A DNA stretch of 64,000 nucleotides, from contig JAKLGA010000010.1 of assembly GCA_022710975.1 (NCBI GenBank), forward strand, positions 1 through 64,000, given 5' to 3'. The notes beneath the pieces were generated by a model. It was not told where the DNA came from. It did no database searches and saw nothing but the letters and a program-made list of their open reading frames with translations. Source of the DNA: Myxococcota bacterium (lineage in GTDB: Bacteria; Myxococcota; B64-G9). How positions within the stretch are numbered: position 1 is the first letter of the stretch; the number at the start of each line of letters is the position of its first letter. A program made the translations under genes and the position numbers. Below are positions 1-64,000 of the stretch, in pieces.

Positions 1-126
1 GTCGCCGACGGGCGCTGGCGGATCTACCTCGGGCGGCTCGAGCTCGGGACGCTGGACGAGGAGAAGCACGCGGTGCTGAAGAACAAGGGCATGCGTTACC
101 GCCAGATCGACGAGGCGCAGGAATGA
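1..126 (+). CDS. C-terminal end of an unidentified protein, possibly a transposase
   Basis: Frame 1 is open from the window edge to a TGA at 124-126 and gives 41 residues ending in RQIDEAQE. The fragment is basic and beta-rich (GRWRIYLGRLELGTL), which resembles the C-terminal beta segment of IS481-type or other integrase-core transposases, but too little is present for a firm call. The tandem GTCACCTATGTGCCCGG motif at 301-342 looks like the end of such an insertion element, which supports a transposase remnant. The 5' part lies outside the window, so its length and integrity cannot be judged. Confidence 0.45.
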   Translation, partial: VADGRWRIYLGRLELGTLDEEKHAVLKNKGMRYRQIDEAQE

Positions 127-152
127 CAACCTGTGGCCATGTATGGTCGCGC

Positions 153-174
153 CGGCCCCCCCTCGGGGGGGCCG
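153..174. terminator. Perfect GC hairpin downstream of the first ORF
   Basis: A perfect inverted repeat (CGG plus seven C, two bases, seven G plus CCG) lies 27 bp after the stop codon of the upstream fragment. No T-run follows, so it may act as a pause or mRNA-end hairpin rather than a classic intrinsic terminator. A second, weaker CTCGGG/CCCGAG hairpin lies at 186-204. Confidence 0.35.
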
Positions 175-300
175 AACCAGGAAGACTCGGGTCTGCGGCC
201 CGAGGGAGAGAATCAGGGCAGCGCGTCGCTGGCGCGACGCATGGGCAGGGGCTTTTCGAAGACCCCTAACGGAAGGCTTGCTTTGTAAGTCGAAGAAAGT

Positions 301-342
301 GTCACCTATGTGCCCGGTTCGATCCGTCACCTATGTGCCCGG
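301..342 (+). repeat. Two direct copies of a 17-bp motif, probable IS end
   Basis: GTCACCTATGTGCCCGG occurs exactly at 301-317 and again at 326-342, a 25-bp period. Repeated motifs of this kind are found at the termini of some integrase-type insertion sequences in GC-rich proteobacteria, recalled from general knowledge and not checked. With the ORF end at 1-126 they suggest the right end of an insertion sequence, most of which lies left of the window. The next gene on the minus strand ends only 5 bp further on. Confidence 0.6.
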
Positions 343-346
343 CCGG

Positions 347-517
347 TCAGGTGTAGTCGCCGCTGAAGTAGTCGCCCACCATCCGGACCAGCAGCCTGCA
401 CTGCTTCCACAGCATCTTCGGCGCGAACCGGGCGTACCAGGGCGGGTCCTCCAGGAACCGCTCCGCCGCCGCAGCCTGCCCCAGCGTCCCAGCCTCGTCC
501 TCGTTCTGCTTCGCCAT
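347..517 (-). CDS. Small protein of 56 residues, unknown
   Basis: The minus-strand frame starts at ATG 515-517, preceded by AAGGAGGT at good spacing, and ends at 347. The product starts MAKQNEDEAG and ends in VGDYFSGDYT; it is acidic at the N-terminus and has an aromatic, basic middle (PPWYARFAPKMLWKQ). No known domain is recognised. It is the last of four small minus-strand genes, each with a strong ribosome binding site, that appear to form one operon starting near 2106. The ribosome binding site is the main argument that it is real. Confidence 0.6.
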   Translation of the reverse strand: MAKQNEDEAGTLGQAAAAERFLEDPPWYARFAPKMLWKQCRLLVRMVGDYFSGDYT

Positions 518-598
518 GGTCTCCGACCTCCTTGTCGGGCTGCCTTCGTGGCGCCCTCGATTCCTGGACGCAGGAGCCAGACCGCTCCTGACATCTGG

Positions 599-874
599 CT
601 ACTTGAAGCTCTTCCTCACCTGCACCGATAGGGCGACCATGGCGAGTGTGCTGGCGGCGCCGGTCCCGGCCGCGGTGCAGTCCGGGCAGAACTCCTCGTC
701 CCAGGTCTCCCCGCCCTCGGCGAAGTCCTTGCACCCAGGCATCCGGCAGACCAGGATGCGCTCCCCGCACTCCGGGCAGCGGCACACGTCACGCCGCCAG
801 GAGTTCTCCTCCACGATCTTGGCGTGGACCTTGTGGTGGCAGAACGGGCACTTTCCCATCGGCTTGCTCGACAT
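599..874 (-). CDS. Zinc-ribbon protein, 91 residues
   Basis: The product contains four Cys pairs or near-pairs (CPFC, CRCPEC, CRMPGC and FCPDC), the pattern of two successive zinc ribbons. A segment after the first knuckle (HHKVHAKIVEENSWRRD) resembles rubredoxin-like zinc ribbons. The ATG at 874 is preceded by GAGGAGGC. The C-terminal 20 residues are a weakly hydrophobic tail (TLAMVALSVQV). It is probably a nucleic-acid or protein-binding accessory protein; no pathway can be named. It lies in a minus-strand operon between a coiled-coil membrane protein and the 56-residue protein. Confidence 0.75.
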   Translation of the reverse strand: MSSKPMGKCPFCHHKVHAKIVEENSWRRDVCRCPECGERILVCRMPGCKDFAEGGETWDEEFCPDCTAAGTGAASTLAMVALSVQVRKSFK

Positions 875-896
875 GACAGCCTCCTCGGCCGGGGGT

Positions 897-1523
897 TCAT
901 CCGGCCTTCATGGACAGGGACGCGCGGGCGGTCCCCATCTGACAGCGCCTCTTCTCGGCCACGCGCGCCTCGAGCCGCGCATACCACTCCTGGCCCCGCT
1001 CGCCGCAGCGGTCCCGGATGGCCTCCTTGAGCTCGCGGGTGGTGCGGTTGAAGCGCGCCACCTCGGCCTCGAAGTGCTCCGCCTCGGCCCGCAGCTTGTC
1101 CCGATCCGCTCGGAGCTGGTCGATGAGGTCGGCCATCTGAGCCCGTTCGGCCTCGAGCTGGGCCCGCCGCTCCGGTCGGGGCAGGCCCCGGAGCGACTCC
1201 CCCCGGCGATCGTGCTCGGCCCAGGTGTGCTGCAGGATGCGCTCCACCGCCGTGATGCTCGTGCGGGCGTCGTGGAGCAAACCGTGGGCGGCGTCCGCCA
1301 CCCGGAAGGAGGAGTGGTGCAGGTCCCGCAGGAAGTGGAACCTGTGCGAGCTCTCGGCCCGGGCGAGGTTCTCCTCCACGTTCTGGCGGTGCTCCTCCAG
1401 GCTCCGCTGGACCTCGCGGTGCTTCCGGTGCCAGCGCTTGCGGGCCTCCTGCTCCTCGCTCGAGACCCACCAGGCCGCGCCGCCGAACAGGGCCACCAGA
1501 CCGACGGGGATGAGCCACAGCAT
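897..1523 (-). CDS. Membrane-anchored coiled-coil protein, 208 residues
   Basis: Residues 2-20 (LWLIPVGLVALFGGAAWWV) form one N-terminal membrane segment. The rest is charged and helical, with long heptad-like stretches rich in E, R, A and L at about 25-75 and 115-185. The layout (N-terminal anchor, cytoplasmic coiled coil) resembles phage-shock-like or spacer proteins, but no family is recognised. ATG 1523 has AGGAGGTG upstream. It follows the coiled-coil protein at 1534-2106 by 10 bp, so the two are probably co-expressed. Confidence 0.78.
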   Translation of the reverse strand: MLWLIPVGLVALFGGAAWWVSSEEQEARKRWHRKHREVQRSLEEHRQNVEENLARAESSHRFHFLRDLHHSSFRVADAAHGLLHDARTSITAVERILQHTWAEHDRRGESLRGLPRPERRAQLEAERAQMADLIDQLRADRDKLRAEAEHFEAEVARFNRTTRELKEAIRDRCGERGQEWYARLEARVAEKRRCQMGTARASLSMKAG

Positions 1524-1533
1524 GCGACACCTC

Positions 1534-2106
1534 CTACTGGCGGCCGCCGGGCAGCAGCCCCTTGGGCGACGCCACCGCGGGCAGGGCCGCGACCAGGGTG
1601 CGCAGCGACTCGTTGGCCTTGTCGCCGAACACCGTCACCTGACCGACCAACTCCGTGGCCATGAGCCTGAAGCAGGTCATCTCCTCGAGGCTACGGCCCT
1701 TCTCGAGCATGCAGTCCGAGGCGCGCTGGGCCATGGCCAGCACCGTCATCCGCTCGATGTGCATCTGCTCAAGTTGCTGCTGGACTGCGTCGAAGGTGCG
1801 TTCCAGGGCCAGCCGGCGCTGGGAGAGCTCCTCCATCTTGATGGTGTAGGTCTTGTCGATGGCAGAGTTCAGCATCCTCGCCTGCTCGCCGATACGCCGC
1901 TCCTCGGCCTCGAGCCTGCGGACCTCGAGCTTGTAGGAGAGTGTCCGGGCGTACACCTCGCCGATGAAGCCGAAGGGGTTGAAGGCCTTCAGCACCGAGG
2001 TCCAGCCGCTCTCTTCGGGGACGGGCAGGCTGGTGACGGGGTCGATGCGGGTGATGTCGGATGGGGCGCCCTGATCCGCTTCCTGGATTCGCCTGGTCTT
2101 GCTCAT
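1534..2106 (-). CDS. Coiled-coil protein of 190 residues, unknown
   Basis: The start is ATG 2106 with AGGAGGTC upstream; reading further upstream would use a weaker start inside the divergent intergenic region. The protein has a short disordered N-terminus, a small hydrophobic patch (FNPFGFIGEVYA, near residues 42-53) and then a long amphipathic helical region (about 60-150) rich in E, R and L. It looks like a structural or scaffold partner of the membrane coiled-coil protein encoded next. It is the first gene of the minus-strand operon 347-2106 and is divergent from the DUF3800-like gene at 2244. Confidence 0.78.
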   Translation of the reverse strand: MSKTRRIQEADQGAPSDITRIDPVTSLPVPEESGWTSVLKAFNPFGFIGEVYARTLSYKLEVRRLEAEERRIGEQARMLNSAIDKTYTIKMEELSQRRLALERTFDAVQQQLEQMHIERMTVLAMAQRASDCMLEKGRSLEEMTCFRLMATELVGQVTVFGDKANESLRTLVAALPAVASPKGLLPGGRQ

Positions 2107-2243
2107 GGCTTCGTGACCTCCTGGTTCACCTTCCAGACGCCTGGCGGCGTTTGCGCCTGACAACATGGCTGGACAATGTCCGGGCCATGCGACTACGCTT
2201 GCACCGACCGCGGGAAGATCCCGGATCAGGAGGAGGGGAGCAG
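2107..2243. promoter_or_regulatory. Divergent intergenic control region
   Basis: This 137-bp gap separates divergent genes starting at 2106 (minus) and 2244 (plus) and must hold promoters for both. It contains the imperfect palindrome GGACAATGTCC near 2172-2182 and the strong plus-strand ribosome binding site AGGAGGAGGGGAG at 2228-2240. No convincing -35/-10 or sigma-54 element was found by eye. Confidence 0.35.
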
Positions 2244-4520
2244 ATGGTGACCCTGCGTGAACGGCTGATCGCCGAGGGCAAGTTGAAGCCACACCCCGAG
2301 ATCGCGTCGCTGCTTGCCAAGCCAGGACCCGGTCCCGAGCAAAAGAAGAGGCAGGCCAAGGCAGTGGAGGTCCAGACCAAGCAGCCGAAGGCCCAGCCTG
2401 CCAAGGCCGTCGAGCGCTACTACCTCGACGAGAGTGGCACCTTCGAGGGTGAGGACGAGTCGCTCGCGGCGGGTTTGCGCGTCTTCGGCCCCGAGCCGGG
2501 CGACCAGGAGCTGGTCGAGCTCTTGGGGAAAGCGCTGAAGGCCTGGGGGTGGCCGCGGCGGCCCTTGCCGCCCGATGGAGTACACGCCACCAAGATGAAG
2601 GATCTGGATCGCGGCGCCTTCACCGCATTCCTCGATGCGCTCCTCAAGGGGTTGGCGCACCATCACGCGGCGGGGCGGCTGGGCGTGTTCCTGGTGCGCG
2701 ACCAGGCACACGTGCACCTCAAGGACCGGAACATCGCCCACGCGGCGGTCCTGGCCCGCGGGCTGGCGAGCGATCTCGCGACCACGCCCGCCGATCTGCC
2801 AGTGCGGGTGGTGGCGGCCGGACGAATGGCGGCCAAGGATGGCATCACCGACACCAGCGAGGCTCTCGGGGTCGTCATCCTCTCGCGGCTCGCCGAGGAG
2901 CTCGCGGTGATGGGCGCAAAGGCGCCGCCCGGTGTGGAGGTTGCAGTCCGGCACATGAAGGGCCAGGACTGGCGCGCGCCGGCCTTCGCCGGCCTCTTCA
3001 TCGCCGACGTGCTCTCGAATCTCATGCTCACCGGCAAGCATGCCTTCGCGCCCCAGCACCAGGTGGCCATGGGCATGTTGCTGCCCGGCTGTCCGCACGT
3101 CGTTCGCCGGGCGGACGAGCGACGGCGAGGACGCCACGTGTTCGAGGAAGCCGGCGCGGCTGGCTACCTCGGCTGGCTGCGCGGGCCGCTGGGGCCCATC
3201 CAGCCGAGCGCCGAGGAGCGCGCGCTCCTCCGCACCGCCCGCAAGCAGGCCGTGCAGCCCGAGCTCCTGGTGCCGACCCTGACCCAGCTGTGCGAGGCGG
3301 CGAACCGTCAGGTGCGAGTCTTCCGCAACCTGAAGGCGGGCCGCCGGCTCGCGGAGGAGGCGCTCGAGCTCGCGCACGTGAGCCTGGAGTCCACCGGCGG
3401 GGAGGAGGTCGGCCGCTTCGCTTACCAGGCGCTCGAGTGTCTGCTGGACGTCTGCAACCACCAGGGCGACGTGGCCGGGGCGGTGGGGGTGATGCGACGC
3501 GAGGCCGAACTGCGGAGGCAGGTGGGGCTGCACGCCCTGGTCGAGAGCTTCGAGTTCCGCAACCGCGCCGCCGAGAGCGCGGTCAACGAGTTCGACTTTC
3601 GTGGCGCAGGCGAGGCGCTCGACGGACTGCGTCGGGAGATCGAGGAGGTCGGGCGGCACTTCCCGCTCGGAGCCAGGGTCGCCACCCTGGGGAGGGTGCT
3701 CAGCCATCGCGCCCAGGTGCACCACTACCTGGGAGAGGACAAGCAGGCCTTGGCGCTCTACGCCGGGGCTGGCGAGCACTACTCCACGCCCCTCGATCGC
3801 GAGATCCTCACCCAACACCGCGTGCGCTCGTTTCTGGGGATGGGTAAGGGGCTGGACGCCTGGGCGGGTATTCGCAGCCTGGGCGTGACCCGTGAGCTGG
3901 CTGGACTGCGCGCGGATGATCCGTTTCTCCTCGATCTGGTGGCTCTCGCGGGCCGCTTCGCGGTGGAGGACGGCCCGGGCTCGAAGCTCAGCTGGTTGCC
4001 CAGGGTCCTCCTGGGCCGCCCTCAGCTCCTCGCTCGCGCGCTGGGCCGAAGCACCCAGTCTGGCTATCCGGGCGCGGCCACGGCTGCCAGCGTGGCGCGC
4101 ATCGCTGCCTTCCTCGGCGACGCGGCGCGCTCGGTCGAATCCACCCTGTGGGCCATGCAGCTCGCCTCCAGGGACGAGGTGCCCACCATGCACGCCATCA
4201 CGCTCGGGGCCGCGCTCGAGGGGCTGGACAACCTGCGCCAGCTCGATGCGACCAAGCGCTCCGAGGCGGCCGAGTTCTTCGGGGTGGCCGAGGCCATGGC
4301 CGAGGTGCTGACCCGCGAGGGTCAGCCCGCGCCGCTCCGCAGCCACTTCCTGCCTGCCCTGGACACCCTCAGGCGCTGGAAGGGCCCGCAGGCCGCGTTG
4401 GCCGAGCCGGCCATCCTGCGCAGGTTGATCCGCAGGGTTCCCTTCGGCCGCGTGGGCGGCTTCCCCCTGGTCTGGGTCGAGAAGGCAGCGCAGCTCGAGC
4501 GCTCTAGGCGAGCTCGATGA
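2244..4520 (+). CDS. DUF3800-like protein with C-terminal TPR-like helical region, 758 residues
   Basis: The N-terminal 55 residues are basic and disordered. Residues 58-70 (ERYYLDESGTFEG) carry the YxDESG motif typical of DUF3800 proteins, a family with an RNase H-like fold and conserved acidic residues, here D62 and E63. The region to about residue 300 is compatible with that fold (RMAAKDGITDTSEALG, then GLFIADVLSNLM). From about 340 to the end the protein is a series of amphipathic helices rich in A, L, E and R, consistent with TPR-like repeats. ATG 2244 is chosen because AGGAGG precedes it. The nuclease role is inferred from the family; the fusion to a long helical region is unusual. The 3' end overlaps the convergent gene at 4504 by 17 bp. 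Confidence 0.82.
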   Translation: MVTLRERLIAEGKLKPHPEIASLLAKPGPGPEQKKRQAKAVEVQTKQPKAQPAKAVERYYLDESGTFEGEDESLAAGLRVFGPEPGDQELVELLGKALKAWGWPRRPLPPDGVHATKMKDLDRGAFTAFLDALLKGLAHHHAAGRLGVFLVRDQAHVHLKDRNIAHAAVLARGLASDLATTPADLPVRVVAAGRMAAKDGITDTSEALGVVILSRLAEELAVMGAKAPPGVEVAVRHMKGQDWRAPAFAGLFIADVLSNLMLTGKHAFAPQHQVAMGMLLPGCPHVVRRADERRRGRHVFEEAGAAGYLGWLRGPLGPIQPSAEERALLRTARKQAVQPELLVPTLTQLCEAANRQVRVFRNLKAGRRLAEEALELAHVSLESTGGEEVGRFAYQALECLLDVCNHQGDVAGAVGVMRREAELRRQVGLHALVESFEFRNRAAESAVNEFDFRGAGEALDGLRREIEEVGRHFPLGARVATLGRVLSHRAQVHHYLGEDKQALALYAGAGEHYSTPLDREILTQHRVRSFLGMGKGLDAWAGIRSLGVTRELAGLRADDPFLLDLVALAGRFAVEDGPGSKLSWLPRVLLGRPQLLARALGRSTQSGYPGAATAASVARIAAFLGDAARSVESTLWAMQLASRDEVPTMHAITLGAALEGLDNLRQLDATKRSEAAEFFGVAEAMAEVLTREGQPAPLRSHFLPALDTLRRWKGPQAALAEPAILRRLIRRVPFGRVGGFPLVWVEKAAQLERSRRAR

Positions 4521-4809
4521 GCTCGCCCCGGGTCCATCCGTCCTCCACATAGGTTAGCCAGATCGACGCCGGCCGCGCGGCCCCGAGCTCGAACAGCCAA
4601 CCCGCGCGTCGCCGCGCGGGGTGCACCTCCTCTCCGGTGGGCAGGCGCAGGGCTGGCGCCGCGAGCGGCGGGCCGTCGCCGTCCATGAGCCACAGGTGGA
4701 GCTCCGCCTCGACCCGGAGCGCGTAGAGCGCCGCTCCGCCTGGCAGGTGGGCCAGCCGCGCGGGTGGGCGGGGCAGGGCAGGGGATGGTTTGTTCGGGCT
4801 CGTGTTCAT
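4504..4809 (-). CDS. Hypothetical protein, 101 residues
   Basis: A small protein with a proline-rich N-terminus and a beta-rich body (AALYALRVEAELHLWLMDGD, then WLFELGAARPASIWLTYVEDG). ATG 4809 has GAGGTG a few bases upstream. No domain is recognised. It is convergent with the DUF3800-like gene (17-bp overlap) and divergent from the sigma-like gene at 5038, so it is transcribed from the AT-richer region 4810-5037. Confidence 0.6.
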   Translation of the reverse strand: MNTSPNKPSPALPRPPARLAHLPGGAALYALRVEAELHLWLMDGDGPPLAAPALRLPTGEEVHPARRRAGWLFELGAARPASIWLTYVEDGWTRGELIELA

Positions 4810-5037
4810 CGCACCTCGGGGACGAACGAGTACCAGCGGACCTGACGCCTCGTGATTCGAAATAGACGAAAGTCTAGCAGAATAGAAATAGGTCTACTCC
4901 GGCTGCCGTGATCGCATTCCTCGTTCGGCGAGATTCGATAGTGTTCACGGTTCGTTCTGCGGCGCGGCGAGGGTTGGCTCGACGCCTGCTCAGTGTGGGC
5001 CCGACACGCGCAATCAAGCGCGTGCAAGGAGGCTCCG
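4810..5037. promoter_or_regulatory. AT-richer divergent promoter region with TAGAC/GTCTA inverted repeat
   Basis: The 228-bp gap between genes at 4809 (minus) and 5038 (plus) contains the most AT-rich stretch of this part of the window (4855-4900). TAGAC-GAAA-GTCTA forms an inverted repeat at 4863-4876, and a related GGTCTA lies at 4891-4896. This is a plausible operator or promoter for the sigma-like gene cluster downstream. Binding of any particular regulator is not shown by the sequence. Confidence 0.4.
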
Positions 5038-5673
5038 ATGAAGCAGGCGAACGAGACGATCCGGGGCGAGGTGGTGGCGCGGTTCTTCTCCCAGGCGCAG
5101 CCGGACTGGGCGAGCGCGGATGGCCGCGAGGTGCAGGAGGCCCTGTTCGCCTTCCTGTGGAGCCTCGAGCTGGTGCGGCTCCCGGGTTGCGGCCAGGCGG
5201 ACCGCGAGAATCTGGCCATGGAGGCCTGGCACAAGCTCTTCGACCACGTCCGCGCCGGGAAGCCGGTTCGCGCCCGGAGCGCGGGCGAGCTCCGCGCCCT
5301 GTGCCGCATCACCCTGAAGAACCTCTGGCGGGACGGGCTGCGGGATGAGAAGCGCTTCCACCACAAGCCCGTGGAGGGTCTCGGCCAGCCCGTGGACGAC
5401 GACGAGGGCGAGGGCGGCCTGGCCAGGACCCCGGCGGCGCTCAGGGTGGAGCCCGAGGCCGAGGAGGCGGTCGACCGGCGGCGGGACGTCGAGCGGGTGC
5501 GCGCGGGCGTCGAGGCGGTGGGGGAGAAGAACCCGCGCCTCCGCCGGGTCCTGGAGCTCGAGCTCGCGGAGGCCAGCACTGAGGAGCTGATGGCGGCGCT
5601 CGGGGTGTCCTCGGCCAACGCCCACCAGCTCCGCACCCGCGCCCGCAAGGCGCTCCGGGAGGCGTTCGCGTGA
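5038..5673 (+). CDS. ECF-like RNA polymerase sigma factor, 211 residues
   Basis: The product has the layout of a small sigma-70 family factor. A region 2-like helical segment (about 35-105) includes ALCRITLKNLWRDGLRDEKR, which resembles the DNA-melting helix. A glycine/acid-rich linker of about 35 residues follows. A C-terminal helix-turn-helix (STEELMAALGVSSANAHQLR, 182-201) and basic tail (ARKALREAFA) resemble region 4. ATG 5038 follows AAGGAGGC. It heads the cluster 5744-8605 and may direct its transcription. A second protein of similar design is encoded at 41030. Confidence 0.8.
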   Translation: MKQANETIRGEVVARFFSQAQPDWASADGREVQEALFAFLWSLELVRLPGCGQADRENLAMEAWHKLFDHVRAGKPVRARSAGELRALCRITLKNLWRDGLRDEKRFHHKPVEGLGQPVDDDEGEGGLARTPAALRVEPEAEEAVDRRRDVERVRAGVEAVGEKNPRLRRVLELELAEASTEELMAALGVSSANAHQLRTRARKALREAFA

Positions 5674-5743
5674 TGGCTCGCTGTCAGAACCCGGTTCTGG
5701 AGCCCGTCTGGAGCGCATGACGGCCCACGAAGGAGGTCGAAAC

Positions 5744-6256
5744 ATGGCGCCGAGCGAAGCCTACCTCAAGGATCTCTGGTCGCGGACGCGGGTCGCGCTG
5801 GGCGAGCTGCCCGGCTGGATGGTCGCGCTCCTCGAGCGGGTGCCCGCGCTCATCGCCGAGAGCGAGCGGGACGCGGACCGGCGCCAGCGCCGGGAGGTGT
5901 ACCTGGGCCTGGCCACCCTCGTGGCCCGGCACACGGGCGGGAGCCTGCCGCTGTGCCTGGACGCCGTGCACCAGGTGCTTGGCGAGCGCGAGCCGGAGTT
6001 GCTCGAGGCCGGCGCGCCCTGCTCGCCCGCGCTGGTGGAGGAGGCCCGCGGCCACCTCGTCCGGGTGCGGGTGCGCTACTCGAAGGCTCGCGCCGGCCGC
6101 AGCCAGCGCACCATCGAGGCCTACATCGTCGCGGGAGGAAACGTCCGCGTGGTGCACCTGGAGCGCATGGTGGACTGGGACTGGCTCCCGGCCGAGGTGC
6201 GCGAGGGCTTGCTCGGGGAGCCGGGCAGGCAGGCCATGGAGTTCGAGCTGCTCTGA
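5744..6256 (+). CDS. Soluble protein of 170 residues with shared LPxxVRxxL C-terminal module
   Basis: ATG 5744 is chosen for its AAGGAGGTCG ribosome binding site, over the ATG 27 bp upstream. The N-terminal 110 residues are helical (YLKDLWSRTRVALGELPGWM...), and a beta-hairpin region (VRVRYSKAR, then TIEAYIVAGGNVRVVHLERM) follows. The last 30 residues contain DWDWLPAEVREGLL, the module that recurs in the next four genes. It has no membrane segment, unlike the next three products. No known family is recognised. It is the first member of the five-gene set after the sigma-like gene and probably acts with the AAA+ ATPase at 7598. Confidence 0.78.
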   Translation: MAPSEAYLKDLWSRTRVALGELPGWMVALLERVPALIAESERDADRRQRREVYLGLATLVARHTGGSLPLCLDAVHQVLGEREPELLEAGAPCSPALVEEARGHLVRVRVRYSKARAGRSQRTIEAYIVAGGNVRVVHLERMVDWDWLPAEVREGLLGEPGRQAMEFELL

Positions 6257-6272
6257 ACACAGGAGGACGAAC

Positions 6273-6749
6273 ATGGAACCCATCACCCTCATCGTCACCA
6301 TCCTGGCCGTCGGCTTGGGCGTCGCCAGCCTGTTCTGGGGGCAGATCCTCGCCTGGTGCGAGGAGCACCTGCTGCCCTTCCTCGACCGCCGGATGCCCTT
6401 CCTGTCGGGGATCGCGCGCAGCGCGCTGGTGCTGCTCGACAGGGCGGTGACCACGGTGCGGCGCGCGGCCCGGGCAGCCTGGCAGCACCTGCGGGCCGCG
6501 CTGCTCAAGACCGTGATGATCATCCGCCGCACCTCGGACGCGCGCTGGGTCCAGCGGTTCACCAGCTGGGCCATCACGCAGCTGGAGGACGGGCGAGAGC
6601 AGCCTCTCGAGGTGGTGACCGAGCGGGAGGTGGCCTGGGAGGATCTGCCAAACGACCTGCGCGAGGCCCTGGTCCGGCGGTGCCAGACGGTCGAGGTGGA
6701 CGTGACCGCGGCCCGGGACGCAGAGCTGGAGCTCGAGGTCGGCCACTAG
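6273..6749 (+). CDS. Membrane protein of 158 residues with shared C-terminal module
   Basis: Residues 4-28 (ITLIVTILAVGLGVASLFWGQILAW) form an N-terminal membrane segment. A basic helical region follows (TTVRRAARAAWQHLRAALLK), with a second amphipathic stretch near 105. The C-terminus has the beta-strand plus AWEDLPNDLREALV module shared with neighbours. ATG 6273 has CAGGAGGA upstream and lies 16 bp after the previous stop codon. No known family is recognised. The anchor suggests that the module faces the cytoplasm near the membrane. Confidence 0.78.
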   Translation: MEPITLIVTILAVGLGVASLFWGQILAWCEEHLLPFLDRRMPFLSGIARSALVLLDRAVTTVRRAARAAWQHLRAALLKTVMIIRRTSDARWVQRFTSWAITQLEDGREQPLEVVTEREVAWEDLPNDLREALVRRCQTVEVDVTAARDAELELEVGH

Positions 6750-6770
6750 CGGCCGGAGAGGAGGACGGAC

Positions 6771-7253
6771 ATGGAGACGAACCAGGTCATGGAGGCGGGC
6801 TTCGGCGGCTCCTGGCTGCTGGGGCTTGGGCTGCTGGCGGCGCTCGTGGCGCTGTGGGCCCTGTGGGCGCGCCGCCGGCCGGGCGGCGTCTCGGGGGCGG
6901 CCCTCAAGGCCTGGGTGGAGGACAAGGTGGCCGAGGCGCTCTCGCCGCTCCTCGGCGCGAGCCATGGGGCGGTGCTGGCAGAGCTCCGCTCGCACGAGGA
7001 TCGCGGACTCCGCGATCGGGTGGCCGGAGCGCTCGCAGGTGTCGAGCTCGCCTTCCACCGCCAAGGGGCCGGGGGACTGGTGGAGCTCACGCTCGCGGTC
7101 GCACCGCGGGAAGGGTCGCTGCGGGCCTGGCGGCGGATGCTCCGCTGGGAGGACACGCCGGACGAGGTGCGCGGACGCATGCTGCGTGAGCGCGCAAGGA
7201 GCTTCGTTCTGCCCTGGCACCCGGACTGGGCGGGCGCGCAGGGCGGGAGGTGA
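6771..7253 (+). CDS. Membrane protein of 160 residues with shared C-terminal module
   Basis: One membrane segment at about 14-34 (WLLGLGLLAALVALWALWARR) is followed by a cytoplasmic-type domain with alternating helices and strands (VELAFHRQGAGGLVELTLAVAP). The C-terminus contains LRWEDTPDEVRGRML, matching the recurring module with T in place of L. AGAGGAGG lies upstream of ATG 6771. The gene sits 21 bp after its predecessor and 3 bp before its successor, so the cluster is probably one transcript. Function unknown. Confidence 0.78.
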   Translation: METNQVMEAGFGGSWLLGLGLLAALVALWALWARRRPGGVSGAALKAWVEDKVAEALSPLLGASHGAVLAELRSHEDRGLRDRVAGALAGVELAFHRQGAGGLVELTLAVAPREGSLRAWRRMLRWEDTPDEVRGRMLRERARSFVLPWHPDWAGAQGGR

Positions 7254-7256
7254 GCC

Positions 7257-7580
7257 ATGTTCTTCCTGCCGTTCCTCCTCGGTCTCGCTGCCGGCGTTGG
7301 CTTCGGGGCCCTGGTCTCGGGCTGGGACGAGATCGTGGACCTCATTTCGGACTTCCTGCACAGCCACGGATGGCAGCGCTCGTGGCTCATGCGCGCCCTG
7401 GTGGTCTTCGACCAGCTGGTGTGCGGGTTGCGCCGGCTGATCGTGGTCCAGCGGGCGGGCGAGGAGCCGGTCCTGGTCGAGGAACGCGAGCTCGAGGAGG
7501 ACGAGCTCCCGGACGATGTCCGGGCGGCGCTCGGGGAGCGGGAGCGGGTGGTGGTCGACGTCCTGGAGCAGCTCGGTTGA
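7257..7580 (+). CDS. Small membrane-associated protein of 107 residues with shared C-terminal module
   Basis: The N-terminus (FFLPFLLGLAAGVGFGALVSG, 2-22) is a membrane or amphipathic anchor. The middle is helical (WMRALVV-like, WLMRALVVFDQLVCGLRRL), and the C-terminal 40 residues consist of a strand and the module EEDELPDDVRAALG. The ATG lies 3 bp after the upstream stop, which argues for translational coupling. It is the smallest member of the set, essentially anchor plus module. Function unknown. Confidence 0.75.
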   Translation: MFFLPFLLGLAAGVGFGALVSGWDEIVDLISDFLHSHGWQRSWLMRALVVFDQLVCGLRRLIVVQRAGEEPVLVEERELEEDELPDDVRAALGERERVVVDVLEQLG

Positions 7581-7597
7581 ACGCGAAGAGGAGTCCA

Positions 7598-8605
7598 ATG
7601 GCCATCGGCTGGGATAAGGCGGAGAGCATCCGGGCGGGCGGGGCGAGCGTCAGGGCCCGGGCGAGCGAGCCGCGTCTCGCCGGCCTGGAGCCCGAGGAGC
7701 CCCGGGCCGGGCTCGACGAGCTGGTGCTCGCCGAGGCCACCCGCGAGCAGGTGGAGCGGGCCATCGCGGTCGTGCGTCATCGCGACCTGCTCATGGACGG
7801 CTGGGGGCTCGGCGAGATGCTGCCCTGGGGCCGCGGCCTGGCGCTGAACCTGTACGGCCCGCCGGGCACGGGCAAGACCCACTGCGCCCACGCCATCGCC
7901 CGAGCGCTCGGCCGGAAGATCCTCGAGGTGGACTATGCCGAGCTCGAGTCGAAGTACGTGGGTGACACCCCCAAGAACATCAAGGCGGCCTTCGACCGGG
8001 CCCAGGAGACCGGCGCGATCCTGTTCTTCGACGAGGCAGACAGCCTGCTCGGGCAGCGGCTGACCGCGGTCACCCAGTCGGCCGACCACGCGGTGAACGT
8101 GAGCCGCTCGGAGCTGCTGAAGGCGCTCGAGCGCTTCGAGGGGGTGGTCGTCTTCGCCACGAATCTGGCGCGGAACTACGACCGGGCCTTCGTGCGCCGC
8201 ATCCACTTCCACGTGGAGCTCCCGCTGCCTGACCGGGCCGGCCTCGAGCGGCTCTGGGCGGCGAAGCTGCCCGCGAGGCTCCCCCGCGAGCCGGGCGTGA
8301 CCCCGGCCGCGCTGGCGGGGCTCTCGGAGGGCCTCTCGGGCGGTGAGCTGGTGTCGGCCCTGCGAGGCGCCGCCTCCCGCGCGGTGCTGCGCACCCAGGG
8401 GCTGGGCCCGGTGCTGGTCGAGGACTTCGCCACCGCCCTGGCCGAGGTGCGGAAGGCGAAGGACGAGGTGGGCAGGGAGCCCGGCGCGCCGGCGCCCGCG
8501 CCCGCCCGGACACGGGTCCGCGCCTTGCCTTTCGTTGAGCTGCCCGAGGACGTGAGGGAAGAGCTCTTGGATCCGGATCGATGCCTCGATCCGGAGGAAC
8601 ACTGA
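7598..8605 (+). CDS. Classical AAA+ ATPase with C-terminal LPxxVRxxL module, 335 residues
   Basis: Walker A is GPPGTGKT (87-94) and Walker B FFDEAD (143-148). KYVGDTPKN (119-127) corresponds to the pore-loop/ESxYVG region of FtsH/spastin-like AAA proteins. An arginine-finger region (RAFVRRIHFHVELPLP) and a C-terminal lid domain follow. The final 30 residues (PFVELPEDVREELLDPDR) repeat the module found at the ends of the four upstream products. The start at ATG 7598 follows AAGAGGAG. Such ATPases remodel or extract protein substrates; the shared tail suggests that the small membrane proteins are partners, assembly factors or substrates. The gene ends 4 bp before the convergent CARF-sigma54 gene. 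Confidence 0.93.
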   Translation: MAIGWDKAESIRAGGASVRARASEPRLAGLEPEEPRAGLDELVLAEATREQVERAIAVVRHRDLLMDGWGLGEMLPWGRGLALNLYGPPGTGKTHCAHAIARALGRKILEVDYAELESKYVGDTPKNIKAAFDRAQETGAILFFDEADSLLGQRLTAVTQSADHAVNVSRSELLKALERFEGVVVFATNLARNYDRAFVRRIHFHVELPLPDRAGLERLWAAKLPARLPREPGVTPAALAGLSEGLSGGELVSALRGAASRAVLRTQGLGPVLVEDFATALAEVRKAKDEVGREPGAPAPAPARTRVRALPFVELPEDVREELLDPDRCLDPEEH

Positions 8606-8609
8606 GGAT

Positions 8610-10238
8610 CTACCGGCGCTTCGCTGCTTCCTGGATGGCCTTGACGGTCAGGCCGTAGCGGCGGAGGAATTTGCTGATGCTATCGGAGGGGTTCTTGCAC
8701 TCGGCCAGGACTTCCTTGGCAGCATCAGAACCGTACTTGGAGGAAGCACACGATTCGACGACGGCTTCGAGCTCCCGGCGTTTCGCAAGCGGGATTCGAT
8801 CCAGCTCGGCTCTCGGGAGGAGCTCGTCGAGCAGTCGGGCACCGATCTCACGGCGAGGAGCCTGCTTTCGTCGCCAGGCTTCCCTGCGCTTCTCGATCTC
8901 TGCTTCTGCAACGGCTTCGGTGATGATGCCGTCGACGGACAGGTCCACCATCCTGCCCACGGAGGCGAGGAGCTCCCTGATGTTGCCTGGCCACGGTGCC
9001 TTCTTCGCCCAGCGAAGGAATCTGTCCAGGGGTTTCCCAGCGAATCGAATAGGCCTCTTCTTCCCGCGCCTCTCGATCTCGGCGAGCACCAGCCCTTCGA
9101 TTTCCTCGGGGTGCATCCGGAGCGGATGGAGCTCGAAGACGTGGACGTCGAGGCGTTCCCATAGGTCGCGCCTGAATTCGCCCTCGACGACGAGGGAGGC
9201 GATGTCCTTGTTCGTGGCGCAGATCAGGAAGAAGTCCACCGGCTTCTCGACGTCCGCGCCGAGCGGCCTGCACCTCTTGTCCTCGAGGACCTTGAGCAGC
9301 ATCCCCTGGGCCTCCGGATCCAGGTCCGCGACCTCGTCGAGAAAGAGGGTTCCGCCGTCCGCGGACAAGATGGCGCCCGTCCGCCTCGCCAGCGCACCGC
9401 TGAATGCGCCTTTCTCGTGGCCGAAGATCTCGGAGCGCACCAGCTCGCCGCGGAGCGCTGCGCAGTTGACCTCGAAGAGCCGGCCCTTGCGAGGATGCAC
9501 CGCGCGTTGCTCGAGTTGTTCGTGGATCGCCCGGGCGATGAACGTCTTCCCGGTCCCGGGCGCACCCAGCAGGACGATGGTGTCGTCGGTTCGCTCCGCC
9601 ACCTCGAGGATCTGCGCGAGCAGCGCCTTCTGCTTCTCGCTCCGGACAGGGGCGCCGCCGGCCAGCTCGTCGAGCCGCCGCACGCGATCGTTCTCGATGC
9701 GCTTCCGAATGGGATCGTAGGCGGACACGTCGAGGTCGATGGGCTTGACTCCTGCGGGCTCGGCCTCTGCCTGGAGTTGGCCCGCTTTCTCGGGGATGGT
9801 CTGGACGAGGTTCACCGGCAGCACCCGGGAGACCGCGAGTAGGAACAGGCAGGCTTTGAACACCTCTGTCCCCGTGCTCAGATGGAACCAGTAGTCCTCG
9901 TGGGCGAGATCGAATGGGTATTCCCGCGCGAGCTTCGAGAGCGCCTCGTGGACGCTCGGTAGATCCCAGGGCTTGCTGCCCAGATCGATCGTGCGACGTT
10001 CGACGGTCAGACCAGGCAGCGCCGCGAGGATGGTCTGCTCGAGCTCGAGCGCTCTCCCGGCGTGGCGCTCCTGGTGGAGCAACACGAGCTTGTGAAGCGC
10101 GGGCTTGTCACGCGGCCAGCCCTTACAGAGCTCGAGGGTGTATCGGAAGATCCTGCCGGCATCATGATCCTTGTGGTGTCTCCCGTCCTTTTGGTCGCCG
10201 AACAGGCTGAACACGACCTGCGGTCTCCCCTTCGTCAT
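8610..10238 (-). CDS. RtcR-family CARF-sigma54 transcription activator, 542 residues
   Basis: Residues 1-150 form a Rossmann-like CARF domain with HLSTGTEVFKACLFLL (119-134) followed by VNLVQTIP, the signature seen in RtcR. Residues 190-430 are an AAA+ sigma-54 interaction domain: Walker A GAPGTGKT (225-232), GAFSGA loop (277-282, the GAFTGA motif) and Walker B FLDEVA (299-304). The C-terminus (about 480-542) is basic and probably DNA binding. In RtcR the CARF domain senses an RNA-derived ligand and controls RNA repair genes; no rtcA or rtcB is present here. Its ATG overlaps the cas6 stop by 4 bp, so it is co-translated with cas6. It probably controls cas6 itself or the adaptation operon; no sigma-54 promoter was identified by eye. 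Confidence 0.92.
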   Translation of the reverse strand: MTKGRPQVVFSLFGDQKDGRHHKDHDAGRIFRYTLELCKGWPRDKPALHKLVLLHQERHAGRALELEQTILAALPGLTVERRTIDLGSKPWDLPSVHEALSKLAREYPFDLAHEDYWFHLSTGTEVFKACLFLLAVSRVLPVNLVQTIPEKAGQLQAEAEPAGVKPIDLDVSAYDPIRKRIENDRVRRLDELAGGAPVRSEKQKALLAQILEVAERTDDTIVLLGAPGTGKTFIARAIHEQLEQRAVHPRKGRLFEVNCAALRGELVRSEIFGHEKGAFSGALARRTGAILSADGGTLFLDEVADLDPEAQGMLLKVLEDKRCRPLGADVEKPVDFFLICATNKDIASLVVEGEFRRDLWERLDVHVFELHPLRMHPEEIEGLVLAEIERRGKKRPIRFAGKPLDRFLRWAKKAPWPGNIRELLASVGRMVDLSVDGIITEAVAEAEIEKRREAWRRKQAPRREIGARLLDELLPRAELDRIPLAKRRELEAVVESCASSKYGSDAAKEVLAECKNPSDSISKFLRRYGLTVKAIQEAAKRR

Positions 10239-11245
10239 GCGTCCTCCTGATCTACCTCGATCCGCCCCAGGCCGAGCGCGGTGCCGCGGCCGAGGTGCAG
10301 GAGCGCGCCGAGCTCGAGCCAGTCGCGCGCCGCGGGCGGGCAGGACCCGTACACGAGCTCGCCCACCAGCCCCTCGTGCGGCACGGCCTGGCCCTGGCGA
10401 CGGGAGTCGCGGAGCCAGCACACCTTCCGCACCAGGGCCTCGAGGAGCTCGGCCTCGTCCGCGAGATCGACCGCGGCCACCCGGGCGGGCAGGGCCGGCA
10501 GGTCCGTGTGCGCGGTCAGGAGCTGGCCGACCCGCCGCACCGCAGCCAGCACGAGCTGGTACAGACTGGGCGCCTTCTCGACGAGCTTTCCGCGCTCGCG
10601 GAGGGCGAGCGGGGTGACGAGCCGGACCCGGAGCGTGGCGGATTTCCGCCTGCCTCCGGTCCCAGGCGTGTAGGGTGCGGGCGGGGCGAGCTCGATGGGA
10701 GCCTCCCGGTCGCGGTCCAGGACCCGCCGCTCTGCGCCGTCCGGGAGGAGCTGCCAGGCCGCGTCGAGCCGGAGCGGCCAGTACTGGGGGCCGTCGCTGC
10801 CTTGCGCCGCGTCGTCCATGCGGCGGATGGCGAGGAGCGCCATGGGCAGGTGCAGGGCCGGCTGCCCCACGCAAGTGAACGGCACATCCACTTCCTCGCC
10901 CCGGCCGAGCTCGAGCGCCGCGGGCGGCAACCCGGCCACGAACGGGTGGGGTGCGTGGTCCCCGTGGGCGCCGACCGCGCCTACCGGGCCGGGAGTCTGG
11001 AACAGGCTCCCGAAGGCGCAGGCGTGGAGCGCGAGACAGCGGCCGCAGTCCTGCTCGGGCAGGCCGCACACCAGCCGTCGAAGGTGGGCGCCCAGCCGGC
11101 TGTGGAAGCGATCGCCCGGGTTGACCTGGATACGGGTGTCCGCGGTCGCGGCGAAGCGCAGCACCAGCCGGGTGAGCGGCAGCGGCGGGATCTCTGTGGC
11201 CCGGCCCCGCGCGCGCTTCGTCCCTGTCGCCCTGGTCGCCAACAT
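10235..11245 (-). CDS. cas6: Cas6 pre-crRNA endoribonuclease, 336 residues
   Basis: The C-terminal segment (HLGRGTALGLGRIEV, 317-331) is the glycine-rich loop diagnostic of Cas6 RAMP proteins, and GLVGELVYGS just before it fits the ferredoxin-like fold. The N-terminal half has a Cys cluster (C60, C67, C70, C76), typical of the longer Cas6 subfamily (DUF2276-like). Cas6 binds the repeat hairpin and cleaves 3' of it, leaving an 8-nt 5' handle, here ATTGAAAC. ATG 11245 follows AGAGGAGA. A catalytic His cannot be assigned safely by eye; H48 in DRFHSRLGAH is one candidate. The 3' end overlaps the CARF-sigma54 gene by ATGA, and the 5' end is divergent from the primase operon. Confidence 0.88.
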   Translation of the reverse strand: MLATRATGTKRARGRATEIPPLPLTRLVLRFAATADTRIQVNPGDRFHSRLGAHLRRLVCGLPEQDCGRCLALHACAFGSLFQTPGPVGAVGAHGDHAPHPFVAGLPPAALELGRGEEVDVPFTCVGQPALHLPMALLAIRRMDDAAQGSDGPQYWPLRLDAAWQLLPDGAERRVLDRDREAPIELAPPAPYTPGTGGRRKSATLRVRLVTPLALRERGKLVEKAPSLYQLVLAAVRRVGQLLTAHTDLPALPARVAAVDLADEAELLEALVRKVCWLRDSRRQGQAVPHEGLVGELVYGSCPPAARDWLELGALLHLGRGTALGLGRIEVDQEDA

Positions 11246-11382
11246 GCCGCGTCTCCTCTGATCGGAGGCATTGTCGCGGATGCGCCCGGCGTCCGCAAGC
11301 GCAGCGGCCGTCAGACCGGTCCCGCGCGCGGCGTCTGGATCCTCGAGGGCAGAAAGGCCCACGCCCTCGCGGGAGGTGCCCG
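11246..11382. promoter_or_regulatory. Divergent control region between cas6 and the primase-cas2-cas1 operon
   Basis: The 137-bp gap must hold promoters for both directions. It is very GC-rich, with GGGAGGTG (11372-11379) as the plus-strand ribosome binding site and AGAGGAGA for cas6. A weak GG-N10-GC arrangement can be found on the minus strand, but its other bases do not match the sigma-54 consensus, so no promoter is assigned. Confidence 0.35.
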
Positions 11383-13281
11383 ATGGAGTCGCGAACCCTG
11401 GCCGAGCTCGTCACCCTGGCCGATACCGATCCCGACGCTTGCCGCGCCGCCCTGGACGCGCTCGTGCCCGATGGGCTGACACCCGCGGAGCTCGTGGGGC
11501 TGGCCGAGCTGGCCGTGCGGCTCGGCCGGGCCGAGGCGGCCATTCGGTTCCTGGACGCGGCCCTGGCCCAGGACTCTGGCCACGCACCCGCGCTCCGCCG
11601 GCTGTGCGATCTCCGTCGCGACCAGGGCGACACCGAGCGCGCTGCGGCGCTCCTCGCCAGGCTCGCGGACCTCGGCGATCACCAGGCCGGGCTCGAGGAG
11701 ATCGCGCTCCTCCTGGAGGCGGGCCGCCTGCCCCAGTCCGAGCAGGCCCTGGCCAGGCTCGCCCCGCGCTGCCCGCCTGAGCTCCAGTCCCGGCTCCTCA
11801 GCCTCACCGTGCGTTTCGAGGCGGCCATCGAGGGCCGGACCACGGACGAGGCGCCGGACGAGCCGGACGCCAACGGGGATGCCGCCGGCCCACCCGTGCG
11901 TTTGGCTTCCGACGCCGAGCTGGTGGCGCTCGCCGACTTGTTCGCCGGCCGCGAGGGGGTGCACGCCCGCCAGTGGAAGGGGCCGGACGGACGCGCGGGC
12001 TACAGCCCGGTGCACACGCCGCTCACCCCGGCGCTGGTCCGCGAGCACCTGCTGGGCGCCATCACCCTTGGCACCTACGTGGTCCGCCGGGACGGGGGCG
12101 CCAACTTCCTGGCGCTCGATGTGGATCTCACCCGGCCCGCCCTGGAAGCGCTGGGCCGCGGCCCGCGGCGGGCCTTCGAGGACGTGTTGGCCAAGGCCCT
12201 GGCCTTCGCCCGAAGGCTCGCGTCCGCGCTCCGGGGCTTCGGGCTCTCGCCCGTGCTCGAGGACAGCGGCCACAAGGGCTACCACGCCTGGGTGTTCTTC
12301 GCCGAGCCCTGGTCCGCGGCCCTGGCCCGCAGGCTCGCACGCGCTGCCCTGGGACTGGCCGGGCCGCCGCCCGAGGGGGTGGCGGTGGACGTGTTCCCGG
12401 CCCAAGGCCGGGTGCCGGCCGACGGGCTCGGGAACCTGATCAAGCTGCCGCTCGGCGTTCACCGGAAGACCGGCCGCAAGAGTCTGCTCCTCGGTGAGGA
12501 CGGGAAGCCGCTCCGCGATCCCATCCGAGCGCTCGTGGCTACGCCTCGGGCCTCCGCCGAGGCGCTCGAGGCCGCGCTCGCGCGGGCCGAGGCGGAGCTG
12601 GCGGGACGCCTGGCGAGCGGCGCACCCGACGCCGGGCGCGGCGACGAGGACGGCACCGGCGGCGACGACCCGCAGGGTGACCCGTCCCGGGCGCGTCACT
12701 GCCGGCCGCAGGCCGCGCCCGTGCGGCCGGACTACGCCCTGGACTCCGATCCGGAGGTGAAGGCGCTGCTCGACCGCTGCGCCCCGCTCCTCGGCATCGT
12801 GCGCGTGGCGCGTGCGGGCCGTCCGCTCACGCACGACGAGCGGGCGGTGCTCACCTTCACCCTGGGCCACCTGACCCACGGCCCGGACGCGGTGAACACC
12901 CTGCTGCCCGCGGCCGAGCTCGGCACGGACGGCCCGGTCCTCAAGTCGCGGCTCCGCGGCCAGCCCATGGGCTGCCGGAAGATCCGCGCCCGGCTGGGGC
13001 TCCAGCCCGACGAGGAGCGCTGCGACTGCCGCTTCGATCCCACGCTCGGCGCCTACCCGCACCCGCTCCTGCACCTCGCCGCCCTGTGGGCCGAGGAGGC
13101 CGAGGAGCGCCGGGCGGCCCTGGCCGCGGTCGGGGCGCAGTCCGCGCTGGCCGCCGAGGCGTCCGTCGCGGTCGCTTCGCGCGCCGCCCCGGCGCAGGCC
13201 CAGGACACCCCTGCCGCGCTCGCTTCGTCCGGGGGCAAGCTGATCCCCTTCCCGGGCCGCGGCCGTCCGGGCCGGGACTGA
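11383..13281 (+). CDS. CRISPR-associated primase-polymerase (AEP family) with helical N-terminal region, 632 residues
   Basis: Residues 1-150 are TPR-like helices. The primase core follows: D246 and D248 in LALDVDL (motif I), SGHKGYHAW (295-303, the S-x-H-type motif II) and D336 in VDVFP with IKLPLGVHRKTG (353-364, motif III). These are the hallmarks of archaeo-eukaryotic primase-polymerases. The C-terminus contains a Cys/His-containing segment (CRKIRARLG ... CDCRF) like that of related PrimPols. CRISPR-associated primase-polymerases are known next to cas1/cas2 in type III loci and are thought to help make or process spacer DNA. ATG 11383 has GGGAGGTG upstream, and cas2 starts 8 bp after the stop. 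The product could supply DNA synthesis during spacer acquisition. Confidence 0.9.
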   Translation: MESRTLAELVTLADTDPDACRAALDALVPDGLTPAELVGLAELAVRLGRAEAAIRFLDAALAQDSGHAPALRRLCDLRRDQGDTERAAALLARLADLGDHQAGLEEIALLLEAGRLPQSEQALARLAPRCPPELQSRLLSLTVRFEAAIEGRTTDEAPDEPDANGDAAGPPVRLASDAELVALADLFAGREGVHARQWKGPDGRAGYSPVHTPLTPALVREHLLGAITLGTYVVRRDGGANFLALDVDLTRPALEALGRGPRRAFEDVLAKALAFARRLASALRGFGLSPVLEDSGHKGYHAWVFFAEPWSAALARRLARAALGLAGPPPEGVAVDVFPAQGRVPADGLGNLIKLPLGVHRKTGRKSLLLGEDGKPLRDPIRALVATPRASAEALEAALARAEAELAGRLASGAPDAGRGDEDGTGGDDPQGDPSRARHCRPQAAPVRPDYALDSDPEVKALLDRCAPLLGIVRVARAGRPLTHDERAVLTFTLGHLTHGPDAVNTLLPAAELGTDGPVLKSRLRGQPMGCRKIRARLGLQPDEERCDCRFDPTLGAYPHPLLHLAALWAEEAEERRAALAAVGAQSALAAEASVAVASRAAPAQAQDTPAALASSGGKLIPFPGRGRPGRD

Positions 13282-13289
13282 GGCGCGCC

Positions 13290-13568
13290 ATGCTGTACGT
13301 GGTCTGCTACGACATCGCCGACGAACGCCGGCGGCGGCGGGTGGAGAGGACGCTCAAGGGCTACGGCCACCGGGTCCAGGAGAGCGTGTTCGAGGCTGAG
13401 CTGGACGACAAGAAGCGGCTCGAGCTGGAGCTCAAGCTCGCCAAGGTGATCGACCAGGCCGAGGACAACCTGCGCTTCTACCGCCAGTGCGGCGGCTGCC
13501 GCCTGGTGGTCGAGGTGCTGGGGGTGGGCGGCCTGCCTGAGGGCCAGCCCAGGCTGATGGTGGTGTAG
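13290..13568 (+). CDS. cas2: Cas2, 92 residues
   Basis: The N-terminal strand MLYVVCYDIAD with the conserved Asp (D8) is typical of Cas2, as are the ferredoxin-like layout (RRRRVERTLKGYGHRVQESVFEAEL) and the ARG/TYR-rich segment NLRFYRQCGGC. Cas2 dimers bridge Cas1 dimers in the integrase complex. The gene lies between the primase and cas1 in one operon (8-bp and 20-bp gaps). The length is normal for the family. Confidence 0.95.
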   Translation: MLYVVCYDIADERRRRRVERTLKGYGHRVQESVFEAELDDKKRLELELKLAKVIDQAEDNLRFYRQCGGCRLVVEVLGVGGLPEGQPRLMVV

Positions 13569-13588
13569 GCCGCCGGAGAGGAGGCACC

Positions 13589-14716
13589 GTGCGCCGGCTG
13601 TACGTGGTGGAGCCGGGCGCCCGGGTGACCCGCGAGGGCGAGCGCATCCGGGTGCTGGTCGGCGAGCAGGAGGTGGAGAGCGTGCGCGCGGACGAGCTTG
13701 CTCAGGTGGTGGTGGTGGGCTCGGCGGGGCTGAGCACGCCTGCCATGCAGGCGCTGCTCAAGGCCGGAGCCGAGGTGGTGCTCTTGACCCGCAACGGCCG
13801 CTTCCTCGGGAGGCTGTGCTCGGGCCTGAGCCCCAGCGCCCGAGCCCGCCACTGCCAGTACGCCCGGCTTCAGGACCCGACCGCCCGTCTGGGCTTCGCC
13901 AGGCGGGTGGTGGCGGGCAAGATCGCCAACCAGGTGCGGCTCCTCCGTCGTCACCAGAGCAGGCTCAAGGACCCCTCGGTGGCGAGCGCGCTGCCGCGCA
14001 TGCGCCAGGCCGGCGCGGACGCGCTCACCGCGGCCGACGTGGACATCCTGCGTGGGCTCGAGGGCGCGGCCGCCGCGGCCTACTTCGGGGTATTCGGCCG
14101 GCTGCTCAAGGCCGAGGGGGTGGCCTTCGAGCGCCGGGTGCGCCGCCCGCCGCCCGATCCGGTCAACATCCTGCTCTCCTTCGGCTACACGCTGCTCGGC
14201 AACCTGGTGCACGCGGCCGTGGAGACGGCCGGGCTCGATCCCTACCTGGGCGCGCTGCACGAGCTCCGCGCGGGTCGGCCGAGCTTGGTGCTCGACCTCC
14301 TCGAGGAGCTCCGCCCGGTGGTGGTGGACACGGCCGTGCTGCGGGCGTTCAACACCCGCGCCATGCTGCCCGGGGACTTCGTCTCCATCACCGACGATGC
14401 CCCGGGGGTGGAGGACGCCTGGGAGCGGGAGGCCTGGGAGGCGCGCGAGGCCGCTGACGGTGCCGGAGATGCCAGCGCCGGAGAGGCCGGGCAAGACGGC
14501 GCGGAGCCGGCCGGCCCGCGGCGCTCGATGGTGCTCACCCGGGTCGGGGTGAAGAAGTGGATCGCCTGCTACGAGCGGCGGCTCGAGGAGCAGGCCTGGT
14601 ACGAGCCGCGTGGCCAGCGGCTATCCCTGCGCGAGGTGGCCCAGGCGCAGGCGTATCGCCTGGCCCGGCACTTCGAGGGGCAGGAGGAGTACACGGCCTT
14701 CGAGTCGCCGGAGTGA
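13589..14716 (+). CDS. cas1: Cas1 integrase, 375 residues
   Basis: The catalytic triad is intact: E158 in GLEGAAAAAYF, H224 in ALHELRAGRPSL and E239 in DLLEELRP (with D236). The N-terminal beta domain (RRLYVVEPGARV...) and the C-terminal helical domain have normal order. A Gly/Ala/Glu-rich insert of about 45 residues (270-312) separates the catalytic part from the final helices. The start is GTG 13589 after GAGAGGAGG; no ATG fits. Cas1 with Cas2 integrates new spacers at the leader end, which lies directly downstream. No cas4 gene is present in the locus. Confidence 0.97.
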   Translation: MRRLYVVEPGARVTREGERIRVLVGEQEVESVRADELAQVVVVGSAGLSTPAMQALLKAGAEVVLLTRNGRFLGRLCSGLSPSARARHCQYARLQDPTARLGFARRVVAGKIANQVRLLRRHQSRLKDPSVASALPRMRQAGADALTAADVDILRGLEGAAAAAYFGVFGRLLKAEGVAFERRVRRPPPDPVNILLSFGYTLLGNLVHAAVETAGLDPYLGALHELRAGRPSLVLDLLEELRPVVVDTAVLRAFNTRAMLPGDFVSITDDAPGVEDAWEREAWEAREAADGAGDASAGEAGQDGAEPAGPRRSMVLTRVGVKKWIACYERRLEEQAWYEPRGQRLSLREVAQAQAYRLARHFEGQEEYTAFESPE

Positions 14717-14980
14717 TGGTGCCGGCCAGCTTGATCCAGGCCGGGAACGATGGTACCTTCGTCCCGAGCTCGAACATGCATCGGGGTTCACGACGCACGC
14801 GGCACGATCTCGAGGTGGCAACGGGCAGTCATGCATCGACGCACCCCCCATGGAAATTCGAGGGGTGCCTGTTCTGGAGCTCGAATCAGGGTTCAAGATC
14901 TTTGAAAAACAGGTGAATCCACTCCCGACGTGACCGGATGGCACGCAGGGGGGTGCATCGGCGAGGAAAATGATGATTTC

Positions 14981-15090
14981 ACAAGGTCCTGCGAGAACGA
15001 AGGGATGTGTACGAAACACATCCACCAGACAAGGGAGGGGGGTGCGTCATATCGCGCCCCCGAAACCCTTACAGAACAAGGTCCTGCGAG
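14981..15090 (+). repeat. Two anti-repeats in the leader
   Basis: ACAAGGTCCTGCGAG is present exactly at 14981-14995 and again at 15076-15090. Its core AAGGTCCTGCGA is the perfect reverse complement of TCGCAGGACCTT, positions 2-13 of the CRISPR repeat. The second copy lies 7 bp before the first repeat and could form a 12-bp hairpin with it. A transcript of the leader could pair with the 5' part of every repeat. Class 1 systems do not use tracrRNA, so the role is unclear. Confidence 0.85.
15003..15023 (+). other. Hairpin directly after the first anti-repeat
   Basis: GGATGTGT (15003-15010) and ACACATCC (15016-15023) form a perfect 8-bp stem with a 5-nt loop, 7 bp after the first anti-repeat. 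It could be an RNA structure in a leader transcript or a protein-binding site. No T-run follows. Confidence 0.6.
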
Positions 15091-15097
15091 GTGGTGC

Positions 15098-18000
15098 GTC
15101 GCAGGACCTTCCCCGAGATGAAGGGGATTGAAACCATGTCGGGCCCGTACAGAGCGCACTCGAGCGCCCCGAGCTGTCGCAGGACCTTCCCCGAGATGAA
15201 GGGGATTGAAACGCCTTCTGCTTGGCCGTCTTGCCGACCACGGTCGTGCCGCGTCGCAGGACCTTCCCCGAGATGAAGGGGATTGAAACTCGATGAGCTG
15301 CGCGCACGAACCCAAGGTCCAGTAGTGTCGCAGGACCTTCCCCGAGATGAAGGGGATTGAAACCAGGTGGCGCTGAACTGGAGGTTGCTGTGCTCGGCTC
15401 TCGTCGCAGGACCTTCCCCGAGATGAAGGGGATTGAAACAATTCATCGCCGGCCAGAATCCGGTGGATAGCGATGACGCTAGTCGCAGGACCTTCCCCGA
15501 GATGAAGGGGATTGAAACGCGGATCGTGTCTGCCATGCGGTCCCTGGAACGCAGCTCGGTCGCAGGACCTTCCCCGAGATGAAGGGGATTGAAACTTGCC
15601 ATGACGCTCATATCGCACCTCCTGCGATTGGTCGCAGGACCTTCCCCGAGATGAAGGGGATTGAAACACAGCTTTCCGCCGCCTGCGCAAGATTGCCATG
15701 ACACTCGTCGCAGGACCTTCCCCGAGATGAAGGGGATTGAAACGCTTCCTTTCTGCAATAGATACCGTTCGGTGTGTCCTTGTCGCAGGACCTTCCCCGA
15801 GATGAAGGGGATTGAAACGGGCCGCACACGTCAGCCGCGAGTTTGTCGAGGTCGCTGTCGCAGGACCTTCCCCGAGATGAAGGGGATTGAAACTCCATTC
15901 CCGCGGCATGTCCTGGGCCTCGCCCAGGTCCACGAGTCGCAGGACCTTCCCCGAGATGAAGGGGATTGAAACGGCTGGTACGGCGGCTGCTGAGGCTGCC
16001 CCGGCGCCGTGTCGCAGGACCTTCCCCGAGATGAAGGGGATTGAAACGTCCCTGGCCTGGATCGCGTCGTACTCAGCCCGGTCGCAGGACCTTCCCCGAG
16101 ATGAAGGGGATTGAAACTCTGCAGCCGCCGCCTTTGCCTTGAGGATCAGCCACATCGTCGCAGGACCTTCCCCGAGATGAAGGGGATTGAAACCGCTGTG
16201 GCTGGCGTATCGGTCGCTCTGGATCTTGTCGCAGGACCTTCCCCGAGATGAAGGGGATTGAAACGCAGCACGGCCCCGAACACGATCACGCGCCGCGTCC
16301 CGTCGCAGGACCTTCCCCGAGATGAAGGGGATTGAAACTCATCCCTTCCTTGTTCGAACGTTCAGATCGTGGTCTCCAGGTCGCAGGACCTTCCCCGAGA
16401 TGAAGGGGATTGAAACTGAGCACACGCAGGGACATCAGGTGCCGGATAGCAGCCGCGTCGCAGGACCTTCCCCGAGATGAAGGGGATTGAAACTTCGCCC
16501 CGCTCAGCTTCGGCGGCCTCGTGCCGCACGGGAGTCGCAGGACCTTCCCCGAGATGAAGGGGATTGAAACCAGGCTTGCCCGGGCACTCTCGTTTCCAAG
16601 CCTACCCGTCGCAGGACCTTCCCCGAGATGAAGGGGATTGAAACGGGCGAGCCTCGTCCTGCCGGAGCGACGCCATCAGCGTCGCAGGACCTTCCCCGAG
16701 ATGAAGGGGATTGAAACGGGATCACGATCTGCACGGCCTCCGTGCGGTCCGGGCGGTCGCAGGACCTTCCCCGAGATGAAGGGGATTGAAACTCCTCGAC
16801 CAGCTCATGGAAGCGGCCCAGGTCCAGGCGCGTCGCAGGACCTTCCCCGAGATGAAGGGGATTGAAACAACTTGCGCTCGCTGATGCGCTGGTCCGCGGT
16901 CGGCCGGCGCGTCGCAGGACCTTCCCCGAGATGAAGGGGATTGAAACTTCAATCCAACATTCAAGGCACGGGCTTTATGAAGTCGCAGGACCTTCCCCGA
17001 GATGAAGGGGATTGAAACAACACGTCCTTGTGGAACAGGTCGCCCATCGAGCAGACGAGTCGCAGGACCTTCCCCGAGATGAAGGGGATTGAAACCGCAG
17101 CGGCTGGTCGAGCACCTCCTCGCGGAAGGTGACGTCGCAGGACCTTCCCCGAGATGAAGGGGATTGAAACTTCACCTTGTTGGCGAGCAGAGCGAACAAG
17201 GGCTCCCGTCGCAGGACCTTCCCCGAGATGAAGGGGATTGAAACGTCGAGAAGTTGCGGACGTGGAGGCTGCAGGTCGCAGGACCTTCCCCGAGATGAAG
17301 GGGATTGAAACCTCGAGATCGTCCAGCCGCGCCTCGTCCAGGTGCGGGTCGTCGCAGGACCTTCCCCGAGATGAAGGGGATTGAAACAACACGTCCTTGT
17401 GGAACAGGTCGCCCATCGAGCAGACGAGTCGCAGGACCTTCCCCGAGATGAAGGGGATTGAAACGTTGCCCTTGTGGTAGGCCAGATCGCAGTTGTCCAG
17501 GGGTCGCAGGACCTTCCCCGAGATGAAGGGGATTGAAACTATTCCTTTCTTCGAGCGTTGGGATCAGATCGTGGTCGCAGGACCTTCCCCGAGATGAAGG
17601 GGATTGAAACTCAGTCCCGAGGGTCCGAGCCCGTCACGGGCTCATCGCACGTCGCAGGACCTTCCCCGAGATGAAGGGGATTGAAACTCATCAACATCGT
17701 TTCGCCGCCTGCGAAGGATTGCCATGGTCGCAGGACCTTCCCCGAGATGAAGGGGATTGAAACTGAGACACCGTTTGGTGTGTCTTTGCCCCAGAAGGCC
17801 GCGTCGCAGGACCTTCCCCGAGATGAAGGGGATTGAAACCACGGGCACCCACGTGGCGAACAGTCGTTTGCACGCCGTCGCAGGACCTTCCCCGAGATGA
17901 AGGGGATTGAAACCTGAACCCGAACTCCGTCGTCTTGGCGTAGGCCCGGATCACAGTCGCAGGACCTTCCCCGAGATGAAGGGGATTGAAACATTGGCTG

Positions 18001-21000
18001 AGTGGTCCCCGCCTCCACGAAGACCTCCCAACCGTCGCAGGACCTTCCCCGAGATGAAGGGGATTGAAACTCTTTGCTTTTGATTTCCATGGTTCAACCC
18101 CTGTTTTCGTCGCAGGACCTTCCCCGAGATGAAGGGGATTGAAACAACTCGGCGCACAACTTGCCGTCAAAACAGCGTTCCAGAGTCGCAGGACCTTCCC
18201 CGAGATGAAGGGGATTGAAACGCCGTTTCCGTTCTCGCTCATGACTTGATCTCCGTCGCAGGACCTTCCCCGAGATGAAGGGGATTGAAACGACGCAGTT
18301 CCTTGCGGGCATCTTCGGCCGCTATGTCGCAGGACCTTCCCCGAGATGAAGGGGATTGAAACCACGAAGTTCACGTGGAACTTGCGAACCTCTGCGACCA
18401 GAGTCGCAGGACCTTCCCCGAGATGAAGGGGATTGAAACCCCGAGAGCCCTACGACGTCGACCTACTTACGTGTCGCAGGACCTTCCCCGAGATGAAGGG
18501 GATTGAAACTTGTGCCAGTAGTTCTGCCGGGCGAAGAACCCCTCGGTCGCAGGACCTTCCCCGAGATGAAGGGGATTGAAACATCTTCTTTGCAGTTGGC
18601 GAGCCGACACTCGAGAGGCTTTGTCGCAGGACCTTCCCCGAGATGAAGGGGATTGAAACTTTTTAGGCCGCGTCCCTGGCATCGCGGTGGTGCTGTCGCA
18701 GGACCTTCCCCGAGATGAAGGGGATTGAAACGTCTTGGGCGGCGCGGAGAGGACCGCGAGCTCGGTCGCAGGACCTTCCCCGAGATGAAGGGGATTGAAA
18801 CCAGGATCTTCGCCCTCGTGGGAAGGGCAAACTCCGTCGCAGGACCTTCCCCGAGATGAAGGGGATTGAAACTCTTACACTATGGTCGCCCTACCGGCCT
18901 GCTATTGTCGCAGGACCTTCCCCGAGATGAAAGGGATTGAAACGTCATGGCTTTGCCCCTATGTGGAATTACTTCCACCGTCGCAGGACCTTCCCCGAGA
19001 TGAAGGGGATTGAAACTAGAAAACTAGCTTCGATGGTTCGAAACGTTGGGAAAGTCGCAGGACCTTCCCCGAGATGAAGGGGATTGAAACCCAATGGCTT
19101 GCTGTAGTCCTGATGGTGCGCCTGAATCGGTCGCAGGACCTTCCCCGAGATGAAGGGGATTGAAACGCATCAGCCTCCGCCTTGAGCGCCGCGAGTCTCG
19201 CCCGTCGCAGGACCTTCCCCGAGATGAAGGGGATTGAAACTTCGCTGCACAGCCTCGCCTCTTCTTCCTCGCCATCGTCGCAGGACCTTCCCCGAGATGA
19301 AGGGGATTGAAACATGTAGTCGTGCAGGGCCAGGGCCCGCTGGATCTTCGCCGCGTCGCAGGACCTTCCCCGAGATGAAGGGGATTGAAACCTTGTCTCC
19401 CATGATGGGACGATCGGCTGCGCACGGCGAGGTCGCAGGACCTTCCCCGAGATGAAGGGGATTGAAACTCCGCTGGAGCCGCGCCACCTCGGCCACCGTC
19501 TCCCGGGCCGGTCGCAGGACCTTCCCCGAGATGAAGGGGATTGAAACAGCTGATCTGCATCAGCTCCTCGGGATCCACGCCGTCGGTCGCAGGACCTTCC
19601 CCGAGATGAAGGGGATTGAAACTTCTTGCCCTGCCTCAGGTAGGTGGGCGTGTCGAGTCGCAGGACCTTCCCCGAGATGAAGGGGATTGAAACGATGACC
19701 TCTCCGGTGTTGATCAGCTGGCCATCCTTGTCGCAGGACCTTCCCCGAGATGAAGGGGATTGAAACGGGTCGGTGGCTTCACAGTTTGCCCACAAACCGC
19801 CGTGGTCGCAGGACCTTCCCCGAGATGAAGGGGATTGAAACAACGAAGTCGGGGTCGATGCGCATGTTCATGGCGTGTTGTCGCAGGACCTTCCCCGAGA
19901 TGAAGGGGATTGAAACACCGTGGTTCGGACGTTTCGTATTGGGCCTTCACGTCCCTGTCGCAGGACCTTCCCCGAGATGAAGGGGATTGAAACGCGGGAG
20001 CGCGTCCGGGTCCGGACGATTCATGCCGGGACCGGTCGCAGGACCTTCCCCGAGATGAAGGGGATTGAAACACCTGGATGTCCACGCCAGGATCTGGCAT
20101 GTCCTTGATCGTCGCAGGACCTTCCCCGAGATGAAGGGGATTGAAACTATCCTCGTCCACCCGCTCTAACCAAGCGGGCCGGAGTCGCAGGACCTTCCCC
20201 GAGATGAAGGGGATTGAAACCACGAGCCCCATCTTACCGGCCATGGCGAAGGGCGGTCGCAGGACCTTCCCCGAGATGAAGGGGATTGAAACGGGGCGAG
20301 ATCGCCCGCGAGCGCGTCGATATCCTCGGTCGCAGGACCTTCCCCGAGATGAAGGGGATTGAAACGAACGCCGCCGGCCGGAAGAAGGTCTCCACACCGG
20401 CCTGTCGCAGGACCTTCCCCGAGATGAAGGGGATTGAAACGGGGACATCGATGGGATCGGGGCCACCGGCACCACCGTCTGTCGCAGGACCTTCCCCGAG
20501 ATGAAGGGGATTGAAACGCATGTGCCGTTGATGACACGGGTGTCAACACGATGGTCGCAGGACCTTCCCCGAGATGAAGGGGATTGAAACCTCGGCGGCT
20601 CGCTCCCGCACGCCAGCCACAGCAGCGTCGCAGGACCTTCCCCGAGATGAAGGGGATTGAAACTCGATGTTCTTCATGGCATCAGCGATAGCAGGATGTC
20701 GCAGGACCTTCCCCGAGATGAAGGGGATTGAAACTGTTCGCTGGCATCGGAGCACCTCCTACCGGAACCACCGGGTCGCAGGACCTTCCCCGAGATGAAG
20801 GGGATTGAAACAGCCAGCGGGCTCGGTCTTGAGGACCTTGAGGACGTGGTCGCAGGACCTTCCCCGAGATGAAGGGGATTGAAACTCTTGTTCTTCTTCT
20901 GGAGCTTCTTGAGGTCTTCCTGTCGCAGGACCTTCCCCGAGATGAAGGGGATTGAAACACCTCCTCTACACGGTCACGCCGTCCGGGTATCGCGTGGCGG

Positions 21001-21780
21001 TCGCAGGACCTTCCCCGAGATGAAGGGGATTGAAACGATGTTCTCCCTGGCATTGGCCACCAGGCGCTGGCGTCGCAGGACCTTCCCCGAGATGAAGGGG
21101 ATTGAAACGCCGTGCGGCCTCGGGCCTCCGGGTGCTGCTCGAGCGTCGCAGGACCTTCCCCGAGATGAAGGGGATTGAAACGCCGTGCGGCCTCGGGCCT
21201 CCGGGTGCTGCTCGAGCGTCGCAGGACCTTCCCCGAGATGAAGGGGATTGAAACTTCCATCCAACGTCCGTGCGGGGTCCATTCCCGCGGCGTCGCAGGA
21301 CCTTCCCCGAGATGAAGGGGATTGAAACGACCCGGACCCGGACCCGGACCCGGACCCGGACCCGTACCCGGACCCGTACCCGGGTCGCAGGACCTTCCCC
21401 GAGATGAAGGGGATTGAAACTTGGCGGCCCAGGCCGGGTCCTCGCGGTGCTTCTTGGCCGTCGCAGGACCTTCCCCGAGATGAAGGAGATTGAAACGCCT
21501 TGCGCAGGTCGTCCATCCACCTGTTCAGGGCGTCGCAGGACCTTCCCCGAGATGAAGGGGATTGAAACGCAGCGCGCAGCGGTAGGCGTGGCAGGCGGTG
21601 GCCGTCTCGTCGCAGGACCTTCCCCGAGATGAAGGGGATTGAAACCAGCCTGGGTCACAAGCCGTAGCATGCAGCGTTGAGTCGCAGGACCTTCCCCGAG
21701 ATGAAGGGGATTGAAACAGCGCGGCGCAGCTCGTCGGGTGCGAGAGCATCCAGCGGAGTCGCAGGACCTTCCCCGAGATG
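15098..21780 (+). CRISPR. Long CRISPR array, 37-bp repeat, 90 repeats by hand count
   Basis: The repeat is GTCGCAGGACCTTCCCCGA followed by GATGAAGGGGATTGAAAC. A TCCCC/GGGGA stem with loop GAGATGAA precedes the 3' tail ATTGAAAC, the usual crRNA 5' handle after Cas6 cleavage. Repeats begin at 15098, 15176, 15253 and so on to 21758; I count 90, the last broken after GATG at 21780. Spacers are mostly 34-42 nt (mean period about 75). Sequence variants occur at 18907 (AAAGGG) and 21460 (AAGGAG). Two spacers are exact duplicates of others (17019-17058 and 17388-17427; 21109-21144 and 21182-21217), and one of 55 nt is low-complexity (21329-21383). Transcription should run from the leader at the left. 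Apparent ORFs on both strands are repeat artefacts. Confidence 0.99.
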
Positions 21781-21896
21781 ACCCTTGGGCTGCAGCGGGT
21801 AGTTTGCGAGTGCGAGTCCGAGGTGCATGACCGTCCCGTGCTAGACGCACGCCCAAGGACGGCAGAGGCATTGGGTAAAGGCGAGGGTGTCTGCCG
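21781..21896. repeat. Element X, copy 1 (116 bp), inside the last repeat
   Basis: The final repeat is intact up to GATG (21780). It is then interrupted by 116 bp and resumes as AGGGGATT at 21897. The insert begins ACCCTTGGGCT and ends with a CGGCAGA ... TCTGCCG hairpin. ACCCTTGGGC can also pair with GCCCAAGG in the middle. A second copy of the same length lies at 22023-22138. The outer parts are nearly identical between copies, while about 50 bp in the middle differ. It could be a small palindrome-bearing mobile element or a structured RNA. Confidence 0.75.
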
Positions 21897-21924
21897 AGGG
21901 GATTTACCGCAGGACCTTCCCCGA

Positions 21925-22022
21925 CAGCGAAGCCGATGCGCAACTTGCATGGGCTGAGCAGTGGTCACGCCAGGTGGTTGGAGCGTGTCGTGGTAGCGCC
22001 TACCCCGTAGCGTGACCAGATG
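21925..22022. repeat. Element Y, copy 1, in a repeat loop
   Basis: The repeat 5' part GCAGGACCTTCCCCGA (21909-21924) is followed by about 98 bp beginning CAGCGAAGCCGATGCG and containing GAGCAGTGGTCACGC. The insert ends GCGTGACCAGATG, directly before element X copy 2. TGGTCACGC and GCGTGACCA form a perfect 9-bp stem. The same layout with different but complementary stem bases appears in copies 2 and 3. Confidence 0.78.
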
Positions 22023-22138
22023 ACCCTTGGGCTACTGCGAGCTGCATGCGTGTTTGAGCTTGTGTTTGTCTGCCGTCCCGCACCGGACGCACGCCCAAGG
22101 ACGGCAGAGGCATTGGGTAAGGGCCAGGGTGTCTGCCG
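22023..22138. repeat. Element X, copy 2 (116 bp)
   Basis: The same length and outer sequences as copy 1 (ACCCTTGGGCT at the left; GACGCACGCCCAAGGACGG and CGGCAGA ... TCTGCCG at the right), with a different middle. It again follows GATG and precedes AGGGGATTG (22139), so both copies sit at the same point of the repeat, in its hairpin loop. This argues for site-specific insertion or for duplication of the whole unit; the differing middles argue that any duplication is old. Confidence 0.75.
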
Positions 22139-22230
22139 AGGGGATTGACCGCAGGACCTTCCCCGACAGCGAAGCTGTGACGGAAGAACCCTCGAGCAGA
22201 GCAGTGGTCATGCCCCTTGAACAGTCGCAT

Positions 22231-24234
22231 TAGCCCAAGTTCCGCAGAATCGAGGGTCGGATCTAGCCTTTTCAATGGGTTAGGTCGTCTGGTTGGCACT
22301 ACATTTCGGGCCCTGCGAGGGGGATCTTGAGCCTCTCCGGCAGCCGCAGGCCAAGTCTGTCGAGGAGGGCTGCTTGGCTGCGATCGGGCCTCACCACGCA
22401 TCGTAGCCTCAGCTCTCGTCTCGGGCTCTCAGCCGTGGGCAGTACGACGTCGGTGCTCTGGATCGTCCGCAGTTCGTCCAGCACCGTGCGGGGGCTGTTG
22501 CCCAGCCCGGCCTTCACTTGCCACTGCTCCAGCGTCTTCCACATCACATAGGCGAGGAAGCAGACCAGGATGTGCGCCTGCACCCGGCTCGCCTTCTGGT
22601 GCCACACCGGACGCAGCGACAGCTCGCTTTTCTGGATTCGAAACGCCGCCTCCGCTTCGGTCAGCTGGATGTACGTCCGCCATAGCTCCTCGGGCGTCCA
22701 CACCGTCACGTTGCTCCGCAGCACGTAGCAGCCCTCGCTGCACCTCGACCAGTCGTCCCACTCCGGGCGCACCGTCCACTTCAGCCGAAAGCCCGCAGGC
22801 AGGGAGGGCTCATCCTCCAGCTCGATGGCGTAGCGGCCGGCTGCGCGAGTATTACGCTCGCGCAGCCGGCCGATCTGTTCCCAGACCTCGTCCCGGCCAA
22901 TGGGTTGCTTCGACCGCTCGATGCGCCTTTCCAGCGACTGCAGGCCCGTCTCCATGTGCTCGATGAACCGCCGGTGGATAGCCTCTTCCTTCTGCTGGCG
23001 CTCCCGCGAGCGACACAGGATGAAAACCTCCTGGCCCTCGGGCCCCGCGCAGAGCTTCACCTCCACGCCGTCCCGCACCTCCCGCCAGTCCTTCTTCTCG
23101 ATGAGTTGCTCCCGGTAGCGCTTCATCTCCACCTTCGGCGTCCCGATCAGATACCGCCGTCCCGTCCGCTGCAGCCAGTCCACGTTCTCCTTGCTGGTCA
23201 TGCCCCGGTCCATCACCCAGATCCGCTGTGCCAGCCCGAAGCGCTGCTCCATCGTCTCCACGATCTCCTCGACCGTGGTCACGTCCACTCGGTTGCCGCG
23301 GAATACCTCGTAGCCCAGCGGGATCCCTTCACGGGTCACCACCAGCGCGATGCACACCTGCTTGCAGTCAGGCCGATGATCCCGGCTGTGCCCCCGCGCA
23401 GCCTGTTCGTTCTTCTCCGCCAGGCCCTCGAAGTACGTGCTGGTCACGTCGTACAGCAGCAGGTCGTAGTCCAGCGCAAACAGCTCCCCGAGCCGCTTCT
23501 TTAGGTGCTGCTCCAGCCTCGCCTTGTGCGGCAGCAGATGGTCCAGCGCGCGATAGAGCCGGTCGTCGTTCACCTTCTCCGTGGCGAGTCCGAGGATGTC
23601 CTCCAGCGCCGTCCGCCGGTACCAGTTCTCCGCGATGTACAGCTCACTCGACGGTTCGCACAGCCTGCCGACGCAGAGCACCGCGGCCAAAGTGGCCCAT
23701 GGCGCAGTCTCCTTGCCTTCGGGCTCGAGCTTCTCAATCAGCCGATCCAGCTCGAGCGCCTGCCACAGCCGCCAACCGAGCCACACGTCCCCGAAGGCCC
23801 TCGAGCGCTCCAGCCGCACCTGGTCGAGGCGCACGGCCACGCTCTGCTCGCTCGGCTCTTCCTCGAAGAACTCCCTCTGTTCACCGCGACCGGTGATGCG
23901 CCTCGCCCAGCGCTTGGCACGCGCACGCCCCGCGGCATCGAGCTCCCCGAGCTGCGCGACGGTCTGCTGCTCTACCTTCTTGCCCCGGCGAACGGAACGG
24001 ACCAGACGCCAGTAGGTGTGGGCCTTGCCGTTCTTGCGGACCGTGGTGTGGCGCAGGTACACGCGGAGCGTTCCTCCGCCCATGGTATCCCGCATCGGAC
24101 CCGACATCCGCAAGGGGGTAGGTTGGCACTACACGCGCTTTTCGGAGGGTCGGATCGTTAATACTCAAGGGGTTACCCGGCGCGGACCCCCCGAAAATAC
24201 TGATCAGCTACCCTCAACTGCGGAAGTCAGGTTA
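22231..24234 (-). mobile_element. IS1634-like insertion sequence, about 2.0 kb
   Basis: Imperfect terminal inverted repeats are visible: TAGCCCAAGTTCCGCAG at 22231-22247 and CTGCGGAAGTCAGGTTA at 24218-24234, both next to CCCTC/GAGGG. They enclose one transposase gene (22299-24113). No target-site duplication is clear. The short direct repeat GGTTGGCACTACA just outside both ends of the gene (22291-22303, 24121-24133) belongs to the IS. The element interrupts Y copy 2 at the leader-distal end of the CRISPR array. Confidence 0.8.
22299..24113 (-). CDS. IS1634-family DDE transposase, about 604 residues
   Basis: The frame is intact. Catalytic-type residues are visible: Asp in [12 protein letters not shown], Asp in [10 protein letters not shown] and Glu in [20 protein letters not shown], the Y-x2-R-x3-E-x6-K-like region of IS4/IS1634 transposases. 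The N-terminus ([22 protein letters not shown]) is typical of IS1634 family members. The start is uncertain: the longest reading uses TTG at 24113, ATG codons follow at 24107 and 24083, and none has a clear ribosome binding site. The full-length frame suggests that the IS may still be active or arrived recently. Confidence 0.95.
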
Positions 24235-24266
24235 GGCCTATGAACGGTCTGCCACATGACCATCAG

Positions 24267-24506
24267 AAGGGGATTGAAACATGTTGCCCCAGGTGGTCAG
24301 GATGATCTCGGCGACCCTGACTCGCAGGACCTTCCCCGACCGCGAGGCTGTGGTGGAAGAAACCTCGAGTCGAGCAGTGGTATCGCCCTGTCGACGGTGA
24401 CGTTCGGGCATGGTCCCGGTTCGGCGCGATACCATCAGAAGGGGATTGAAACTGGCAGATGCCTTGCGTCTCCCGCTTGTCCTCTGGGGTCGCAGGACCT
24501 TCCCCG
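24267..24506 (+). CRISPR. Degenerate CRISPR remnant with two spacers between split repeats
   Basis: The repeat 3' half AAGGGGATTGAAAC at 24267-24280 is followed by a 40-41-nt spacer (24281-24321) and a repeat 5' half TCGCAGGACCTTCCCCGA (24322-24339). Element Y copy 3 (24340-24438) comes next, then a second 3' half (24439-24452), a 36-nt spacer (24453-24488) and a last 5' half (24489-24506). Spacer lengths match the main array, so these are genuine array units whose repeats carry loop inserts. Together with 21758-22166 they are the oldest, leader-distal part of the array, now separated by the IS. Confidence 0.8.
24340..24438. repeat. Element Y, copy 3 (99 bp), complete
   Basis: This copy lies between CCCCGA and AAGGGG of one repeat. 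It begins CCGCGAGGCTGTGGTGGAAG, contains TGGTATCGC and ends GCGATACCATCAG; the two segments form a perfect 9-bp stem. Compared with copies 1 and 2 the stem bases differ on both sides in a compensating way (C-G to A-T, A-T to T-A). A second stem, CGAGG/CCTCG, occurs in the 5' part. Confidence 0.8.
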
Positions 24507-24552
24507 GCAGCGAGGCCGATGCGTAACTTGCATGGGCTGAGCAGTGGTCACA
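24507..24552. repeat. Element Y, copy 4, truncated
   Basis: Forty-six bases after the last repeat 5' half match Y copy 1 (AGGCCGATGCG, ACTTGCATGGGCTGAGCAG, TGGTCAC). The sequence then changes to unrelated DNA upstream of the DUF429 gene, and no partner stem or repeat 3' half follows. This is the present end of the array. Confidence 0.7.
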
Positions 24553-24635
24553 CTTGGAGCAACAATGATGTCCAGAGAAGGCAGCGGCGTCCGATGTCGG
24601 TCGATTTGGCTCGAGGAAGGAGGTCCGGCGCAGAA

Positions 24636-25436
24636 ATGATTGCCAGATCGTTGCGGGTAGAACGCTGCATCGGCATCGACTGGTCCGGCGCCAAGACCAC
24701 CTCGCAGCAGAGGAGGAAGATCTGGGTAGCCGAGGCCGATGTGGAAACGAAGGAGATCGTGAGGCTCGAGAGCAGGATGACCAGGGAAGAGGTCGTCGAT
24801 GCACTCCTTGAGAGGACCGACGAGCCGATCGTCGTGGGATTCGATTTCGCTTTTTCCGCTCCCGCGTGGTGGTTGGCAGAGTTGGGGTGCGCAGCGGCCA
24901 GTGGGCTATGGGAGAGGAGCGAAAGAGAGGCAGCGTCCTGGCTGGAGCCCACGGCTCCGTTCTGGGCGAAGAAGGGCACCATGAATCGGGCGCTCGGAGG
25001 CAGGCCCTGCCGCAGGCAGTGTGAGCCTGACAGCGCAGAATCCGTGTTCAAACTGGTAGGCCCCAGACAGGTGGGCCGCGGGAGCATTCGCGGCTGGCCA
25101 CTCCTCAGGAAGATGCAGGAAAACGGTTTCTCGATCTGGCCGTTCGACGCTGTTCACCTTCCAATGGTGATTGAGATCTTTCCAAGGGCGCTGATGGGAC
25201 TGAGTGTCAAGAAGACGGACAAGGAATCCCGCTGCCAGTACCTGGCAGGGCCCGATTTCAAGATGCCACGCGCGATCCGGGATTCGGCAGTGTCCACCGA
25301 TGATGCATTCGATGCCACTGTCTCGGCGATGGCATTGGCGAGGCATGTCTCCGATCTCATCGACAATCGGTTTACCCCGAGGGAGATCGACAGGGTCGAG
25401 GGAAAGATCTGGGTTCCGGACCCGAAAATGTCCTGA
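24636..25436 (+). CDS. DUF429-family protein, RNase H-like fold, 266 residues
   Basis: RCIGIDWSGAK (10-20), VVGFDFAFSAP (67-77), EIFPRALMG and the late acidic motif STDDAFDATVSAMALA match DUF429, a family predicted to have an RNase H-like nuclease fold with conserved acidic residues. ATG 24636 has GGAAGGAGGT about 12 nt upstream; an in-frame ATG at 24594 would add 14 residues. Its G+C is lower than that of its neighbours. It starts 83 bp after the truncated end of the CRISPR remnant and reads in the array direction. A link to CRISPR is possible by position only. Confidence 0.82.
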   Translation: MIARSLRVERCIGIDWSGAKTTSQQRRKIWVAEADVETKEIVRLESRMTREEVVDALLERTDEPIVVGFDFAFSAPAWWLAELGCAAASGLWERSEREAASWLEPTAPFWAKKGTMNRALGGRPCRRQCEPDSAESVFKLVGPRQVGRGSIRGWPLLRKMQENGFSIWPFDAVHLPMVIEIFPRALMGLSVKKTDKESRCQYLAGPDFKMPRAIRDSAVSTDDAFDATVSAMALARHVSDLIDNRFTPREIDRVEGKIWVPDPKMS

Positions 25437-25553
25437 ACTTCTCGTGCTGGATGCCGCATCCTGCTGCCAGCCACCATCGGCGGCGAGCTGGACGTGTGCC
25501 CGCCTGTCAGGCCGCCCGGTCCGCCCGCGTCCAGGCTCGTAGGAGGTGAGGCC

Positions 25554-27125
25554 ATGGACGAGCAGACCCAACAGGCGGCGGCGAAGCAGGAGCAGCGGAC
25601 CCGCGAGCGCGGCAAGGGGCCGGGCGACGAGGCCCGCGCGCTCGAGGCTCAGGCCAGGGCGGCAGGGAAGGGCGACGAGGCCCGGGTGCTCTGGGTGGAA
25701 GCCAGCCAGCGCTGGCGCGAGGCGCTCGAGCAGACCCCGCGGGACGCCTTCGCCGCCTCCCGGCTCCTCGGCTGTGGCCGGAAGGCCGGCCTGGACGCGG
25801 ACCTCCTGGCCGAGGAGGCCCTGGCGCTTGCGGCGCGTTTCCCCGAGGACGGCTGGGTGCGCGGAAACGCGGCCTGGGCCGTTCGCGATCAGGCCCGGGC
25901 CGCGCTTCGCGGCAAGCGCCCGGCGGACGCCCTCGCGGCGGTCGAGCGCGGGCTCGAGCTCGCGGCTGGTGTTAAGGACCGCGGGCTGCTCCTCGGCTGC
26001 CTGCTCGGGAATCTCAAGGCTGTGGAGACCGCCGCGGGCGAGCTGGGAAACGGCCGGGCCCACACGCTCCGGGTCGAGGTGGCCCGGGTGCTCGCGGCCC
26101 ACGCCGAGCTCCTGCAGCACGATCTCCCGGACCAGGCCGAGGGGAAGGGCGACGGCCATCGGGGAGGCGACGACGGAGAAAGGCGGCTCTCCCCGCGGGA
26201 GCGCTTCTTCTACCTGGTGCGGCGGCTCGCGGACGCCGGGCTCCCGCCCGCCTGCCTCGAGCGGCTGATGACCTTCGCCCACGGGGGCTACCCAGACAAC
26301 GTCTGGTTCGCCCAGGGCTGGATCCAGGCCGCGCGCCTGCGTGGGGATCGGGGCGCGGCCCGCCTTCGCGGGCACGAAGCCTTCACGGCCCACCCCGAGG
26401 CCTGGGCCGTGGCGCTCGAACGCGCCCGGGTCGAGGAAGACGCGGATGATCGGGACAAGGGCATCCACCTGCTCGAGGCGGCCTGCCTGCAGTCGCGCGA
26501 GGTGTGGCCCTGGCACGAGCTGGCCCTCATGCTGCAGCGGGCCGAGCGCCTCCGGGAGGCGGCCGAGGCCCTGGCGATCGCGCTCTCTCACCACCGCGTG
26601 GAGGACGCGCCCAAGGTGTGGCGGCTGCACCTGGAGCGCGCGAAGCTGCTCGCCGCGCTTGGGGGCGTGCCTGGCGCCTGCGAGGAGGCCTGGCTCGCGG
26701 CCGAAGCGCGCGAGCGGGGCGGGTTCGCCCCGAGCCGGGAGCTCGAACGGCTCGAGCTCGACGAGATGATCGGGTTGCTCGACTGCGAGGGCCAGGCGCG
26801 GGTCGCGCGCGAGGCCGAGACGCGGCGCGGGCTCCCTGCCGGCGCGGTGCGGAAACGCGCCCGGGACGCCTACCGCTTCCTGGCGGACGAGGCCCTGCGC
26901 CGCCGGGCGGTGCCGGCCGAGGTGGTGAGCTGGGACGAGGGACGGCCCTTCGGCTTCGTGGAGACCGCGGCCAGGGAACGGGTGTTCGTGCTCCGTAAAG
27001 TGACCCGCGGCCGCGAGCTCAGGAAGGGCGACCGGGTGCGGGTGGTGGCAGTGGACGGCTGGGATCGGAAGAAGCAGCGCCCCTCCCGTATCGCCGCCTG
27101 GGTGGAGGTGGAGCAGGGGCGATGA
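25554..27125 (+). CDS. TPR-like protein with C-terminal cold-shock/OB-type domain, 523 residues
   Basis: Residues 1-430 are mostly amphipathic helices (many A, L, E, R; TPR-like units near 60-180 and 250-420), with an acidic glycine-rich linker at about 195-215. The final 65 residues (VVSWDEGRPFGFVETAARER, VFVLRKVTRG, LRKGDRVRVVAVDG) have the order of a cold-shock domain: the GFGF-like FGFV strand, the VFV strand and the GDxVxF-like strand. Such OB-fold domains bind single-stranded RNA or DNA. ATG 25554 has TAGGAGGTGAGG. The gene lies in the CRISPR locus, 75 bp before csx20 on the same strand, so an accessory role in RNA handling is plausible but unproven. Confidence 0.85.
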   Translation: MDEQTQQAAAKQEQRTRERGKGPGDEARALEAQARAAGKGDEARVLWVEASQRWREALEQTPRDAFAASRLLGCGRKAGLDADLLAEEALALAARFPEDGWVRGNAAWAVRDQARAALRGKRPADALAAVERGLELAAGVKDRGLLLGCLLGNLKAVETAAGELGNGRAHTLRVEVARVLAAHAELLQHDLPDQAEGKGDGHRGGDDGERRLSPRERFFYLVRRLADAGLPPACLERLMTFAHGGYPDNVWFAQGWIQAARLRGDRGAARLRGHEAFTAHPEAWAVALERARVEEDADDRDKGIHLLEAACLQSREVWPWHELALMLQRAERLREAAEALAIALSHHRVEDAPKVWRLHLERAKLLAALGGVPGACEEAWLAAEARERGGFAPSRELERLELDEMIGLLDCEGQARVAREAETRRGLPAGAVRKRARDAYRFLADEALRRRAVPAEVVSWDEGRPFGFVETAARERVFVLRKVTRGRELRKGDRVRVVAVDGWDRKKQRPSRIAAWVEVEQGR

Positions 27126-27200
27126 TGCCTCGAGGCTGTTGACCGGATCCCGCGGTGGTGGTCCGATGCGGGGACTATCCGAGAACCTAGGGAGGACGCC

Positions 27201-27608
27201 GTGGCTGCGATGCTCGTGCTGTTCAACCACACGCTGACCGAGGAGCAGGCTGAGGACGCCCGGGCGAGCCTGGGGGTGGACCGATTCCTGGACCCGCCCG
27301 AGGCGCTGCGGGTGTTGTGGGCGCAGGTCCCGGCCGAGGTGGAGGATCTCCGCGGACCGCTCGCACCGGTCCGGCGCTGGCTCGAGGCCACCGGGAGGGC
27401 AGGGAACTTCCTGCTCGTGGAGGGCGACTTCGGGGCCACCTGGTTGGTGGTCGGCTGGGCGCTCGAGCTAGGCCTGGTGCCGGTCCACGCCACCACCCGC
27501 CGCGAGGCGCGCGAGGAGCGCGGACCGGACGGGGCCGTGCACACGGAGCACGTATTCCGCCATGTCAGGTTCAGGAAGTTCCATTCTCTCGAAGGAGGAA
27601 AGCCATGA
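27201..27608 (+). CDS. csx20: Csx20-like CRISPR-associated protein, 135 residues
   Basis: The product begins MAAMLVLFNHTLTEEQAEDA and continues with LWAQVPAE, LLVEGDFGATWLVVGWA, GLVPVHATTRREAREE and TEHVFRHVRFRKF. This is the characteristic layout of the small Csx20 family found in type III loci, where GDFGATYL and ATTxRxA are conserved. The molecular role of Csx20 is poorly known; the fold is Rossmann-like. GTG 27201 follows GGGAGGAC; ATG 27210 is an alternative. Its stop overlaps the next start by ATGA, coupling it to the PD-(D/E)XK-like gene. Confidence 0.82.
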   Translation: MAAMLVLFNHTLTEEQAEDARASLGVDRFLDPPEALRVLWAQVPAEVEDLRGPLAPVRRWLEATGRAGNFLLVEGDFGATWLVVGWALELGLVPVHATTRREAREERGPDGAVHTEHVFRHVRFRKFHSLEGGKP

Positions 27609-28078
27609 GTGACGCCACGTTCCAGCAACAAACAGGCATTTCGGGGGTCCATTTCACCGCAGCTCGCCTCACCTACCTCGGCTTCCATGCCGTTCCGACG
27701 ATCCGCAATGCCCACGGGCCAGACCTCCTGGTGAGCAACCTGGACGGTTCGAAGCTGGTCTCGATCCAGGTGAAGACCACTGGCTGGGCTGCGCGGAACC
27801 GAGGTAGAGGTGAGGCGAGAAAGCTCGATCACTACGAATGGGAGATCGGGTGGAAGAACGCCAGGCTCGACCATCGCAGGCTCTTTTTCGCCCTGGTCGA
27901 CTTGAAGGATTTTCAGGAGCTCCCGGACATCTTCATCGTGCCTTCGAAGGTCATCTTCGAGTACTTCGATGGTGGCGACCCCACAACCTGGACCCGAGCG
28001 AGGTACCATCCTGAGGTGGCGATTATCGAACCCTACAAGAACAACTGGGATCTGCTGCGCAAGGCCATCGAAGAATAG
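27605..28078 (+). CDS. PD-(D/E)XK nuclease-like protein, 157 residues
   Basis: GPDLLVSNLDGSKLVSIQVKTT (about residues 38-59) fits the PD-(D/E)XK core: Asp at the start of a beta-hairpin, then a Q-V-K strand in place of E-x-K. The N-terminal helix (VHFTAARLTYLGFHAVPT) precedes it as in Mrr- and Holliday-junction-like nucleases. The rest is compatible with a small stand-alone domain. It overlaps csx20 by 4 bp and lies 166 bp before cas10. Its G+C is lower than that of its neighbours. A nuclease role in the CRISPR response is possible; the Q in place of E is seen in some active members, so activity cannot be judged. Confidence 0.78.
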   Translation: MSDATFQQQTGISGVHFTAARLTYLGFHAVPTIRNAHGPDLLVSNLDGSKLVSIQVKTTGWAARNRGRGEARKLDHYEWEIGWKNARLDHRRLFFALVDLKDFQELPDIFIVPSKVIFEYFDGGDPTTWTRARYHPEVAIIEPYKNNWDLLRKAIEE

Positions 28079-28244
28079 GTTCCCCAGGCCCTGACACTTG
28101 GCCGAGTCAGATCCTGGTCGTTCTCGTCGTCTGCAGGTGGAGAATTCGGTTGCGTCTTGCCCTGGGCTCGATATCCTCCAGAAGCGAGCCGACAGCGATG
28201 AGGAGTGGGTCTTCGGGACGCGAGGTCCCATGGGAGGTGGTTCG

Positions 28245-29747
28245 ATGGCGCAGCGCTGGATCTACCGGTACGAGGTGAAGGGCATCCAGCCCTACATCCT
28301 GGCCACGGACAAGCTTCGCGAGATGCAGGGGGCGAGCAGCCTGATCGAGGCCATCGGGGAGCTGTTCGGGGAGGCGCGGAGCGCCTTCGGGCTCCAGGGC
28401 GCCCGGCTGCTCAGCATGCCCACCGCCGGCGGCGGGAGCCTGGAGGTCGAGGACGGACAGAGGTCTCGGATCGAGACGCTCATGTCCGCCTGGCCGCTCC
28501 TGGTCTCCAGGCACGCCCCCGGGCTCCAGGTCGTCCAGGCCATGGTGCCCCAGGGCGAAGGCGCCTGGGACGCGCTCCACGACGAGCTCCGCAGGGACCG
28601 CTCGCGGGTGGACCCCGAGCTGCCCGAGGCAGGACCGATGGTGCTCCGCGCCCCGCGCACCGGGCTGCCCGCATGCGGCCGGAAGGACACCTACGTCGAT
28701 CCGGCGGGCCTGCGGAAGCTCGAGGCCGCCGCGGAAGATCGGCTGGCGAAGCGCCTGGGGCGCGGGGGCTGGCTCGAGGACCTCGACAGGATCGGCCACC
28801 CCTACGTGGGCGTGGTCCACCTGGACGGGAACGACATGGGCCAGCACCTGCGACGCCTCGGGCACGGGGATCTGCTCGCCTTCTCCGAGGGGCTGGAGCG
28901 TGCCACCCTGGCGACAGTCCAGGCGGCTGTCGAGGAGACGCTCCGGGAACCCGGGGACAGCGTGACCCTGCCAGCCAGGCCCATCGTGGTGGGCGGCGAC
29001 GACGTGACCTTCATCGTGCGCGGTGACCTGGCCCTGCCCTTCGCCGCGGCCCTGCTGCGGGTCTTCGAGCGGCAGACCGGGGCCCTGTGCAAGGAGCTCC
29101 CGGCGCTCGGCTGCCAGCACCTGACCGCCGCGGCCGGCGTGGCCCTGGTGCACAAGCGCCACCCGTTCCATGCGGCCTACGACCTGGCCGAGGGCCTGTG
29201 CAAGCACGCCAAGCGCGCGCTGCGGGGCAAGGCAAGTCCCACCCCGTCGGGGCTGTCCTTCCACCGCCTGACCACCTCGCTGGCAGGCACCTTCGACGAC
29301 ATCCTGGACCAAGAGCTCCGCGCCGACTCCACGGAAGGCGGGAAGAGGCGCGCGGCAAGGGACAGGGAGGACCTGCTCACCCTGTGCCCCTACACCTTGC
29401 AACCCGTGGACGACCGGGCCACCCTCGAGTCCCTCGAGAGGCTCGTCGAGGCGGCCCGGGGCCTGCCGCGCGGCGCGCTGCGCGAGTGGGCCGGCCTCAT
29501 GCGCGAGAGCGGGGAGCGCGCCCGGCAGCACTTCCAGCGCATCCAGCAGGTCCAGAAGGACAAGGATCGCGAACGGTTCGCGGAGTTCGAGGCGGCGCTG
29601 GGCGCCATGGGCGCGGGAGGCGGCTGGAGGAAGGTGGGCGCCCCGGGGCCCGATGGCCGTGCTCCACAGGCCAGCCCCATCCCGGACGTGTTGACCTGGC
29701 AGAGCCTGGCGCCGGCCGGTTCGAAGACCGCGCGGAGGAACGCATGA
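28245..29747 (+). CDS. cas10: Cas10, short form without HD domain, GGDD intact, 500 residues
   Basis: The product starts directly with the first palm domain (IYRYEVKGIQPYILATDKLR, then GASSLIEAIG). The core cyclase/polymerase elements are VHLDGNDMG (191-199) and GGDD (250-253, in VVGGDDVTFIV). A helical C-terminal domain follows. No HD nuclease motif precedes the palm, so DNase activity is not expected, whereas the intact GGDD predicts cyclic oligoadenylate synthesis on target RNA binding. At 500 residues it is much shorter than most Cmr2/Csm1 proteins. ATG 28245 has GGGAGGTGG upstream; reading further upstream lacks such a site. The gene overlaps cas7 by ATGA. Confidence 0.95.
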   Translation: MAQRWIYRYEVKGIQPYILATDKLREMQGASSLIEAIGELFGEARSAFGLQGARLLSMPTAGGGSLEVEDGQRSRIETLMSAWPLLVSRHAPGLQVVQAMVPQGEGAWDALHDELRRDRSRVDPELPEAGPMVLRAPRTGLPACGRKDTYVDPAGLRKLEAAAEDRLAKRLGRGGWLEDLDRIGHPYVGVVHLDGNDMGQHLRRLGHGDLLAFSEGLERATLATVQAAVEETLREPGDSVTLPARPIVVGGDDVTFIVRGDLALPFAAALLRVFERQTGALCKELPALGCQHLTAAAGVALVHKRHPFHAAYDLAEGLCKHAKRALRGKASPTPSGLSFHRLTTSLAGTFDDILDQELRADSTEGGKRRAARDREDLLTLCPYTLQPVDDRATLESLERLVEAARGLPRGALREWAGLMRESGERARQHFQRIQQVQKDKDRERFAEFEAALGAMGAGGGWRKVGAPGPDGRAPQASPIPDVLTWQSLAPAGSKTARRNA

Positions 29748-30358
29748 ACGCCTTGCTGCGCATCGAGCTGGCCGGCTTCTGGCACGCGGGGAGCGGCCGG
29801 GGTGAGGGTCTGGGTGCGGATCTGCTCGTCACCCGCACCGCGGGCGGCCTGCCCTACCTGCCCGGTCGGACGCTCAAGGGACTGCTCAGGGAGGCCGTGC
29901 GTGAGGCCTGCGAGCTCGAGGTCCTGTCAGCAGGCAGGGTGGAGACCCTGTTCGGCGGGCGTGCGGAGCACGCGGCCGAGGAGGCCGCCGGCAAGGGCGA
30001 GGGTCGCTTCCAGGTGGTCGCGGGCACGCTCCGGGTGAGCGACGCGCGCCTGGGCGAGGACCCCGAGGCTCGGCAGGCCTGGGAGGCCTGGGCCGCGGAC
30101 GAGGAGAACCGTCCCACGCGCGACCAGCTCACCCGCATCCTGGCCTCCACCGCAATCGACGAGAAGGGTCTGGCCCGCGACAAGACCTTGCGCTGCATGG
30201 AGGTGGCCGTGCCCATGCGCCTGTTCGCCATCGTGGAGGGCGAGGAAGGCGCGGGGGACTGGCGCGCCGACCTGAAGGCTGCTCTCCCGCTGCTGCGCGG
30301 ATTGGGGCACAAGCGCAGCCGTGGCTTCGGCCGCTGCCGGGTCGAGCTGGTGGAGTGA
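29744..30358 (+). CDS. Cas7-like RAMP protein (Csm3-type), 204 residues
   Basis: A single RAMP domain: strand AGFWHAGSGRGEGLGADLLV, then GLPYLPGRTLKGLLREA (the PGxxLKGxLR motif), LFGG and, later, the loop STAIDEKGLARDKTLRCMEV and LGHKRSRGFGRCRVEL (the glycine-rich end). This is typical of Csm3/Cmr4-type backbone subunits that line the crRNA. A candidate catalytic Asp is D27 in GADLL, by analogy with the Csm3 loop; this is inferred. It overlaps cas10 by 4 bp and is followed after 13 bp by the Csx10-like gene. Confidence 0.92.
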   Translation: MNALLRIELAGFWHAGSGRGEGLGADLLVTRTAGGLPYLPGRTLKGLLREAVREACELEVLSAGRVETLFGGRAEHAAEEAAGKGEGRFQVVAGTLRVSDARLGEDPEARQAWEAWAADEENRPTRDQLTRILASTAIDEKGLARDKTLRCMEVAVPMRLFAIVEGEEGAGDWRADLKAALPLLRGLGHKRSRGFGRCRVELVE

Positions 30359-30371
30359 GGAGCGCACCGCC

Positions 30372-31871
30372 ATGAAGACGCTTGGATTCGAGATCGAGCT
30401 CCTGTCCGATGCCGTGCTGAGCGCCTCGGGCGCCACCGCGGGAGGGCACAGGTGCCTGGACTACCTCCCGGGCGCGGTGCTCCTCGGCGCTGCTGCGAAG
30501 CGGCTGTACGCCAGCCTGGGCGCAAAGGCCTTCGACGCCTTCCACTCCGGGAAGGTGCGCTTCCTGCCGGGATACCCCCTGGTCGAGGGCGGCATGGCCC
30601 TGCCCACGCCGCTCAGCTTCCACCGGGAGAAGGCCGGGCCGACGGCGGACCTCCTGAACCTGGCCCGGCCGGCCGCGAACCGCATGCTGCGGCCCGAGCT
30701 CCCGGGGAAGCCCTTCATCTCGCATCGTGGGGCCTTGCTCGTGCCAGGCAAGCGGGTGGCGCTCAAGACCGCCATCCAGGCGGGCAAGACCCAGGCCGCA
30801 GAGGGCCAGCTGTTCACGGTCGAGGCCCTCGCGGCCGGCGCCCGCTTCCTGGCCCACGTGCAACTCGACGAGGACCTGCCCGCGGAGCTGGGCCAGGCCA
30901 TCCACAAGGCATTGCTCGAGGGCAAGCTCGGGCTCGGCCGATCGCGTTCGGCCGAGTTCGGCTGGGCCGAGGCCCGCACGGCCACGCCCTGGGCGGCGCC
31001 CGCGCCTGCCCCGGTCGGCGACGGCAGGCAGATCCTCCTCTACTGCCTGACGGACCTCGCGCTCCTCGACCCGCGCACCGGCCAGCCGACGCTCGACCCG
31101 ACTGCGGCCTGCCTGGGCGTCGAGGGGCTGGAGCTCGATCGGGAGCACACCTTCCTGCGCATCCGACGCTACTCCCCTATCAACTCCAGGCGGCGGCGGC
31201 CCGACCTCGAGCACCAGGTCATCCTTCAGGGCAGCGTGCTGGGCTTCCGCGTCCTGGCGGGCGGGCCCGAGGCCAGGGAGCTGCAGCGGCGGCTCGAGGG
31301 CGGTGTGGGCGCCTACCGGCAGGAGGGCCTGGGCCAGCTCCTGGTGGACCCGCCCTTCCTGGCCGATCGGAAGCCGGTCTTCGCGGCGCGGCGCCCGGAG
31401 GAGGCCGCGACAGCCAGGCCCCCGCTCCTGGCGGACGAGCTCCTCGACTGGGCCCGGGCCGGCGGGCAGGCCGCCGCGCGGCGGGAGAAGGCCTTCGTGT
31501 TGGCTTCAGCCTGGAACCTGGAGATGAGGCCCTACCTGAAAGGACGTGGCCCCGGACGGGCCCAGTGGGGCATGCTGCGGGAGCGGGCCGCGCTGGCCAT
31601 GGACGGGAAGGCGCTGCTCGACGAGCTCTTCCGGACCAAGCCGGTGACCGAGGGCAAGCAGCAGCCGAAGGCAGGTCAGGACGCCGGGCTCCTCCGGCGC
31701 GGGGCGCGCGCGGAGGCATGGAAGGCGCGATACAAGGGGATCACCGCTGTGGACAGGCTGGAACAGCTGCTCAGGGATGAAGGCTGTCCGCTCGAGCTCT
31801 GCCGCGATGCGCTGATGCTGCTGGCCGCGCGCATGCAGAAGCTGGGCGCCGGGAAGGAGGAGCGGCGATGA
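30372..31871 (+). CDS. Csx10-like RAMP protein (Cas5 group), 499 residues
   Basis: The N-terminus has the RAMP pattern ELLSDAVLSASGATAGGHRC, then DYLPGAVLLGAAAKRLY, typical of Csx10 and other Cas5-group proteins of type III-D. A glycine-rich segment, KLGLGRSRSAEFGWAEA (about 190-206), closes the first RAMP unit. A long C-terminal part continues with a second, less clear unit and a basic helical end. Csx10 is thought to bind the crRNA 5' handle. ATG 30372 follows GAGGAGCG. It overlaps the next gene by ATGA. The call rests on motif layout and locus order and is less sure than that of its neighbours. Confidence 0.82.
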   Translation: MKTLGFEIELLSDAVLSASGATAGGHRCLDYLPGAVLLGAAAKRLYASLGAKAFDAFHSGKVRFLPGYPLVEGGMALPTPLSFHREKAGPTADLLNLARPAANRMLRPELPGKPFISHRGALLVPGKRVALKTAIQAGKTQAAEGQLFTVEALAAGARFLAHVQLDEDLPAELGQAIHKALLEGKLGLGRSRSAEFGWAEARTATPWAAPAPAPVGDGRQILLYCLTDLALLDPRTGQPTLDPTAACLGVEGLELDREHTFLRIRRYSPINSRRRRPDLEHQVILQGSVLGFRVLAGGPEARELQRRLEGGVGAYRQEGLGQLLVDPPFLADRKPVFAARRPEEAATARPPLLADELLDWARAGGQAAARREKAFVLASAWNLEMRPYLKGRGPGRAQWGMLRERAALAMDGKALLDELFRTKPVTEGKQQPKAGQDAGLLRRGARAEAWKARYKGITAVDRLEQLLRDEGCPLELCRDALMLLAARMQKLGAGKEERR

Positions 31872-33292
31872 GCGCACCCATCCGCGATCTGGCACGGGTG
31901 ACCGTGGAGCTCCAGAGCCCGCTGGCCATCGGCTCGGGCGCCTGGGACGATCTCCTCGACTCGCCCTTCGTGGTGGACGCGAACGACCTGCCCACCCTGC
32001 CCGGGACCTCCTTGGCGGGCGTGCTGCGCGCCGCCTGGCTCCAGGCCCGCGGCGAGGCCGAAGCCAAGAAGGTGTTCGGCCACCAGGAGCGCGATCAGGG
32101 CGAGGCCTCCAGGGTGTGGATCTCCTTCGGCGCCATCCACGGCCAGGACGACCGTCCCGTGGCGCCGCGCATGAGGCACGAGGACATCGAGAGGGACCCG
32201 TTGCTCAGGCTGGCGCGTGTGCCGCTGGTGCGGCAGCACGTGCGCATCGACCACCGCGGTGCGGCGGAAGGACACGGGCTGTTCGATCGCTCCATGGTCG
32301 CTGCGGGCCACCGCTTCACCTTCGAGCTCGAGGTCCGCGACGAGGATGAATCGATCCTGCGCGGGCTGCTCGGCCTGTTCGCGGACGGGAGCGTGGGCCT
32401 GGGGGCGCGGACCCGTTCCGGCCTGGGCGCGCTCCGGCTCGTCCAGGCGCTCGGGCGGCGCTTCGATCTCCGCAAGAAGGCGGATCGCGAAGCCTACGCC
32501 GAGGTGCCGGCCGATCTGCGGATCGACATGCCCAGGGGAGTTCTCGAGCCCTTGCAGCCCGGTGCGACCGGCCCCTCGACTGGCGAGCTGGTGGCCCGGC
32601 TGGAGCTCCGGCCCCGAGGCTTCTGGATGATCGGCGGCGGCCGGCCCGCGGAGGGCGCGGGCAAGGCCCCGGACATCAACCCATACCGCGAGGCACGGGT
32701 GGTGTGGGAGAAGGGCCAGGGCCGACTCGACCTGGACAGGCTGGAGCTCGTGGTGCCTGCCAGCGCCATCAAGGGTGCGCTCCGGCACCGCGCGGCCTTC
32801 CACCTCAACCGACTCCAGAGGCGTTTCGCGGACCAGGCCGGAGCGGCCCTGGAGCGATTCGACGGCACGAACCACCCCGACGTCCAGTCCCTCTTCGGCT
32901 GCATGCTCGAGCACGATGAAGGCCAGGCGGGCCGGGTGCGGGTGGGCGACTTGCGTTTCGCGAAGCAGCCGGACAGCCAGCGCATGACCCACGTGAGCCT
33001 CGATCGCTTCACCTGCGGTCCGGTGGATGGAGCGCTTTTCGAGGAGGAGGCGCTGTGGAAGGGCGGGCCCTGGCAGCTCGAGGTGCGCGTGCAGACCGGC
33101 GCCCTGGGCGCGGGCGACAAACGCGTTCCCGATGTGCCCCTCGAGGCCCGCGAGGCGCTCCGGCTGGCCCTCGAGGATCTGGTCGGCGGGCGGTTGCAGA
33201 TCGGGGCGGGGAGTGGCCGCGGGCACGGCTGGCTCGAAGGCAAGCTGGACTGGCAGGGACGCGAAGGCTGGCTGCGCGGGGAGGAGGGCTGA
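31868..33292 (+). CDS. Double Cas7-like RAMP protein, 474 residues
   Basis: Two Cas7-type units lie in tandem. The first (about 8-200) has LQSPLAIGSGAWDDLLDSP, LPGTSLAGVLRAAW and GLGARTRSGLGALRL. The second (about 235-465) has ARLELRPRGFWMIGGG, VVPASAIKGALRHRA, LFGCML and LQIGAGSGRGHGWLEG. Each shows a G-rich strand, a PGxSLxGxLR-like helix and a glycine-rich closing loop. Fused Cas7 subunits of this kind are known in type III-D variants (Cas7-2x). It would supply two consecutive backbone subunits along the crRNA. The 4-bp overlap with the Csx10-like gene implies coupled translation. Confidence 0.9.
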   Translation: MSAPIRDLARVTVELQSPLAIGSGAWDDLLDSPFVVDANDLPTLPGTSLAGVLRAAWLQARGEAEAKKVFGHQERDQGEASRVWISFGAIHGQDDRPVAPRMRHEDIERDPLLRLARVPLVRQHVRIDHRGAAEGHGLFDRSMVAAGHRFTFELEVRDEDESILRGLLGLFADGSVGLGARTRSGLGALRLVQALGRRFDLRKKADREAYAEVPADLRIDMPRGVLEPLQPGATGPSTGELVARLELRPRGFWMIGGGRPAEGAGKAPDINPYREARVVWEKGQGRLDLDRLELVVPASAIKGALRHRAAFHLNRLQRRFADQAGAALERFDGTNHPDVQSLFGCMLEHDEGQAGRVRVGDLRFAKQPDSQRMTHVSLDRFTCGPVDGALFEEEALWKGGPWQLEVRVQTGALGAGDKRVPDVPLEAREALRLALEDLVGGRLQIGAGSGRGHGWLEGKLDWQGREGWLRGEEG

Positions 33293-33294
33293 CC

Positions 33295-33729
33295 ATGGCG
33301 GCTTCCATGAACGAGCTCCGGAAGGTGCTCGAGGCGCGCGGCCTGCAGGCACCGGAGAGCTGCAAGCTGGTGGTGGAATCCGAGCGGGTCTCGGAGGCGG
33401 CCGCGGTCCGGCAGCGCCTCGAGGCCTTCGGAGGAGAGGGCTGGCTGTGCCTGACGGACAGGGTGGAGCGGCTCGCGAAGGGGGCAGCCCTGCCCCAGGG
33501 CACGCCGCTCTCGGCCGAGCTCTGCAAGGGAGCGGAGAGCCTGCACGTCCGCCAGACGTCAGGCGGCTGGATCCTGGCCCGGCTGCGGAGAGAGGCCGGG
33601 GACGAGCACCTCTGCTTCCGGGAGGAGCGGGTGGTGATCGGCGGCGGGAAGCTCGTGTACGAGGTCGCCTGGCAGCTCGAGAACGGGCGCTGGCGTCCCT
33701 GGTGCGGCCGCCTGGCCGGGCTCGAGTGA
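33295..33729 (+). CDS. Csx19-like small protein, 144 residues
   Basis: A small protein with a helical N-terminus, a middle part (GWLCLTDRVERLAKG) and a beta-rich C-terminal half (SLHVRQTSGGWILARLRRE, then CFREERVV, KLVYEVAWQLENGRWRP). The size and its position between the double Cas7 and the large RAMP match Csx19, a small subunit often found with the large TIGR03986-type RAMP in type III-D loci. The sequence evidence alone is modest, so no symbol is given. Alternatively it could be a small-subunit (Cas11-like) protein. The ATG lies 2 bp after the previous stop codon. Confidence 0.65.
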   Translation: MAASMNELRKVLEARGLQAPESCKLVVESERVSEAAAVRQRLEAFGGEGWLCLTDRVERLAKGAALPQGTPLSAELCKGAESLHVRQTSGGWILARLRREAGDEHLCFREERVVIGGGKLVYEVAWQLENGRWRPWCGRLAGLE

Positions 33730-33739
33730 GGTGGCGACA

Positions 33740-36073
33740 ATGGACGACAGGTACACGCCGAAGGGTCTGAAGGGCCAGGGCGGGCGCGGTGGGCGCGACG
33801 GAGGGAGGCAACCCTATCGTGGCGGCGGCGGGCCGTCTCGTCCGGTGCCGGACCGGGCGAGGGCCGCTTACAACTTCGTGCCAGCGGACGCACGCGTGGT
33901 GTTCCCGGATTGGAAAGAGCAGGTCAGCCACGACGTGCCGTTCTCGGACGGTTTCTCGGGGCATATGGAGCTCGAGGTCCGCGCCGAGACGCCCCTGTTC
34001 GTGCGTGACGGCAAGGACAGGCAGAGCTTCTTCCGGCTGCCCGGCGGGCTGTACGGCGTCCCGGGCACCTCCATCAAGGGGATGCTGCGGACTGTCTTGC
34101 AGATAGCCTCGTTCGGCAAGCTCACACCCGTCAATGATCACCGCTATGGGGTCCGGGATTTGCACAACCGGGAGCTGTACGGCAAGCACATGGCCGAGAT
34201 CCGCAACGGCCAGCCGGTCCCCCTGGTGAGCGCGGGCTGGCTGCAGGAGAAGCACGGAGAAGAGTACGAGGAGGATGGTCTGCACGGCGAGACGAAATGG
34301 GAGATCGTCCCCTGCCACTTCGCCAAGATCGAGTACACCTTCCTGCAGAAGCTGGCTGCCGAGCGGGGGGTGAAGGGCTTCAACCCCGGCATGAAGCAGT
34401 CGGCCCCGCGGAAGTACCAGGCCTGGGGAGCGGCCTCGTTGGACGTGGACTGCAGCGTGGAGATCCTCGATGACGCCAGGTCGCGGGAGGAGGGCAAGCC
34501 CGCGGCCATCGGTTCCTACGGTCGGGTGGTCGGGCTCGGCGGCGATGTCCGGGGCCGCCTGGTGTTCACCGGCCAGCCGAGCGAGCACCGGCCCGACGCC
34601 CCGAAGAGGTCCGGGGCGGGCAACCCCAAGCACCACGACTTCATGTTCTTCGGCGAGGTCGGAACCGCCGTCGTGGTCCCTGCCGCGCAGCGACGCGACT
34701 TCTCGTTCGTCCACGGCAACGCGGGTGAGCAGCACCGCCTGGACAGCGATCCGAACCCCGAGTGGAAGCACATGCTCGGGCGGATGCGCCAGGGCGAGCG
34801 CGTCCCTGTGTTCTTCCTGCTGGACGAGCGGGGCGAGCTCAGGGCCTTCGGCCTGGCCATGATGTTCCGGCTGGCCTACAAGATGTCCACCCGGGACGCT
34901 GTGACCAGCACCCAGCCGGACGCGCAGGACGATCGCCATGACCTGGCCGAGCTCGTGTTCGGCCGAGTCCATCGCGGGAAGGGCAAGGACTCTGCTTCCC
35001 AGGCGCTCCGCGGCCGGGTGAGCATCGAGACCGCAGTGGCCGAGGGGAGCCCACAACCCCTGCCCCTGGTGACCGGGGTGCTGGGCGCACCCAAGGCGAG
35101 CTTCTACCCGAACTACCTCGTCCAGGGAAAGGACGCGCGCGGCGAGGTGGCGCGTGGCCTGGACGGCAAGCCGCGCTACCAGACGTACATGGACGACGGC
35201 GTCCGGGTGCGGGGCTGGAAGCGCTACCCGCAACGGGAGGCGGTCGAGAAGCTGCCTCCGCCCCCCACCTCGCGGGACGGCCGGGTGAACGAAGAGGTGG
35301 CCTCGAAGCTCGCGCCTTTGCCGGCCGGGACCGTGTTCACCACCCGCGTCCACATCCACAACCTGCGGCGGGTCGAGCTCGGCGCGCTCCTGTGGACCCT
35401 GGACTTCGGCGGCAGGGAGCACTGCCGTCACGGGCTGGGCATGGCCAAGGCCTTCGGGTACGGCGGCGTCAGGCTCGAGATCACCCGCGCCACGCTGCAA
35501 CCGAACGATCCGGCTGCGGACGCGGCAATCGACCTGGCCGCGCTGCGCGACGAGTTCCGGGGATACATGGAGGCCAGGCTCGACGGTGGCTGGGAGACCT
35601 CGGAGAGCATCTACCAGCTCCTCGCCCTGGCGACCCCGGTGCCGAAGGCGCAGGCCGTGGAGCTCCGGCACATGCGGCTCGACCACCCGGAGTTCCGCAA
35701 CGAGTTCCAGGGGGTCAAGCAGGCCGGGAAGGCGCTGCCGCCGCACGGTGACGCGCAGGGGCGGAAGAAGCACCGCGAGGCCTGCCTGGCGAACCCCGCG
35801 CCAGCGGCGCGGACCAGCCAATTGCAGCAGTCATCGCCAACAGGGGACGCACCGAGCTCGGCCGGGCCTGCAGTGGAGGAGGAGCCCTGCGTCAAGGCGG
35901 CTCGCGAGGCGCGCGCCCGGGACGAGCACCTCAAGCTCTTCAAGCAGTGGATGCTGGAGGGCGGGCCAGACGAAGCGCTGCGCAGGAAGGCCGCCCGGAC
36001 GGTCATGGGCGAGCCGTCGAAGAAGTGGATCGCGAAGAACCAGGAGCTGTGGGCGTGGATGAACACCAGGTGA
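33740..36073 (+). CDS. Large RAMP protein of the TIGR03986 type, 777 residues
   Basis: A glycine/arginine-rich N-terminus (residues 9-35, RGGRDGGRQPYRGGGG) is followed by YNFVPADARVVFPDW, HDVPFSDGFSGHMELEV, then FFRLPGGLYGVPGTSIKGML and GVRDL. This succession is typical of the large TIGR03986-type CRISPR RAMP proteins. A later LDFGGREHCRHGLGMAKAFG segment gives the closing glycine-rich loop (residues 554-573). The C-terminal 140 residues are charged and helical. It probably forms part of the crRNA-bound backbone with an insertion. It is the last gene of the effector operon, and its last 71 bp overlap the convergent PLD-like gene. The R/G-rich tail may bind RNA. Confidence 0.88.
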   Translation: MDDRYTPKGLKGQGGRGGRDGGRQPYRGGGGPSRPVPDRARAAYNFVPADARVVFPDWKEQVSHDVPFSDGFSGHMELEVRAETPLFVRDGKDRQSFFRLPGGLYGVPGTSIKGMLRTVLQIASFGKLTPVNDHRYGVRDLHNRELYGKHMAEIRNGQPVPLVSAGWLQEKHGEEYEEDGLHGETKWEIVPCHFAKIEYTFLQKLAAERGVKGFNPGMKQSAPRKYQAWGAASLDVDCSVEILDDARSREEGKPAAIGSYGRVVGLGGDVRGRLVFTGQPSEHRPDAPKRSGAGNPKHHDFMFFGEVGTAVVVPAAQRRDFSFVHGNAGEQHRLDSDPNPEWKHMLGRMRQGERVPVFFLLDERGELRAFGLAMMFRLAYKMSTRDAVTSTQPDAQDDRHDLAELVFGRVHRGKGKDSASQALRGRVSIETAVAEGSPQPLPLVTGVLGAPKASFYPNYLVQGKDARGEVARGLDGKPRYQTYMDDGVRVRGWKRYPQREAVEKLPPPPTSRDGRVNEEVASKLAPLPAGTVFTTRVHIHNLRRVELGALLWTLDFGGREHCRHGLGMAKAFGYGGVRLEITRATLQPNDPAADAAIDLAALRDEFRGYMEARLDGGWETSESIYQLLALATPVPKAQAVELRHMRLDHPEFRNEFQGVKQAGKALPPHGDAQGRKKHREACLANPAPAARTSQLQQSSPTGDAPSSAGPAVEEEPCVKAAREARARDEHLKLFKQWMLEGGPDEALRRKAARTVMGEPSKKWIAKNQELWAWMNTR

Positions 36074-36962
36074 TCGCGCTGCTCGAGTTCACCACACGCG
36101 CTTCGATTTCCCTGAGCTTGGTGGGTCGATCGTACAGGCCGATTTCGCAAAGCTTCTGTCCCGCCCTGCCTTGAAGACTCCTCACCCCGTAGGTCGCCAT
36201 TACACATCTATCATCGAAGATTATGTACCTGTTGTGGAGGTCGTGGGTGAGGCTGAAGCCAGCGCAGTAGATGCTGATCTTGTTGGCTCTCGACCATTGG
36301 TAACTGTGGCCGGAGACTCGGTTCTCAATATCTGCGGTGCTGGTGAACTCGTACGGCCTCTGGCTCTTGAAGCAAATCACCTTGATTTCTTTGAGGTGAG
36401 TGTTTAGTCGGCAAGCTGTTTCGATGAAGGAAAACAACTCCGCGATAGAATTATCAGTGAGCGCATATCCATCGATGATGGTGAACTCGGTGCAAGACCT
36501 GAAAAGCCACTCGATGGTGGTGTCCAGAACCTCGGCTGCTTCATTGGAGATCAATGGTTCCAGGTGGATGCAGTCGCCATTCTTCAACGAGAACTCTCGG
36601 GATGCGAACTGCCTGGGCGAGCATCGATTCTCGTAATCCTTGCCCGCGATGCACGCGGCATGTTCGGTGAAATCGGCGTCAAAGTCGGGGGTTGTAAGAA
36701 CGCGCTTGCCTCGAGAGGCAACCCAATCATCGAGTCGCTGCCGAATCTCAGGATGAACGAATTCTTTTGACGATCTGGCGATCCTTGAGATGAATTCGTC
36801 CGAGTCGAAGATGATGCCGTGTGCGCGTAGCGCCTTGAGGAATGAATTGACCTCAGCGGACCTGTCCGTTTGGCAGAGATTCCCTGAATCGCGACCAAGG
36901 AGGAAATCGAGAAGCCCCTCGTCGAGTTCCACTGGCATGGCGATGAGGAACTTCGTCGTCAT
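36003..36962 (-). CDS. PLD-like protein, last gene of a CARF-HEPN operon, 319 residues
   Basis: ATG 36962 overlaps the upstream ATPase stop by 4 bp. Near the C-terminus, HNRYIIFDD (243-251) has the spacing H-x-R-x4-D of an HKD motif with R in place of K; a G-V-R-S-L-Q-G stretch follows. Strands such as TIIDGYALTD and EIKVICFKS fit a PLD-like fold with one motif per chain. The N-terminal 130 residues are helical and have no recognised domain. The last 28 residues are antisense to the large RAMP gene (71-bp convergent overlap) and are low in complexity. It may be the toxic effector of the ATPase next door. The low G+C suggests acquisition by transfer. Confidence 0.75.
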   Translation of the reverse strand: MTTKFLIAMPVELDEGLLDFLLGRDSGNLCQTDRSAEVNSFLKALRAHGIIFDSDEFISRIARSSKEFVHPEIRQRLDDWVASRGKRVLTTPDFDADFTEHAACIAGKDYENRCSPRQFASREFSLKNGDCIHLEPLISNEAAEVLDTTIEWLFRSCTEFTIIDGYALTDNSIAELFSFIETACRLNTHLKEIKVICFKSQRPYEFTSTADIENRVSGHSYQWSRANKISIYCAGFSLTHDLHNRYIIFDDRCVMATYGVRSLQGRAGQKLCEIGLYDRPTKLREIEARVVNSSSAITWCSSTPTAPGSSRSTSSTARP

Positions 36963-38632
36963 GACTGATGTCTGTCTTCGCTGTCTGGCTTCTTCGGGGG
37001 ATCCGCCCAGAGTTCTGCCGAGCGTTCCTCGAAGAAACCCTGAGGCCATTTCGCTGTGAACGAGCCACGCTTGTCGAAGCCGATCTCTTTGACGTAGGAA
37101 TTCCCAACGATGTCCTTGTCCACGAACAGAATAATCACCTGGTCGTGGGCAAGAGTCCCCTCGCGGATCCTGCGCTGGACACGAAGGATGGCCAGCTCAC
37201 TGTGGGTCTCAATGAGGAGTTGGTTTTCCTTGCCGTTGGGGTGGTCCTTGATGTGATAGATGAAGAGGTCGCCCAGATTGGCCTGCATCCTTGGATGGAG
37301 GTGTATCTCTGGTTCTTCGATGCAGAGGATAGATTCTTCTGCCACCTCGCGCGCAATCAGGAGCTGGACGATTACTGGCATGACCTGAGATAGTCCGAAT
37401 CCAACATCTGCCATGGTCACCTTGACCGGGGGAGTTTTCTTCAGGGTGAATCCAAGTGAGTGCCGGTACCCCGTCACATCGTCTCCAGAGCCGAAGATGT
37501 CGATGCTGTAAGGGATTTCAAGGCGTTCGAACCACTTATTGACGCTGGGTATGAGATGAGTATTCGAAGAGAGCGGATACAGGAGGTTCCTGCCTGTGTT
37601 CCCGACGAACAAGCTGTTGGCAGGTTGGAGCGAGATGAACCTGCGAGGTCTTTCGCGAAATGGCCCGATGTGGAGAACGGATTCGATTGCCCGAGCTGCA
37701 ATGTCGAGATGGGGCACTGCTCTATCGTCGACGAGATGCTCGATTGCCTTCGTGAAGATGGCAACGACAGCTGCTGCCTCAGCTGCCAAACGCGAAAAAT
37801 GCTCTTCGTCGACCGTTGATTCGGCCGGGAGGTCCTTCAGGTCTTGGAGAATGAGCACGTCAGCGAGGATCTCCCCCCCGGTGAGGCGAAACCCACCGTT
37901 GTTGCTCCCGAGAACCACAGTCGGCATTGCCCTGGTCGTCCCCGGCGCAGTCAGATGTTCGACCTTCGTTGGGCCCGGATCGTCCTTCCGCGGCTTGTAG
38001 AAATTACTGCTGACCGGAGTCTTGTTGCCGTGGATCAGCGCGTGGCATAGAGCGAGTATCTTGGGTTCGGCCCCGCGCTTCTTCAGTTCTGGGGCGCTCA
38101 TCACTCCTTCGATAAGGTTGTCGACCTCCTCGTCTTCGAACGTGAAGGCATTTCCGTCTTCCGTCGAGTCGGCTGCCTGCGATGCAGCAATGGAGCGTAG
38201 GTGCAGTAGCGTTCGAACTGAGTTCGTGGTTTGTCCATGGCGGAATTCCAGTGCCTCGAGTGTTGCGCGACTTGCACCCGTTTGATCGGAGACGGACTCC
38301 CTGGAGTAAGAGGCTATCGTTTCGAACCAGGCGTCCCTAGAGGTGAAACGCAAGCCTGTGGACATCGTGCTGTCCTTGGCATGATCGTGGACCAAGGACT
38401 CGAAAGATCCGAGATCGACAATGCTCCCAGACGTGGTAAGTGTTCGTGGGATCGGAAAGTCGTACTGGTATCTCTGTGACTGGCAGAGAAGCAGAAGAGA
38501 TTGTATGACGGAGCTCTTGCCGCAGGAATTGGGCCCGACCAAGAAGGTGAGGGGAGCAAGAGACAGCGCATGGATGCGCCCGTCGAACCCCTTGAAATTC
38601 TGGAGGTAGAGTTTCGTGAGCAAGCGGGTCAC
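36959..38632 (-). CDS. AAA ATPase of the DUF3696/OLD-like group, 557 residues
   Basis: LYLQNFKGFDG and FLVGPNSCGKSSVIQSLLLL (30-49, P-loop) open the protein. GFGLSQVMPVIVQLL (signature-like), SILCIEEPEIHLHPRMQANL (Walker B with H-loop region) and LLIETHSELAILRVQ follow. The C-terminal WPQGFFEERSAELWADPP is typical of DUF3696 proteins. Such RecF/ABC-like ATPases are common sensors or motors in defence pairs. The start is GTG 38632, which overlaps the CARF-HEPN stop (GTGA); the stop overlaps the PLD-like start (ATGA). Tight coupling to both neighbours suggests a single functional unit. G+C is clearly lower than in flanking genes. Confidence 0.92.
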   Translation of the reverse strand: MTRLLTKLYLQNFKGFDGRIHALSLAPLTFLVGPNSCGKSSVIQSLLLLCQSQRYQYDFPIPRTLTTSGSIVDLGSFESLVHDHAKDSTMSTGLRFTSRDAWFETIASYSRESVSDQTGASRATLEALEFRHGQTTNSVRTLLHLRSIAASQAADSTEDGNAFTFEDEEVDNLIEGVMSAPELKKRGAEPKILALCHALIHGNKTPVSSNFYKPRKDDPGPTKVEHLTAPGTTRAMPTVVLGSNNGGFRLTGGEILADVLILQDLKDLPAESTVDEEHFSRLAAEAAAVVAIFTKAIEHLVDDRAVPHLDIAARAIESVLHIGPFRERPRRFISLQPANSLFVGNTGRNLLYPLSSNTHLIPSVNKWFERLEIPYSIDIFGSGDDVTGYRHSLGFTLKKTPPVKVTMADVGFGLSQVMPVIVQLLIAREVAEESILCIEEPEIHLHPRMQANLGDLFIYHIKDHPNGKENQLLIETHSELAILRVQRRIREGTLAHDQVIILFVDKDIVGNSYVKEIGFDKRGSFTAKWPQGFFEERSAELWADPPKKPDSEDRHQS

Positions 38633-39945
38633 CCTCTGTCGTGGGTTCCTGTGATGGCAATGACGGTGGCGACTATCGCGGACAGCTTAGCAACGGCGTT
38701 TCGACTGGCTTCTTCCAGATCCATCGGCGCTGAGGCACTGGAGGTCCAGGCATGATCGAATCCGTTGCGGATCTTCACCAGGGTCCGGGAGAGGTCGCGC
38801 ACGTTGTCCGCGATTCCCGCGGAGACAAGTTTCTCGTACCAGGGCAGAAGCATCTGGACCAGTTCCTCGTCTTCAAACTTGAATCTCCAATCGGACCGAT
38901 CGATTTGGGCCATGCAGATGAAAACGTCTGCTCTCCTGCGCTGGCCCCGACCCCTAGATGAGTTCATTTCCTTGTGGGGGACGCCTGACATCCCGATGGA
39001 GCCGATCAACTCTCTCATGACGGTGAAGGCCTGCATATAGAGCTTGTGTTCGATCAGCAGCCGAGCGATCTCGACTTGCATCTGGAGATAGTCGCTGTCG
39101 TATCGCCCGCTCGTCGGAGCCTCGCTCGCGAGCGAGGCGAACTTGTACGCCACGAGATCCAGGAGCACCTTGGTGGTGACCGGTGCACCTGCCATGGCTG
39201 CGTGCACCCTGGCCATGGCCTCGCGAGCCAGCGTGGCCACGCGGTTGACCTCGACATTCCGAACCGCACTGGTCAGGTCAAGCAGCGCCTGCCGCAGCGC
39301 AGGGTCGATCAGACCGCCGGCCTGGAAATCAGGCGCAGCCTCTGCGACCTCTGCCAGCTTCCGCGCATCGGCCTCCTCGACGAGCCGCGATACTGCATCT
39401 GCCCAGTCGTTGATCCGGTAGAAGTCCTTGAGATCGACGATCACGCCGCGTTGGTCCTCCCCCTTCTTGCCATCCACGCGGCCATAGTACACGGCGGCGA
39501 GCATGGCTTTCTTCGCCCGGACCAGGAAGTGGATTGCCGCGGAGAGGACGATCGAGCCGGCCCGGTACCCATGGGTGAGATCAACAGTCAGCAGTGCGCC
39601 GGGCTCGACCACGGGGAGAATCTTCTCGAACCAATCCCATTGCTGCGTCGCTCCCATATCCTCGGAGATCATGACCGAGAGGGGTTCGACGGCGCCGAGG
39701 TGGGAGAGCTCGGCAGCCAGGGTCGAGAAGTGATCCGCATGAGATTGCTGTGTACATACGACGAGGATTTTGTCGAAGTTCTCAGGTCCGAGGAGCTCGA
39801 TCTCCGCGCACTGGACGAACTTCGTCACACTTGAAGCTGCCACTCCACCGTCGATGCAGTAGCGCATCGGAACGTAGTCGTACTTTCCTGTTGCAGGGTC
39901 TCGTGAGCCACGGCCGAGAAAGGTCAGGTAGGTTCTCTGCGTCAC
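38629..39945 (-). CDS. CARF-HEPN ribonuclease of the Csx1/TM1812 group, 438 residues
   Basis: The N-terminal CARF domain (about 1-190) opens TYLTFLGRGSRDP with a YDYVPMRY segment and includes KILVVCTQQS and LTVDLTHGYRAGSIVLS. The DLTHGxR motif is the TM1812/Csx1 signature for ligand binding. The C-terminal helical half ends in a HEPN motif: R393-NGFD-H398 (R-x4-H), the RNase active site. A cyclic oligoadenylate made by Cas10 should activate it to cut RNA. GTG 39945 is chosen because GAGGAG lies 8 nt upstream; GTG 39954 is too close to that site. It heads a three-gene operon, convergent with the effector operon, and overlaps the ATPase start by GTGA. Confidence 0.92.
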   Translation of the reverse strand: MTQRTYLTFLGRGSRDPATGKYDYVPMRYCIDGGVAASSVTKFVQCAEIELLGPENFDKILVVCTQQSHADHFSTLAAELSHLGAVEPLSVMISEDMGATQQWDWFEKILPVVEPGALLTVDLTHGYRAGSIVLSAAIHFLVRAKKAMLAAVYYGRVDGKKGEDQRGVIVDLKDFYRINDWADAVSRLVEEADARKLAEVAEAAPDFQAGGLIDPALRQALLDLTSAVRNVEVNRVATLAREAMARVHAAMAGAPVTTKVLLDLVAYKFASLASEAPTSGRYDSDYLQMQVEIARLLIEHKLYMQAFTVMRELIGSIGMSGVPHKEMNSSRGRGQRRRADVFICMAQIDRSDWRFKFEDEELVQMLLPWYEKLVSAGIADNVRDLSRTLVKIRNGFDHAWTSSASAPMDLEEASRNAVAKLSAIVATVIAITGTHDRG

Positions 39946-40198
39946 TCTCTGCACTCCTCATTCATTCAACTTCGAGAAGAAAATCGAGGAGCCATCAGAG
40001 CTCCATCAGCAAGGTTCCAGTACACCCGAGCTATCCGCCGTGAACGCATGGTCGCCCAGGGCCTTGGTGGAGTCAACCGGCTAGCGAGGAAGGAAGAGTT
40101 CGGTGGTGCAGCGATTCAGTGCGCCTGCTGTCAGGCCCTGACGGGGCTCCGCGTCTGGTGAGGTGGAGGCATCGGTCAGATGCTTCGGGGAGGTAGCC
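39946..40198. promoter_or_regulatory. Divergent intergenic region between the CARF-HEPN operon and a membrane protein gene
   Basis: The 253-bp gap carries the start-proximal GAGGAG of the CARF-HEPN gene and GGGGAGGTAG for the membrane protein. The stretch 39958-40030 is AT-richer and is the likely place for the minus-strand promoter. No clear palindrome or promoter element was recognised. Confidence 0.3.
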
Positions 40199-40783
40199 AT
40201 GGCCATGGACAAGCCCGCCACCGAGAGAACCGGCGCCCTCGATCACGCCGCCTTGTTCTTCATGCTGGTCGCTACCTCCTTCGGGATCTGGATCACGAGG
40301 TCGAGCTGGATCTTCTGGACCGAGACCGAGCTGATGATGCCCAGGATGTCAGCCGTTGTGGCGGGGTTGTTCCTGTGGGCCGGCCTGACCAAGCGCGGAT
40401 ACCTGCCGAGGATCCAGCGGGCGTTCACCGGCGGCCTCTCGTTGGTGAGGAAATGCTTCGCCTTCCTGGTGCCCTGCTTCTGGTGCTGCCTGGTGGCCAT
40501 GCACCTCCTCGGGACCGGCATCGACATGATGCTCACCGTCTTCGCCGTGTGCGCGGCGGTGCTGGTCTTCGGGGAGCAGCGCTACTCCCTGCTCGCGGCC
40601 TGCGGCATCGCGCTCCTCTTCGCGATCAAGGTCTGGCTGCTCGACGTGAGCTTCGACTGGCGCGCCTTCGGGTTCGGTGCGGCCTCCTTCCTCTCCCTGG
40701 TCTTCTGGAGCCCATCCTTCCAGGAGGGCTTTCTCGGCCTGACCGACCACCTGGTTCCCGGGAGACCGGATCAGGCCAGGTGA
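40199..40783 (+). CDS. Multi-pass membrane protein, 194 residues
   Basis: Five or six hydrophobic segments are visible: AALFFMLVATSFGIWIT, MSAVVAGLFLWAGL, CFAFLVPCFWCCLVAMHLL, MLTVFAVCAAVLVFG, LLAACGIALLFAIKVWLL and FGAASFLSLVFW. There are few charged residues within them and no family motif was recognised. ATG 40199 is chosen for GGGGAGGTAG upstream. It lies next to the CARF-HEPN operon, divergently. CRISPR-linked membrane effectors exist in type III loci, but nothing in this sequence (no CARF or SAVED domain) ties it to them. Confidence 0.75.
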   Translation: MAMDKPATERTGALDHAALFFMLVATSFGIWITRSSWIFWTETELMMPRMSAVVAGLFLWAGLTKRGYLPRIQRAFTGGLSLVRKCFAFLVPCFWCCLVAMHLLGTGIDMMLTVFAVCAAVLVFGEQRYSLLAACGIALLFAIKVWLLDVSFDWRAFGFGAASFLSLVFWSPSFQEGFLGLTDHLVPGRPDQAR

Positions 40784-41029
40784 GGCGCAGTCGCAAGCCG
40801 CACACCGCCTGCTTCGTCTTGCCTGCAGGGCACCCATCGAGGGCGCTACTGGCACGACAACTTCGCCTTCGAGGACGGCTCGCGGCAGCTGGCCTGTGGT
40901 CCCGGCGTCTGCGAGGCATCATCCACCTCCGCAGGCAGGCCCAAACGGTGGAGTGAGGTGACCCTTGGCCGCAGAGCCTGGCTGTGTTATTGCTCCTCGG
41001 GCGCCAATCACTCCGTCAGGGGATGGACT
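40784..41029. other. Intergenic stretch, no clear feature
   Basis: The 246 bp between the membrane protein and the second sigma-like gene include no gene with a ribosome binding site. A short open frame reads through it but has the composition of non-coding DNA. The promoter of the sigma-like gene should lie in the 3' half; none was recognised. Confidence 0.3.
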
Positions 41030-41710
41030 ATGACACCCACGACCCCGCTGTCCGACGAGGCCCTGCTGGCCGCCATTCGAGAGTTCTTCTCGAAGCACCC
41101 GCCCGACCTCCGGAGCCCGGTGGCAGACGTGGTGATGGAGGCGGCCCGCGTCTACTTGCTGCGCAAGAGCCGGATCCTCTACGGCAGGAATCTCGGGCCC
41201 GCGAGTTGCGAAGATCTCGCCGGAAGCTGCCTGCTGTCGTTCACGATGCGATTGTCAGGGGGTGAAGCTCTCAGGGTGAGCACACTCGCGGCCTTCTACG
41301 ACTACCTGAACAGGACCCTGCGCAATCGATTCACCGACCACCTGCGCCGCAAGGGCACCTCGGAGGCGTACCGTCAGGAAGCCAGGCTGGATCTCGAGCA
41401 ATCAGCAAGGGATGCCATGCTGTGCGAAGGGCCGCATCTGGAGCTCGCCCGCAAGGAGTTGGTGGCACGCTGCATGGAGTGCGTGAAGGCCACCAACCCG
41501 CGGCTTCACGAGGTGCTACGCCTGGCGCTCGACCACCCCGAGGCCTTGGTCGCCGAGCGAGCCGCCTTGCTCGGCATGAGCGAGGACAACTACAACACCC
41601 ACTTCTACCGCGCCAAGAAGGCCTTCAAGGACTGCTACGAGGGCCTGCTGTCAGAAGAGGTCCGCACCCGGCGTCCGTGTCCTGCGGGAGAAGGTGGAGA
41701 CCGCCCATGA
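41030..41710 (+). CDS. Second sigma-70-like (ECF-type) factor, 226 residues
   Basis: The N-terminal half has helices ending in AFYDYLNRTLRNRFTDHLRRKG, which resemble sigma region 2 with a basic end. A linker and a C-terminal helix-turn-helix (ERAALLGMSEDNYNTHFYRAKKAFKDCYE) resemble region 4. The layout matches the sigma-like protein at 5038, though sequence identity appears low. ATG 41030 has AGGGGATGG close upstream. Its stop overlaps the next start (ATGA), so it is coupled to the protein at 41707. It probably controls the genes downstream. Confidence 0.75.
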   Translation: MTPTTPLSDEALLAAIREFFSKHPPDLRSPVADVVMEAARVYLLRKSRILYGRNLGPASCEDLAGSCLLSFTMRLSGGEALRVSTLAAFYDYLNRTLRNRFTDHLRRKGTSEAYRQEARLDLEQSARDAMLCEGPHLELARKELVARCMECVKATNPRLHEVLRLALDHPEALVAERAALLGMSEDNYNTHFYRAKKAFKDCYEGLLSEEVRTRRPCPAGEGGDRP

Positions 41711-42411
41711 CTGCAGGCGAGGACACTGTGCGCTTCGAGCTCGAGGGTCGGGAGATCTCCCTGACGTGGCACGGGTTCACCTCGGCGTGGAACCTCCACA
41801 AGCACTTCATGAAGCACGTCGCCAGGCTGGACGAGTGCGACCCCGGGGAGCGCGAGGATCCCGAACGCTGGACAGAGCTCTGGAGTGCCAGCGCCCCGCT
41901 TGAGGAGGACCTGTCGAAGCGGCGGGCCGACTTCAAGCGCCGCCTTGTCGCCACCCTGCCGCGCTGCGCGCTGGCCCGGCTGGCCCCGGCTGCGGAGGAT
42001 GTGTGCGCCGGTTGCGATGGGCTGCCGAGCGATGATCGGACCCTCCGGGCGGTCGGAGCTTCGTTCCGGGACCACCTCGAGGCGTACGAAGGCTGCGTCC
42101 GTGACGCGCTCATGGCTTGCCTGCGAGAGGAGCAGGCTCACGCGAGCCCGCGATACTTCTTCACGCACGGCCCGGATGGATCGCTCCTGGTGGAGGCCGT
42201 GTCCCCTGGGCGCATTCGGGTGAGCGCCCTTGCGCGAAGCGGGGCGCCGATGCGCCTGGCGGCCATCACCGGCTACAGGCCCACCGCCGCCGGCCGCCTC
42301 GTGAATCACCGGGAGCTCGACGCGGACTTCCAGAGGGCTAGGCGTTCCGCGATCGGGTGTGGAAGGTTCGTGTTCAGCCGCCGGATTCCGTCATCCGCGA
42401 GCGAGGAGTGA
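41707..42411 (+). CDS. Hypothetical protein, 234 residues
   Basis: The N-terminal strand region (TVRFELEGREISLTWHGF) is followed by helices with two Cys near the middle (VCAGCDG) and a beta-rich C-terminal part (RYFFTHGPDGSLLVEAVSPG, then IRVSALARSG). There is no membrane segment and no recognised domain. Translation is coupled to the sigma-like gene by a 4-bp overlap, which is often seen for anti-sigma or co-regulator genes; that role is only a suggestion here. The next gene starts 3 bp after its stop codon. Confidence 0.7.
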   Translation: MTAGEDTVRFELEGREISLTWHGFTSAWNLHKHFMKHVARLDECDPGEREDPERWTELWSASAPLEEDLSKRRADFKRRLVATLPRCALARLAPAAEDVCAGCDGLPSDDRTLRAVGASFRDHLEAYEGCVRDALMACLREEQAHASPRYFFTHGPDGSLLVEAVSPGRIRVSALARSGAPMRLAAITGYRPTAAGRLVNHRELDADFQRARRSAIGCGRFVFSRRIPSSASEE

Positions 42412-42414
42412 GGT

Positions 42415-43461
42415 ATGGCGAACAAGGACATGGAGTTCGAGCTGGCACTGGAGGTGCTCTCGGACCTGCAGCGGGAGGCCGGACGGCATCTGGCGGAGGC
42501 GCTACGCCCCGAGCTCGCGACCGACGACCGGGCTGTCGAGGCCGGACTGTATCTCGAGTGCCTGGCTGACCTGCAGGCCGCAGGCGCTCCGCAGGCAGCC
42601 GACACGAACTTGCCTGCCGCGCTGGTCCGCGCCTCGCTCCAGGCCCTCGACGCCACGGCCCTCGTCGATTCTGCCGACCGGCTCGGCGCTCTGCTCGACA
42701 AGGCCGTGGAGGACGCGGCAGAGCCGGAGCGGCTGCAGGGCCTGGAGCCCGAGCTGGAGCTGCACGTCCTGCGGCGGCAACGGTTCACCCGGCGCCTCGA
42801 GGGCGCGCGGATCGCGCTGGGCGGGGAGCTCGCGTGGAGCCCGGGGCAGGCGGAGGCGGTCGAGTACTTCGACGCCCGCGTCCGGCCGATGGCCTGGGCG
42901 CTGGCCTTCGCCAACCAGCGCAGGGAGGGTCACGCGCGGCTGAGCGCGCCCGCGGCCCGCGCGGACCAGTGGTGGTGGATGGAAGGCGTGGACGTCCGCT
43001 GGCAGGCCGTGGTGATGGCCGAGGACGTGGCCGAGCTCCTGGAGCGCTGGCCGACCTTCGAGCTCCACCTCGACCAGCTGCGGCGGGCGGCCAGGGTGCG
43101 CCAGGGCCGGGCGCGTGAGGCTGACCTCCCGGCGGGCATGCTGGAGTCCCTCGAGGAGGGGCGGGTGGAGGTCCTGGCCGCGGCGGGCCCGGGTGCGCGC
43201 CCCGTCCTCGGACCGGGTCTGGGCGTGACCGCGCTGCTCCTGCCGGGCAGCCAGGGCTACCGCTTGCTGCTCGAGCCGGCCGAGGGTGTGCGGGTGACCG
43301 GCGCGCCCGTCATCGAGTCGGCCGGCGGGCAGCGGCTGACCGGGCGGATGCAGGCCTCGGGCACCTGGGTCGTGGAGCTGGGCGCGACCCCGCCTGCCGG
43401 CGGTGTGCTGGTGATCGGGCTCGATGGCCGCGAGGTGCGCGAGAAGGTCGACCTTGGCTGA
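42415..43461 (+). CDS. Hypothetical soluble protein, 348 residues
   Basis: A helical N-terminal two-thirds (ELALEVLSDLQREAGRHL...) with several acidic stretches, then a beta-rich C-terminal domain (GVTALLLPGSQGYRLLLEPA, then RVTGAPVIESAGG, GTWVVELGATP). The latter looks like a small beta-sandwich. No membrane segment is present. The ATG lies 3 bp after the upstream stop with GAGGAGTGAGG before it. It belongs to the sigma-headed cluster 41030-45226 and overlaps or adjoins the next gene. Confidence 0.75.
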   Translation: MANKDMEFELALEVLSDLQREAGRHLAEALRPELATDDRAVEAGLYLECLADLQAAGAPQAADTNLPAALVRASLQALDATALVDSADRLGALLDKAVEDAAEPERLQGLEPELELHVLRRQRFTRRLEGARIALGGELAWSPGQAEAVEYFDARVRPMAWALAFANQRREGHARLSAPAARADQWWWMEGVDVRWQAVVMAEDVAELLERWPTFELHLDQLRRAARVRQGRAREADLPAGMLESLEEGRVEVLAAAGPGARPVLGPGLGVTALLLPGSQGYRLLLEPAEGVRVTGAPVIESAGGQRLTGRMQASGTWVVELGATPPAGGVLVIGLDGREVREKVDLG

Positions 43462-45226
43462 GCCCCCGTCGCTGCTGTCGCTGGCCGAGGACACCGGCAA
43501 CATCGCGCTGGCCGAGCGCCTGGCCGGCGAGTTGCGCGATCCCGCTGAACGCCTGCGGACCCTGAGTCGGCTCGCCGACCGGCATGCCGGGCTGTCCCGT
43601 GCGCCCAGGGTGTTGCTTGCGTTCATCGCCCGTGAGAGGGACGCGTCGCTGTTGCTCGAATCACGCCTGTCCTTGGAACGGCCTCCAGACGGTCCCATGA
43701 TGAGCGACGAGTTCAGGGAGGCGCTCGAGTGCGGCCAGCAAGCAGCCTGGGCGCTCCTGCAAGCCAGAACGCCTGGAGCAGAGCAGCACAGGCGTCCGTC
43801 GCTCCACCTCAGGCTGGAACTCGCGCGGGCCACCAGAATCAGGCTGGACGAAGGCTCGGTGGGTCTGGCCGCAGGCCTGCTGGCCTTTCAGGTGCTCAGC
43901 GGGCTCGAACCCGAGCGAACCGTAGTCGCCGCGGCTTGCCTGACCGCGGCGGGCGCCACCATGCGCTGCGGTCACATTGGGGCGAAGCTCGAGGCCTACG
44001 ACCGTGAGTTGCTGCGCTTCGATGCGCTCTTCCTGGCCGCGGAAGACGCCGGGGGCGGCAGCGAGCGCATGCGCGCCGTACCTGACCTGGCCACCGCCGT
44101 GGAGGTGGTCTTCGGGGAGGCAGCCCGGACAGCGCGGCTCCTCCCGGAGTTCCTCGACGCCATGTCCGAGCTCGAGGGGATCGATCACGACATCGCCGCT
44201 CTTGACCACGGCCGCGCGCTGGCGCGGGCGGAGGCGGTCCTCGCCGGTCCGGAGCTGTCCCCGGTCATGCGTCTCCGCCTTGGCTGGCGGGCGGCCAGGG
44301 CCAGCCTGCATCTGGGCCGGCCGGACGCGGCCACCCGCTACAACGCCCTCGTCGCCGAGGCGAGGCGGCTCGTCGGACAGGGGCTGCTGAGACACGAGGA
44401 CGCCCTCTTGCAGCGGACCGAGGCGGCCATCGCGCTCCTCGATCAGTTCGAGATCAACCCGGCCATCTCCGAGCTGGAGGCGGTCCTGCGGGAGGCGACC
44501 CTCGTGGAGTCGCGGGTCCATGCGCAAGGGGGTTTGGCCCAGGCGAGGTGCATGTCCGGCGACGCCGATCTCGCCGTGCAGCTCAGGGAGGCGAACCTGT
44601 CGCTGCAGCGAGATGCGGGCTTGCCCGAGGTGGGCCAGTCCATGGGCCGGACCTGGTGCAACCTGGGCTGGGAGGCTTTCCTGGCCGGGGACGAGGACCG
44701 TGCGAGGCGGGCGGCGGACGGGGCGGACCGGGCCGTCGAGCGCAGTGAAGCCGAGAGGAGCCAGGCCGTCTGGAATGGCTACACCCGCGCCAGGATCGAG
44801 CTGTTCAGCGGGCACCCGGCCGTGGCATGCGCCATTGTCGAACGACACTCCGACGTGCTGGTCCAGACGGACTACCCCGGCATCATGCTGGCGGTAGTCC
44901 GTGGCGCGGCCCGGTGTGAAGAGGGTGACTTCACCGCTGCCGTGGATCTGCTGAGTGCGGCGCGCAGGACGTGCACGGGTGGGCCACTTATCGCCTGGCT
45001 CGCGCACTTGGGCCTCGGATGGGAGATCCTCGCTGCGTCGGAGATTGGTGAGGATGAACTGGCTTCGGAGCTAACCGCAGAGACGCTCGCGATTCTGTCG
45101 CCAGACTCCGCGCGCGCCATCATGCCGGCGGCCAGCCGTCACTTCTGGAAACTCGCACCGCTCGGCGTCACTCCTGAGCAAGTCGCATGTGGCTTGCGGT
45201 ACTGGATGGCCTCTTCCTGGTACTGA
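43424..45226 (+). CDS. TPR-like protein, about 600 residues
   Basis: Nearly the whole protein consists of amphipathic helices with TPR-like spacing (for example ALARAEAVLAGPEL, ASLHLGRPDAATRYNALVAE and GWEAFLAGDEDRARRAADGA). The TPR repeats in the second half, with the conserved G and A positions, are the clearest. The start is uncertain: ATG 43424 overlaps the upstream gene by 38 bp and has no ribosome binding site. TTG 43454 follows GAGAAGGT and would give the start MAEPPSLL, the more likely choice. No enzymatic domain is seen. It is the last gene of the sigma-headed cluster. Confidence 0.7.
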   Translation: MAARCARRSTLAEPPSLLSLAEDTGNIALAERLAGELRDPAERLRTLSRLADRHAGLSRAPRVLLAFIARERDASLLLESRLSLERPPDGPMMSDEFREALECGQQAAWALLQARTPGAEQHRRPSLHLRLELARATRIRLDEGSVGLAAGLLAFQVLSGLEPERTVVAAACLTAAGATMRCGHIGAKLEAYDRELLRFDALFLAAEDAGGGSERMRAVPDLATAVEVVFGEAARTARLLPEFLDAMSELEGIDHDIAALDHGRALARAEAVLAGPELSPVMRLRLGWRAARASLHLGRPDAATRYNALVAEARRLVGQGLLRHEDALLQRTEAAIALLDQFEINPAISELEAVLREATLVESRVHAQGGLAQARCMSGDADLAVQLREANLSLQRDAGLPEVGQSMGRTWCNLGWEAFLAGDEDRARRAADGADRAVERSEAERSQAVWNGYTRARIELFSGHPAVACAIVERHSDVLVQTDYPGIMLAVVRGAARCEEGDFTAAVDLLSAARRTCTGGPLIAWLAHLGLGWEILAASEIGEDELASELTAETLAILSPDSARAIMPAASRHFWKLAPLGVTPEQVACGLRYWMASSWY

Positions 45227-45263
45227 ATCGTGGTCAATCGGCGGGATCGTCAGTTGGTCAACC

Positions 45264-45893
45264 TCAATCATCTTCATCCGCCTGCTTGGGGACGAGGAGA
45301 TCCTCGGCCTGGCCCGAGGTTCGAAAGGCCAAGACCGATCTCGACACCGTGTCATAGGCCTTCCGGACGCTCTTTCCGTCCGACCGGAAGTTCATGGCCC
45401 GGCCCTGCTGGATGCCCAGGCTGCTGCCTTCAGCGATCGCGTCCTGGTTGGCTGCCAGGAAGACGAACTGCCAGCTGTAGGCCTCTCGCTGGTGGGTGAC
45501 CATCTCCATGACTCTCTTCCGAGAGAACTCCACGCTGGCGTTCTCCTGCCCGTCGGTCACGATCACGACGATCACCTTGCCTGGCCGCTGGCTTTCGGGG
45601 GTGTTTGCGAGGCGCTGCCCGACCGCAAGGATGGTGCGGCCCATGGCGTCGAGTAGCGCCGTGGTGCCCCGCGGCTCGAGCCTGTAGTGGACGGCCCGGC
45701 CGAGCGGGGCGTTGTCGTGGACGAGGTCGTACTCGTTGTCGAACTGGGCCAAGGTCAGGCGGCACTCTCCTGGCTGCTTGGACTGATCTTCGAGGAGGGC
45801 ATGGAGCCCGCCTTCGGCGTCCGCCTGGATGGCGCCCATGGAGCCGGAGCGGTCGACGATGCACACGAGCTCGGTCAGGTTCGAATCGGTCAT
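45264..45893 (-). CDS. von Willebrand factor A domain protein, 209 residues
   Basis: The MIDAS metal-binding motif is complete: DRSGSMG near the N-terminus (D-x-S-x-S), a Thr in PRGTTALLDAMG and Asp in VIVTDGQEN. The remainder matches a single vWA domain (FVFLAANQDAIAEG, then DTVSRSVLAFR). Stand-alone vWA proteins act as metal-dependent protein interaction modules and often pair with MoxR-like ATPases or kinases; no such partner is adjacent. ATG 45893 has AGGAGGAC upstream. It is convergent with the TPR gene. Confidence 0.92.
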   Translation of the reverse strand: MTDSNLTELVCIVDRSGSMGAIQADAEGGLHALLEDQSKQPGECRLTLAQFDNEYDLVHDNAPLGRAVHYRLEPRGTTALLDAMGRTILAVGQRLANTPESQRPGKVIVVIVTDGQENASVEFSRKRVMEMVTHQREAYSWQFVFLAANQDAIAEGSSLGIQQGRAMNFRSDGKSVRKAYDTVSRSVLAFRTSGQAEDLLVPKQADEDD

Positions 45894-46006
45894 GGGTGAG
45901 TCCTCCTGCCTTGTAGGACGCACCCCGCCAGAGGATTCTGACAGGAGCGTGTATCGTTCACTTCCCGGGCGGTCAGCCAGCAGGCCGAGGAGAGTGCGGG
46001 TGGCGT

Positions 46007-46318
46007 TCACTGATGGTCCGCCTGGACTTCCCAGCACATGTGGCCCACGAGGATGCGCTGCCAGGACACGCTGGACTGCACGGCCATGGCACGGAAGCAG
46101 TCCTCGGCCACGGACAGGGCGGCGGCCGCGTCGCGGCCCCAGGCGTGGAGGGTGATGCGGTAGGGCTCGACCCGCGCGACGCCCTGCTCGAGCTCGTAGG
46201 TCGGCTCGCGGTAGAAGAGGCGCACGGCGAACAGGCGGTCGCCATGCCCGCGGGTGTTCGCCGGGTGAGGGTCAGGGCGGCGGCTCGAGCGGCTGGTCCC
46301 TCGTGGCTTCCATTCCAT
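46007..46318 (-). CDS. Hypothetical protein, 103 residues
   Basis: The N-terminal 30 residues are basic and disordered. The rest has a strand-helix layout (DRLFAVRLFYREPTYE, EPYRITLHAWGRDAAAALSV, AEDCFRAMAVQSSVSWQRIL). The GRDAAAALSVAEDCF stretch resembles a helix following a beta-strand in small dsRNA- or ferredoxin-like folds, but no family is recognised. ATG 46318 has AAGGAGGGAG upstream. It lies between the vWA gene and the nuclease-helicase pair. Confidence 0.65.
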   Translation of the reverse strand: MEWKPRGTSRSSRRPDPHPANTRGHGDRLFAVRLFYREPTYELEQGVARVEPYRITLHAWGRDAAAALSVAEDCFRAMAVQSSVSWQRILVGHMCWEVQADHQ

Positions 46319-46635
46319 GACTCCCTCCTTTATGTCGGCGCTCGCTTGGAATGACGCGGGCGCAGGGGCAACTCTGACACACCGCATGGGTGCTTGGCCG
46401 TGTCTGCAGCGTGAATCGTCATGCATCGCAACGAGGGCGCAGTATAGGGTTTGAGTCTCGTGCACCTGACCTTCTTCGCCGCGTACCCCGGACCATGACG
46501 ATGTGGAAGACGATGGGTAGCATTCATGGGTATCGCGTCTCCCTGGCGAAGATCCTGTCCGAGATCTGGGACCCAGTGCGTCCATTCGGGTGTACAAGGA
46601 TCAGGAGGGTGGTCGACCTGACAGGGGAGCTGCGC
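46319..46635. other. Intergenic region before the AddB-like gene
   Basis: The 317 bp lie between divergent genes. An open frame from 46390 runs through it into the AddB-like gene, but its upstream part has no ribosome binding site and the wrong composition, so it is treated as non-coding. AT-richer segments near 46420-46530 are the likely promoter area for both sides. Confidence 0.4.
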
Positions 46636-49401
46636 ATGACCAGGGACGGGACGCGGGTGGTGTTCGACCTCGACTTCGATCAGGGCGCGTGGCCTGGCCC
46701 GCTTTCGGGCAAGGACGCCGCGGCAGGCCGGGCTGTGGCAGGAGAGGTCTGGCTCGGGCCGCTCGGGCTGCTCGGCCGGGTGGAGCTGGGGCTTGGGCTC
46801 ATCGGGCTGCACGCCTCGGCCATGGAGCGTGCCCTGGCGCTCGCGGGCAGGCTCGCGGCCTTCCCGGATGCGTTCTTCGCCGCCTCCTTCCGCGTGGACC
46901 CCATCGGGACCGCGCGGCGGCTGCTCGCCTGGCGGGACGCGCTCCGCATGCACCGCTGGCAGGCCGAGCCGGGCAAGGAAACGGGCCGGGTCGCCGCGCT
47001 GGCCGAGGCCACCCGGGAACTGCCCGCAGGCAGCCCCGAGAGGATCCAGGCCTGCCTGGCCGCGCTCCAGAAGCTTGGCGCGCAGGACGGGCTGGAGCTC
47101 GGCCGGCTCGAGGTGCTGGTGGACGAGGCAGAAGAGACGCAGGAGCCCGGCGGCTGGAAGAGCCTGCCGCCCCTGTGGCGGGACCTGGTGTGCGCCCTGG
47201 CGGGCGCGGGGGTCGAGGTGATAGGCAGGGCGCTCCGGCCGGTCGAGGCCCGCGGCGACCTGCTCGCCTGCCGGGAGAAGGACTTCCGGCCCGCGGCCGA
47301 TGGCTCGCTCCGGCTGCTCCGGCCCGCGGGCGTGCTCGAGGCCGCGGACCAGGCCGCGGCCTGGGTGCGGAGCCTGGGGGAGGACGCTGAAATCCTGGTG
47401 GTCAACCCGGACCCGGTGCTGGACGAGGCTCTGGCGAGGCACGGCTGCGCGACCACCGGGGCGGGTGCGAGCTCGGAGCTGTCCTCGTTGCAGTCGGTGC
47501 TGCCCCTCGTGCTCGGGTTGGCCTGGAGCCCCCCGGACCCGGAGCTGGCCTGGCGCCTCCTCTGCCTGCCGAAGGGGCCGTTCCCCCGGGACCTGGCGAT
47601 GGACCTCCTCGGGGCGCTCCACAGGTGGCCATCCGTGGGCAGCCGCAGGTGGGTCGAGGGCGTGGAGCGCTGGAAGGCGAGGAAGACGGCCGAGCCGGAC
47701 GAGGACGGGACCGGAGAACCGCCCGCTGATCCAGCGTATGTCGAGCGCGTGCTCGAGCGGCTGGCCGGCGTCTTCGACCCTCTGCCCGGCGCCCCCCGGC
47801 ACACGGGAAAGGCGCCCGTGGCCCTGCTCCAGCGGCGCATCGAGCTCGTGGAGGGCTGGCTGCGGCCGCTGGTCCACGGCGACCACGCGCTCGACGGCGC
47901 GGGCGAGGCGCTGGCCCAGTGCGCCGCGCTCCGCGGCCTGCTCGAGGCCTGGGGCGTGGTGGACATCAGCCAGATCGATCTGTCCCGGCTGGTCGGTCAC
48001 GCCACGTCCTCGGGTGGCGGCCGGAGGCCGGCACTGGCCGGGATCGCCTCGGTGCCCTCTCCGGGCTGCGTGGCTGGCCCGGTCCGGCACGTCCTGTGGT
48101 GGGGCTTCTGCGCGCGTCCCGGGGCCGCGACCACGGACTTCCCGCCGCTGGCCGGGTCCGAGCAGAGAGCGCTCGCAGCCGGTGGGGTGGAGCTCCCGGA
48201 GCCGACTGCGGAGGCGGTCCGGGCCTCGCGACGGGAGCGGCGTCCCCTGGACCAGTCCAGCCAGGCCGTCCTCCTGGTGTGCCCGCGCCAGGGCACGGAC
48301 GGGGAGGAGGCCTTTCCGGCCGCACCCTGGGACCGGGTCCGGGCCAACCTGCCCGCTGGCGAGTGGCACCTGGTGGAGAAGCTGGCGGTCCGGAGGTTGC
48401 CTGCGGACGGGCTGCCCGAGGCCCGGCCCGTGGCGGCCCGGCCCAGGCTAGCGGCGAAGGCCGTGGTGAGCATGGCGCATACGGTCGAGCTGCCCGGGAG
48501 CATCTCGCCCACAAGCCTGGAATCCCTGGTGGGCTGCCCGTACCGCGGGCTGCTCACGCTCCTGGCGCACGTGGACTCCGGGCCCACCTGCGCCCTCGAC
48601 CCACCAGGCGCCCCGGCGGGCCGCGGCAGCCTCGCGCACGCGGTGCTCGAGCACGTGCTCCTGGGGGTGAAGGACGGCCGCATCCGGAGCGAAGGGGAGG
48701 CGGGCCGGGCGGCCCGCGCCTTCCTGGACGCGGAGGTCGCGAAGTTCGACGGCCGGCTCGCGGCGCCCTGGGGCCGCCTGGAGCAGGGCGCGGCCATCCG
48801 GCTCGTGGAGCAGGCCGCCTCCGACCTGGTGGGCAAGCTCCTCGCCGCAGGGCTCGTGGTCGACGGTGTGGAGCAGGTGCTCGAGGCCGCGGTGGACGGC
48901 CTGGCCTTGAACGGCCGGGCGGACCTGGTAGTGCGGGACAACGCGGGCAAGCCCCTGGTGGTCGATCTCAAGCTGGGGGGCAAGAAGAGGTACCTCCAGC
49001 TCCGGGCAGGCACCGCGCTCCAGCTCGCCTGCTACGCTCGCATGCTCGCCACGGACAGGCGATCGCTCCCGCGCTCGGCCTTCTACACCCTGACCACCCG
49101 CAGGCTGCTCGGCGCGGGCGTGTTCCCCGGGGCGGAGGAGGTCGCCGGGCCTGCCATGGAGGTGACCTGGAAGGCGATCCTGAGGGCGGTCGAGGGGATC
49201 CGCGAGGGGCTCGCCAGGCTGGAGGTGCGGGTGCCCGGCATCGACGAGGGCGGGGCTGCCGTCGTGGTCAGTCGGGAGGATGCGGGCGCCGTCGAGGGCG
49301 GGCGGCTCAGGCTGCCCCCTGACTGCGGGTACTGCGAGCTCGGGGTGCTGTGCGGCCGGGCGTTCGCCCCCGCGGCAGTGAAGGGGAGGGCCGATTCATG
49401 A
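46636..49401 (+). CDS. AddB-like PD-(D/E)XK nuclease subunit with Fe-S-type cysteines, 921 residues
   Basis: The C-terminal nuclease domain shows GRADLVVRDNAGKPLVVDLK (D and D-x-K of the PD-(D/E)XK fold), QxxY-like motif LQLACYARML, and Cys in VGCPYRGLL plus CGYCELGVLCG near the end, the four-Cys arrangement of AddB/Cas4-type Fe-S nucleases. The N-terminal 500 residues form an inactivated helicase-like region without a P-loop, as in AddB. ATG 46636 has AGGGGAG upstream; the weak GTG at 46609 sits directly on AGGAGG. It overlaps the helicase gene by ATGA. The pair should process DNA ends for recombination or degrade foreign DNA. Confidence 0.9.
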   Translation: MTRDGTRVVFDLDFDQGAWPGPLSGKDAAAGRAVAGEVWLGPLGLLGRVELGLGLIGLHASAMERALALAGRLAAFPDAFFAASFRVDPIGTARRLLAWRDALRMHRWQAEPGKETGRVAALAEATRELPAGSPERIQACLAALQKLGAQDGLELGRLEVLVDEAEETQEPGGWKSLPPLWRDLVCALAGAGVEVIGRALRPVEARGDLLACREKDFRPAADGSLRLLRPAGVLEAADQAAAWVRSLGEDAEILVVNPDPVLDEALARHGCATTGAGASSELSSLQSVLPLVLGLAWSPPDPELAWRLLCLPKGPFPRDLAMDLLGALHRWPSVGSRRWVEGVERWKARKTAEPDEDGTGEPPADPAYVERVLERLAGVFDPLPGAPRHTGKAPVALLQRRIELVEGWLRPLVHGDHALDGAGEALAQCAALRGLLEAWGVVDISQIDLSRLVGHATSSGGGRRPALAGIASVPSPGCVAGPVRHVLWWGFCARPGAATTDFPPLAGSEQRALAAGGVELPEPTAEAVRASRRERRPLDQSSQAVLLVCPRQGTDGEEAFPAAPWDRVRANLPAGEWHLVEKLAVRRLPADGLPEARPVAARPRLAAKAVVSMAHTVELPGSISPTSLESLVGCPYRGLLTLLAHVDSGPTCALDPPGAPAGRGSLAHAVLEHVLLGVKDGRIRSEGEAGRAARAFLDAEVAKFDGRLAAPWGRLEQGAAIRLVEQAASDLVGKLLAAGLVVDGVEQVLEAAVDGLALNGRADLVVRDNAGKPLVVDLKLGGKKRYLQLRAGTALQLACYARMLATDRRSLPRSAFYTLTTRRLLGAGVFPGAEEVAGPAMEVTWKAILRAVEGIREGLARLEVRVPGIDEGGAAVVVSREDAGAVEGGRLRLPPDCGYCELGVLCGRAFAPAAVKGRADS

Positions 49402-52400
49402 GCGCGCCTCTCCAGGGCGAGCGGATCGAGATCATCTCGGCCAGCGCGGGCAGCGGGAAGACGCGCGAGCTGGGCGAGGTGCTGTTTCGGGCCGTCACGG
49501 AGGAGGGCGTCCGGCCCGAGCACGTGGTGGCCACGACGTTCACCCGGCGGGCGGCCGCGGAGCTGCGCGAGCGGGTGCGCGCCAGGTTGCTCGCGGCGGG
49601 CAAGGTGGCCGAGGCCGAGGCGCTGACTCGCGCGCGGGTGGGCACGGTGCACTCGGTGTGCGCCGGCCTGCTCTCGGACTTCGCCTTCGACCTGGGGCTG
49701 TCCCCGGACCTCGCGGTGATCGAGCCCGCGGAGGCCCGCGCAGCCCTCGAGCGGGCGCTGGCCGGTGCGGCCACGTCCGAGGAGGCCGAGGAGCTCGCGG
49801 AGTTCACGGCGCGCTGGAAGGACCTCGAGTGGCAGGTGTGCGTGAGGCGGCTGGTGGAACTGGCCACCTCGAACGCCATCGGCCCGGAGGAGCTGGCGGG
49901 GATGGCCAGGCAGTCCATGGACACCTTCCTGGAGCTGCTGGGCAGCGAGGCCCTGCCGGAGGCCGAGGCGGACCGGGCGCCCGGGGAGCTGTTCGCCGAG
50001 GTCGAGAGGTTGAACGCCGCCATCCTGGCCAAGCCGGCCAAGCCAGCCGGCGCCAAGCGGGCGAAGAAAGGTGAGCGCACCCAGGACGATGAGCAGACCC
50101 TCGTGCGCCTTGCCCCGATCCTGGCGATCCTGCGCCAGGGGCTCCTACCGACCTGGGACGACCTGCGCGCCCTCGGGAAGTACGTGCCGGAGGACAGCCG
50201 GGCCAGCTCGCTGGCCGCCATGCACCTGCGCTTCCCCGCGTTCCGCCGGGAGGCCGCGCGCCTCGTGGAGCTGGTGTTCGGCCTGGCCGCCCGGGTCATG
50301 CGGATCTACCGGGCGGACAAGGAGACCCTGGGCGGGCTGGACTACAACGACCTGGAGGCCCGGGCGCTCGAGCTGCTCGGCCGGGAGGACCTCCGGGAGC
50401 GCCTCGGCGCGCAGCTCGGGCTGGTGGTGGTGGACGAGTTCCAGGACACGAGCCCGATGCAGCTGGCCATCTTCCTGGGGCTCAGCCGGCTGGCCCGCAG
50501 GAACGTGTGGGTGGGGGATCAGAAGCAGGCCATCTACGGCTTCCGCGGGACGGACCCGCGGCTCATGGACGCGGCCCTGGAGGCAGTCTCGGGCGCCGGC
50601 GATCCGCTCCGCATCCTGGGCACGTCCCACCGCAGCCGGCCGGAGCTGGTGCGGCTGACCTCGGAGGTGTTCGCCCGTGCCTTCGAGGGGCAGGGCATCC
50701 CCCCTGAGCGGGTGCGGCTCCAGCCCATGGAACAGGCCGAGCCCGGTGGGCTCGGGCCCACGCTGGAGCGCTGGCTCCTCCCGGGCGGCAGGGCCAACCT
50801 GCCCCGTTTCCAGGCGCTGGCCGGCGGGGTGAAGACGCTGCTCGCGGCCGGGACGCTCGTCCGCACCCGGGACGGCAAGCAGACCCGGCCGCTCAGGCCA
50901 GGGGACGTGGCCGTGCTCTGCAGCACGAACGACCGGTGCTTCGATGTGGCCCAGTGCCTGCGCGCGCTGGGCATGCGCGCCGTGGTGGCGCGCGGCGACC
51001 CGTTCGGCGGGCCGGTGGTGCAGGCGCTGCTCGCGGGTCTGAGGCTGTGGGTGGACACGCGGGACAGGCTGGCCCGGGCCGAGCTCACGCGGCTGCTCAC
51101 GCACCCCGCGGACCCGGACGCCTTCCTGGCCGCCGCGCTGGGCGGCGCCCTGGAGAACGAGGCCGAGGGGGAGGCGGTGTGGGGCAGGGTGGTGCGGGCG
51201 CGCACGGGGCGCGAGACCGCCGGCCCGGTGGAGGCCGTGGATCGGGTGATCGAGGCCCTGGAGCTGCGCGCGCTGGCGCTCGCCTGGGGCGATCCCAGCG
51301 AGCCGCTGGCCGGGCTGGAGGCCGTCCGGCAGAGGGCCGTGGCCCTGGCGCGCACCGGCGGCGGGCTCGCTGGCGTGGCCGGGCTGCTGCAGGAGATCGC
51401 GCTGGCGCAGGAAGAGCCCCAGGAGGAGCGCGCGCCGCTGGCCGACGATCCCGAGGCCGTGGTCGTGTCCACCTGGCACTCGGCCAAGGGGCTGGAGTGG
51501 CCGGTGGTGATCCTCACCGACCTGGACAAGGACAGGGAGGGAAGGGCGAGCGCCCTCGGGGTGGAGGTCGAGACCCTGGAAGACGAACCGGAGCTGGACG
51601 TCGAGCAGCCGCTCGCCGACCGCTGGCTCCGCTGCTGGCCCTCGCCCTACCACTCCGCCGTGACACACTCGCCGCTCCACGAGCGGCTGGCGGAGAACGG
51701 GTTCCAGAAACGCGCCAAGAACCGGGCCCGGCGGGAGGCGCTGCGGGTGCTGTACGTGTGCTGGACGCGGGCCCGGGACCGGCTGGTGCTCGCCGGCGCG
51801 CCCGGCGTGCTGGGCAAGGGCATGGCTGCGGCGCTGGAGCTGGAGGAGCCCCCGGGTGAGGAGGGGCTGGCGAACATCACCTGGCACGGCGCCAGGGTCG
51901 AGCTGCAGGTGCGGAGGCTGGCTGCCGAGGAGGGCGAGCAGCGCGAGGAGGAGCCGGGTGCGGACTTCGTGCCGGCCGAACCCAGGGAGCGCCCGCGCGC
52001 CCGCGTGCTGCCCTCGGAGGAGAAGGAGGCGGCGCGGGCGGGAGAGCCGGTCCGGCTCGGGCCCCCGCTCGAGCTGCGCGCAGGTACCGATCCGATCCCG
52101 GCCGGGGACGTGCTGCACGCCTTCCTGGCGGCGGACAGGGACGGCCTCAGCGATGAGTCCCGGCGGGCGATCGCCCGGACCCTGCTCGACGGTCACGGCC
52201 TGGCCAGCGTCATGCCCAGGGACCTGCTGGAGGCGGGCGATCGGCTGCGCCGGTTCGTGGCCGGGCGCTGGCCGGGGGCTGTCTGGCGGCGGGAGCTGCC
52301 CCTGGCCATGCGTCTCGAGGGCGGCAGCCAGATGTTCGGCAGCTGCGACCTGGCGCTCGAGCTCGAGGCGGGCTGGGTGGTCATCGACCACAAGGGCATG

Positions 52401-52583
52401 AAGGTGCGCGGAGAGGACGAACAAACGGCAGCGGGGGAGAAGGCCGCGGGGTACGGTGGGCAGCTTCGGGCCTACGCCCGCATGCTCCAGGCCGCCACGG
52501 GCAAGCCGGTGATCGGCGCCTGGATCCACGCCGCGGCGCTGGGGCTGGCAATTCCGGTGGAGGTTCAGGGCAGGAAGGATTGA
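49398..52583 (+). CDS. AddA-like UvrD-family helicase-nuclease, 1061 residues
   Basis: The superfamily 1A motifs are in order: ISASAGSGKT (13-22, motif I), TTFTRRAAAELRERV (Ia), VVVDEFQDTS (II), WVGDQKQAIYGFRG (III), VVVSTWHSAKGLEWPVVIL (V) and VLYVCWTRARDRLVL (VI). The C-terminal 200 residues contain a second nuclease-like domain with GSCDLALELEAGWVVIDHKG. This is the AddA layout. With the AddB-like subunit upstream (4-bp overlap) it makes a RecBCD-type end-processing machine. Such enzymes supply DNA fragments for spacer acquisition in other systems, but any link to the CRISPR locus 30 kb away is speculative. Confidence 0.95.
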   Translation: MSAPLQGERIEIISASAGSGKTRELGEVLFRAVTEEGVRPEHVVATTFTRRAAAELRERVRARLLAAGKVAEAEALTRARVGTVHSVCAGLLSDFAFDLGLSPDLAVIEPAEARAALERALAGAATSEEAEELAEFTARWKDLEWQVCVRRLVELATSNAIGPEELAGMARQSMDTFLELLGSEALPEAEADRAPGELFAEVERLNAAILAKPAKPAGAKRAKKGERTQDDEQTLVRLAPILAILRQGLLPTWDDLRALGKYVPEDSRASSLAAMHLRFPAFRREAARLVELVFGLAARVMRIYRADKETLGGLDYNDLEARALELLGREDLRERLGAQLGLVVVDEFQDTSPMQLAIFLGLSRLARRNVWVGDQKQAIYGFRGTDPRLMDAALEAVSGAGDPLRILGTSHRSRPELVRLTSEVFARAFEGQGIPPERVRLQPMEQAEPGGLGPTLERWLLPGGRANLPRFQALAGGVKTLLAAGTLVRTRDGKQTRPLRPGDVAVLCSTNDRCFDVAQCLRALGMRAVVARGDPFGGPVVQALLAGLRLWVDTRDRLARAELTRLLTHPADPDAFLAAALGGALENEAEGEAVWGRVVRARTGRETAGPVEAVDRVIEALELRALALAWGDPSEPLAGLEAVRQRAVALARTGGGLAGVAGLLQEIALAQEEPQEERAPLADDPEAVVVSTWHSAKGLEWPVVILTDLDKDREGRASALGVEVETLEDEPELDVEQPLADRWLRCWPSPYHSAVTHSPLHERLAENGFQKRAKNRARREALRVLYVCWTRARDRLVLAGAPGVLGKGMAAALELEEPPGEEGLANITWHGARVELQVRRLAAEEGEQREEEPGADFVPAEPRERPRARVLPSEEKEAARAGEPVRLGPPLELRAGTDPIPAGDVLHAFLAADRDGLSDESRRAIARTLLDGHGLASVMPRDLLEAGDRLRRFVAGRWPGAVWRRELPLAMRLEGGSQMFGSCDLALELEAGWVVIDHKGMKVRGEDEQTAAGEKAAGYGGQLRAYARMLQAATGKPVIGAWIHAAALGLAIPVEVQGRKD

Positions 52584-52639
52584 TTGGTTTCAGGAGAGGG
52601 CGGAGAAGGACCAGGAGGCTGTGGGGGTGGCGTGGAGTG
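52584..52639. repeat. 56-bp direct repeat, left copy
   Basis: The segment beginning TTGGTTTCAGG and ending GTGGCGTGGAGTG (52584-52639) recurs at 53525-53580 with about five mismatches. The two copies bracket the small genes at 52682 and 53083. In the right copy it forms the end of the zinc-binding protein gene. It could be a remnant of a segmental duplication or of an excised/inserted unit. Confidence 0.7.
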
Positions 52640-52681
52640 CTCGCGGCGGCTACCTGGGTTTCTCCTGAGAGGCATGGGGGG

Positions 52682-52894
52682 CTACGCCTCCGGCAGGAAG
52701 CCCGGGGCGGTCAGGACGAGCTCGCGGAAGTCCTCCAGGCGCTTCCTCTGCGCCTCCCCGTCCTGGGGGAGCTGGCACATGGCCGCGTGGCTGCGGATCA
52801 CCCAGGCGATCACGAACTCCTGCTGCTTGCCGGGCGGCAGCTTGCCCAGGTGCGCCAGGACGTCGTCCGGAAGGAGCAGGGTGTCTTCGGGCAT
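52682..52894 (-). CDS. Small protein, 70 residues
   Basis: The product starts MPEDTLLLPDDVLAHLGKLP and is helical and acidic, with an aliphatic middle (KQQEFVIAWVIRSHAAM). ATG 52894 is preceded by AGGAGGTG at good spacing, which is the main evidence. No family is recognised. It lies between the helicase gene (convergent) and the repeat hairpin 52949-53014. Confidence 0.65.
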   Translation of the reverse strand: MPEDTLLLPDDVLAHLGKLPPGKQQEFVIAWVIRSHAAMCQLPQDGEAQRKRLEDFRELVLTAPGFLPEA

Positions 52895-52948
52895 CGGGCA
52901 CCTCCTGATACGATCATGGACTGGCATGGCAAGGCAGATCTGACGCAC

Positions 52949-53014
52949 GGTATCGGGTGTCGGGTATCGGGTGTCGGGTTTAGACCCGATACTCGATACT
53001 CGCTACCCGATACC
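52949..53014. repeat. Intergenic GGGTATCGGGT hairpin repeat
   Basis: GGTATCGGGT (52949-52958) and ACCCGATACC (53005-53014) are perfect inverted arms. Between them, CGGGT-TTAG-ACCCG (52975-52988) makes an inner hairpin, and further tandem copies of the TATCGGGTGTCGGG type occur. A relative (GGGTATCGGG twice) lies at 57664-57687. This looks like a dispersed REP-like intergenic element of the host. Confidence 0.7.
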
Positions 53015-53082
53015 AACGTCCATCCGAGATACGAGTCAGATCCGGCCGTCCCCGGCCGTCATTCCTCATGGAGGAGGCGCTC

Positions 53083-53565
53083 ATGGGGAAACAGAGGGCC
53101 CACAAGCGGCAATGGAAGCGAACCCAGGCTGCCCGGAAGGCTCTGGAAGCCGCCATCCAGACCGGGTTCCGGGCCCCGGTGGTGGCGAACATGGGCGTGC
53201 TGCCCATCGCCCGCAGCGCGCGCTTCAGCTGCCGGTGCGGCGAGAGGATCGTCTCCTTCGCCGGGTTCCCGCCGGGGGTGGCCGTCCGCTGCGCAGGCTG
53301 CGGGGCGGTCTACCGGGTCGAGCACGAGTTCGACCGGGAGGCGTTCGAGCGGCGGACGGACCGCGATCCGTTCCGCTTCTGGCCCATCGGCCAGGCCATC
53401 GAGCTGGCCCGGCCGCCGGAGCTCGGCCCGGAGGTCCCGGTGCGGCTGTCCAGGAACCCGGACTTCGGCTGCCACATCGGAGGGCAGGCGATTCATTACG
53501 AGCCGGCCGTCCAGGAAGGAGTTTTTGGTTTCAGGAAAGGGCAGGGAAGAACCAGGAGGCTGTGA
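53083..53565 (+). CDS. Zinc-binding protein, 160 residues
   Basis: The N-terminus is very basic (GKQRAHKRQWKRTQAARKAL). A middle zinc knuckle or ribbon with two Cys pairs (SCRCGERIV and RCAGCGAVY) follows, then an acidic/aromatic C-terminal part. ATG 53083 is chosen for GGAGGAGGC upstream over ATG 53068. The layout suggests a nucleic-acid-binding protein. Its last codons lie in the right copy of the 56-bp direct repeat, so the C-terminus (GFRKGQGRTRRL) may be a later addition. Confidence 0.7.
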   Translation: MGKQRAHKRQWKRTQAARKALEAAIQTGFRAPVVANMGVLPIARSARFSCRCGERIVSFAGFPPGVAVRCAGCGAVYRVEHEFDREAFERRTDRDPFRFWPIGQAIELARPPELGPEVPVRLSRNPDFGCHIGGQAIHYEPAVQEGVFGFRKGQGRTRRL

Positions 53566-53580
53566 GGGTGGCGTGGAGTG
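53525..53580. repeat. 56-bp direct repeat, right copy
   Basis: Partner of 52584-52639, about 0.94 kb away in the same orientation. Both copies end in GTGGCGTGGAGTG. The following 245 bp to the next gene hold no recognised feature. Confidence 0.7.
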
Positions 53581-53826
53581 ACCCTCCATGAGGCCTCCGG
53601 CTTCTATTCGAGTTCGATGTGGCCGGCCCTTGAATCGGTTCTGTCGTCTTGGTCCCGCTCGCAGGTCCTCCTGGAGTTGCCCCAGGAACGCAGGGCTGGA
53701 TGCCTACTATTGGCTGCATGGGCCGGGCTCCGGAGTTGCGCGGAGGGGCATGAGGCGTGAGAGACTGGTGGCATCGGGTGGTGTGACCCGTCAACCTGTT
53801 CCTGGTCATGGAAGGGGAGCGCCTGG

Positions 53827-55867
53827 ATGGCGGCTGCGAGGTTCTCCCAGCAAGGCTTCCTGAAGACTGCGGAGGCAGCGGTCGACATGATCCTCGAGAC
53901 GCGGGTCCTCGGCGTCTTGCCCGGCCGCGCCAGCGCCCGGGCGCTCGCCGGGGAGCTCGACCTGGACCTCTCCGCGGTCGCGGGTCAGCTCGCGGTCAGG
54001 CTGGAACGGATCCCGCCAGAGTACGGGCAGGCGCTCGCCAGGCTGGGCCCGCCCGGGGGGCTCGACCTGGACGATCTGCGCGTCGTGTCTGCGCTCGTCC
54101 TGGCGTTGCAGTCCGCGGAGGCTGCTCAGGCGGCCAGCCTGCTCCAGGGGGCGGGCGGAGAGCCCTCCGCGTTGCCAGCCGACCTGGACCGGTACGGCCC
54201 CCCGCTCGCCTGGCTGGCCGACATGGACGAGCACCTCGATCGGTCCATCGAGGAGTGCGTGGCGTGGATGACACGGGGCTCGTCTCTGCCCGTCTCCGGC
54301 CAGCTCCCCTCGCTGAGGGCAGAGGCGCTGCAGCTGGTCAAGCAGGGCCTCGAGAACCTGCGGAGCGGCTTCGAAGAGGACGCGTTCGCCAGGTTCGAGC
54401 GGGCGCTGGAGCGCGACAACACCTGCTACCTGGCGCACGCCGAGCTCGCCAGGATGTGCGCGGCGCGGCGGGACGACGGGAGGGCGGAGGAGCACCACCT
54501 GCGCGCGGTCTCCTACGCCAGGGCCTCGGGCGCCCTGGAGGCCGGCCTCGGGCTCCGGTTCAGCAGGTTCCTCGAGCGCAGGGGCCGCGTCGCGGAGGCC
54601 GCCGCGCAGATCGAGAACGCGCTGCAACAGAAGGGCCTGATAGATGATTGGGAGGCTCGCTGGAGGTTCCATCTCGCAGAGCTCCTGGCTGACCCCTCGC
54701 CGGCTCGGGCCCTGGACATCCTGGGGGGGATGCTCCAGGGGGATGGCGTCTCCTCGGTCCCGGTCATGGGCTCCGTGGCGTTGCACGCGCTTCAGCCGGG
54801 GATCACGCGGTTGCTCGTGGGGCTGGCAGTCGGGCGGAGGCGGGAGGGGCTGGCCGCGCTCGCCACGGCCGCTGGGTGGCGCCGGGCCCTGGCGACCCTG
54901 TCCGAGAGCCAGCCGCCCCGGGTCGCGCCGGGCCTGGCGCTCGACGGTGTGCTGGTGATGTTGCAACCCCTCGAGGAGCTGCCCAGTAGCATCACCGATC
55001 TGGAGAGCGCCGGAGACGAGTTGCGGGACCAGGCCGAGTCCAGCCTCCGCGCGCGGGTTGCCGGGATCGCCTGCCGGATAGAAGGCATCGCCAGCCAGGC
55101 GCGGCGAGACTGGCGGGCGATGTGGCCGGAGCGGCCGCCCGATCCCCCCTCCGCCGGCGCGGACCCGCCGCCGGCGCGGAGGCGGTTCGGGTTGCTCACC
55201 CTGGGCGCGTTCGCCTGGACCGCCCTGTGGGCCGTGTTCGCCGTCGTCAAGGGTGCGGTCTACTACACGAGCGCCACGGCTGGGCGTGAGGCGTACCTGA
55301 CGTTCATCGGCCTCGTGGCGCTCGTGCTGTTCTCCGGATGTTGCGCGGCGGTGTGGGCGTACATCGATCTGCTGGCCTGGCGGGCGGTCCAGCGCGAGGC
55401 CCAGCGCGCGGCCAGGGCGAAGGCGGACCAGGAAGCCCGCCGGCAGGATTATGCCGCCCTCCGGCAGACCAACGCGGAGCGGTGGCGGAGCTTCGGCGCG
55501 AGGCACATCGAGGCCCTCGAGGTGCTGGTCCACTCGGTCCGCGTCCTGGCGGAGCGGCTCGGCGGTTGCGCGGCGGACGAGGATGGGTCGGCCATGCGCG
55601 TGGACCTGGCGGCCCTCGAAGGGATCCTCCGGGAGCCGCTCGGGATGTACGCGCTGTTCGCGAATGGCCCGCTCTCCCCTTGCGAAGGGTGCGGCGGGTT
55701 GCCGATGCTGGCCGGGATGGAGTGCACCCAATGCGGAGCGCTCGAGCCGGTCTGGCTGGACCCGGAGGACTCCCACTGGCCACGGGCATGCAAGCGCTGT
55801 GGCGACTACTTCGCGCCCTTGGGGAGGCAGCGACCGGCCGTGCTCACCTGCCCGGCCTGCGGCAGGG

Positions 55868-55887
<20 letters not shown>
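53827..55887 (+). CDS. TPR-like membrane protein with C-terminal zinc ribbons, 686 residues
   Basis: Residues 1-430 are helical with TPR-like units (for example NLRSGFEEDAFARFERALERD and YLAHAELARMCAARRDDGRA). Two membrane segments follow (TLGAFAWTALWAVFAVVKG and YLTFIGLVALVLFSGCCAAVW, about 457-510). A charged coiled coil comes next, then a C-terminal zinc-ribbon region with CEGC, CTQC, CKRC and CPAC pairs. No family is recognised for the whole. ATG 53827 follows GGGGAGCG. The last 20 bp overlap the convergent sigma-54 regulator gene. Confidence 0.85.
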
Positions 55888-57493
<1,606 letters not shown>

Positions 57494-57754
57494 CCCTGGC
57501 CTCCCTGTGGATGCACCACATCTAGCATTTTTGAGGACAGAAGCTCAAGAAGGGAGGGGTTGGGTCATGAGGAAACAGGTGGCTGGCTGTGTCTGGTGGC
57601 CTGTGTCTGGTGGCTGGTTCAGGTCGTGCGGCGTGCGGCGTGCGGCGAAGGACCACGGTTTCGGGTATCGGGTCCCGGGTATCGGGTTGAGGAAAGGTGG
57701 GAGAGGGGGGCCTGGCACGGATGTTGAACAGTCCGGCCTCCCAGGAGGTCAGGC
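57494..57754. promoter_or_regulatory. Divergent intergenic region with short repeats
   Basis: The 261 bp hold the promoter area of the sigma-54 regulator (AT-rich GCATTTTTGAGG, 57525-57536). Tandem GTCTGGTGGCCTGT-like units lie at 57590-57612, GTGCGGC units at 57631-57652, and GGGTATCGGG twice at 57664-57687, related to the hairpin at 52949. CAGGAGGTCAGG before 57755 is the ribosome binding site of the next gene. A similar GTGCGG repeat occurs at 60486-60503. Confidence 0.45.
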
Positions 57755-60481
57755 ATGCGGCAGGACAACGACATCCGGGTGGGCGTGGACGTGGGCTCGC
57801 GGGCGGTGCGGGCGGTGGTGCTCCGGCCGGCCAAGGGAGCGGGGACGGGAGCGGGGGAGGACGGGCTGCTCGGGCCGGTCGAGGTCCTGGGCGCGGGGGT
57901 GGCCGAGTCGCGCGGGGTCGCGCTGGGGGAGGTGGTCGACGCGCGCAGGGCCTCGCGCGCCATCCGCGAGGCGGTGGAGGAGGCCGAGCGGGCCTCGGGC
58001 GCGAACGTCCGCTGGGCGGTCCTGGGCGCGGCGGGCGGCATGGTGAAGACCCGGGGGCTGGACGCCGAGGTGGAGCTCCGCGCCGGCCGGGTCGAGCCCT
58101 GGGATCCGGAGCGGGCGCGGGCCATGATCCGCACCCTGGCGCGCACGGCCGGCCGGCAGCGGCTGCTCGAGCAGTTCGCCTCCTTCCGGGTGGCGGGCGC
58201 GGCGCCCGAGCCCGTCGAGGTGGCGGATCCGGTCGGCCTCCAGGGCGCTCGCCTGCTGGTCTCGGCCGTGGTGCTCGAGGCCGACGCCATCTCTCTCGCG
58301 GCCCTGGCCGCGGCCGGGCGCCGGGCCGGGGTGGAGACGCGCGCGCTCGGCTGGTCGCCGCTCGCGGCCGCCCTGGCGGTCCTCGGCGAGCGGGCGCGCG
58401 AGGACGGCGTGGCCGTGCTGGACCTCGGCGCCGAGTCGGCCGGGCTGGTGCTGTTCGCGGGAGGCAGGTTGCTGTACGCGTCCGGGCGGAGGTCAGGCGA
58501 GGACGGGGACGGGCTCTGGCGTTGGCTCCGAGACTCCCTCGGCGGGTTCCTGGGCTCCGGGATCCTCCCCCGGGACCTGTTGCCCGCCGGGCTCGTCCTG
58601 TCTGGCGGGGGTGGCCTTCGCCCGGACGCACTGTCCCTGGCGCACGCGGAGCTCGGCATGACGGCGCGGGCCGCGGCGCTCGACCGCGTCCAGGGCCTGC
58701 CCGGGCCGGCCGCCGAGTGGGCCGCCGCCATCGGTCTGGCGCGGCTCCTGGAGGCGACCGACGCGCTCCGGCGGCGCACCGACCGCACCCGCGAGCCGGC
58801 GCCGATCTCGCTCCACAGGCCGGTCTCGGCCAGGCTGGCGGCGCTGCCGGGCGGGGCCGAGGCGGTCCTGCCCCGGCAGCGCGAGGAGAGCGAGCTGCTG
58901 GAGACCGGCATCGACTGCCTGGACCAGTTCCCCGGCCGGCCCGCGCGCGGGCAGCTCTGCCTGCTGGCCAGCCAGCCCTTCAGCGGGGCCTCGGGGATGG
59001 CGCTGCAGATCGCGCTGCACTCGGCCCTGCACCGGCTCGAGCCCACCTTGCTGGTCACCGGCAACCAGAGCTTCAAGCGCACGGCGCTGGAGCTCGCGGG
59101 GATCGAGGCGAAGCTGCACCCCTCCGAGGTGCTGCACACCGGCAAGGGGCGCCGCTCGAAGGCCGAGCGCCTGGCCGCGGCCCTGACCCGGATCGTGGAC
59201 TCGCCCCTGTGGGTGCTGGACGCCGAGGAGGACGGGGTGGACGACGCGGAGTCCCTGGTGGGCGCGGCCCGGGCCATCCACGCGTCGCTCGGCAAGGCGG
59301 GCGGAGAGGGCCTGGGGCTCCGGCTGGTGGTGGTGGACCCGCTGTCCGCGCTCGGCCCGCGGGCCGGCTGGTGCGGGTACAAGCTGCGCGCGCTGGCGCG
59401 CGAGCTGGACGCGGTGGTGCTCGTCCTGGCCACGACCGAGAGCCTGCGCGAGCGCACCCCGCTGGACGACTCCCCTCGGCCGCCCCGGCTCGAGGACCTC
59501 AACCTGCTCGGGGATCTGGCCGACACGGCCGATCTCCTGTGGCTGGCCCACCGGCCCTGGCTGTTCGGCGACGACGACGGCGACCGGCTGGAGCTGCGGG
59601 TGGCCTCCAGGCACTTCGGCGTGAGCGGCACCCTCATGATGGAGTACGACGGCCTGCGGGTGACCGGCCCGGCCCGGGCCGAGCCGCCGCGGGAGACCGG
59701 CGCCAGGCAGGCCGAGCACGCCCGGCAGCTCTTCGACGCCTGCGAGCCCTTCGTGGACTGCATGGGCGACCTGCTCGTCCGCTACCGGGACGGGGTCCGC
59801 GAGGAGGAGCTGCTCGCGGATCTGGCTCCGGAGGATCCGGCCGGGGAGGACTGGATCGGGGACGGCATCCGGGATTCCCTGAAGCGGGGATACGGGGGCT
59901 TCCTGCTGGGCAGGGCGATGGTGGTGCGCCGCGAGGGACGGCTGGTGCCCGTGGACCTGGGGCGGCTCGACACCCTGTTCGGCCCCCCGGCCGAGGAGGC
60001 GGCCCGGGTGCTGTTCGAGCTCGGGGCCGGGGACGAGGTCCTGCGTGAGGGCGGGTTCGACTGGGTGGCGCTCGTGCGGCTGCTCGCGGGCTCGGTGCGG
60101 CGGGCGATGAGCTGGGGGGACGGGCACCTGTCGGATGGGGCCTGGCTGGTCGCGGCCCCGCGGCCGGCCGGGGTGCTCGGGCTGGTCTTCGATCTCACCC
60201 GCGGCCGGGTCATCGGCGAGCCCTCGGGCGATCCGCCGCGTCTGCTCCGGACGGAGGGGTACGCGCAGGGGACCCTCGAGCCCGGGCCCGGGAGCGGGGT
60301 GCAGGCGCTGCCCGCCGGGGCGCGGCTGGACCCGGTGAAGCTCGAGGGCGCGCTGGCGGTGCTCGGAGCGAAGCCCGGCGCGCTCGGCGGGGTGCGGGTG
60401 CTGTGCCGTGGCCCGCGCGACCCGGTGCTGTTCGAGCTGGGGGGGGTGGTCAGGGCCGCGCTCATGCCGAGGAGGGGATAG
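57755..60481 (+). CDS. Fusion of FtsA/PilM-like actin ATPase and degenerate DnaB-like RecA domain, 908 residues
   Basis: Residues 1-345 have the actin-like motifs: VGVDVGSRAVRAVVL (9-23, phosphate 1), VLDLGAESAGLVLF (221-234, phosphate 2) and LVLSGGGGL (280-288, adenosine), with an FtsA-like inserted region (GVAESRGVALGEVVD). Residues 380-640 resemble the DnaB C-terminal domain: ETGIDCLDQF, RLVVVDPLSALG (523-534), LRALARELDAVVLVLATT (545-562) and RLEDLNLLGDLADTADLLW, then ASRHFGVSGTL. The expected P-loop is LASQPFSGASGM (404-415), which lacks the Lys, so this ATPase is probably inactive. The last 250 residues are unassigned. ATG 57755 follows CAGGAGGTCAGG. The combination is unusual; a cytoskeletal or DNA-scaffold role is conceivable. 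Confidence 0.88.
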   Translation: MRQDNDIRVGVDVGSRAVRAVVLRPAKGAGTGAGEDGLLGPVEVLGAGVAESRGVALGEVVDARRASRAIREAVEEAERASGANVRWAVLGAAGGMVKTRGLDAEVELRAGRVEPWDPERARAMIRTLARTAGRQRLLEQFASFRVAGAAPEPVEVADPVGLQGARLLVSAVVLEADAISLAALAAAGRRAGVETRALGWSPLAAALAVLGERAREDGVAVLDLGAESAGLVLFAGGRLLYASGRRSGEDGDGLWRWLRDSLGGFLGSGILPRDLLPAGLVLSGGGGLRPDALSLAHAELGMTARAAALDRVQGLPGPAAEWAAAIGLARLLEATDALRRRTDRTREPAPISLHRPVSARLAALPGGAEAVLPRQREESELLETGIDCLDQFPGRPARGQLCLLASQPFSGASGMALQIALHSALHRLEPTLLVTGNQSFKRTALELAGIEAKLHPSEVLHTGKGRRSKAERLAAALTRIVDSPLWVLDAEEDGVDDAESLVGAARAIHASLGKAGGEGLGLRLVVVDPLSALGPRAGWCGYKLRALARELDAVVLVLATTESLRERTPLDDSPRPPRLEDLNLLGDLADTADLLWLAHRPWLFGDDDGDRLELRVASRHFGVSGTLMMEYDGLRVTGPARAEPPRETGARQAEHARQLFDACEPFVDCMGDLLVRYRDGVREEELLADLAPEDPAGEDWIGDGIRDSLKRGYGGFLLGRAMVVRREGRLVPVDLGRLDTLFGPPAEEAARVLFELGAGDEVLREGGFDWVALVRLLAGSVRRAMSWGDGHLSDGAWLVAAPRPAGVLGLVFDLTRGRVIGEPSGDPPRLLRTEGYAQGTLEPGPGSGVQALPAGARLDPVKLEGALAVLGAKPGALGGVRVLCRGPRDPVLFELGGVVRAALMPRRG

Positions 60482-60576
60482 GACCGTGCGGGGTGCGGAG
60501 TGCGGCGAAGGGCCCGCCGGGGGGGGATGTCAGGGGTGCGAGGTAGGGTAGAGCAAGGAATCCGAGGAGGTGACTC

Positions 60577-61788
60577 ATGGCCCCCAGCAGCGCCAGCCCG
60601 AGCCAGCTCCGGTCGCCGACCCCGCCCGCGCTCCCCCGCAGCGGGCCCGTGTCCGAGCGGGTCTTGCAGGTGTGGCGCCGGCTCGAGCCGCCCGATCCGC
60701 GCGCCTCGGCGCAGCGGGCCCGGGTGCGAGCGGCGCTGGCCGAGGCCGTGCCCGGCCCGGCCCACGCGGAGCTGGTGGCCTGGCTGCTGCCCCTTTTCGA
60801 GGCCGCCATCCGGAGCACGCTCCACGAGCCCGTGAAACCCCGCCTCGGCGACCGGATGCCGGCGCACAGGCGGGACAGCCTCGAGCACGAGATCCTGGCC
60901 GCGCTGCTGGAGAAGAAGCTGCTCGACCCCGCGCGCCAGTTCCTCCAGCACCTGGCCCGCGCGCTCACGCCCGACGGGTACGCGGCCGACAGCGCGCGCC
61001 ACTTCACGGTCGACTTCCTCAAGCGCCGCTGCCCGGGCCGGGAGATCCGGCTGCCGGCGATGTTCGAGCAGATCGAGGCCGACCCGCGGCCCGTGGGCGG
61101 CGGCCTAGTGGAGGACCTCCTGGAGCAGCGCGAGCGCGCCTCCCGCCTGTGGGGCGTGCTGCTCGACGCATCCGAGGACGAGCGCACCCTGCTCCGGTTC
61201 GCGTTCCTGGGCGCCGACGAGGTGCCGGTCGAGGACCTCGACCGCGTCGCCCGGGCGCGCGGGGTGAGCCCGGCCGAGGTGCTCACCGAGCTGGCCACGG
61301 CCGGGATGAAGCGGCGCGAGTCGAGCATGTCGCAGATCCGGCGCTACGAGGACTGCGGCTGCAGGGCGATGCAGCTCCACGCGCGCCTCGCCCGCCTGGA
61401 GGAGCGCATCGCCGAGCTGGGCGAGGGCCGGGAGGGCCCGGAGCGCCGGCTGGAGGAGGCCGTGCTGCGGCGGCTGGAGGGCAACCCGGAGGCCTTCCGG
61501 GAGGCCGGGCACGCGCTGCGCACGGCCTGCGTGGCCATCCTCGAGTCCCGGCTCGAGCGGCTGGAGGGGCGGCGACAGGCGCTGCGGGAGGAGCGGCGCC
61601 GGGGCTGGGACCGGCCGCGGCTCTCCTACCAGGCGCTGGCCTGCGTCCTGGGGCTGCTCGCCCCGGACGCGCCCGCGGAGGAGCGGCGCCGGGTGGAGAA
61701 CACGCTCACCCGGAGGCTCGAGCGGTTGATCGCTCGGCTGCGGAGGCAGGCGAGGGAGAAGGGGCTCGTGCGCGCGACCGACCGGTGA
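60577..61788 (+). CDS. Helical protein of 403 residues, possibly sigma-factor-related
   Basis: The protein is almost all helix, with coiled-coil-like stretches near 265-300 and 320-345 and a basic C-terminus. A middle segment (ASEDERTLLRFAFLGADEVPVEDLDRVARARGVSPAEVL) looks like a helix-turn-helix of sigma region 4 type. The C-terminal helix-turn-helix-like SYQALACVLGLLAP is a second candidate. No firm family can be given. ATG 60577 has GAGGAGGTGAC upstream. The gene follows the actin-like fusion by 95 bp, through a GTGCGG-repeat spacer. Confidence 0.75.
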   Translation: MAPSSASPSQLRSPTPPALPRSGPVSERVLQVWRRLEPPDPRASAQRARVRAALAEAVPGPAHAELVAWLLPLFEAAIRSTLHEPVKPRLGDRMPAHRRDSLEHEILAALLEKKLLDPARQFLQHLARALTPDGYAADSARHFTVDFLKRRCPGREIRLPAMFEQIEADPRPVGGGLVEDLLEQRERASRLWGVLLDASEDERTLLRFAFLGADEVPVEDLDRVARARGVSPAEVLTELATAGMKRRESSMSQIRRYEDCGCRAMQLHARLARLEERIAELGEGREGPERRLEEAVLRRLEGNPEAFREAGHALRTACVAILESRLERLEGRRQALREERRRGWDRPRLSYQALACVLGLLAPDAPAEERRRVENTLTRRLERLIARLRRQAREKGLVRATDR

Positions 61789-61855
61789 GCGGACCGGGAA
61801 TGGGTTGTCTTCAGGCAGGGGAACCTGGCGGCGGTGAACAGACTGGGGAGAGGAC

Positions 61856-62770
61856 CTATCTCCACGGACCAGATGCTAGCCACGTGGCCGAGAGCGGGGC
61901 CCCCTGGGCAGCGGCGAGCAACGGCATCTCTGCGAAGGCGGCCACGGCCCTGATGGTTTCGGCCAGACTACCCGCATCCTCCACGCCGGCCTTCCGCACG
62001 AAGCCAGACCACTGGGTCTTCTTCGTAGGGTCCTCGGCGAAGGTGTTCGTGAGCGCCACCGGCAGGGTCATCGACAGCGGCGTCTTGCGGCGCTCGAAGG
62101 TCGCGCGGATGGCCCGGACGAGCAGGTCGCCCTCGAAGCCGAAATCCCTGGCGAGCACCAGGAGGTCGTAGAAGTCCTTCATGCGGCTGTTCGCCATGCC
62201 GAGCTGCACCATCGCCTCGAGCTTCTCGGCGACCACTGTCTCGCGCGGGTAGGCTCGCAATCGCGGCGCCGGGAAATCCAGCAGGGCTGGGAAGTCGACC
62301 ATGGTGGCATCGGGTGTGATGGCATCTCCGAAGCCGACGTCGACCTGAAGGCGTACTTTCGCGTTCGTCACACGCGCGACGAACTCGATGCGGACGCCGC
62401 CGTACTCCTGCTCCTCGCGGATGAGGCCGACCGAGAGCGAGCCGAGATCGAAACGGACCCCGTCGTCGGGCACGTCGAGCGCGAGCACCTCGGCGAAGAC
62501 CTGGCGCATGTGCTCTTCGCCCGGGTCGCCGGACCCGAGCAGGTCGAGGTCGCGCGTCGCCCGGTGGGGCTTGCCGGTCCACAAGGTGAAAAGCGAGGCC
62601 CCCTTCAGCACGAACCGCCCCGCGTGCTTCGACGACGCGAGTCGGAACAGGAGCCGCTCGTTGGCATAGCGCGTGAGCACGAGCTGGAAGTCCTCGCCTT
62701 GCTCGCGGGCCAGCCTGAGCAGGCGAGCGCGTACCGAGGCTCCGATGTCTTTGGCCGGCGTCTTTTTCAT
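61856..62770 (-). CDS. abiEii: AbiEii-type nucleotidyltransferase toxin, 304 residues
   Basis: Nucleotidyltransferase motifs FVLKGASLFTLW (53-64) and RATRDLDLL (70-78, with D74 and D76) are followed by KVRLQVDVGFGDAI, ETVVAEKLEAMVQLG and MKDFYDLLVLARDFGF. This is the standard order for the AbiEii/AbiGii toxin family, which adds nucleotides to tRNA or related targets. The length is normal. ATG 62770 overlaps the antitoxin stop by 4 bp. The last 60 residues are less typical. Confidence 0.92.
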   Translation of the reverse strand: MKKTPAKDIGASVRARLLRLAREQGEDFQLVLTRYANERLLFRLASSKHAGRFVLKGASLFTLWTGKPHRATRDLDLLGSGDPGEEHMRQVFAEVLALDVPDDGVRFDLGSLSVGLIREEQEYGGVRIEFVARVTNAKVRLQVDVGFGDAITPDATMVDFPALLDFPAPRLRAYPRETVVAEKLEAMVQLGMANSRMKDFYDLLVLARDFGFEGDLLVRAIRATFERRKTPLSMTLPVALTNTFAEDPTKKTQWSGFVRKAGVEDAGSLAETIRAVAAFAEMPLLAAAQGAPLSATWLASGPWR

Positions 62771-63375
62771 GCCAGCGCTTCCAGGTACGGCCGCATGAGC
62801 GCGTAGATGCGGTCGGCGCGGGCGGCTTCGACGAGCGCGTCGATGCTGCCCTTGCGCTTCTTCAGGTAGTCCTTGAGCGCGGCCAGCGCGACCTCGAGGC
62901 CGACGTGCCGGCGGAAACGGAAGCAGTCGGCCACCGTCTTCGGGGGCGTGGTGAGCTGCACGTCCACCCCGCCAATGACGCGAGTCTCGACGCCGTGCTC
63001 GCGAGCACGGCCGCTGGCGCGGACGACCTCGAGCTTCGGGTAGGCCAGCTTGGGCATGCGAGCACGGCGATCGATGAGCACCCACACAGCGTGCGGGGAC
63101 TCGGTCGTGAGCCCGTGCACCTGGAGCGCGCTGAGCAGGCAGACGATGGCGTGCGGTACGCGCTTGGCGACCTCGGCGAGGGAGCTCTGCTCGGTGGCGG
63201 GAGCCTCGACGAGTCGATACAGCCCGCGGTCCACGCGCTCGAGCACCCCCCGGTCGCAGAGGCGCTGGAGGTAGGCCCTTGGAATGCCGGCCTCATCGAG
63301 GTCGCGAGCTCGCACCGGTCCCTTCTGGGCGAGTCGCTTGAGGACGTCGTTCTTCGATGTGGGCTTGGGTGCCAT
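62767..63375 (-). CDS. abiEi: AbiEi-type antitoxin/repressor, 202 residues
   Basis: The N-terminal winged-helix (VLKRLAQKGPVRARDLDEAG, then LQRLCDRGVLERVDRGLYRL) is the AbiEi signature, followed by the C-terminal antitoxin domain (VDVQLTTPPKTVADCFRFRRHVG and LALKDYLKK-like KDYLKKRKG). AbiEi represses its own operon by binding upstream inverted repeats. ATG 63375 is chosen; ATG 63423 would lie in the far arm of that inverted repeat and add a non-typical N-terminus. It is coupled to the toxin gene by a 4-bp overlap. Confidence 0.9.
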   Translation of the reverse strand: MAPKPTSKNDVLKRLAQKGPVRARDLDEAGIPRAYLQRLCDRGVLERVDRGLYRLVEAPATEQSSLAEVAKRVPHAIVCLLSALQVHGLTTESPHAVWVLIDRRARMPKLAYPKLEVVRASGRAREHGVETRVIGGVDVQLTTPPKTVADCFRFRRHVGLEVALAALKDYLKKRKGSIDALVEAARADRIYALMRPYLEALA

Positions 63376-63424
63376 GATACGTAACGCTGCTCCGTTTATC
63401 CAGTGACCGACATTTCGTATCATG
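63373..63424. promoter_or_regulatory. Inverted repeat upstream of the AbiE operon
   Basis: CATGATACG (63373-63381) and CGTATCATG (63416-63424) are perfect inverted 9-bp arms 34 bp apart. They surround the likely promoter and include the antitoxin start codon. AbiEi proteins are known to bind paired inverted repeats, so this is the likely autoregulatory operator. Confidence 0.6.
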
Positions 63425-63474
63425 CTCGGTCTCGGATCTCAAGGAGAAAGCCAGGTGGTATCGGCCGTTCATTA

Positions 63475-64000
63475 TCAGCGGCTCTTGCTCCTGATCCCCA
63501 GCTTCTTCGCTCGGTACTTCAGCGTCGAGTACGCGATCCCGAGCGACTGGGAGGCTGCCCTGAGGCTGCCGCGCAGCGCGATCTCCCGCTCGATCAGCTC
63601 CTTTTCCTTGGCGTCGACCTGGTCCTGGAAGCTCCCGGCCGCGCCCGGCTCGCTTTCTGGCCCGGCGCGGAGATCCAGGTCCCCTGGCTGGATCTCGGCT
63701 CCCTTGGCCGCCAGGATGGATCGCATCACGGCCGACTTCAGCTCCCGGACGTTGCCCGGCCATGGGTAGCTCTGGACCCGAGCCAGGGCCGCCTCGGAGA
63801 ACCTGAGGGACCGCTTCAGCTCACCGAGGTGCTGCCCGAGGAAGTGTTCGGCGAGGAACCTCAAGTCCTCGGGCCGGGCGCGGAGCGGTGGGATGTCGAT
63901 CCGGACCACGTTGAGCCGGTCGTAGAGGTCCGCCCGGAAGCGCCCGTCCTTGATCATCTCCATGAGCGGCTTGTTCGTGGCCGCGACCACCCGGACGTCC
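63475..64000 (-). CDS. Sigma-54 activator, C-terminal part (cut by window end)
   Basis: The reading frame continues beyond position 64000. Visible are the AAA+ part DVRVVAATNKPLMEM, FRADLYDRLNVVRIDIPPLR and YPWPGNVRELKSAVMRSI (sensor II region), then a charged linker and a Fis-type helix-turn-helix (LRAASQSLGIAYSTLKYRAKKLG) ending at 63475. It is a typical NtrC-type activator; its sensor domain is outside the window. It is the third such protein in 64 kb. Confidence 0.95.
   Translation of the reverse strand, partial: DVRVVAATNKPLMEMIKDGRFRADLYDRLNVVRIDIPPLRARPEDLRFLAEHFLGQHLGELKRSLRFSEAALARVQSYPWPGNVRELKSAVMRSILAAKGAEIQPGDLDLRAGPESEPGAAGSFQDQVDAKEKELIEREIALRGSLRAASQSLGIAYSTLKYRAKKLGIRSKSR

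Follow-up and report, generated by a model that had tools for sequence, protein, structure and literature searches.

The window, a 64,000-nucleotide stretch of a Myxococcota genome, contains an operon of six forward-strand genes, each preceded by a ribosome-binding site. The first gene (5038..5673, +) encodes a 211-aa divergent ECF sigma-like regulator. A preliminary description of this DNA had called it sigma-like, and its product did match TIGR02937 (E=3e-7) but below the curated cut-off, so the likeness to sigma factors is only distant; Sigma70_r4_2 was matched at E=0.006. It is followed by p2 (5744..6256, +; 170 aa), p3 (6273..6749, +; 158 aa, TM-FWxxI family), p4 (6771..7253, +; 160 aa), p5 (7257..7580, +; 107 aa, TM-WDxI family) and a short classical AAA ATPase (7598..8605, +; 335 aa). 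The results of hydropathy analysis showed a single N-terminal hydrophobic helix in each of p3, p4 and p5 (Kyte-Doolittle 2.1-2.3) and none in p2 (1.1), and the last product matched PF00004 (AAA) at 5.2e-28, in agreement with the earlier assignment of three membrane-anchored proteins, one soluble protein and one AAA+ ATPase. Between the sigma-like gene and p2 lies a perfect 15-bp palindrome, CAGAACCCGGTTCTG (5685..5699). Its exact copy is unique in the window, and copies with up to three mismatches were not clearly above chance there; it is a weak, possible candidate for an operator. A sigma-54 site scan upstream of the operon gave a best match of 8/10 at 4975, a raw score from which we do not conclude that the neighbouring RtcR-type activator governs these genes.

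The products of the genes at 5744, 6273, 6771, 7257 and 7598 had been reported to end in closely similar motifs, and the coordinates, tails and shuffling tests agreed with this: the tails carry WLPAEVREGLL (p2), DLPNDLREALV (p3), DTPDEVRGRML (p4), ELPDDVRAALG (p5) and ELPEDVREELL (ATPase). The module consists of a probable beta strand, often with W-x-[DE] at its end, followed by [LT]P-x-[DE]-[VL]-R-x-x-[LM]; p2-p5, four of the five, have a second strand after this motif core. The copies are VRVVHLERMVDWDWLPAEVREGLLGEPGRQAMEFELL in p2 (6143..6253, +), LEVVTEREVAWEDLPNDLREALVRRCQTVEVDVTA in p3 (6606..6710, +), SLRAWRRMLRWEDTPDEVRGRMLRERARSFVLPW in p4 (7116..7217, +), PVLVEERELEEDELPDDVRAALGERERVVVDVLEQLG in p5 (7467..7577, +) and a shortened copy behind a predicted disordered linker in the ATPase (8507..8602, +). 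Pairwise tail alignments scored above 500 shuffles in 10/10 pairs (p 0.002-0.022). We then built leave-one-out profiles, with four tails as the model and the fifth tested among 1751 six-frame ORFs. The results showed rank 1 for p2 (E 8e-4), p3 (9e-6), p4 (0.044) and p5 (0.005), while the ATPase tail, the weakest of the five, ranked 4 (E 0.21), so that it is a likely but less secure member of the module family by sequence. The genes neighbouring the operon, like the sigma-like gene that leads it, lack the module, as had been described. Outside the operon the motif core occurred six times in 255 predicted genes (~84,000 aa), and two identical homologues were the only proteins in which it lay close to a C-terminus, which argues against random occurrence.

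The relationships among the partner proteins bear on where the tail came from. p5 is a distant paralogue of p3, the two being paralogous over their length, which would fit an origin of p2-p5 by duplication and domain shuffling, with a tail that has no common partner. Profile comparison showed, however, that p2 and p4 have little in common with p3 outside the tail, and the ATPase tail sits on a domain unrelated to p2-p5; the tail has therefore been retained or transferred independently of the rest, and we consider common ancestry alone a very improbable explanation.

The motor motifs of the ATPase are intact and mostly invariant among its relatives: Walker A GPPGTGKT, Walker B FFDEAD, an aromatic pore-loop KYVG, a sensor ATN and an RR finger. 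It has no protease domain, and the operon has no protease gene. The predicted model (pLDDT 82) showed an AAA core and a disordered stretch at ~294-312; past this low-confidence linker, the LPEDVRE motif is modelled as a short helix. In a Foldseek search the model matched proteasomal ATPases, spastin, Msp1, p97 and Vps4, which as modelled folds point to substrate-threading motors. Such a motor might read the tail as a mark for unfolding or turnover, as Msp1 or ClpX would, with the copy on the ATPase as a pseudo-substrate and the operon as a toxin checked by its own AAA protein. The intact motifs, the Msp1 and spastin matches, the position of the tail on a predicted disordered linker and the small-residue TM helices, as found in membrane effectors, are consistent with this, but the missing protease gene argues against it and the p5 tail was modelled at low confidence only (the p5 structure, pLDDT 55, was poor and was set aside). 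We regard this reading as quite unlikely.

To place the operon among relatives, a tblastn search of plasmids gave two sets, short AAA genes (~295-380 aa) set among small hypothetical genes and longer ones adjoining contractile injection genes, and a tree split the two by a 100/100 branch (seven proteins in the long set). Short-AAA loci were found in Streptomyces NBC_00467 (L051), Synechococcus (L053), Comamonas (L054), Moraxella osloensis (L056), Planktothrix (L057), further cyanobacterial genomes (L096-L101, L103, L104), two IMG/VR contigs (L110, L111) and, where its record ends, Moraxella phage Mcat5 (L058); those of Streptomyces, Comamonas and Moraxella are carried on plasmids. Two other loci with short AAA genes of the same family differ in appearance. 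In L128 (4848-10605) and L059 (703-9249) a helical protein of 380-414 aa comes after the AAA gene and then, judged by eye, a MotA/ZorA-like protein, with an OmpA/MotB-like protein also in L128 and a helicase-like protein upstream in L059; both look Zorya-like with an AAA gene added.

Small proteins of the p3/p5 type recur in the relatives: their small-residue TM helix is followed by [FYG]W-x-x-[IV], by a variable middle and mostly by a related tail, such as ETVTTKTITVDQLPEKIRKKLEKSQGNQVDISDEL (Comamonas) and YVLTKEIEEEDVPDYIRALEEGNEVDLTEEL (L111). The Streptomyces and L110 proteins have a diverged LP core. p3 and p5 have the features of this TM-FWxxI tail family; p4 and p2 share the tail alone. 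A profile made from six relatives only, run on the 1751 ORFs, returned p3 first (5.9e-5) and p5 second (1.4e-3), with the third at 0.55. Profile-profile comparisons, whose E-values are pairwise and not database values, linked the tails of the window TM proteins to those of Comamonas/Moraxella/L111 (E=3.4e-5, 44 columns), the latter to the tails of the Nostoc-like TM proteins (E=1.4e-4; full length E=1.9e-9), and p3/p5 to the Streptomyces TM protein (E=6.5e-7). The common tail thus also occurs on related small proteins elsewhere. The AAA gene was adjacent or at most four genes away in 8/9 loci with a p3/p5-type TM protein, and the Streptomyces locus keeps the order p2-p3-AAA, with p2 weakly resembling a 171-aa protein at the same place in the gene order. 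The module is real and the genes stay together in relatives, the two points on which the preliminary description had staked its proposal; for the same reason, a docking or assembly role for the module is reasonable on the sequence evidence.

A nine-sequence profile led to a new cyanobacterial locus in G349 (L140, E 6.5e-21), with the same small-gene pair and the same NB-ARC-type regulator as the Nostoc-like loci but no AAA gene nearby. Both small proteins in this locus (L140 4327-6696) bear the module and the regulator gene is divergent; repeated aroA-like pieces lie alongside, suggesting rearrangement.

The number of tail-bearing partners varies among loci. One module-bearing small protein was found in Moraxella, Comamonas and L111, and two in the Nostoc-like loci, where the LP tail is also on a second, soluble protein (e.g. 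VTAEVKKVTNIPADIVAEMKSKGRVELSFKF), as on p2. Planktothrix-type loci have up to five paralogous small proteins with a common tail different from that of the window, some with two copies, and a 60-residue version is repeated inside L103 s294 and L104 s244. Because several-protein tail sets occur in both Nostoc-like and Planktothrix-type loci, multiplication of tail-bearing partners is, by sequence comparison, a repeated theme. These repeats and sets, together with the presence of the module on all five window products, would suit a self-associating module that joins p2-p5 and the ATPase into a mixed membrane polymer, with no docking into the ring. A module copy on the ATPase was found in the window locus only, however, and elsewhere AAA proteins stay linked to module proteins without carrying it themselves. 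A two-sided interaction between copies is therefore not the general rule, direct contact between tail and AAA protein is favoured over purely homotypic pairing, and we hold assembly by self-association to be rather unlikely. The shared tag on the ATPase and its partners, as first described, accordingly stands for the window locus, whereas relatives carry it on small proteins only. By eye, AAA and TM proteins of the Moraxella and Synechococcus lineages seemed to have a tail in common, but the profile test was not significant and this was set aside.

The distribution of the system was assessed by further searches. In a set of 195 genomes from the phylum, the TM family was found in the window genome only, and no AAA protein came closer than a partial-length match at 46% identity. 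The system is sparse and has probably moved horizontally. Matches of 600-900 aa to the AAA protein in the phylum were mostly eCIS-type or other proteins and were set aside. First viral scans with the window AAA protein and with p3, and searches of plasmids for p3, p5 and p2, yielded no relatives because the sequences are too diverged, and AAA-based and profile searches were needed. The five-tail profile alone did not recover the relatives' tails, and profile A4 gave no matches in 296 Bacteroidota genomes, in a search without a positive control. Convincing matches in Pfam and PHROGs were missing for all 35 small proteins searched, and the small proteins of the window had none in NCBIfam or PADLOC either. 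No description of the system was found in the open literature, with subscription journals mostly outside coverage. The claim that the plan has no described precedent holds to that extent, but an AAA protein with several tail-sharing partners is not confined to the window and recurs elsewhere with diverged or different tails.

CRISPR genes lie beside the operon. Convergent to it is an RtcR-type CARF sigma-54 activator gene (8610-10238; PF06956 2e-31) that overlaps cas6; genes for an AEP-TOTE primase-domain protein and for Cas1 come next, and then a CRISPR array with over 80 repeats of ~37 nt (8610-14716, 15096-22000). An activator of the RNA-repair type (RtcR) thus stands within a cas gene group. 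In relatives, WYL regulators adjoin the L111 and Mcat5 loci, an NB-ARC regulator adjoins the Nostoc-like cyanobacterial loci and a CHAT gene adjoins the Streptomyces locus. WYL, NB-ARC, CHAT and RtcR/cas neighbours are typical defence companions, and carriage on plasmids and viral contigs likewise belongs to a context of defence type. On the other side of the operon, the window contains a large protein (2061-4520, +) with YYLDESGTFEG, which by eye resembles a DUF3800-type start and had no Pfam match. Three reverse-strand genes (599-2292, -) encode a zinc-ribbon-like protein of 91 aa, a TM and coiled-coil protein of 208 aa and a helical protein, with no family match above cut-off for the group.

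Taken together, these findings suggest, from sequence, an undescribed membrane machine, probably for antiviral defence. We infer that the ATPase is a hexamer to which the partners dock and by which they are remodelled. In the proposed mechanism, which we take to be the simplest one, a hexameric classical AAA ring would drive the machine, and the three TM proteins and soluble p2 would assemble at the membrane. The common C-terminal tails would recruit the ring, so that the partners are engaged, and ATP hydrolysis would lead to their extraction, rearrangement or remodelling. The ATPase's own flexible tail copy might serve as a tether to the assembly or as a built-in competitor. Defence might act by membrane perturbation or by controlled shut-down upon infection, and the operon's own sigma-like regulator would switch it. 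As a whole, the model of a hexameric-AAA membrane machine, with the common tails as the interaction element, remodelled partners and probably a defence function, strikes us as about evenly balanced between right and wrong. Counting against it, the module copy on the ATPase is the weakest of the five and absent from the AAA proteins of other loci, and L140 keeps both small proteins with no AAA gene nearby; the lack of small-protein homologues elsewhere in the phylum and the poor p5 model weigh against it too.

This two-part plan is thus found repeatedly, in Cyanobacteria, Actinobacteria, Proteobacteria and viral contigs as well as in the window genome. Should the AAA ring take hold of its partners by the tail, the locus would offer a compact and testable five-gene model of protease-free AAA motors acting on membrane assemblies, and its short sequence signature would mark a candidate new defence family. 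More tentatively, and on the doubtful side, the loci may represent an undescribed class of membrane-acting bacterial immune machine, in which a protease-free AAA ring grips several paralogous single-TM proteins via a common tail and remodels them, by a logic like that of Vps4/ESCRT-III. This class would have spread on plasmids, among cyanobacteria and in prophage-like contigs, and in the window locus the motor too would have acquired the tail.

We compared the operon with known systems. EACC1 is a small single-TM protein with a small-residue helix, encoded beside an NTP- or peptidase-linked effector (2020, PMC7159879). It resembles the present small proteins in this helix; its partner, however, is a caspase-fold protein rather than a lone AAA protein (PMC7159879), and Pfam had no match for the present proteins. 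The ternary systems and the membrane two-gene system of Kaur et al. were considered and rejected, as their components differ from those of the window operon. The closest defence family for the ATPase (PADLOC, NCBIfam) was IetA, the AAA protein of the anti-phage system IetAS, in which it is paired with the S8 subtilisin IetS. IetA models were matched by 24/24 short AAA proteins, by the window ATPase at 9e-31, but the latter scored 110.6 bits, below the NCBIfam IteA equivalog cut-off of 510. A scan of the operon and the genes adjoining it showed no S8 subtilisin-like protease, and small TM partners stand in place of IetS. The AAA proteins of eCIS (Afp15/Pvc15-like) belong to the same superfamily, with 38-44% identity in the ATPase core. 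They are mostly 430-900 aa long and lie beside sheath, tail or tape-measure genes, whereas the window ATPase has 335 aa, no sheath or baseplate genes adjoin its operon, which sets it outside the eCIS, and the short AAA proteins form a tree group apart from those of eCIS (100/100).

In Vps4/ESCRT-III and Msp1, a classical AAA protein acts on several small membrane-associated proteins via C-terminal motifs. Vps4, spastin and Msp1 are structural matches of the window ATPase, and the likeness drawn is one of mechanism, not of homology between the partners. The window ATPase has neither an MIT domain nor a TM segment, and an ESCRT-III fold was not shown in its partners. The novelty lies in the tail and in the set of partners; the motor itself belongs to a known type.

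Follow-up and report, generated by a model that had tools for sequence, protein, structure and literature searches.

A strongly divergent RtcR-family sigma-54 activator encoded in overlap with cas6 at a type III-D CRISPR locus

Type III CRISPR systems are mainly known for triggering nucleases, and in the literature we covered only two links run from their signal to transcription: Csa3, of which Csa3a is described as binding cA4 (PMC8699464), and the Calp systems, in which cA4 leads to a sigma-factor response according to the account cited (PMC12751052). RtcR controls the rtcBA RNA-repair operon, and the ligand of its CARF domain is disputed, being either cyclic-phosphate tRNA halves or a small molecule. 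In Salmonella this domain is reported to bind 5' tRNA halves carrying a 2',3'-cyclic phosphate at about 200 nM, upon which RtcR oligomerises (PMC7790460); activation there requires RtcA. For E. coli RtcR, binding of cyclic oligoadenylate (cOA) is reported to be very weak and to cause no activation (PMC9650030). RtcR homologues of CoCoNuT loci have been proposed to sense cyclic-phosphate RNA (PMC11090510), and Makarova et al. 2014 count the RtcR-like family with those that do not usually occur close to cas genes (PMC4012209). Here we analyse an RtcR-type gene that does lie in a CRISPR locus. A CARF-sigma-54 activator overlapping cas6 would add a bacterial route from the type III signal to transcription, and a natural RtcR that has lost the canonical pocket in a cOA-making locus offers a clean test of pocket recognition.

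The regulator and its overlap with cas6

The window, the whole stretch of 64,000 nucleotides that we analysed, encodes on its reverse strand (8610 to 10238) a 542-residue RtcR-family bacterial enhancer-binding protein consisting of a CARF domain (residues 1-195; 9654 to 10238, same strand), an AAA+ sigma-54 interaction domain (residues 200-366) and then an HTH. The protein is matched by PF06956, PF00158, NF038308 and PADLOC, and the scores of PF06956 RtcR (116.6 bits), Sigma54_activat (163.6 bits) and its best PADLOC family, RtcR--CARF_AAA_HTH (394.5 bits), agree with the earlier note, which had recognised an RtcR-type CARF-sigma-54 protein. The same note had the cas6 stop and the regulator start sharing ATGA, and they do: cas6 (10235 to 11245, reverse strand, 336 residues, ATG at 11245; PF10040 40.1 bits, PADLOC Cas6 171.5 bits) ends in an ATGA at 10238-10235 that is made of the final base of its GCA codon plus the TGA stop, with an AGGAGG ribosome-binding site of the regulator upstream, within cas6 (10243 to 10248, reverse strand). 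Because four-base ATGA overlaps are common in compact operons, this one argues for co-transcription and for no special mechanism, and we infer from it that the regulator is made from the cas6 mRNA.

Judged by its sequence, the regulator is an RtcR-family sigma-54 activator, and a strongly divergent one. Its identity to E. coli RtcR is about 36%, against 50-70% for other sampled RtcRs, and it scores 420 bits against its best NCBIfam family, the RtcR equivalog NF038308, under the cut-off of 650. The CARF motif RW..WRP with H117 and Q120 (E. coli numbering) has become AG..FRY with E125 and K128, the changes being R23 to A, W24 to G, W27 to F, P29 to Y, H117 to E and Q120 to K; these six residues are 97-99% conserved among 143 canonical RtcR rows, and Q120, whose column K128 occupies, is present in 99% of canonical RtcRs. 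Although this pocket motif is lost, the regulator retains 58 of the 97 strongly conserved AAA+ columns and the sigma-54 activator motifs, namely Walker A GAPGTGKT, Walker B GTLFLDE and a variant of the GAFTGA loop, GAFSGA (column T268 to S280). Since at least 97% of canonical RtcRs retain the pocket residues missing here, the ligand results from E. coli and Salmonella are not directly transferable to this protein.

Membership of the CARF superfamily is supported by PF06956 together with the predicted fold. The structure model (pLDDT 70.4, pTM 0.69, from a 4-row alignment) is closest, among the matches listed, to Csm6' with cA6 (Z 13.1) and then to Csm6 with a cA6 analogue (Z 12.4); the 50 matches listed (Z 8.9-13.1) are all CARF proteins, judging by their entry titles. 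Searching the CARF by sequence against solved structures gave no real match.

Genomic setting and relatives

Beyond cas6, across a divergent region (11246 to 11382) that contains an inverted repeat (11341-11372, arms of 10 nt), the forward strand carries a CRISPR-associated primase-polymerase (CAPP, TPR + AEP; 11383 to 13281; NF040561 245.7 bits, cut-off 200), cas2 (13290 to 13568; PF09827), cas1 (13589 to 14716; PF01867) and an array of about 80 repeats GTCGCAGGACCTTCCCCGAGATGAAGGGGATTGAAAC (15096 to 22000, outer end approximate), with further copies of the repeat beyond a transposase up to about 24500. The same strand then carries, by PADLOC, cas10 (28098 to 29747) and the type III-D genes cas5 (30321 to 31871; Cas5_IIId 191 bits), cas7 (31868 to 33292; Cas7_IIId 292 bits) and a second cas7 (33731 to 36073; Cas7_IIId 406 bits, also TIGR03986). 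Cas10 retains GGDD, at 28992, as had been claimed, and the regulator is thus encoded alongside a cyclase-type Cas10. The locus also codes for a cOA effector, the CARF2-HEPN protein Csx1 (38629 to 39954, reverse strand; RNGFDH, R-X4-H; PADLOC 436 bits, TIGR02221).

The regulator is the sole RtcR of its genome. The earlier note's statement that rtcAB is absent stands for the window, and RtcA is missing when sought across the whole genome; it does not extend to RtcB, of which the genome has one on another contig, unlinked to the regulator (C26:269058-270401) and about 32-34% identical to the RtcBs adjoining canonical RtcRs of its phylum. The closest cas6 (38%) in a genome of the same family has a sigma-like gene after it and, three genes further along, a CARF-Lon (197 bits). 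A transcriptional module next to cas6 is therefore not without precedent in the family; by analogy, that module may be a Calp-like transcriptional output. Among the window proteins scanned there is no Lon protease.

To place this arrangement we use 144 other RtcR-type CARFs from six phylum draws, with cas genes around them sought by tblastn with the window's Cas proteins and by an exact-repeat CRISPR finder; this reaches to a distance of about 9 kb, or less where contigs are short, and divergent cas genes may escape it. In this sample rtcB is nearby at 133 loci, cas6 is beside the CARF at none (0/144), and no RtcR is beside any cas gene. At one locus, which carries rtcB and rtcA (L198), the CRISPR finder flagged 4 repeats. 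The earlier note had held that a pairing unique to this genome would count against it, and the exact pairing is indeed unique among the sampled loci; this is softened by a type III-B locus (L236), where cas1 is directly followed by the gene for a radical SAM/SPASM enzyme with an RtcR-type CARF fused to it. That fusion in a type III-B locus appears to be new. A terminator after this cas1, suspected by eye, gave no stable hairpin on folding. In a tree of 53 rows (45 random draws from the long-enough sequences, the remainder named), the two CARFs linked to CRISPR fail to group together (0/200 bootstraps), their branches being very long (5.96 for the regulator, median 0.21) and their placement flagged by the program.

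Matches to the regulator CARF occur in 74 plasmid records, each under 60% identity, and 2 phage records match. IMG/VR holds no match to the window's CARF or cas6, nor to E. coli RtcR or the L236 protein; an alignment query there finds three RtcRs, two adjoining rtcB and one adjoining a gene that we take to be TROVE-like. A scan of genome contigs by AAA+ pattern returned 80 loci and drew in ordinary NtrC-type activators, the CARF profile giving one weak match only on these 80; counts were 0/12 for the genomes behind 12 of them and 0/228 for the sixth phylum draw. A literature search for RtcR, cas6 and sigma-54, or radical-SAM CARFs, with CRISPR, its coverage stopping short of Makarova's 2020 CARF classification, returned no description.

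Candidate targets, ligands and rival readings

We score sigma-54 -24/-12 sites on a scale with a maximum of 20.2, call a score of at least 17 strong, and compute P against shuffles; as a control, 88 of 93 divergent rtcR-rtcB regions reach at least 17. The earlier note's proposal of feedback onto the cas6/primase divergent region is not supported by this comparison, the best sites there scoring 13.5 and 14.7 (P 0.89 and 0.41). No site above chance is found near cas6, CAPP, cas10, csx1 or the array leader, and the whole window has no excess (32 sites at 17 or more, 31.8 expected). Neither cas6 nor the adaptation genes are likely to be the regulator's output.

The candidate promoters within the window are only those before two sigma70-like genes, all on the forward strand: a site of 18.2 (4975 to 4990) lies 47 nt before gene A (5038 to 5673; PF08281 weak, E 0.006), and one of 17.7 (40979 to 40994) lies 35 nt before gene B (41030 to 41710), which is related to gene A (26%, E 5e-8). 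The cassette of gene A extends to an AAA gene whose end, at 8605, lies 4 bases from the regulator's stop. Sites are carried by 3 of 40 upstream stretches against a null mean of 0.6 (P 0.0175, at a threshold set post hoc), and one of the three falls in a spacer. Further sigma-54 activators are encoded in the window (55868-57493) and elsewhere in the genome.

We give an even chance to the reading that the regulator is a sigma-54 activator turned dedicated part of the type III-D locus. By homology, its CARF would keep the AAA+ ring in check in the absence of ligand; once one is bound, the ring would assemble and open sigma-54 promoters. The ligand would be produced by the type III response, most likely as cOA or its linear product and next as 2',3'-cyclic-phosphate RNA from Cas6, Cas7 or Csx1, and the output would pass through the genes at 5038 and 41030 in a sigma-54 to sigma70 relay. 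Such a role is supported by the overlap with cas6 and the domain make-up, the nearest structures (Csm6 with cA6), the GGDD of Cas10, Csx1, and a pocket lost with the AAA+ domain kept; by a sole RtcR with no RtcA and an unlinked RtcB, when canonical RtcRs sit by rtcB; and by the cas6-adjacent module of the same-family genome and the L236 CARF. It is weakened by the 0/144 pairing, the lack of above-chance sigma-54 sites, the unresponsiveness of E. coli RtcR to cOA, the post hoc promoter threshold, the other sigma-54 activators and the Makarova et al. 2014 listing.

Alternatively, the regulator might sense 2',3'-cyclic-phosphate RNA as canonical RtcR does, with Cas6 or Csx1 as the source in place of tRNA breakage. 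Being co-expressed with Cas6, it would in that case serve as a readout of crRNA production or of Csx1 activity; we regard this as possible, if rather unlikely. The affinity of the Salmonella CARF for cyclic-phosphate tRNA halves (about 200 nM; PMC7790460) speaks for it, as do the accounts in which Cas6, Cas7 and HEPN RNases leave such ends (PMC11127173; PMC4748810) and ring-nuclease products, A2>p, also carry them (PMC7192623). The absence of RtcA, which calls for another source of these ends, points the same way, but all six of R23, W24, W27, P29, H117 and Q120 are altered. Cas6 products, moreover, are constitutive and mostly protein-bound and would make a poor alarm.

That the regulator is a chance neighbour of cas6, a divergent and perhaps horizontally acquired activator with unrelated target genes elsewhere, is favoured by its one-off occurrence among the sampled loci, its extreme branch length and the lack of above-chance local targets. 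We consider this unlikely, since the ATGA overlap is in frame, the regulator's ribosome-binding site lies inside cas6, the AAA+ motifs are intact, CARF is the sensor type found throughout type III systems, and a second RtcR-type CARF (L236) sits in a type III locus. Very improbable, finally, is that the regulator controls the unlinked rtcB in trans as an ordinary RtcR: the genome does have one of each, but the best sigma-54 site upstream of that rtcB is not above chance (15.5, P 0.94), RtcA is missing, and this RtcB is distant from those beside canonical RtcRs.

Returning to the dedicated type III role, it suggests that a CRISPR immune system may activate host genes besides destroying invaders. 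A broader reading, which we put forward tentatively and hold to be doubtful on present evidence, is that RtcR-type CARFs form an unrecognised class of type III sensors, recruited repeatedly, with outputs in sigma-54 transcription or radical SAM/SPASM chemistry. If it were true, an RNA signal would reprogram transcription, here via a relay from sigma-54 to a sigma70-like factor, and the response elsewhere would be a radical enzyme reaction; the L236 protein, provided that its link holds, would represent a novel type of enzyme associated with CRISPR.

Comparison with known systems

RtcR shares the CARF-AAA+-HTH order and the length of the window protein, which differs in its low identity to the E. 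coli protein, its missing pocket motif and its score below the equivalog cut-off, and which overlaps cas6 rather than adjoining rtcB in a genome without RtcA. Csa3, also encoded in CRISPR loci, likewise couples a CARF sensor with DNA binding, but through a winged HTH, with neither AAA+ domain nor sigma-54 dependence. CalpL-CalpT-CalpS, a type III protease and sigma factor system, also converts the type III signal into transcription and does so by proteolysis of an anti-sigma factor. In type II and III-A CoCoNuTs the RtcR homologues are, like the window regulator, RtcR-like CARF activators tied to a defence locus, whose partner there is a McrBC-type system and here is CRISPR. With Csx1 and Csm6 (CARF-HEPN) the regulator has the CARF fold in common; their output is an RNase, whereas that of the regulator would be transcription.

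The cas6-regulator pair and its CRISPR locus

The cas6 gene (11245-10235) and the gene for a 542-residue regulator (10238-8610) both lie on the minus strand, and these coordinates, together with the ATGA in which the two genes overlap, confirm the pairing described in the earlier note. An AGGAGG stands within the cas6 coding sequence at 10248-10243. The unit consists of these two genes; an AAA gene on the opposite strand ends at 8605, 4 bases beyond the regulator stop. In profile searches the regulator matches RtcR (PF06956, 116.6 bits) and the sigma-54 interaction domain (163.6 bits). Its best PADLOC model is RtcR--CARF_AAA_HTH (394.5 bits), two RtcR_PspF models score lower (250.7 and 191.4), and the NCBI RtcR equivalog model gives 420 bits, under its cut-off of 650.

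Divergent from cas6 are a CRISPR-associated primase-polymerase (CAPP; NF040561, 245.7 bits, cut-off 200) and, after it, cas2 and cas1, both identified by profile matches. Beyond cas1 lies a CRISPR array: after roughly 80 repeats it is interrupted by an IS-type transposase gene (DDE_Tnp_1, 22299-24113), and a few further repeats stand past this gene, at about 24266 and 24438. Still further along are genes for Cas10 (GGDD at 28992), for one Cas5 and two Cas7 proteins, all three best matched in PADLOC by type III-D models, and, on the minus strand, for Csx1 (CARF2-HEPN; PADLOC, 436 bits). Judged by its parts, the locus is predicted to be able to make cyclic oligoadenylate (cOA), and it has a standard effector for it. 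Ahead of cas10, the protein at 25494-27125 has a C-terminal S1/CSD domain like that of TOTE conflict systems (PF22707, 22.5 bits, under its cut-off).

Divergence from RtcR

The CARF domain of the regulator was searched in six phylum draws, giving matches in 76 of 193 genomes of the window's own phylum (window genome included) and in 9/347, 26/398, 1/297, 32/224 and 0/228 genomes of the others. All 144 matches apart from the window's own were retrieved with whatever flanks their contigs permit; leaving E. coli out of the counts, rtcB falls within the retrieved stretch in 133 of these loci and rtcA in 118. At least 50% identity to E. coli RtcR is found in 143 of the 144 proteins, while the regulator is 36-38% identical to E. 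coli RtcR and 28-41% identical to the other sampled proteins. When 53 CARF domains were placed in a tree, the end branch of the regulator came out at 5.96 changes per column, the median being 0.21. Elsewhere in the sample, locus L200 (genome G170, contig C367) carries a second, divergent RtcR, 50% identical to that of E. coli, which does not adjoin rtcB and lies near a 1819-residue protein on the opposite strand. On an IMG/VR contig (L267, 5799-9587) an RtcR adjoins a gene resembling those for TROVE/Ro proteins, and the stretch looks like part of an RNA-repair operon carried by a putative virus.

A genome-wide search identifies the regulator as the sole RtcR of its genome. RtcB is present in one copy, on a different contig, and RtcA was not found in the window genome by a search that recovers this protein from 5 of the 14 control genomes, E. 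coli among them. The regulator has at least 14 matches in the genome at E<=1e-30, counting itself, and other sigma-54 activators therefore exist there. The window encodes a further sigma-54 activator at 55868-57493, with no CARF match, which could own the candidate sigma-54 sites described below.

Conservation was read from 143 aligned rows, namely E. coli plus 142 of the loci; another locus had no usable frame, and L236, a CARF fusion in a type III-B locus, was kept apart. The regulator retains 29 of the 45 CARF columns conserved at 95% or more. The losses include R23, W24, W27 and P29 in the loop after strand 1, which have become A, G, F and Y, and H117 and Q120 after strand 4, now E and K. 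Of 97 conserved columns in the AAA+ part the regulator retains 58, with intact Walker motifs and GAFSGA in place of GAFTGA. Makarova et al. 2014 (PMC4012209) describe RtcR proteins as mostly without the positive residue found after strand 4 in other CARFs; K128 of the regulator is suggestive in this respect, as a possible pocket residue. A CARF model built from a four-row alignment (pLDDT 70.4) matches CARF proteins, the best being Csm6' with cA6 (Z 13.1 over 145 residues, 3.2 A), and this predicted common fold does not reveal the ligand. Because three tested defining features fail, namely the NF038308 cut-off, linkage to rtcB and rtcA, and the conserved CARF residues, the regulator should not be classed as RtcR proper but as an activator of the RtcR family found in a new setting, odder than a sequence-only reading could reveal.

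Candidate sigma-54 targets

GG-N10-GC sites were scored against the general sigma-54 consensus (maximum 20.2). The control set comprised 93 divergent rtcR-rtcB regions, which come from the sampled loci and E. coli and are not independent of one another; 91 of them score at least 14. The earlier note had raised a possible feedback of the cOA-bound regulator on CRISPR genes, with the cas6/primase divergent region as the place to look; such a loop onto cas6 and primase is not supported, for no site above shuffles was found near cas6, CAPP, cas10, csx1 or the array leader, against a score of at least 17 in 88 of the 93 controls. The unlinked rtcB likewise has none above shuffles, and the whole window holds 32 sites of at least 17 against 31.8 expected.

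Among 40 upstream stretches picked by hand, with csx1 counted with two starts, 3 have a site scoring 17.5 or more, where 0.6 would be expected (P 0.0175); this threshold was set afterwards. Two of these sites precede sigma70-like genes at 5038 and 41030, by 47 and 35 nt, and the two genes are related (26% identity, E 5e-8); the third, ahead of a gene at 24528, falls in a spacer. A relay from sigma-54 to the sigma70-like genes through these candidate sites may be put forward as a weak, though testable, hypothesis. The gene at 5038 belongs to a cassette (5038-8605) that also encodes an AAA ATPase and a number of small proteins. Several of the cassette's products, among them the ATPase, have a C-terminal motif like LPxDVRExL in common; the small proteins tested match no Pfam family at cut-off. 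The related gene heads a second cassette (41030-45226), which includes proteins without a match to any Pfam family.

Ligand and related arrangements

What might the regulator bind? In E. coli RtcR, cOAs are reported to bind very weakly and CARF repression is not relieved (PMC9650030), and Salmonella RtcR binds 5' tRNA halves with a terminal 2',3'-cyclic phosphate, which makes it oligomerise, and RtcA is needed as well (PMC7790460). Such ends are left by Cas6, type III Cas7 and HEPN RNases (PMC11127173, PMC4748810), ring nucleases leave A2>p (PMC7192623), and the CoCoNuT authors propose cyclic-phosphate RNA as the ligand of their RtcR homologues (PMC11090510). Because the canonical pocket is gone and the locus has a cyclase-type Cas10, we judge that a cOA-derived ligand falls a little short of an even chance, that cyclic-phosphate RNA is a real but doubtful candidate, and that something else is unlikely. 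The regulator is best read as a transcription switch dedicated to the type III system, a reading that we consider about equally apt to prove right or wrong.

Only one of the 144 sampled matches, L236 (genome G1401, contig C50, in the draw that has a Planctomycetota centre), has a cas gene nearby. Its locus is type III-B, with Cas10 (GGDD), Cmr3, Cmr4, Cmr6, Csx1, Csx20 and Cas1, and the matching gene (9324-10856) lies 103 bases after Cas1 on the same strand. The first 190 residues of the product are an RtcR-type CARF (PF06956, 191.9 bits) that keeps the canonical RtcR motif, and the remainder matches radical SAM (34.2 bits) and SPASM (32.5 bits). The tree joins this CARF and that of the regulator in 0 of 200 bootstraps, and a literature search found no paper combining type III CRISPR, radical SAM and effector. 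Since this is a single adjacency among 144, which could be chance, we treat it as a lead that does not prove recurrence.

Within the window's family, genome G002 has the nearest cas6 (38% identical), in a III-D-like locus (L117, 8927-15376) with Cas5_IIId and Csm3/Cas7. After this cas6 come a sigma-like gene, a pair of unknown genes and the gene for a CARF-Lon protease (PADLOC CARF_m2--CARF_LON, 197 bits). The sigma-like assignment is drawn from the sequence as read and a weak match to the window's sigma70-like gene at 5038 (E 0.011). With this putative module and the window regulator, a transcription module beside cas6 would be present twice in the family, by different means. The G002 module, adjoining the closest relative of the window cas6, resembles the Calp system, in which CalpL, CalpT and CalpS are described as turning cA4 into a transcriptional response (PMC12751052).

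Follow-up and report, generated by a model that had tools for sequence, protein, structure and literature searches.

Organisation of the CRISPR locus

The window, i.e. the whole stretch of 64,000 nucleotides that was analysed, harbours a normal CRISPR array at positions 15098-21717 of the forward strand, which consists of 89 repeats of the sequence GTCGCAGGACCTTCCCCGAGATGAAGGGGATTGAAAC (87 of them exact) and of spacers that mostly measure 33-42 nt. On one side of this array are encoded Cas6 (10235-11362, reverse strand, with a match to PF10040 at 10259-10627), a CRISPR-associated primase-polymerase (CAPP) of type A1 with a TOTE AEP domain (11383-13281, forward strand) and Cas1 (13589-14716, forward strand). 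On the other side lie type III-D-like effector genes (28098-36073, forward strand), which comprise Cas10 (28098-29747), a Cas5/Csx10-like gene (30321-31871) and two Cas7 genes (31868-33292 and 33731-36073). A CARF-HEPN protein is likewise encoded on the effector side, and Csx20 occupies 27201-27608.

One spacer of the array (21327-21381, 55 nt) is a tandem repeat of GACCCG and exceeds every other spacer in length. Two spacers each occur twice, at 17019 and 17388 and at 21109 and 21182, one of these pairs being adjacent units. The leader contains two inverted copies of the first 12 bases of the repeat (AAGGTCCTGCGA), located at 14983-14994 and 15078-15089, where none would be expected by chance; the latter copy and the first repeat together form a 12-bp palindrome.

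Split repeats at the leader-distal end

As a rule, CRISPR repeats are regarded as uniform. Past the final normal spacer, at the leader-distal end, five further repeats on the forward strand are each split inside their hairpin loop, at the coordinates where the original prediction had placed them. The first (21758-21907) is split by an insert of 115 nt, X1 (21782-21896), which follows CCCCGAGATGA and precedes AGGGGATT. A single repeat at 21908-22149 holds two inserts, Y1 (21925-22018, 94 nt) and X2 (22024-22138, 115 nt). Next come a 5' half-repeat and the first part of Y2 (22150-22236, the insert starting at 22167), an IS1634-family insertion on the reverse strand (22237-24238, transposase 22299-24113), and the last part of Y2 (to 24262) with the 3' half-repeat TCAGAAGGGGATTGAAAC (24239-24280), followed by a spacer of 41 nt. 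The fourth repeat (24322-24452) is split by Y3 (24340-24434, 95 nt) and followed by a spacer of 36-37 nt, after which a 5' half-repeat with a truncated Y4 (24489-24551, Y4 from 24508) ends the series. Searches of Pfam, PADLOC and NCBIfam assigned no family to the gene directly after Y4 (24459-25436).

The IS1634-family element is present in a single copy in this genome and is flanked by a probable 7-bp target duplication with one mismatch (TTAGCCC/TTAGGCC). The complete Y copies measure 94, 94 and 95 nt rather than the 96-99 nt first reported, the value for Y2, rejoined across the element, assuming that these 7 bp are indeed its target duplication, as an alternative cut would make Y2 16 nt longer. 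Y4 has kept a first hairpin that is 95% identical to that of Y1, and its second hairpin is gone. The original prediction had overlooked the entire X family, the clean junctions described below, the covariation in the first Y hairpin and the nature of Y4. It had also taken the inserts to be past or present array units, which agrees with the normal spacers that follow the Y2 and Y3 repeats. The X1, Y1+X2 and Y2 repeats have no spacers between them; there, X1-Y1 and X2-Y2 recur with a period of 242 nt.

The junctions support the originally proposed location of the inserts within the loop of the repeat. Excision of X1 leaves GTCGCAGGACCTTCCCCGAGATGAAGGGGATTTAC, and the repeat that holds both Y1 and X2 becomes CGCAGGACCTTCCCCGAGATGAAGGGGATTGAC once the two are excised; each equals the core of the normal repeat base for base, and none of these three insertions is accompanied by a target-site duplication. 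The 3' junctions of the Y2 and Y3 repeats differ from the normal loop at three bases (GAT to TCA). There are two distinct insertion points in the 8-nt loop, and all inserts have the same orientation. Both stem arms and the 3' tag are kept in the Y2 and Y3 repeats (CCTTCCCCGA ... AAGGGGATTGAAAC); in the X1 and Y1+X2 repeats the tag is shortened, to ATTTAC and ATTGAC. While the repeat halves are nearly unchanged, the Y copies agree in only part of their sequence, and the two X copies differ across an inner stretch of about 39 nt that is enclosed by identical outer stems.

Fold and covariation of the Y inserts

The three inner stems quoted in the original prediction pair exactly as given (TGGTCACGC/GCGTGACCA, TGGTCATG/CATGACCA and TGGTATCGC/GCGATACCA). 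When the three Y copies were fitted to a preset structure of 15 pairs, 95.6% of the cells were paired and five pairs had changed on both sides; only one in 500 shuffles did as well on either value, and sliding the partner, as a control, lowered the pairing to 18-42%. An unconstrained consensus fold returned the same two hairpins together with a terminal one; of the 24 pairs in this fold, 10 had changed on both sides, so that both analyses uphold a structure kept through compensating changes.

The first hairpin has the form GC-GA-RGCY ... GA-GC, in which the GA positions are invariant and unpaired and are surrounded by interspersed two-sided changes, and in the second hairpin the changes cluster at three adjacent pairs. 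The linker GAGCAGTGGT is invariant. Beyond TGGT/ACCA an extra stem is found, which in each copy is matched by 1.3-1.7% of shuffled loops. The stability of the individual folds is not unusual relative to shuffles, and it is therefore covariation, not energy, that carries the structural case. With three G.T and two A.C wobble pairs, neither RNA strand is clearly favoured. Selection for structure, in RNA or in folded DNA, as originally proposed, is the likeliest reason for these changes, although three Y copies in one genome, a sample that limits all structural claims made here, fall short of proof.

Distribution of the inserts and related arrays

Within the genome, BLAST matched X and Y to this array only, and a covariance model recovered the four array copies followed by chance-level matches. 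Outside it, neither BLAST against 97 relatives nor the covariance model, applied with stricter filters to 195 genomes of the phylum and also to nine chosen genomes with a related Cas1 or neighbouring systems, revealed a convincing copy; the search for Y homologues by which the original prediction was to be checked thus returned nothing convincing beyond the array. Collections of plasmids, phages and viral contigs likewise held no convincing copy of X or Y, and no shared repeat was seen in the 195 genomes of the phylum. About 50 further Myxococcota arrays near Cas1, several of them cut by contig ends or masked, were surveyed by script and showed no such split repeats, nor are such repeats reported in the part of the literature that our search covered.

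Among the candidates discarded, a BLAST match in genome G036 spanned 21 nt of what seems to be coding sequence for a kinase-like protein, covariance-model matches in four genomes (G181, G197, G002 and G199) were weak, one of them (L167) overlapping long open frames and the other three being judged from their alignments, and a pattern match in a viral sequence (L168) lay in apparent phage coding sequence devoid of repeats. No Rfam 15 family reached the gathering score, and the weak matches below that threshold were implausible.

A comparable arrangement exists on a Myxococcales MAG contig (L092), which encodes a related Cas1 (48% identity) and a CAPP and carries a similar repeat. In six leader-distal units of its array, a hairpin of 15-17 nt interrupts the repeat cleanly (AAAGGG / CTGGGCTTGCCCAGC / GATTTGAAAC), the segments between the split units are themselves related, and the genome contains such units in this array only. 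As in the window, a hairpin has thus been cleanly inserted into leader-distal repeats and is found in the array only, but the insert is shorter, is positioned 3' of the stem and not within the loop, and has no sequence relationship to X and Y. The leader-distal end of this array (L092:9650-10340) is built of tandem units rich in hairpins. Their pseudo-spacers recur, and they contain the hairpin GCGACC-AGGAT-GGTCGC, one copy of which shows a compensating change (GCGGCC/GGCCGC). In a further related array (L086), the terminal repeats are degenerate and a spacer that bears a hairpin is repeated, and the end of another (L094) is plain. The pattern of hairpin inserts is therefore not unique, and hairpin-bearing leader-distal units recur without being universal.

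Origin of the inserts

The explanation that we tentatively prefer, although it falls short of being probable in its own right, is that X and Y are hairpin elements, short and non-coding, that form two families and were inserted cleanly, site-specifically and in one orientation into the loops of leader-distal repeats. Because the repeat halves are nearly identical and the inserts between them differ strongly, insertion into ready-made repeats fits better than an inherited long repeat; differing members of each family would accordingly have entered repeats that were already identical, and the palindrome of the repeat, extruded as a hairpin, could have been the target. Single-strand elements of the HUH/IS200-RAYT-like kind require a hairpin structure and leave no target duplication, and the clean junctions and hairpins observed here suggest a similar, single-strand manner of insertion. 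Mobility in trans would explain why structure was kept while the sequence drifted. Old leader-distal repeats appear to tolerate inserts, as the stem arms and the 3' tag ATTGAAAC survive in the Y2 and Y3 repeats.

Insertion is further favoured by the constant lengths (115 and 115 nt for X; 94, 94 and 95 nt for Y), the two separate points of entry into the loop with a common orientation, the two-sided changes in both Y hairpins, the presence of HUH genes in the genome and the parallel on the Myxococcales contig. Against it stand the altered GAT in the Y2 and Y3 repeats, where the junction is not perfectly clean, the dissimilarity of the two Y hairpins to each other and the lack of X- or Y-like sequence near the four RAYT loci examined. 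The absence of copies outside the array in this genome, and of convincing ones in the relatives, plasmids, phages and viral contigs searched, would moreover be odd for a mobile family.

Alternatively, the extended repeats could be transcribed with the pre-crRNA and their multi-hairpin domain act as RNA, which may involve binding of Cas6 or an effector, or the ending or protection of the transcript. The consensus fold with its compensating changes, the invariant GA/GA and linker, the retention of the repeat arms and 3' tag around Y2 and Y3, and a Cas6 encoded in the locus are all consistent with such a role. However, the inserts occur in this genome only, one Y is broken by the insertion sequence and another truncated, the wobble pairs do not clearly point to the crRNA strand, promoter or terminator patterns at the inserts do not rise above chance, and no Rfam family matches. 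We therefore regard a functional RNA as unlikely, and mobile hairpin elements, structure-constrained and site-specific in their entry into the loops, as the more likely origin. An RNA role would be the more interesting reading. Precise, structured, covarying inserts in the loop would imply one of two things: a hairpin element uses CRISPR repeats as its specific landing sites, or some arrays possess an additional RNA domain.

Non-functional palindrome dynamics, by which hairpin-prone sequence at the end of the array was duplicated and its arms mutually corrected by template switching, would render the compensating changes mutational rather than selected. The clustering of changes at three adjacent pairs of the second hairpin, the 242-nt period and the degenerate, hairpin-rich tandem units that end the related arrays L092 and L086 would fit such a process, which we nevertheless consider slightly less likely again than an RNA role, as it leaves unexplained the clean junctions, the near-constant length and the interspersed two-sided changes around the invariant unpaired GA/GA of the first hairpin. 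More doubtful still is a reading in which the hairpin loops of CRISPR repeats carry large RNA domains of conserved structure, i.e. multi-hairpin pre-crRNA modules with hypervariable loops of about spacer length that the III-D/CAPP system would use for a purpose other than ordinary guiding. Least probable of all is an array that began with long repeats and arrived at the present one by precise deletion, since copying during adaptation should yield nearly identical inserts whereas these differ strongly and the repeat halves do not, even though the extended repeats occupy the oldest end of the array and normal spacers come after those with Y2 and Y3.

Comparison with known systems

The inserts were compared with several known classes of sequence. 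Captured spacers were rejected as a source of the loops: at 39 nt these have the length of a spacer, but only short words are common to them and the spacers of the array, and captured fragments would not be expected to have paired ends. MITEs are likewise short non-coding inserts, yet no terminal inverted repeat spans both ends of X or Y and target duplications are lacking. Integron attC sites resemble the inserts in that they are variable palindromes of comparable size and conserved structure; however, neither a GTTRRRY (R') nor a RYYYAAC (R'') core is present in any copy.

Palindromic elements derived from IS200/IS605 and REP/RAYT elements are short and non-coding, with hairpins at both ends and no target duplication, and X and Y share this shortness, their non-coding nature, the hairpins and, at X1, Y1 and X2, the clean insertion. 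Unlike these elements, X and Y are not dispersed but confined to this array. Their insertion site is a CRISPR repeat, the two Y hairpins are unlike each other whereas the ends of IS200-type elements usually resemble each other, and the GTAG/GGAG tetranucleotide of REP sequences is found in some copies only and at inconsistent positions. The genome contains five HUH genes of the Y1_Tnp/RAYT type, and four of their loci (L172-L175) are paralogous, with common flanking DNA. No X- or Y-like sequence lies near the four loci examined, and nothing ties the Y1_Tnp genes to X or Y.

The locus as a whole has a known counterpart. Type III CRISPR arrays with a CAPP and Cas1 are known (Zabrady et al. 2021, PMC8211822), in a text where the terms hairpin, Myxococcota and type III-D are absent. 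With these systems the locus shares its gene neighbourhood, i.e. a CAPP of type A1, Cas1 and a III-D-like effector, as well as normal repeats with the typical hairpin and the ATTGAAAC tag.
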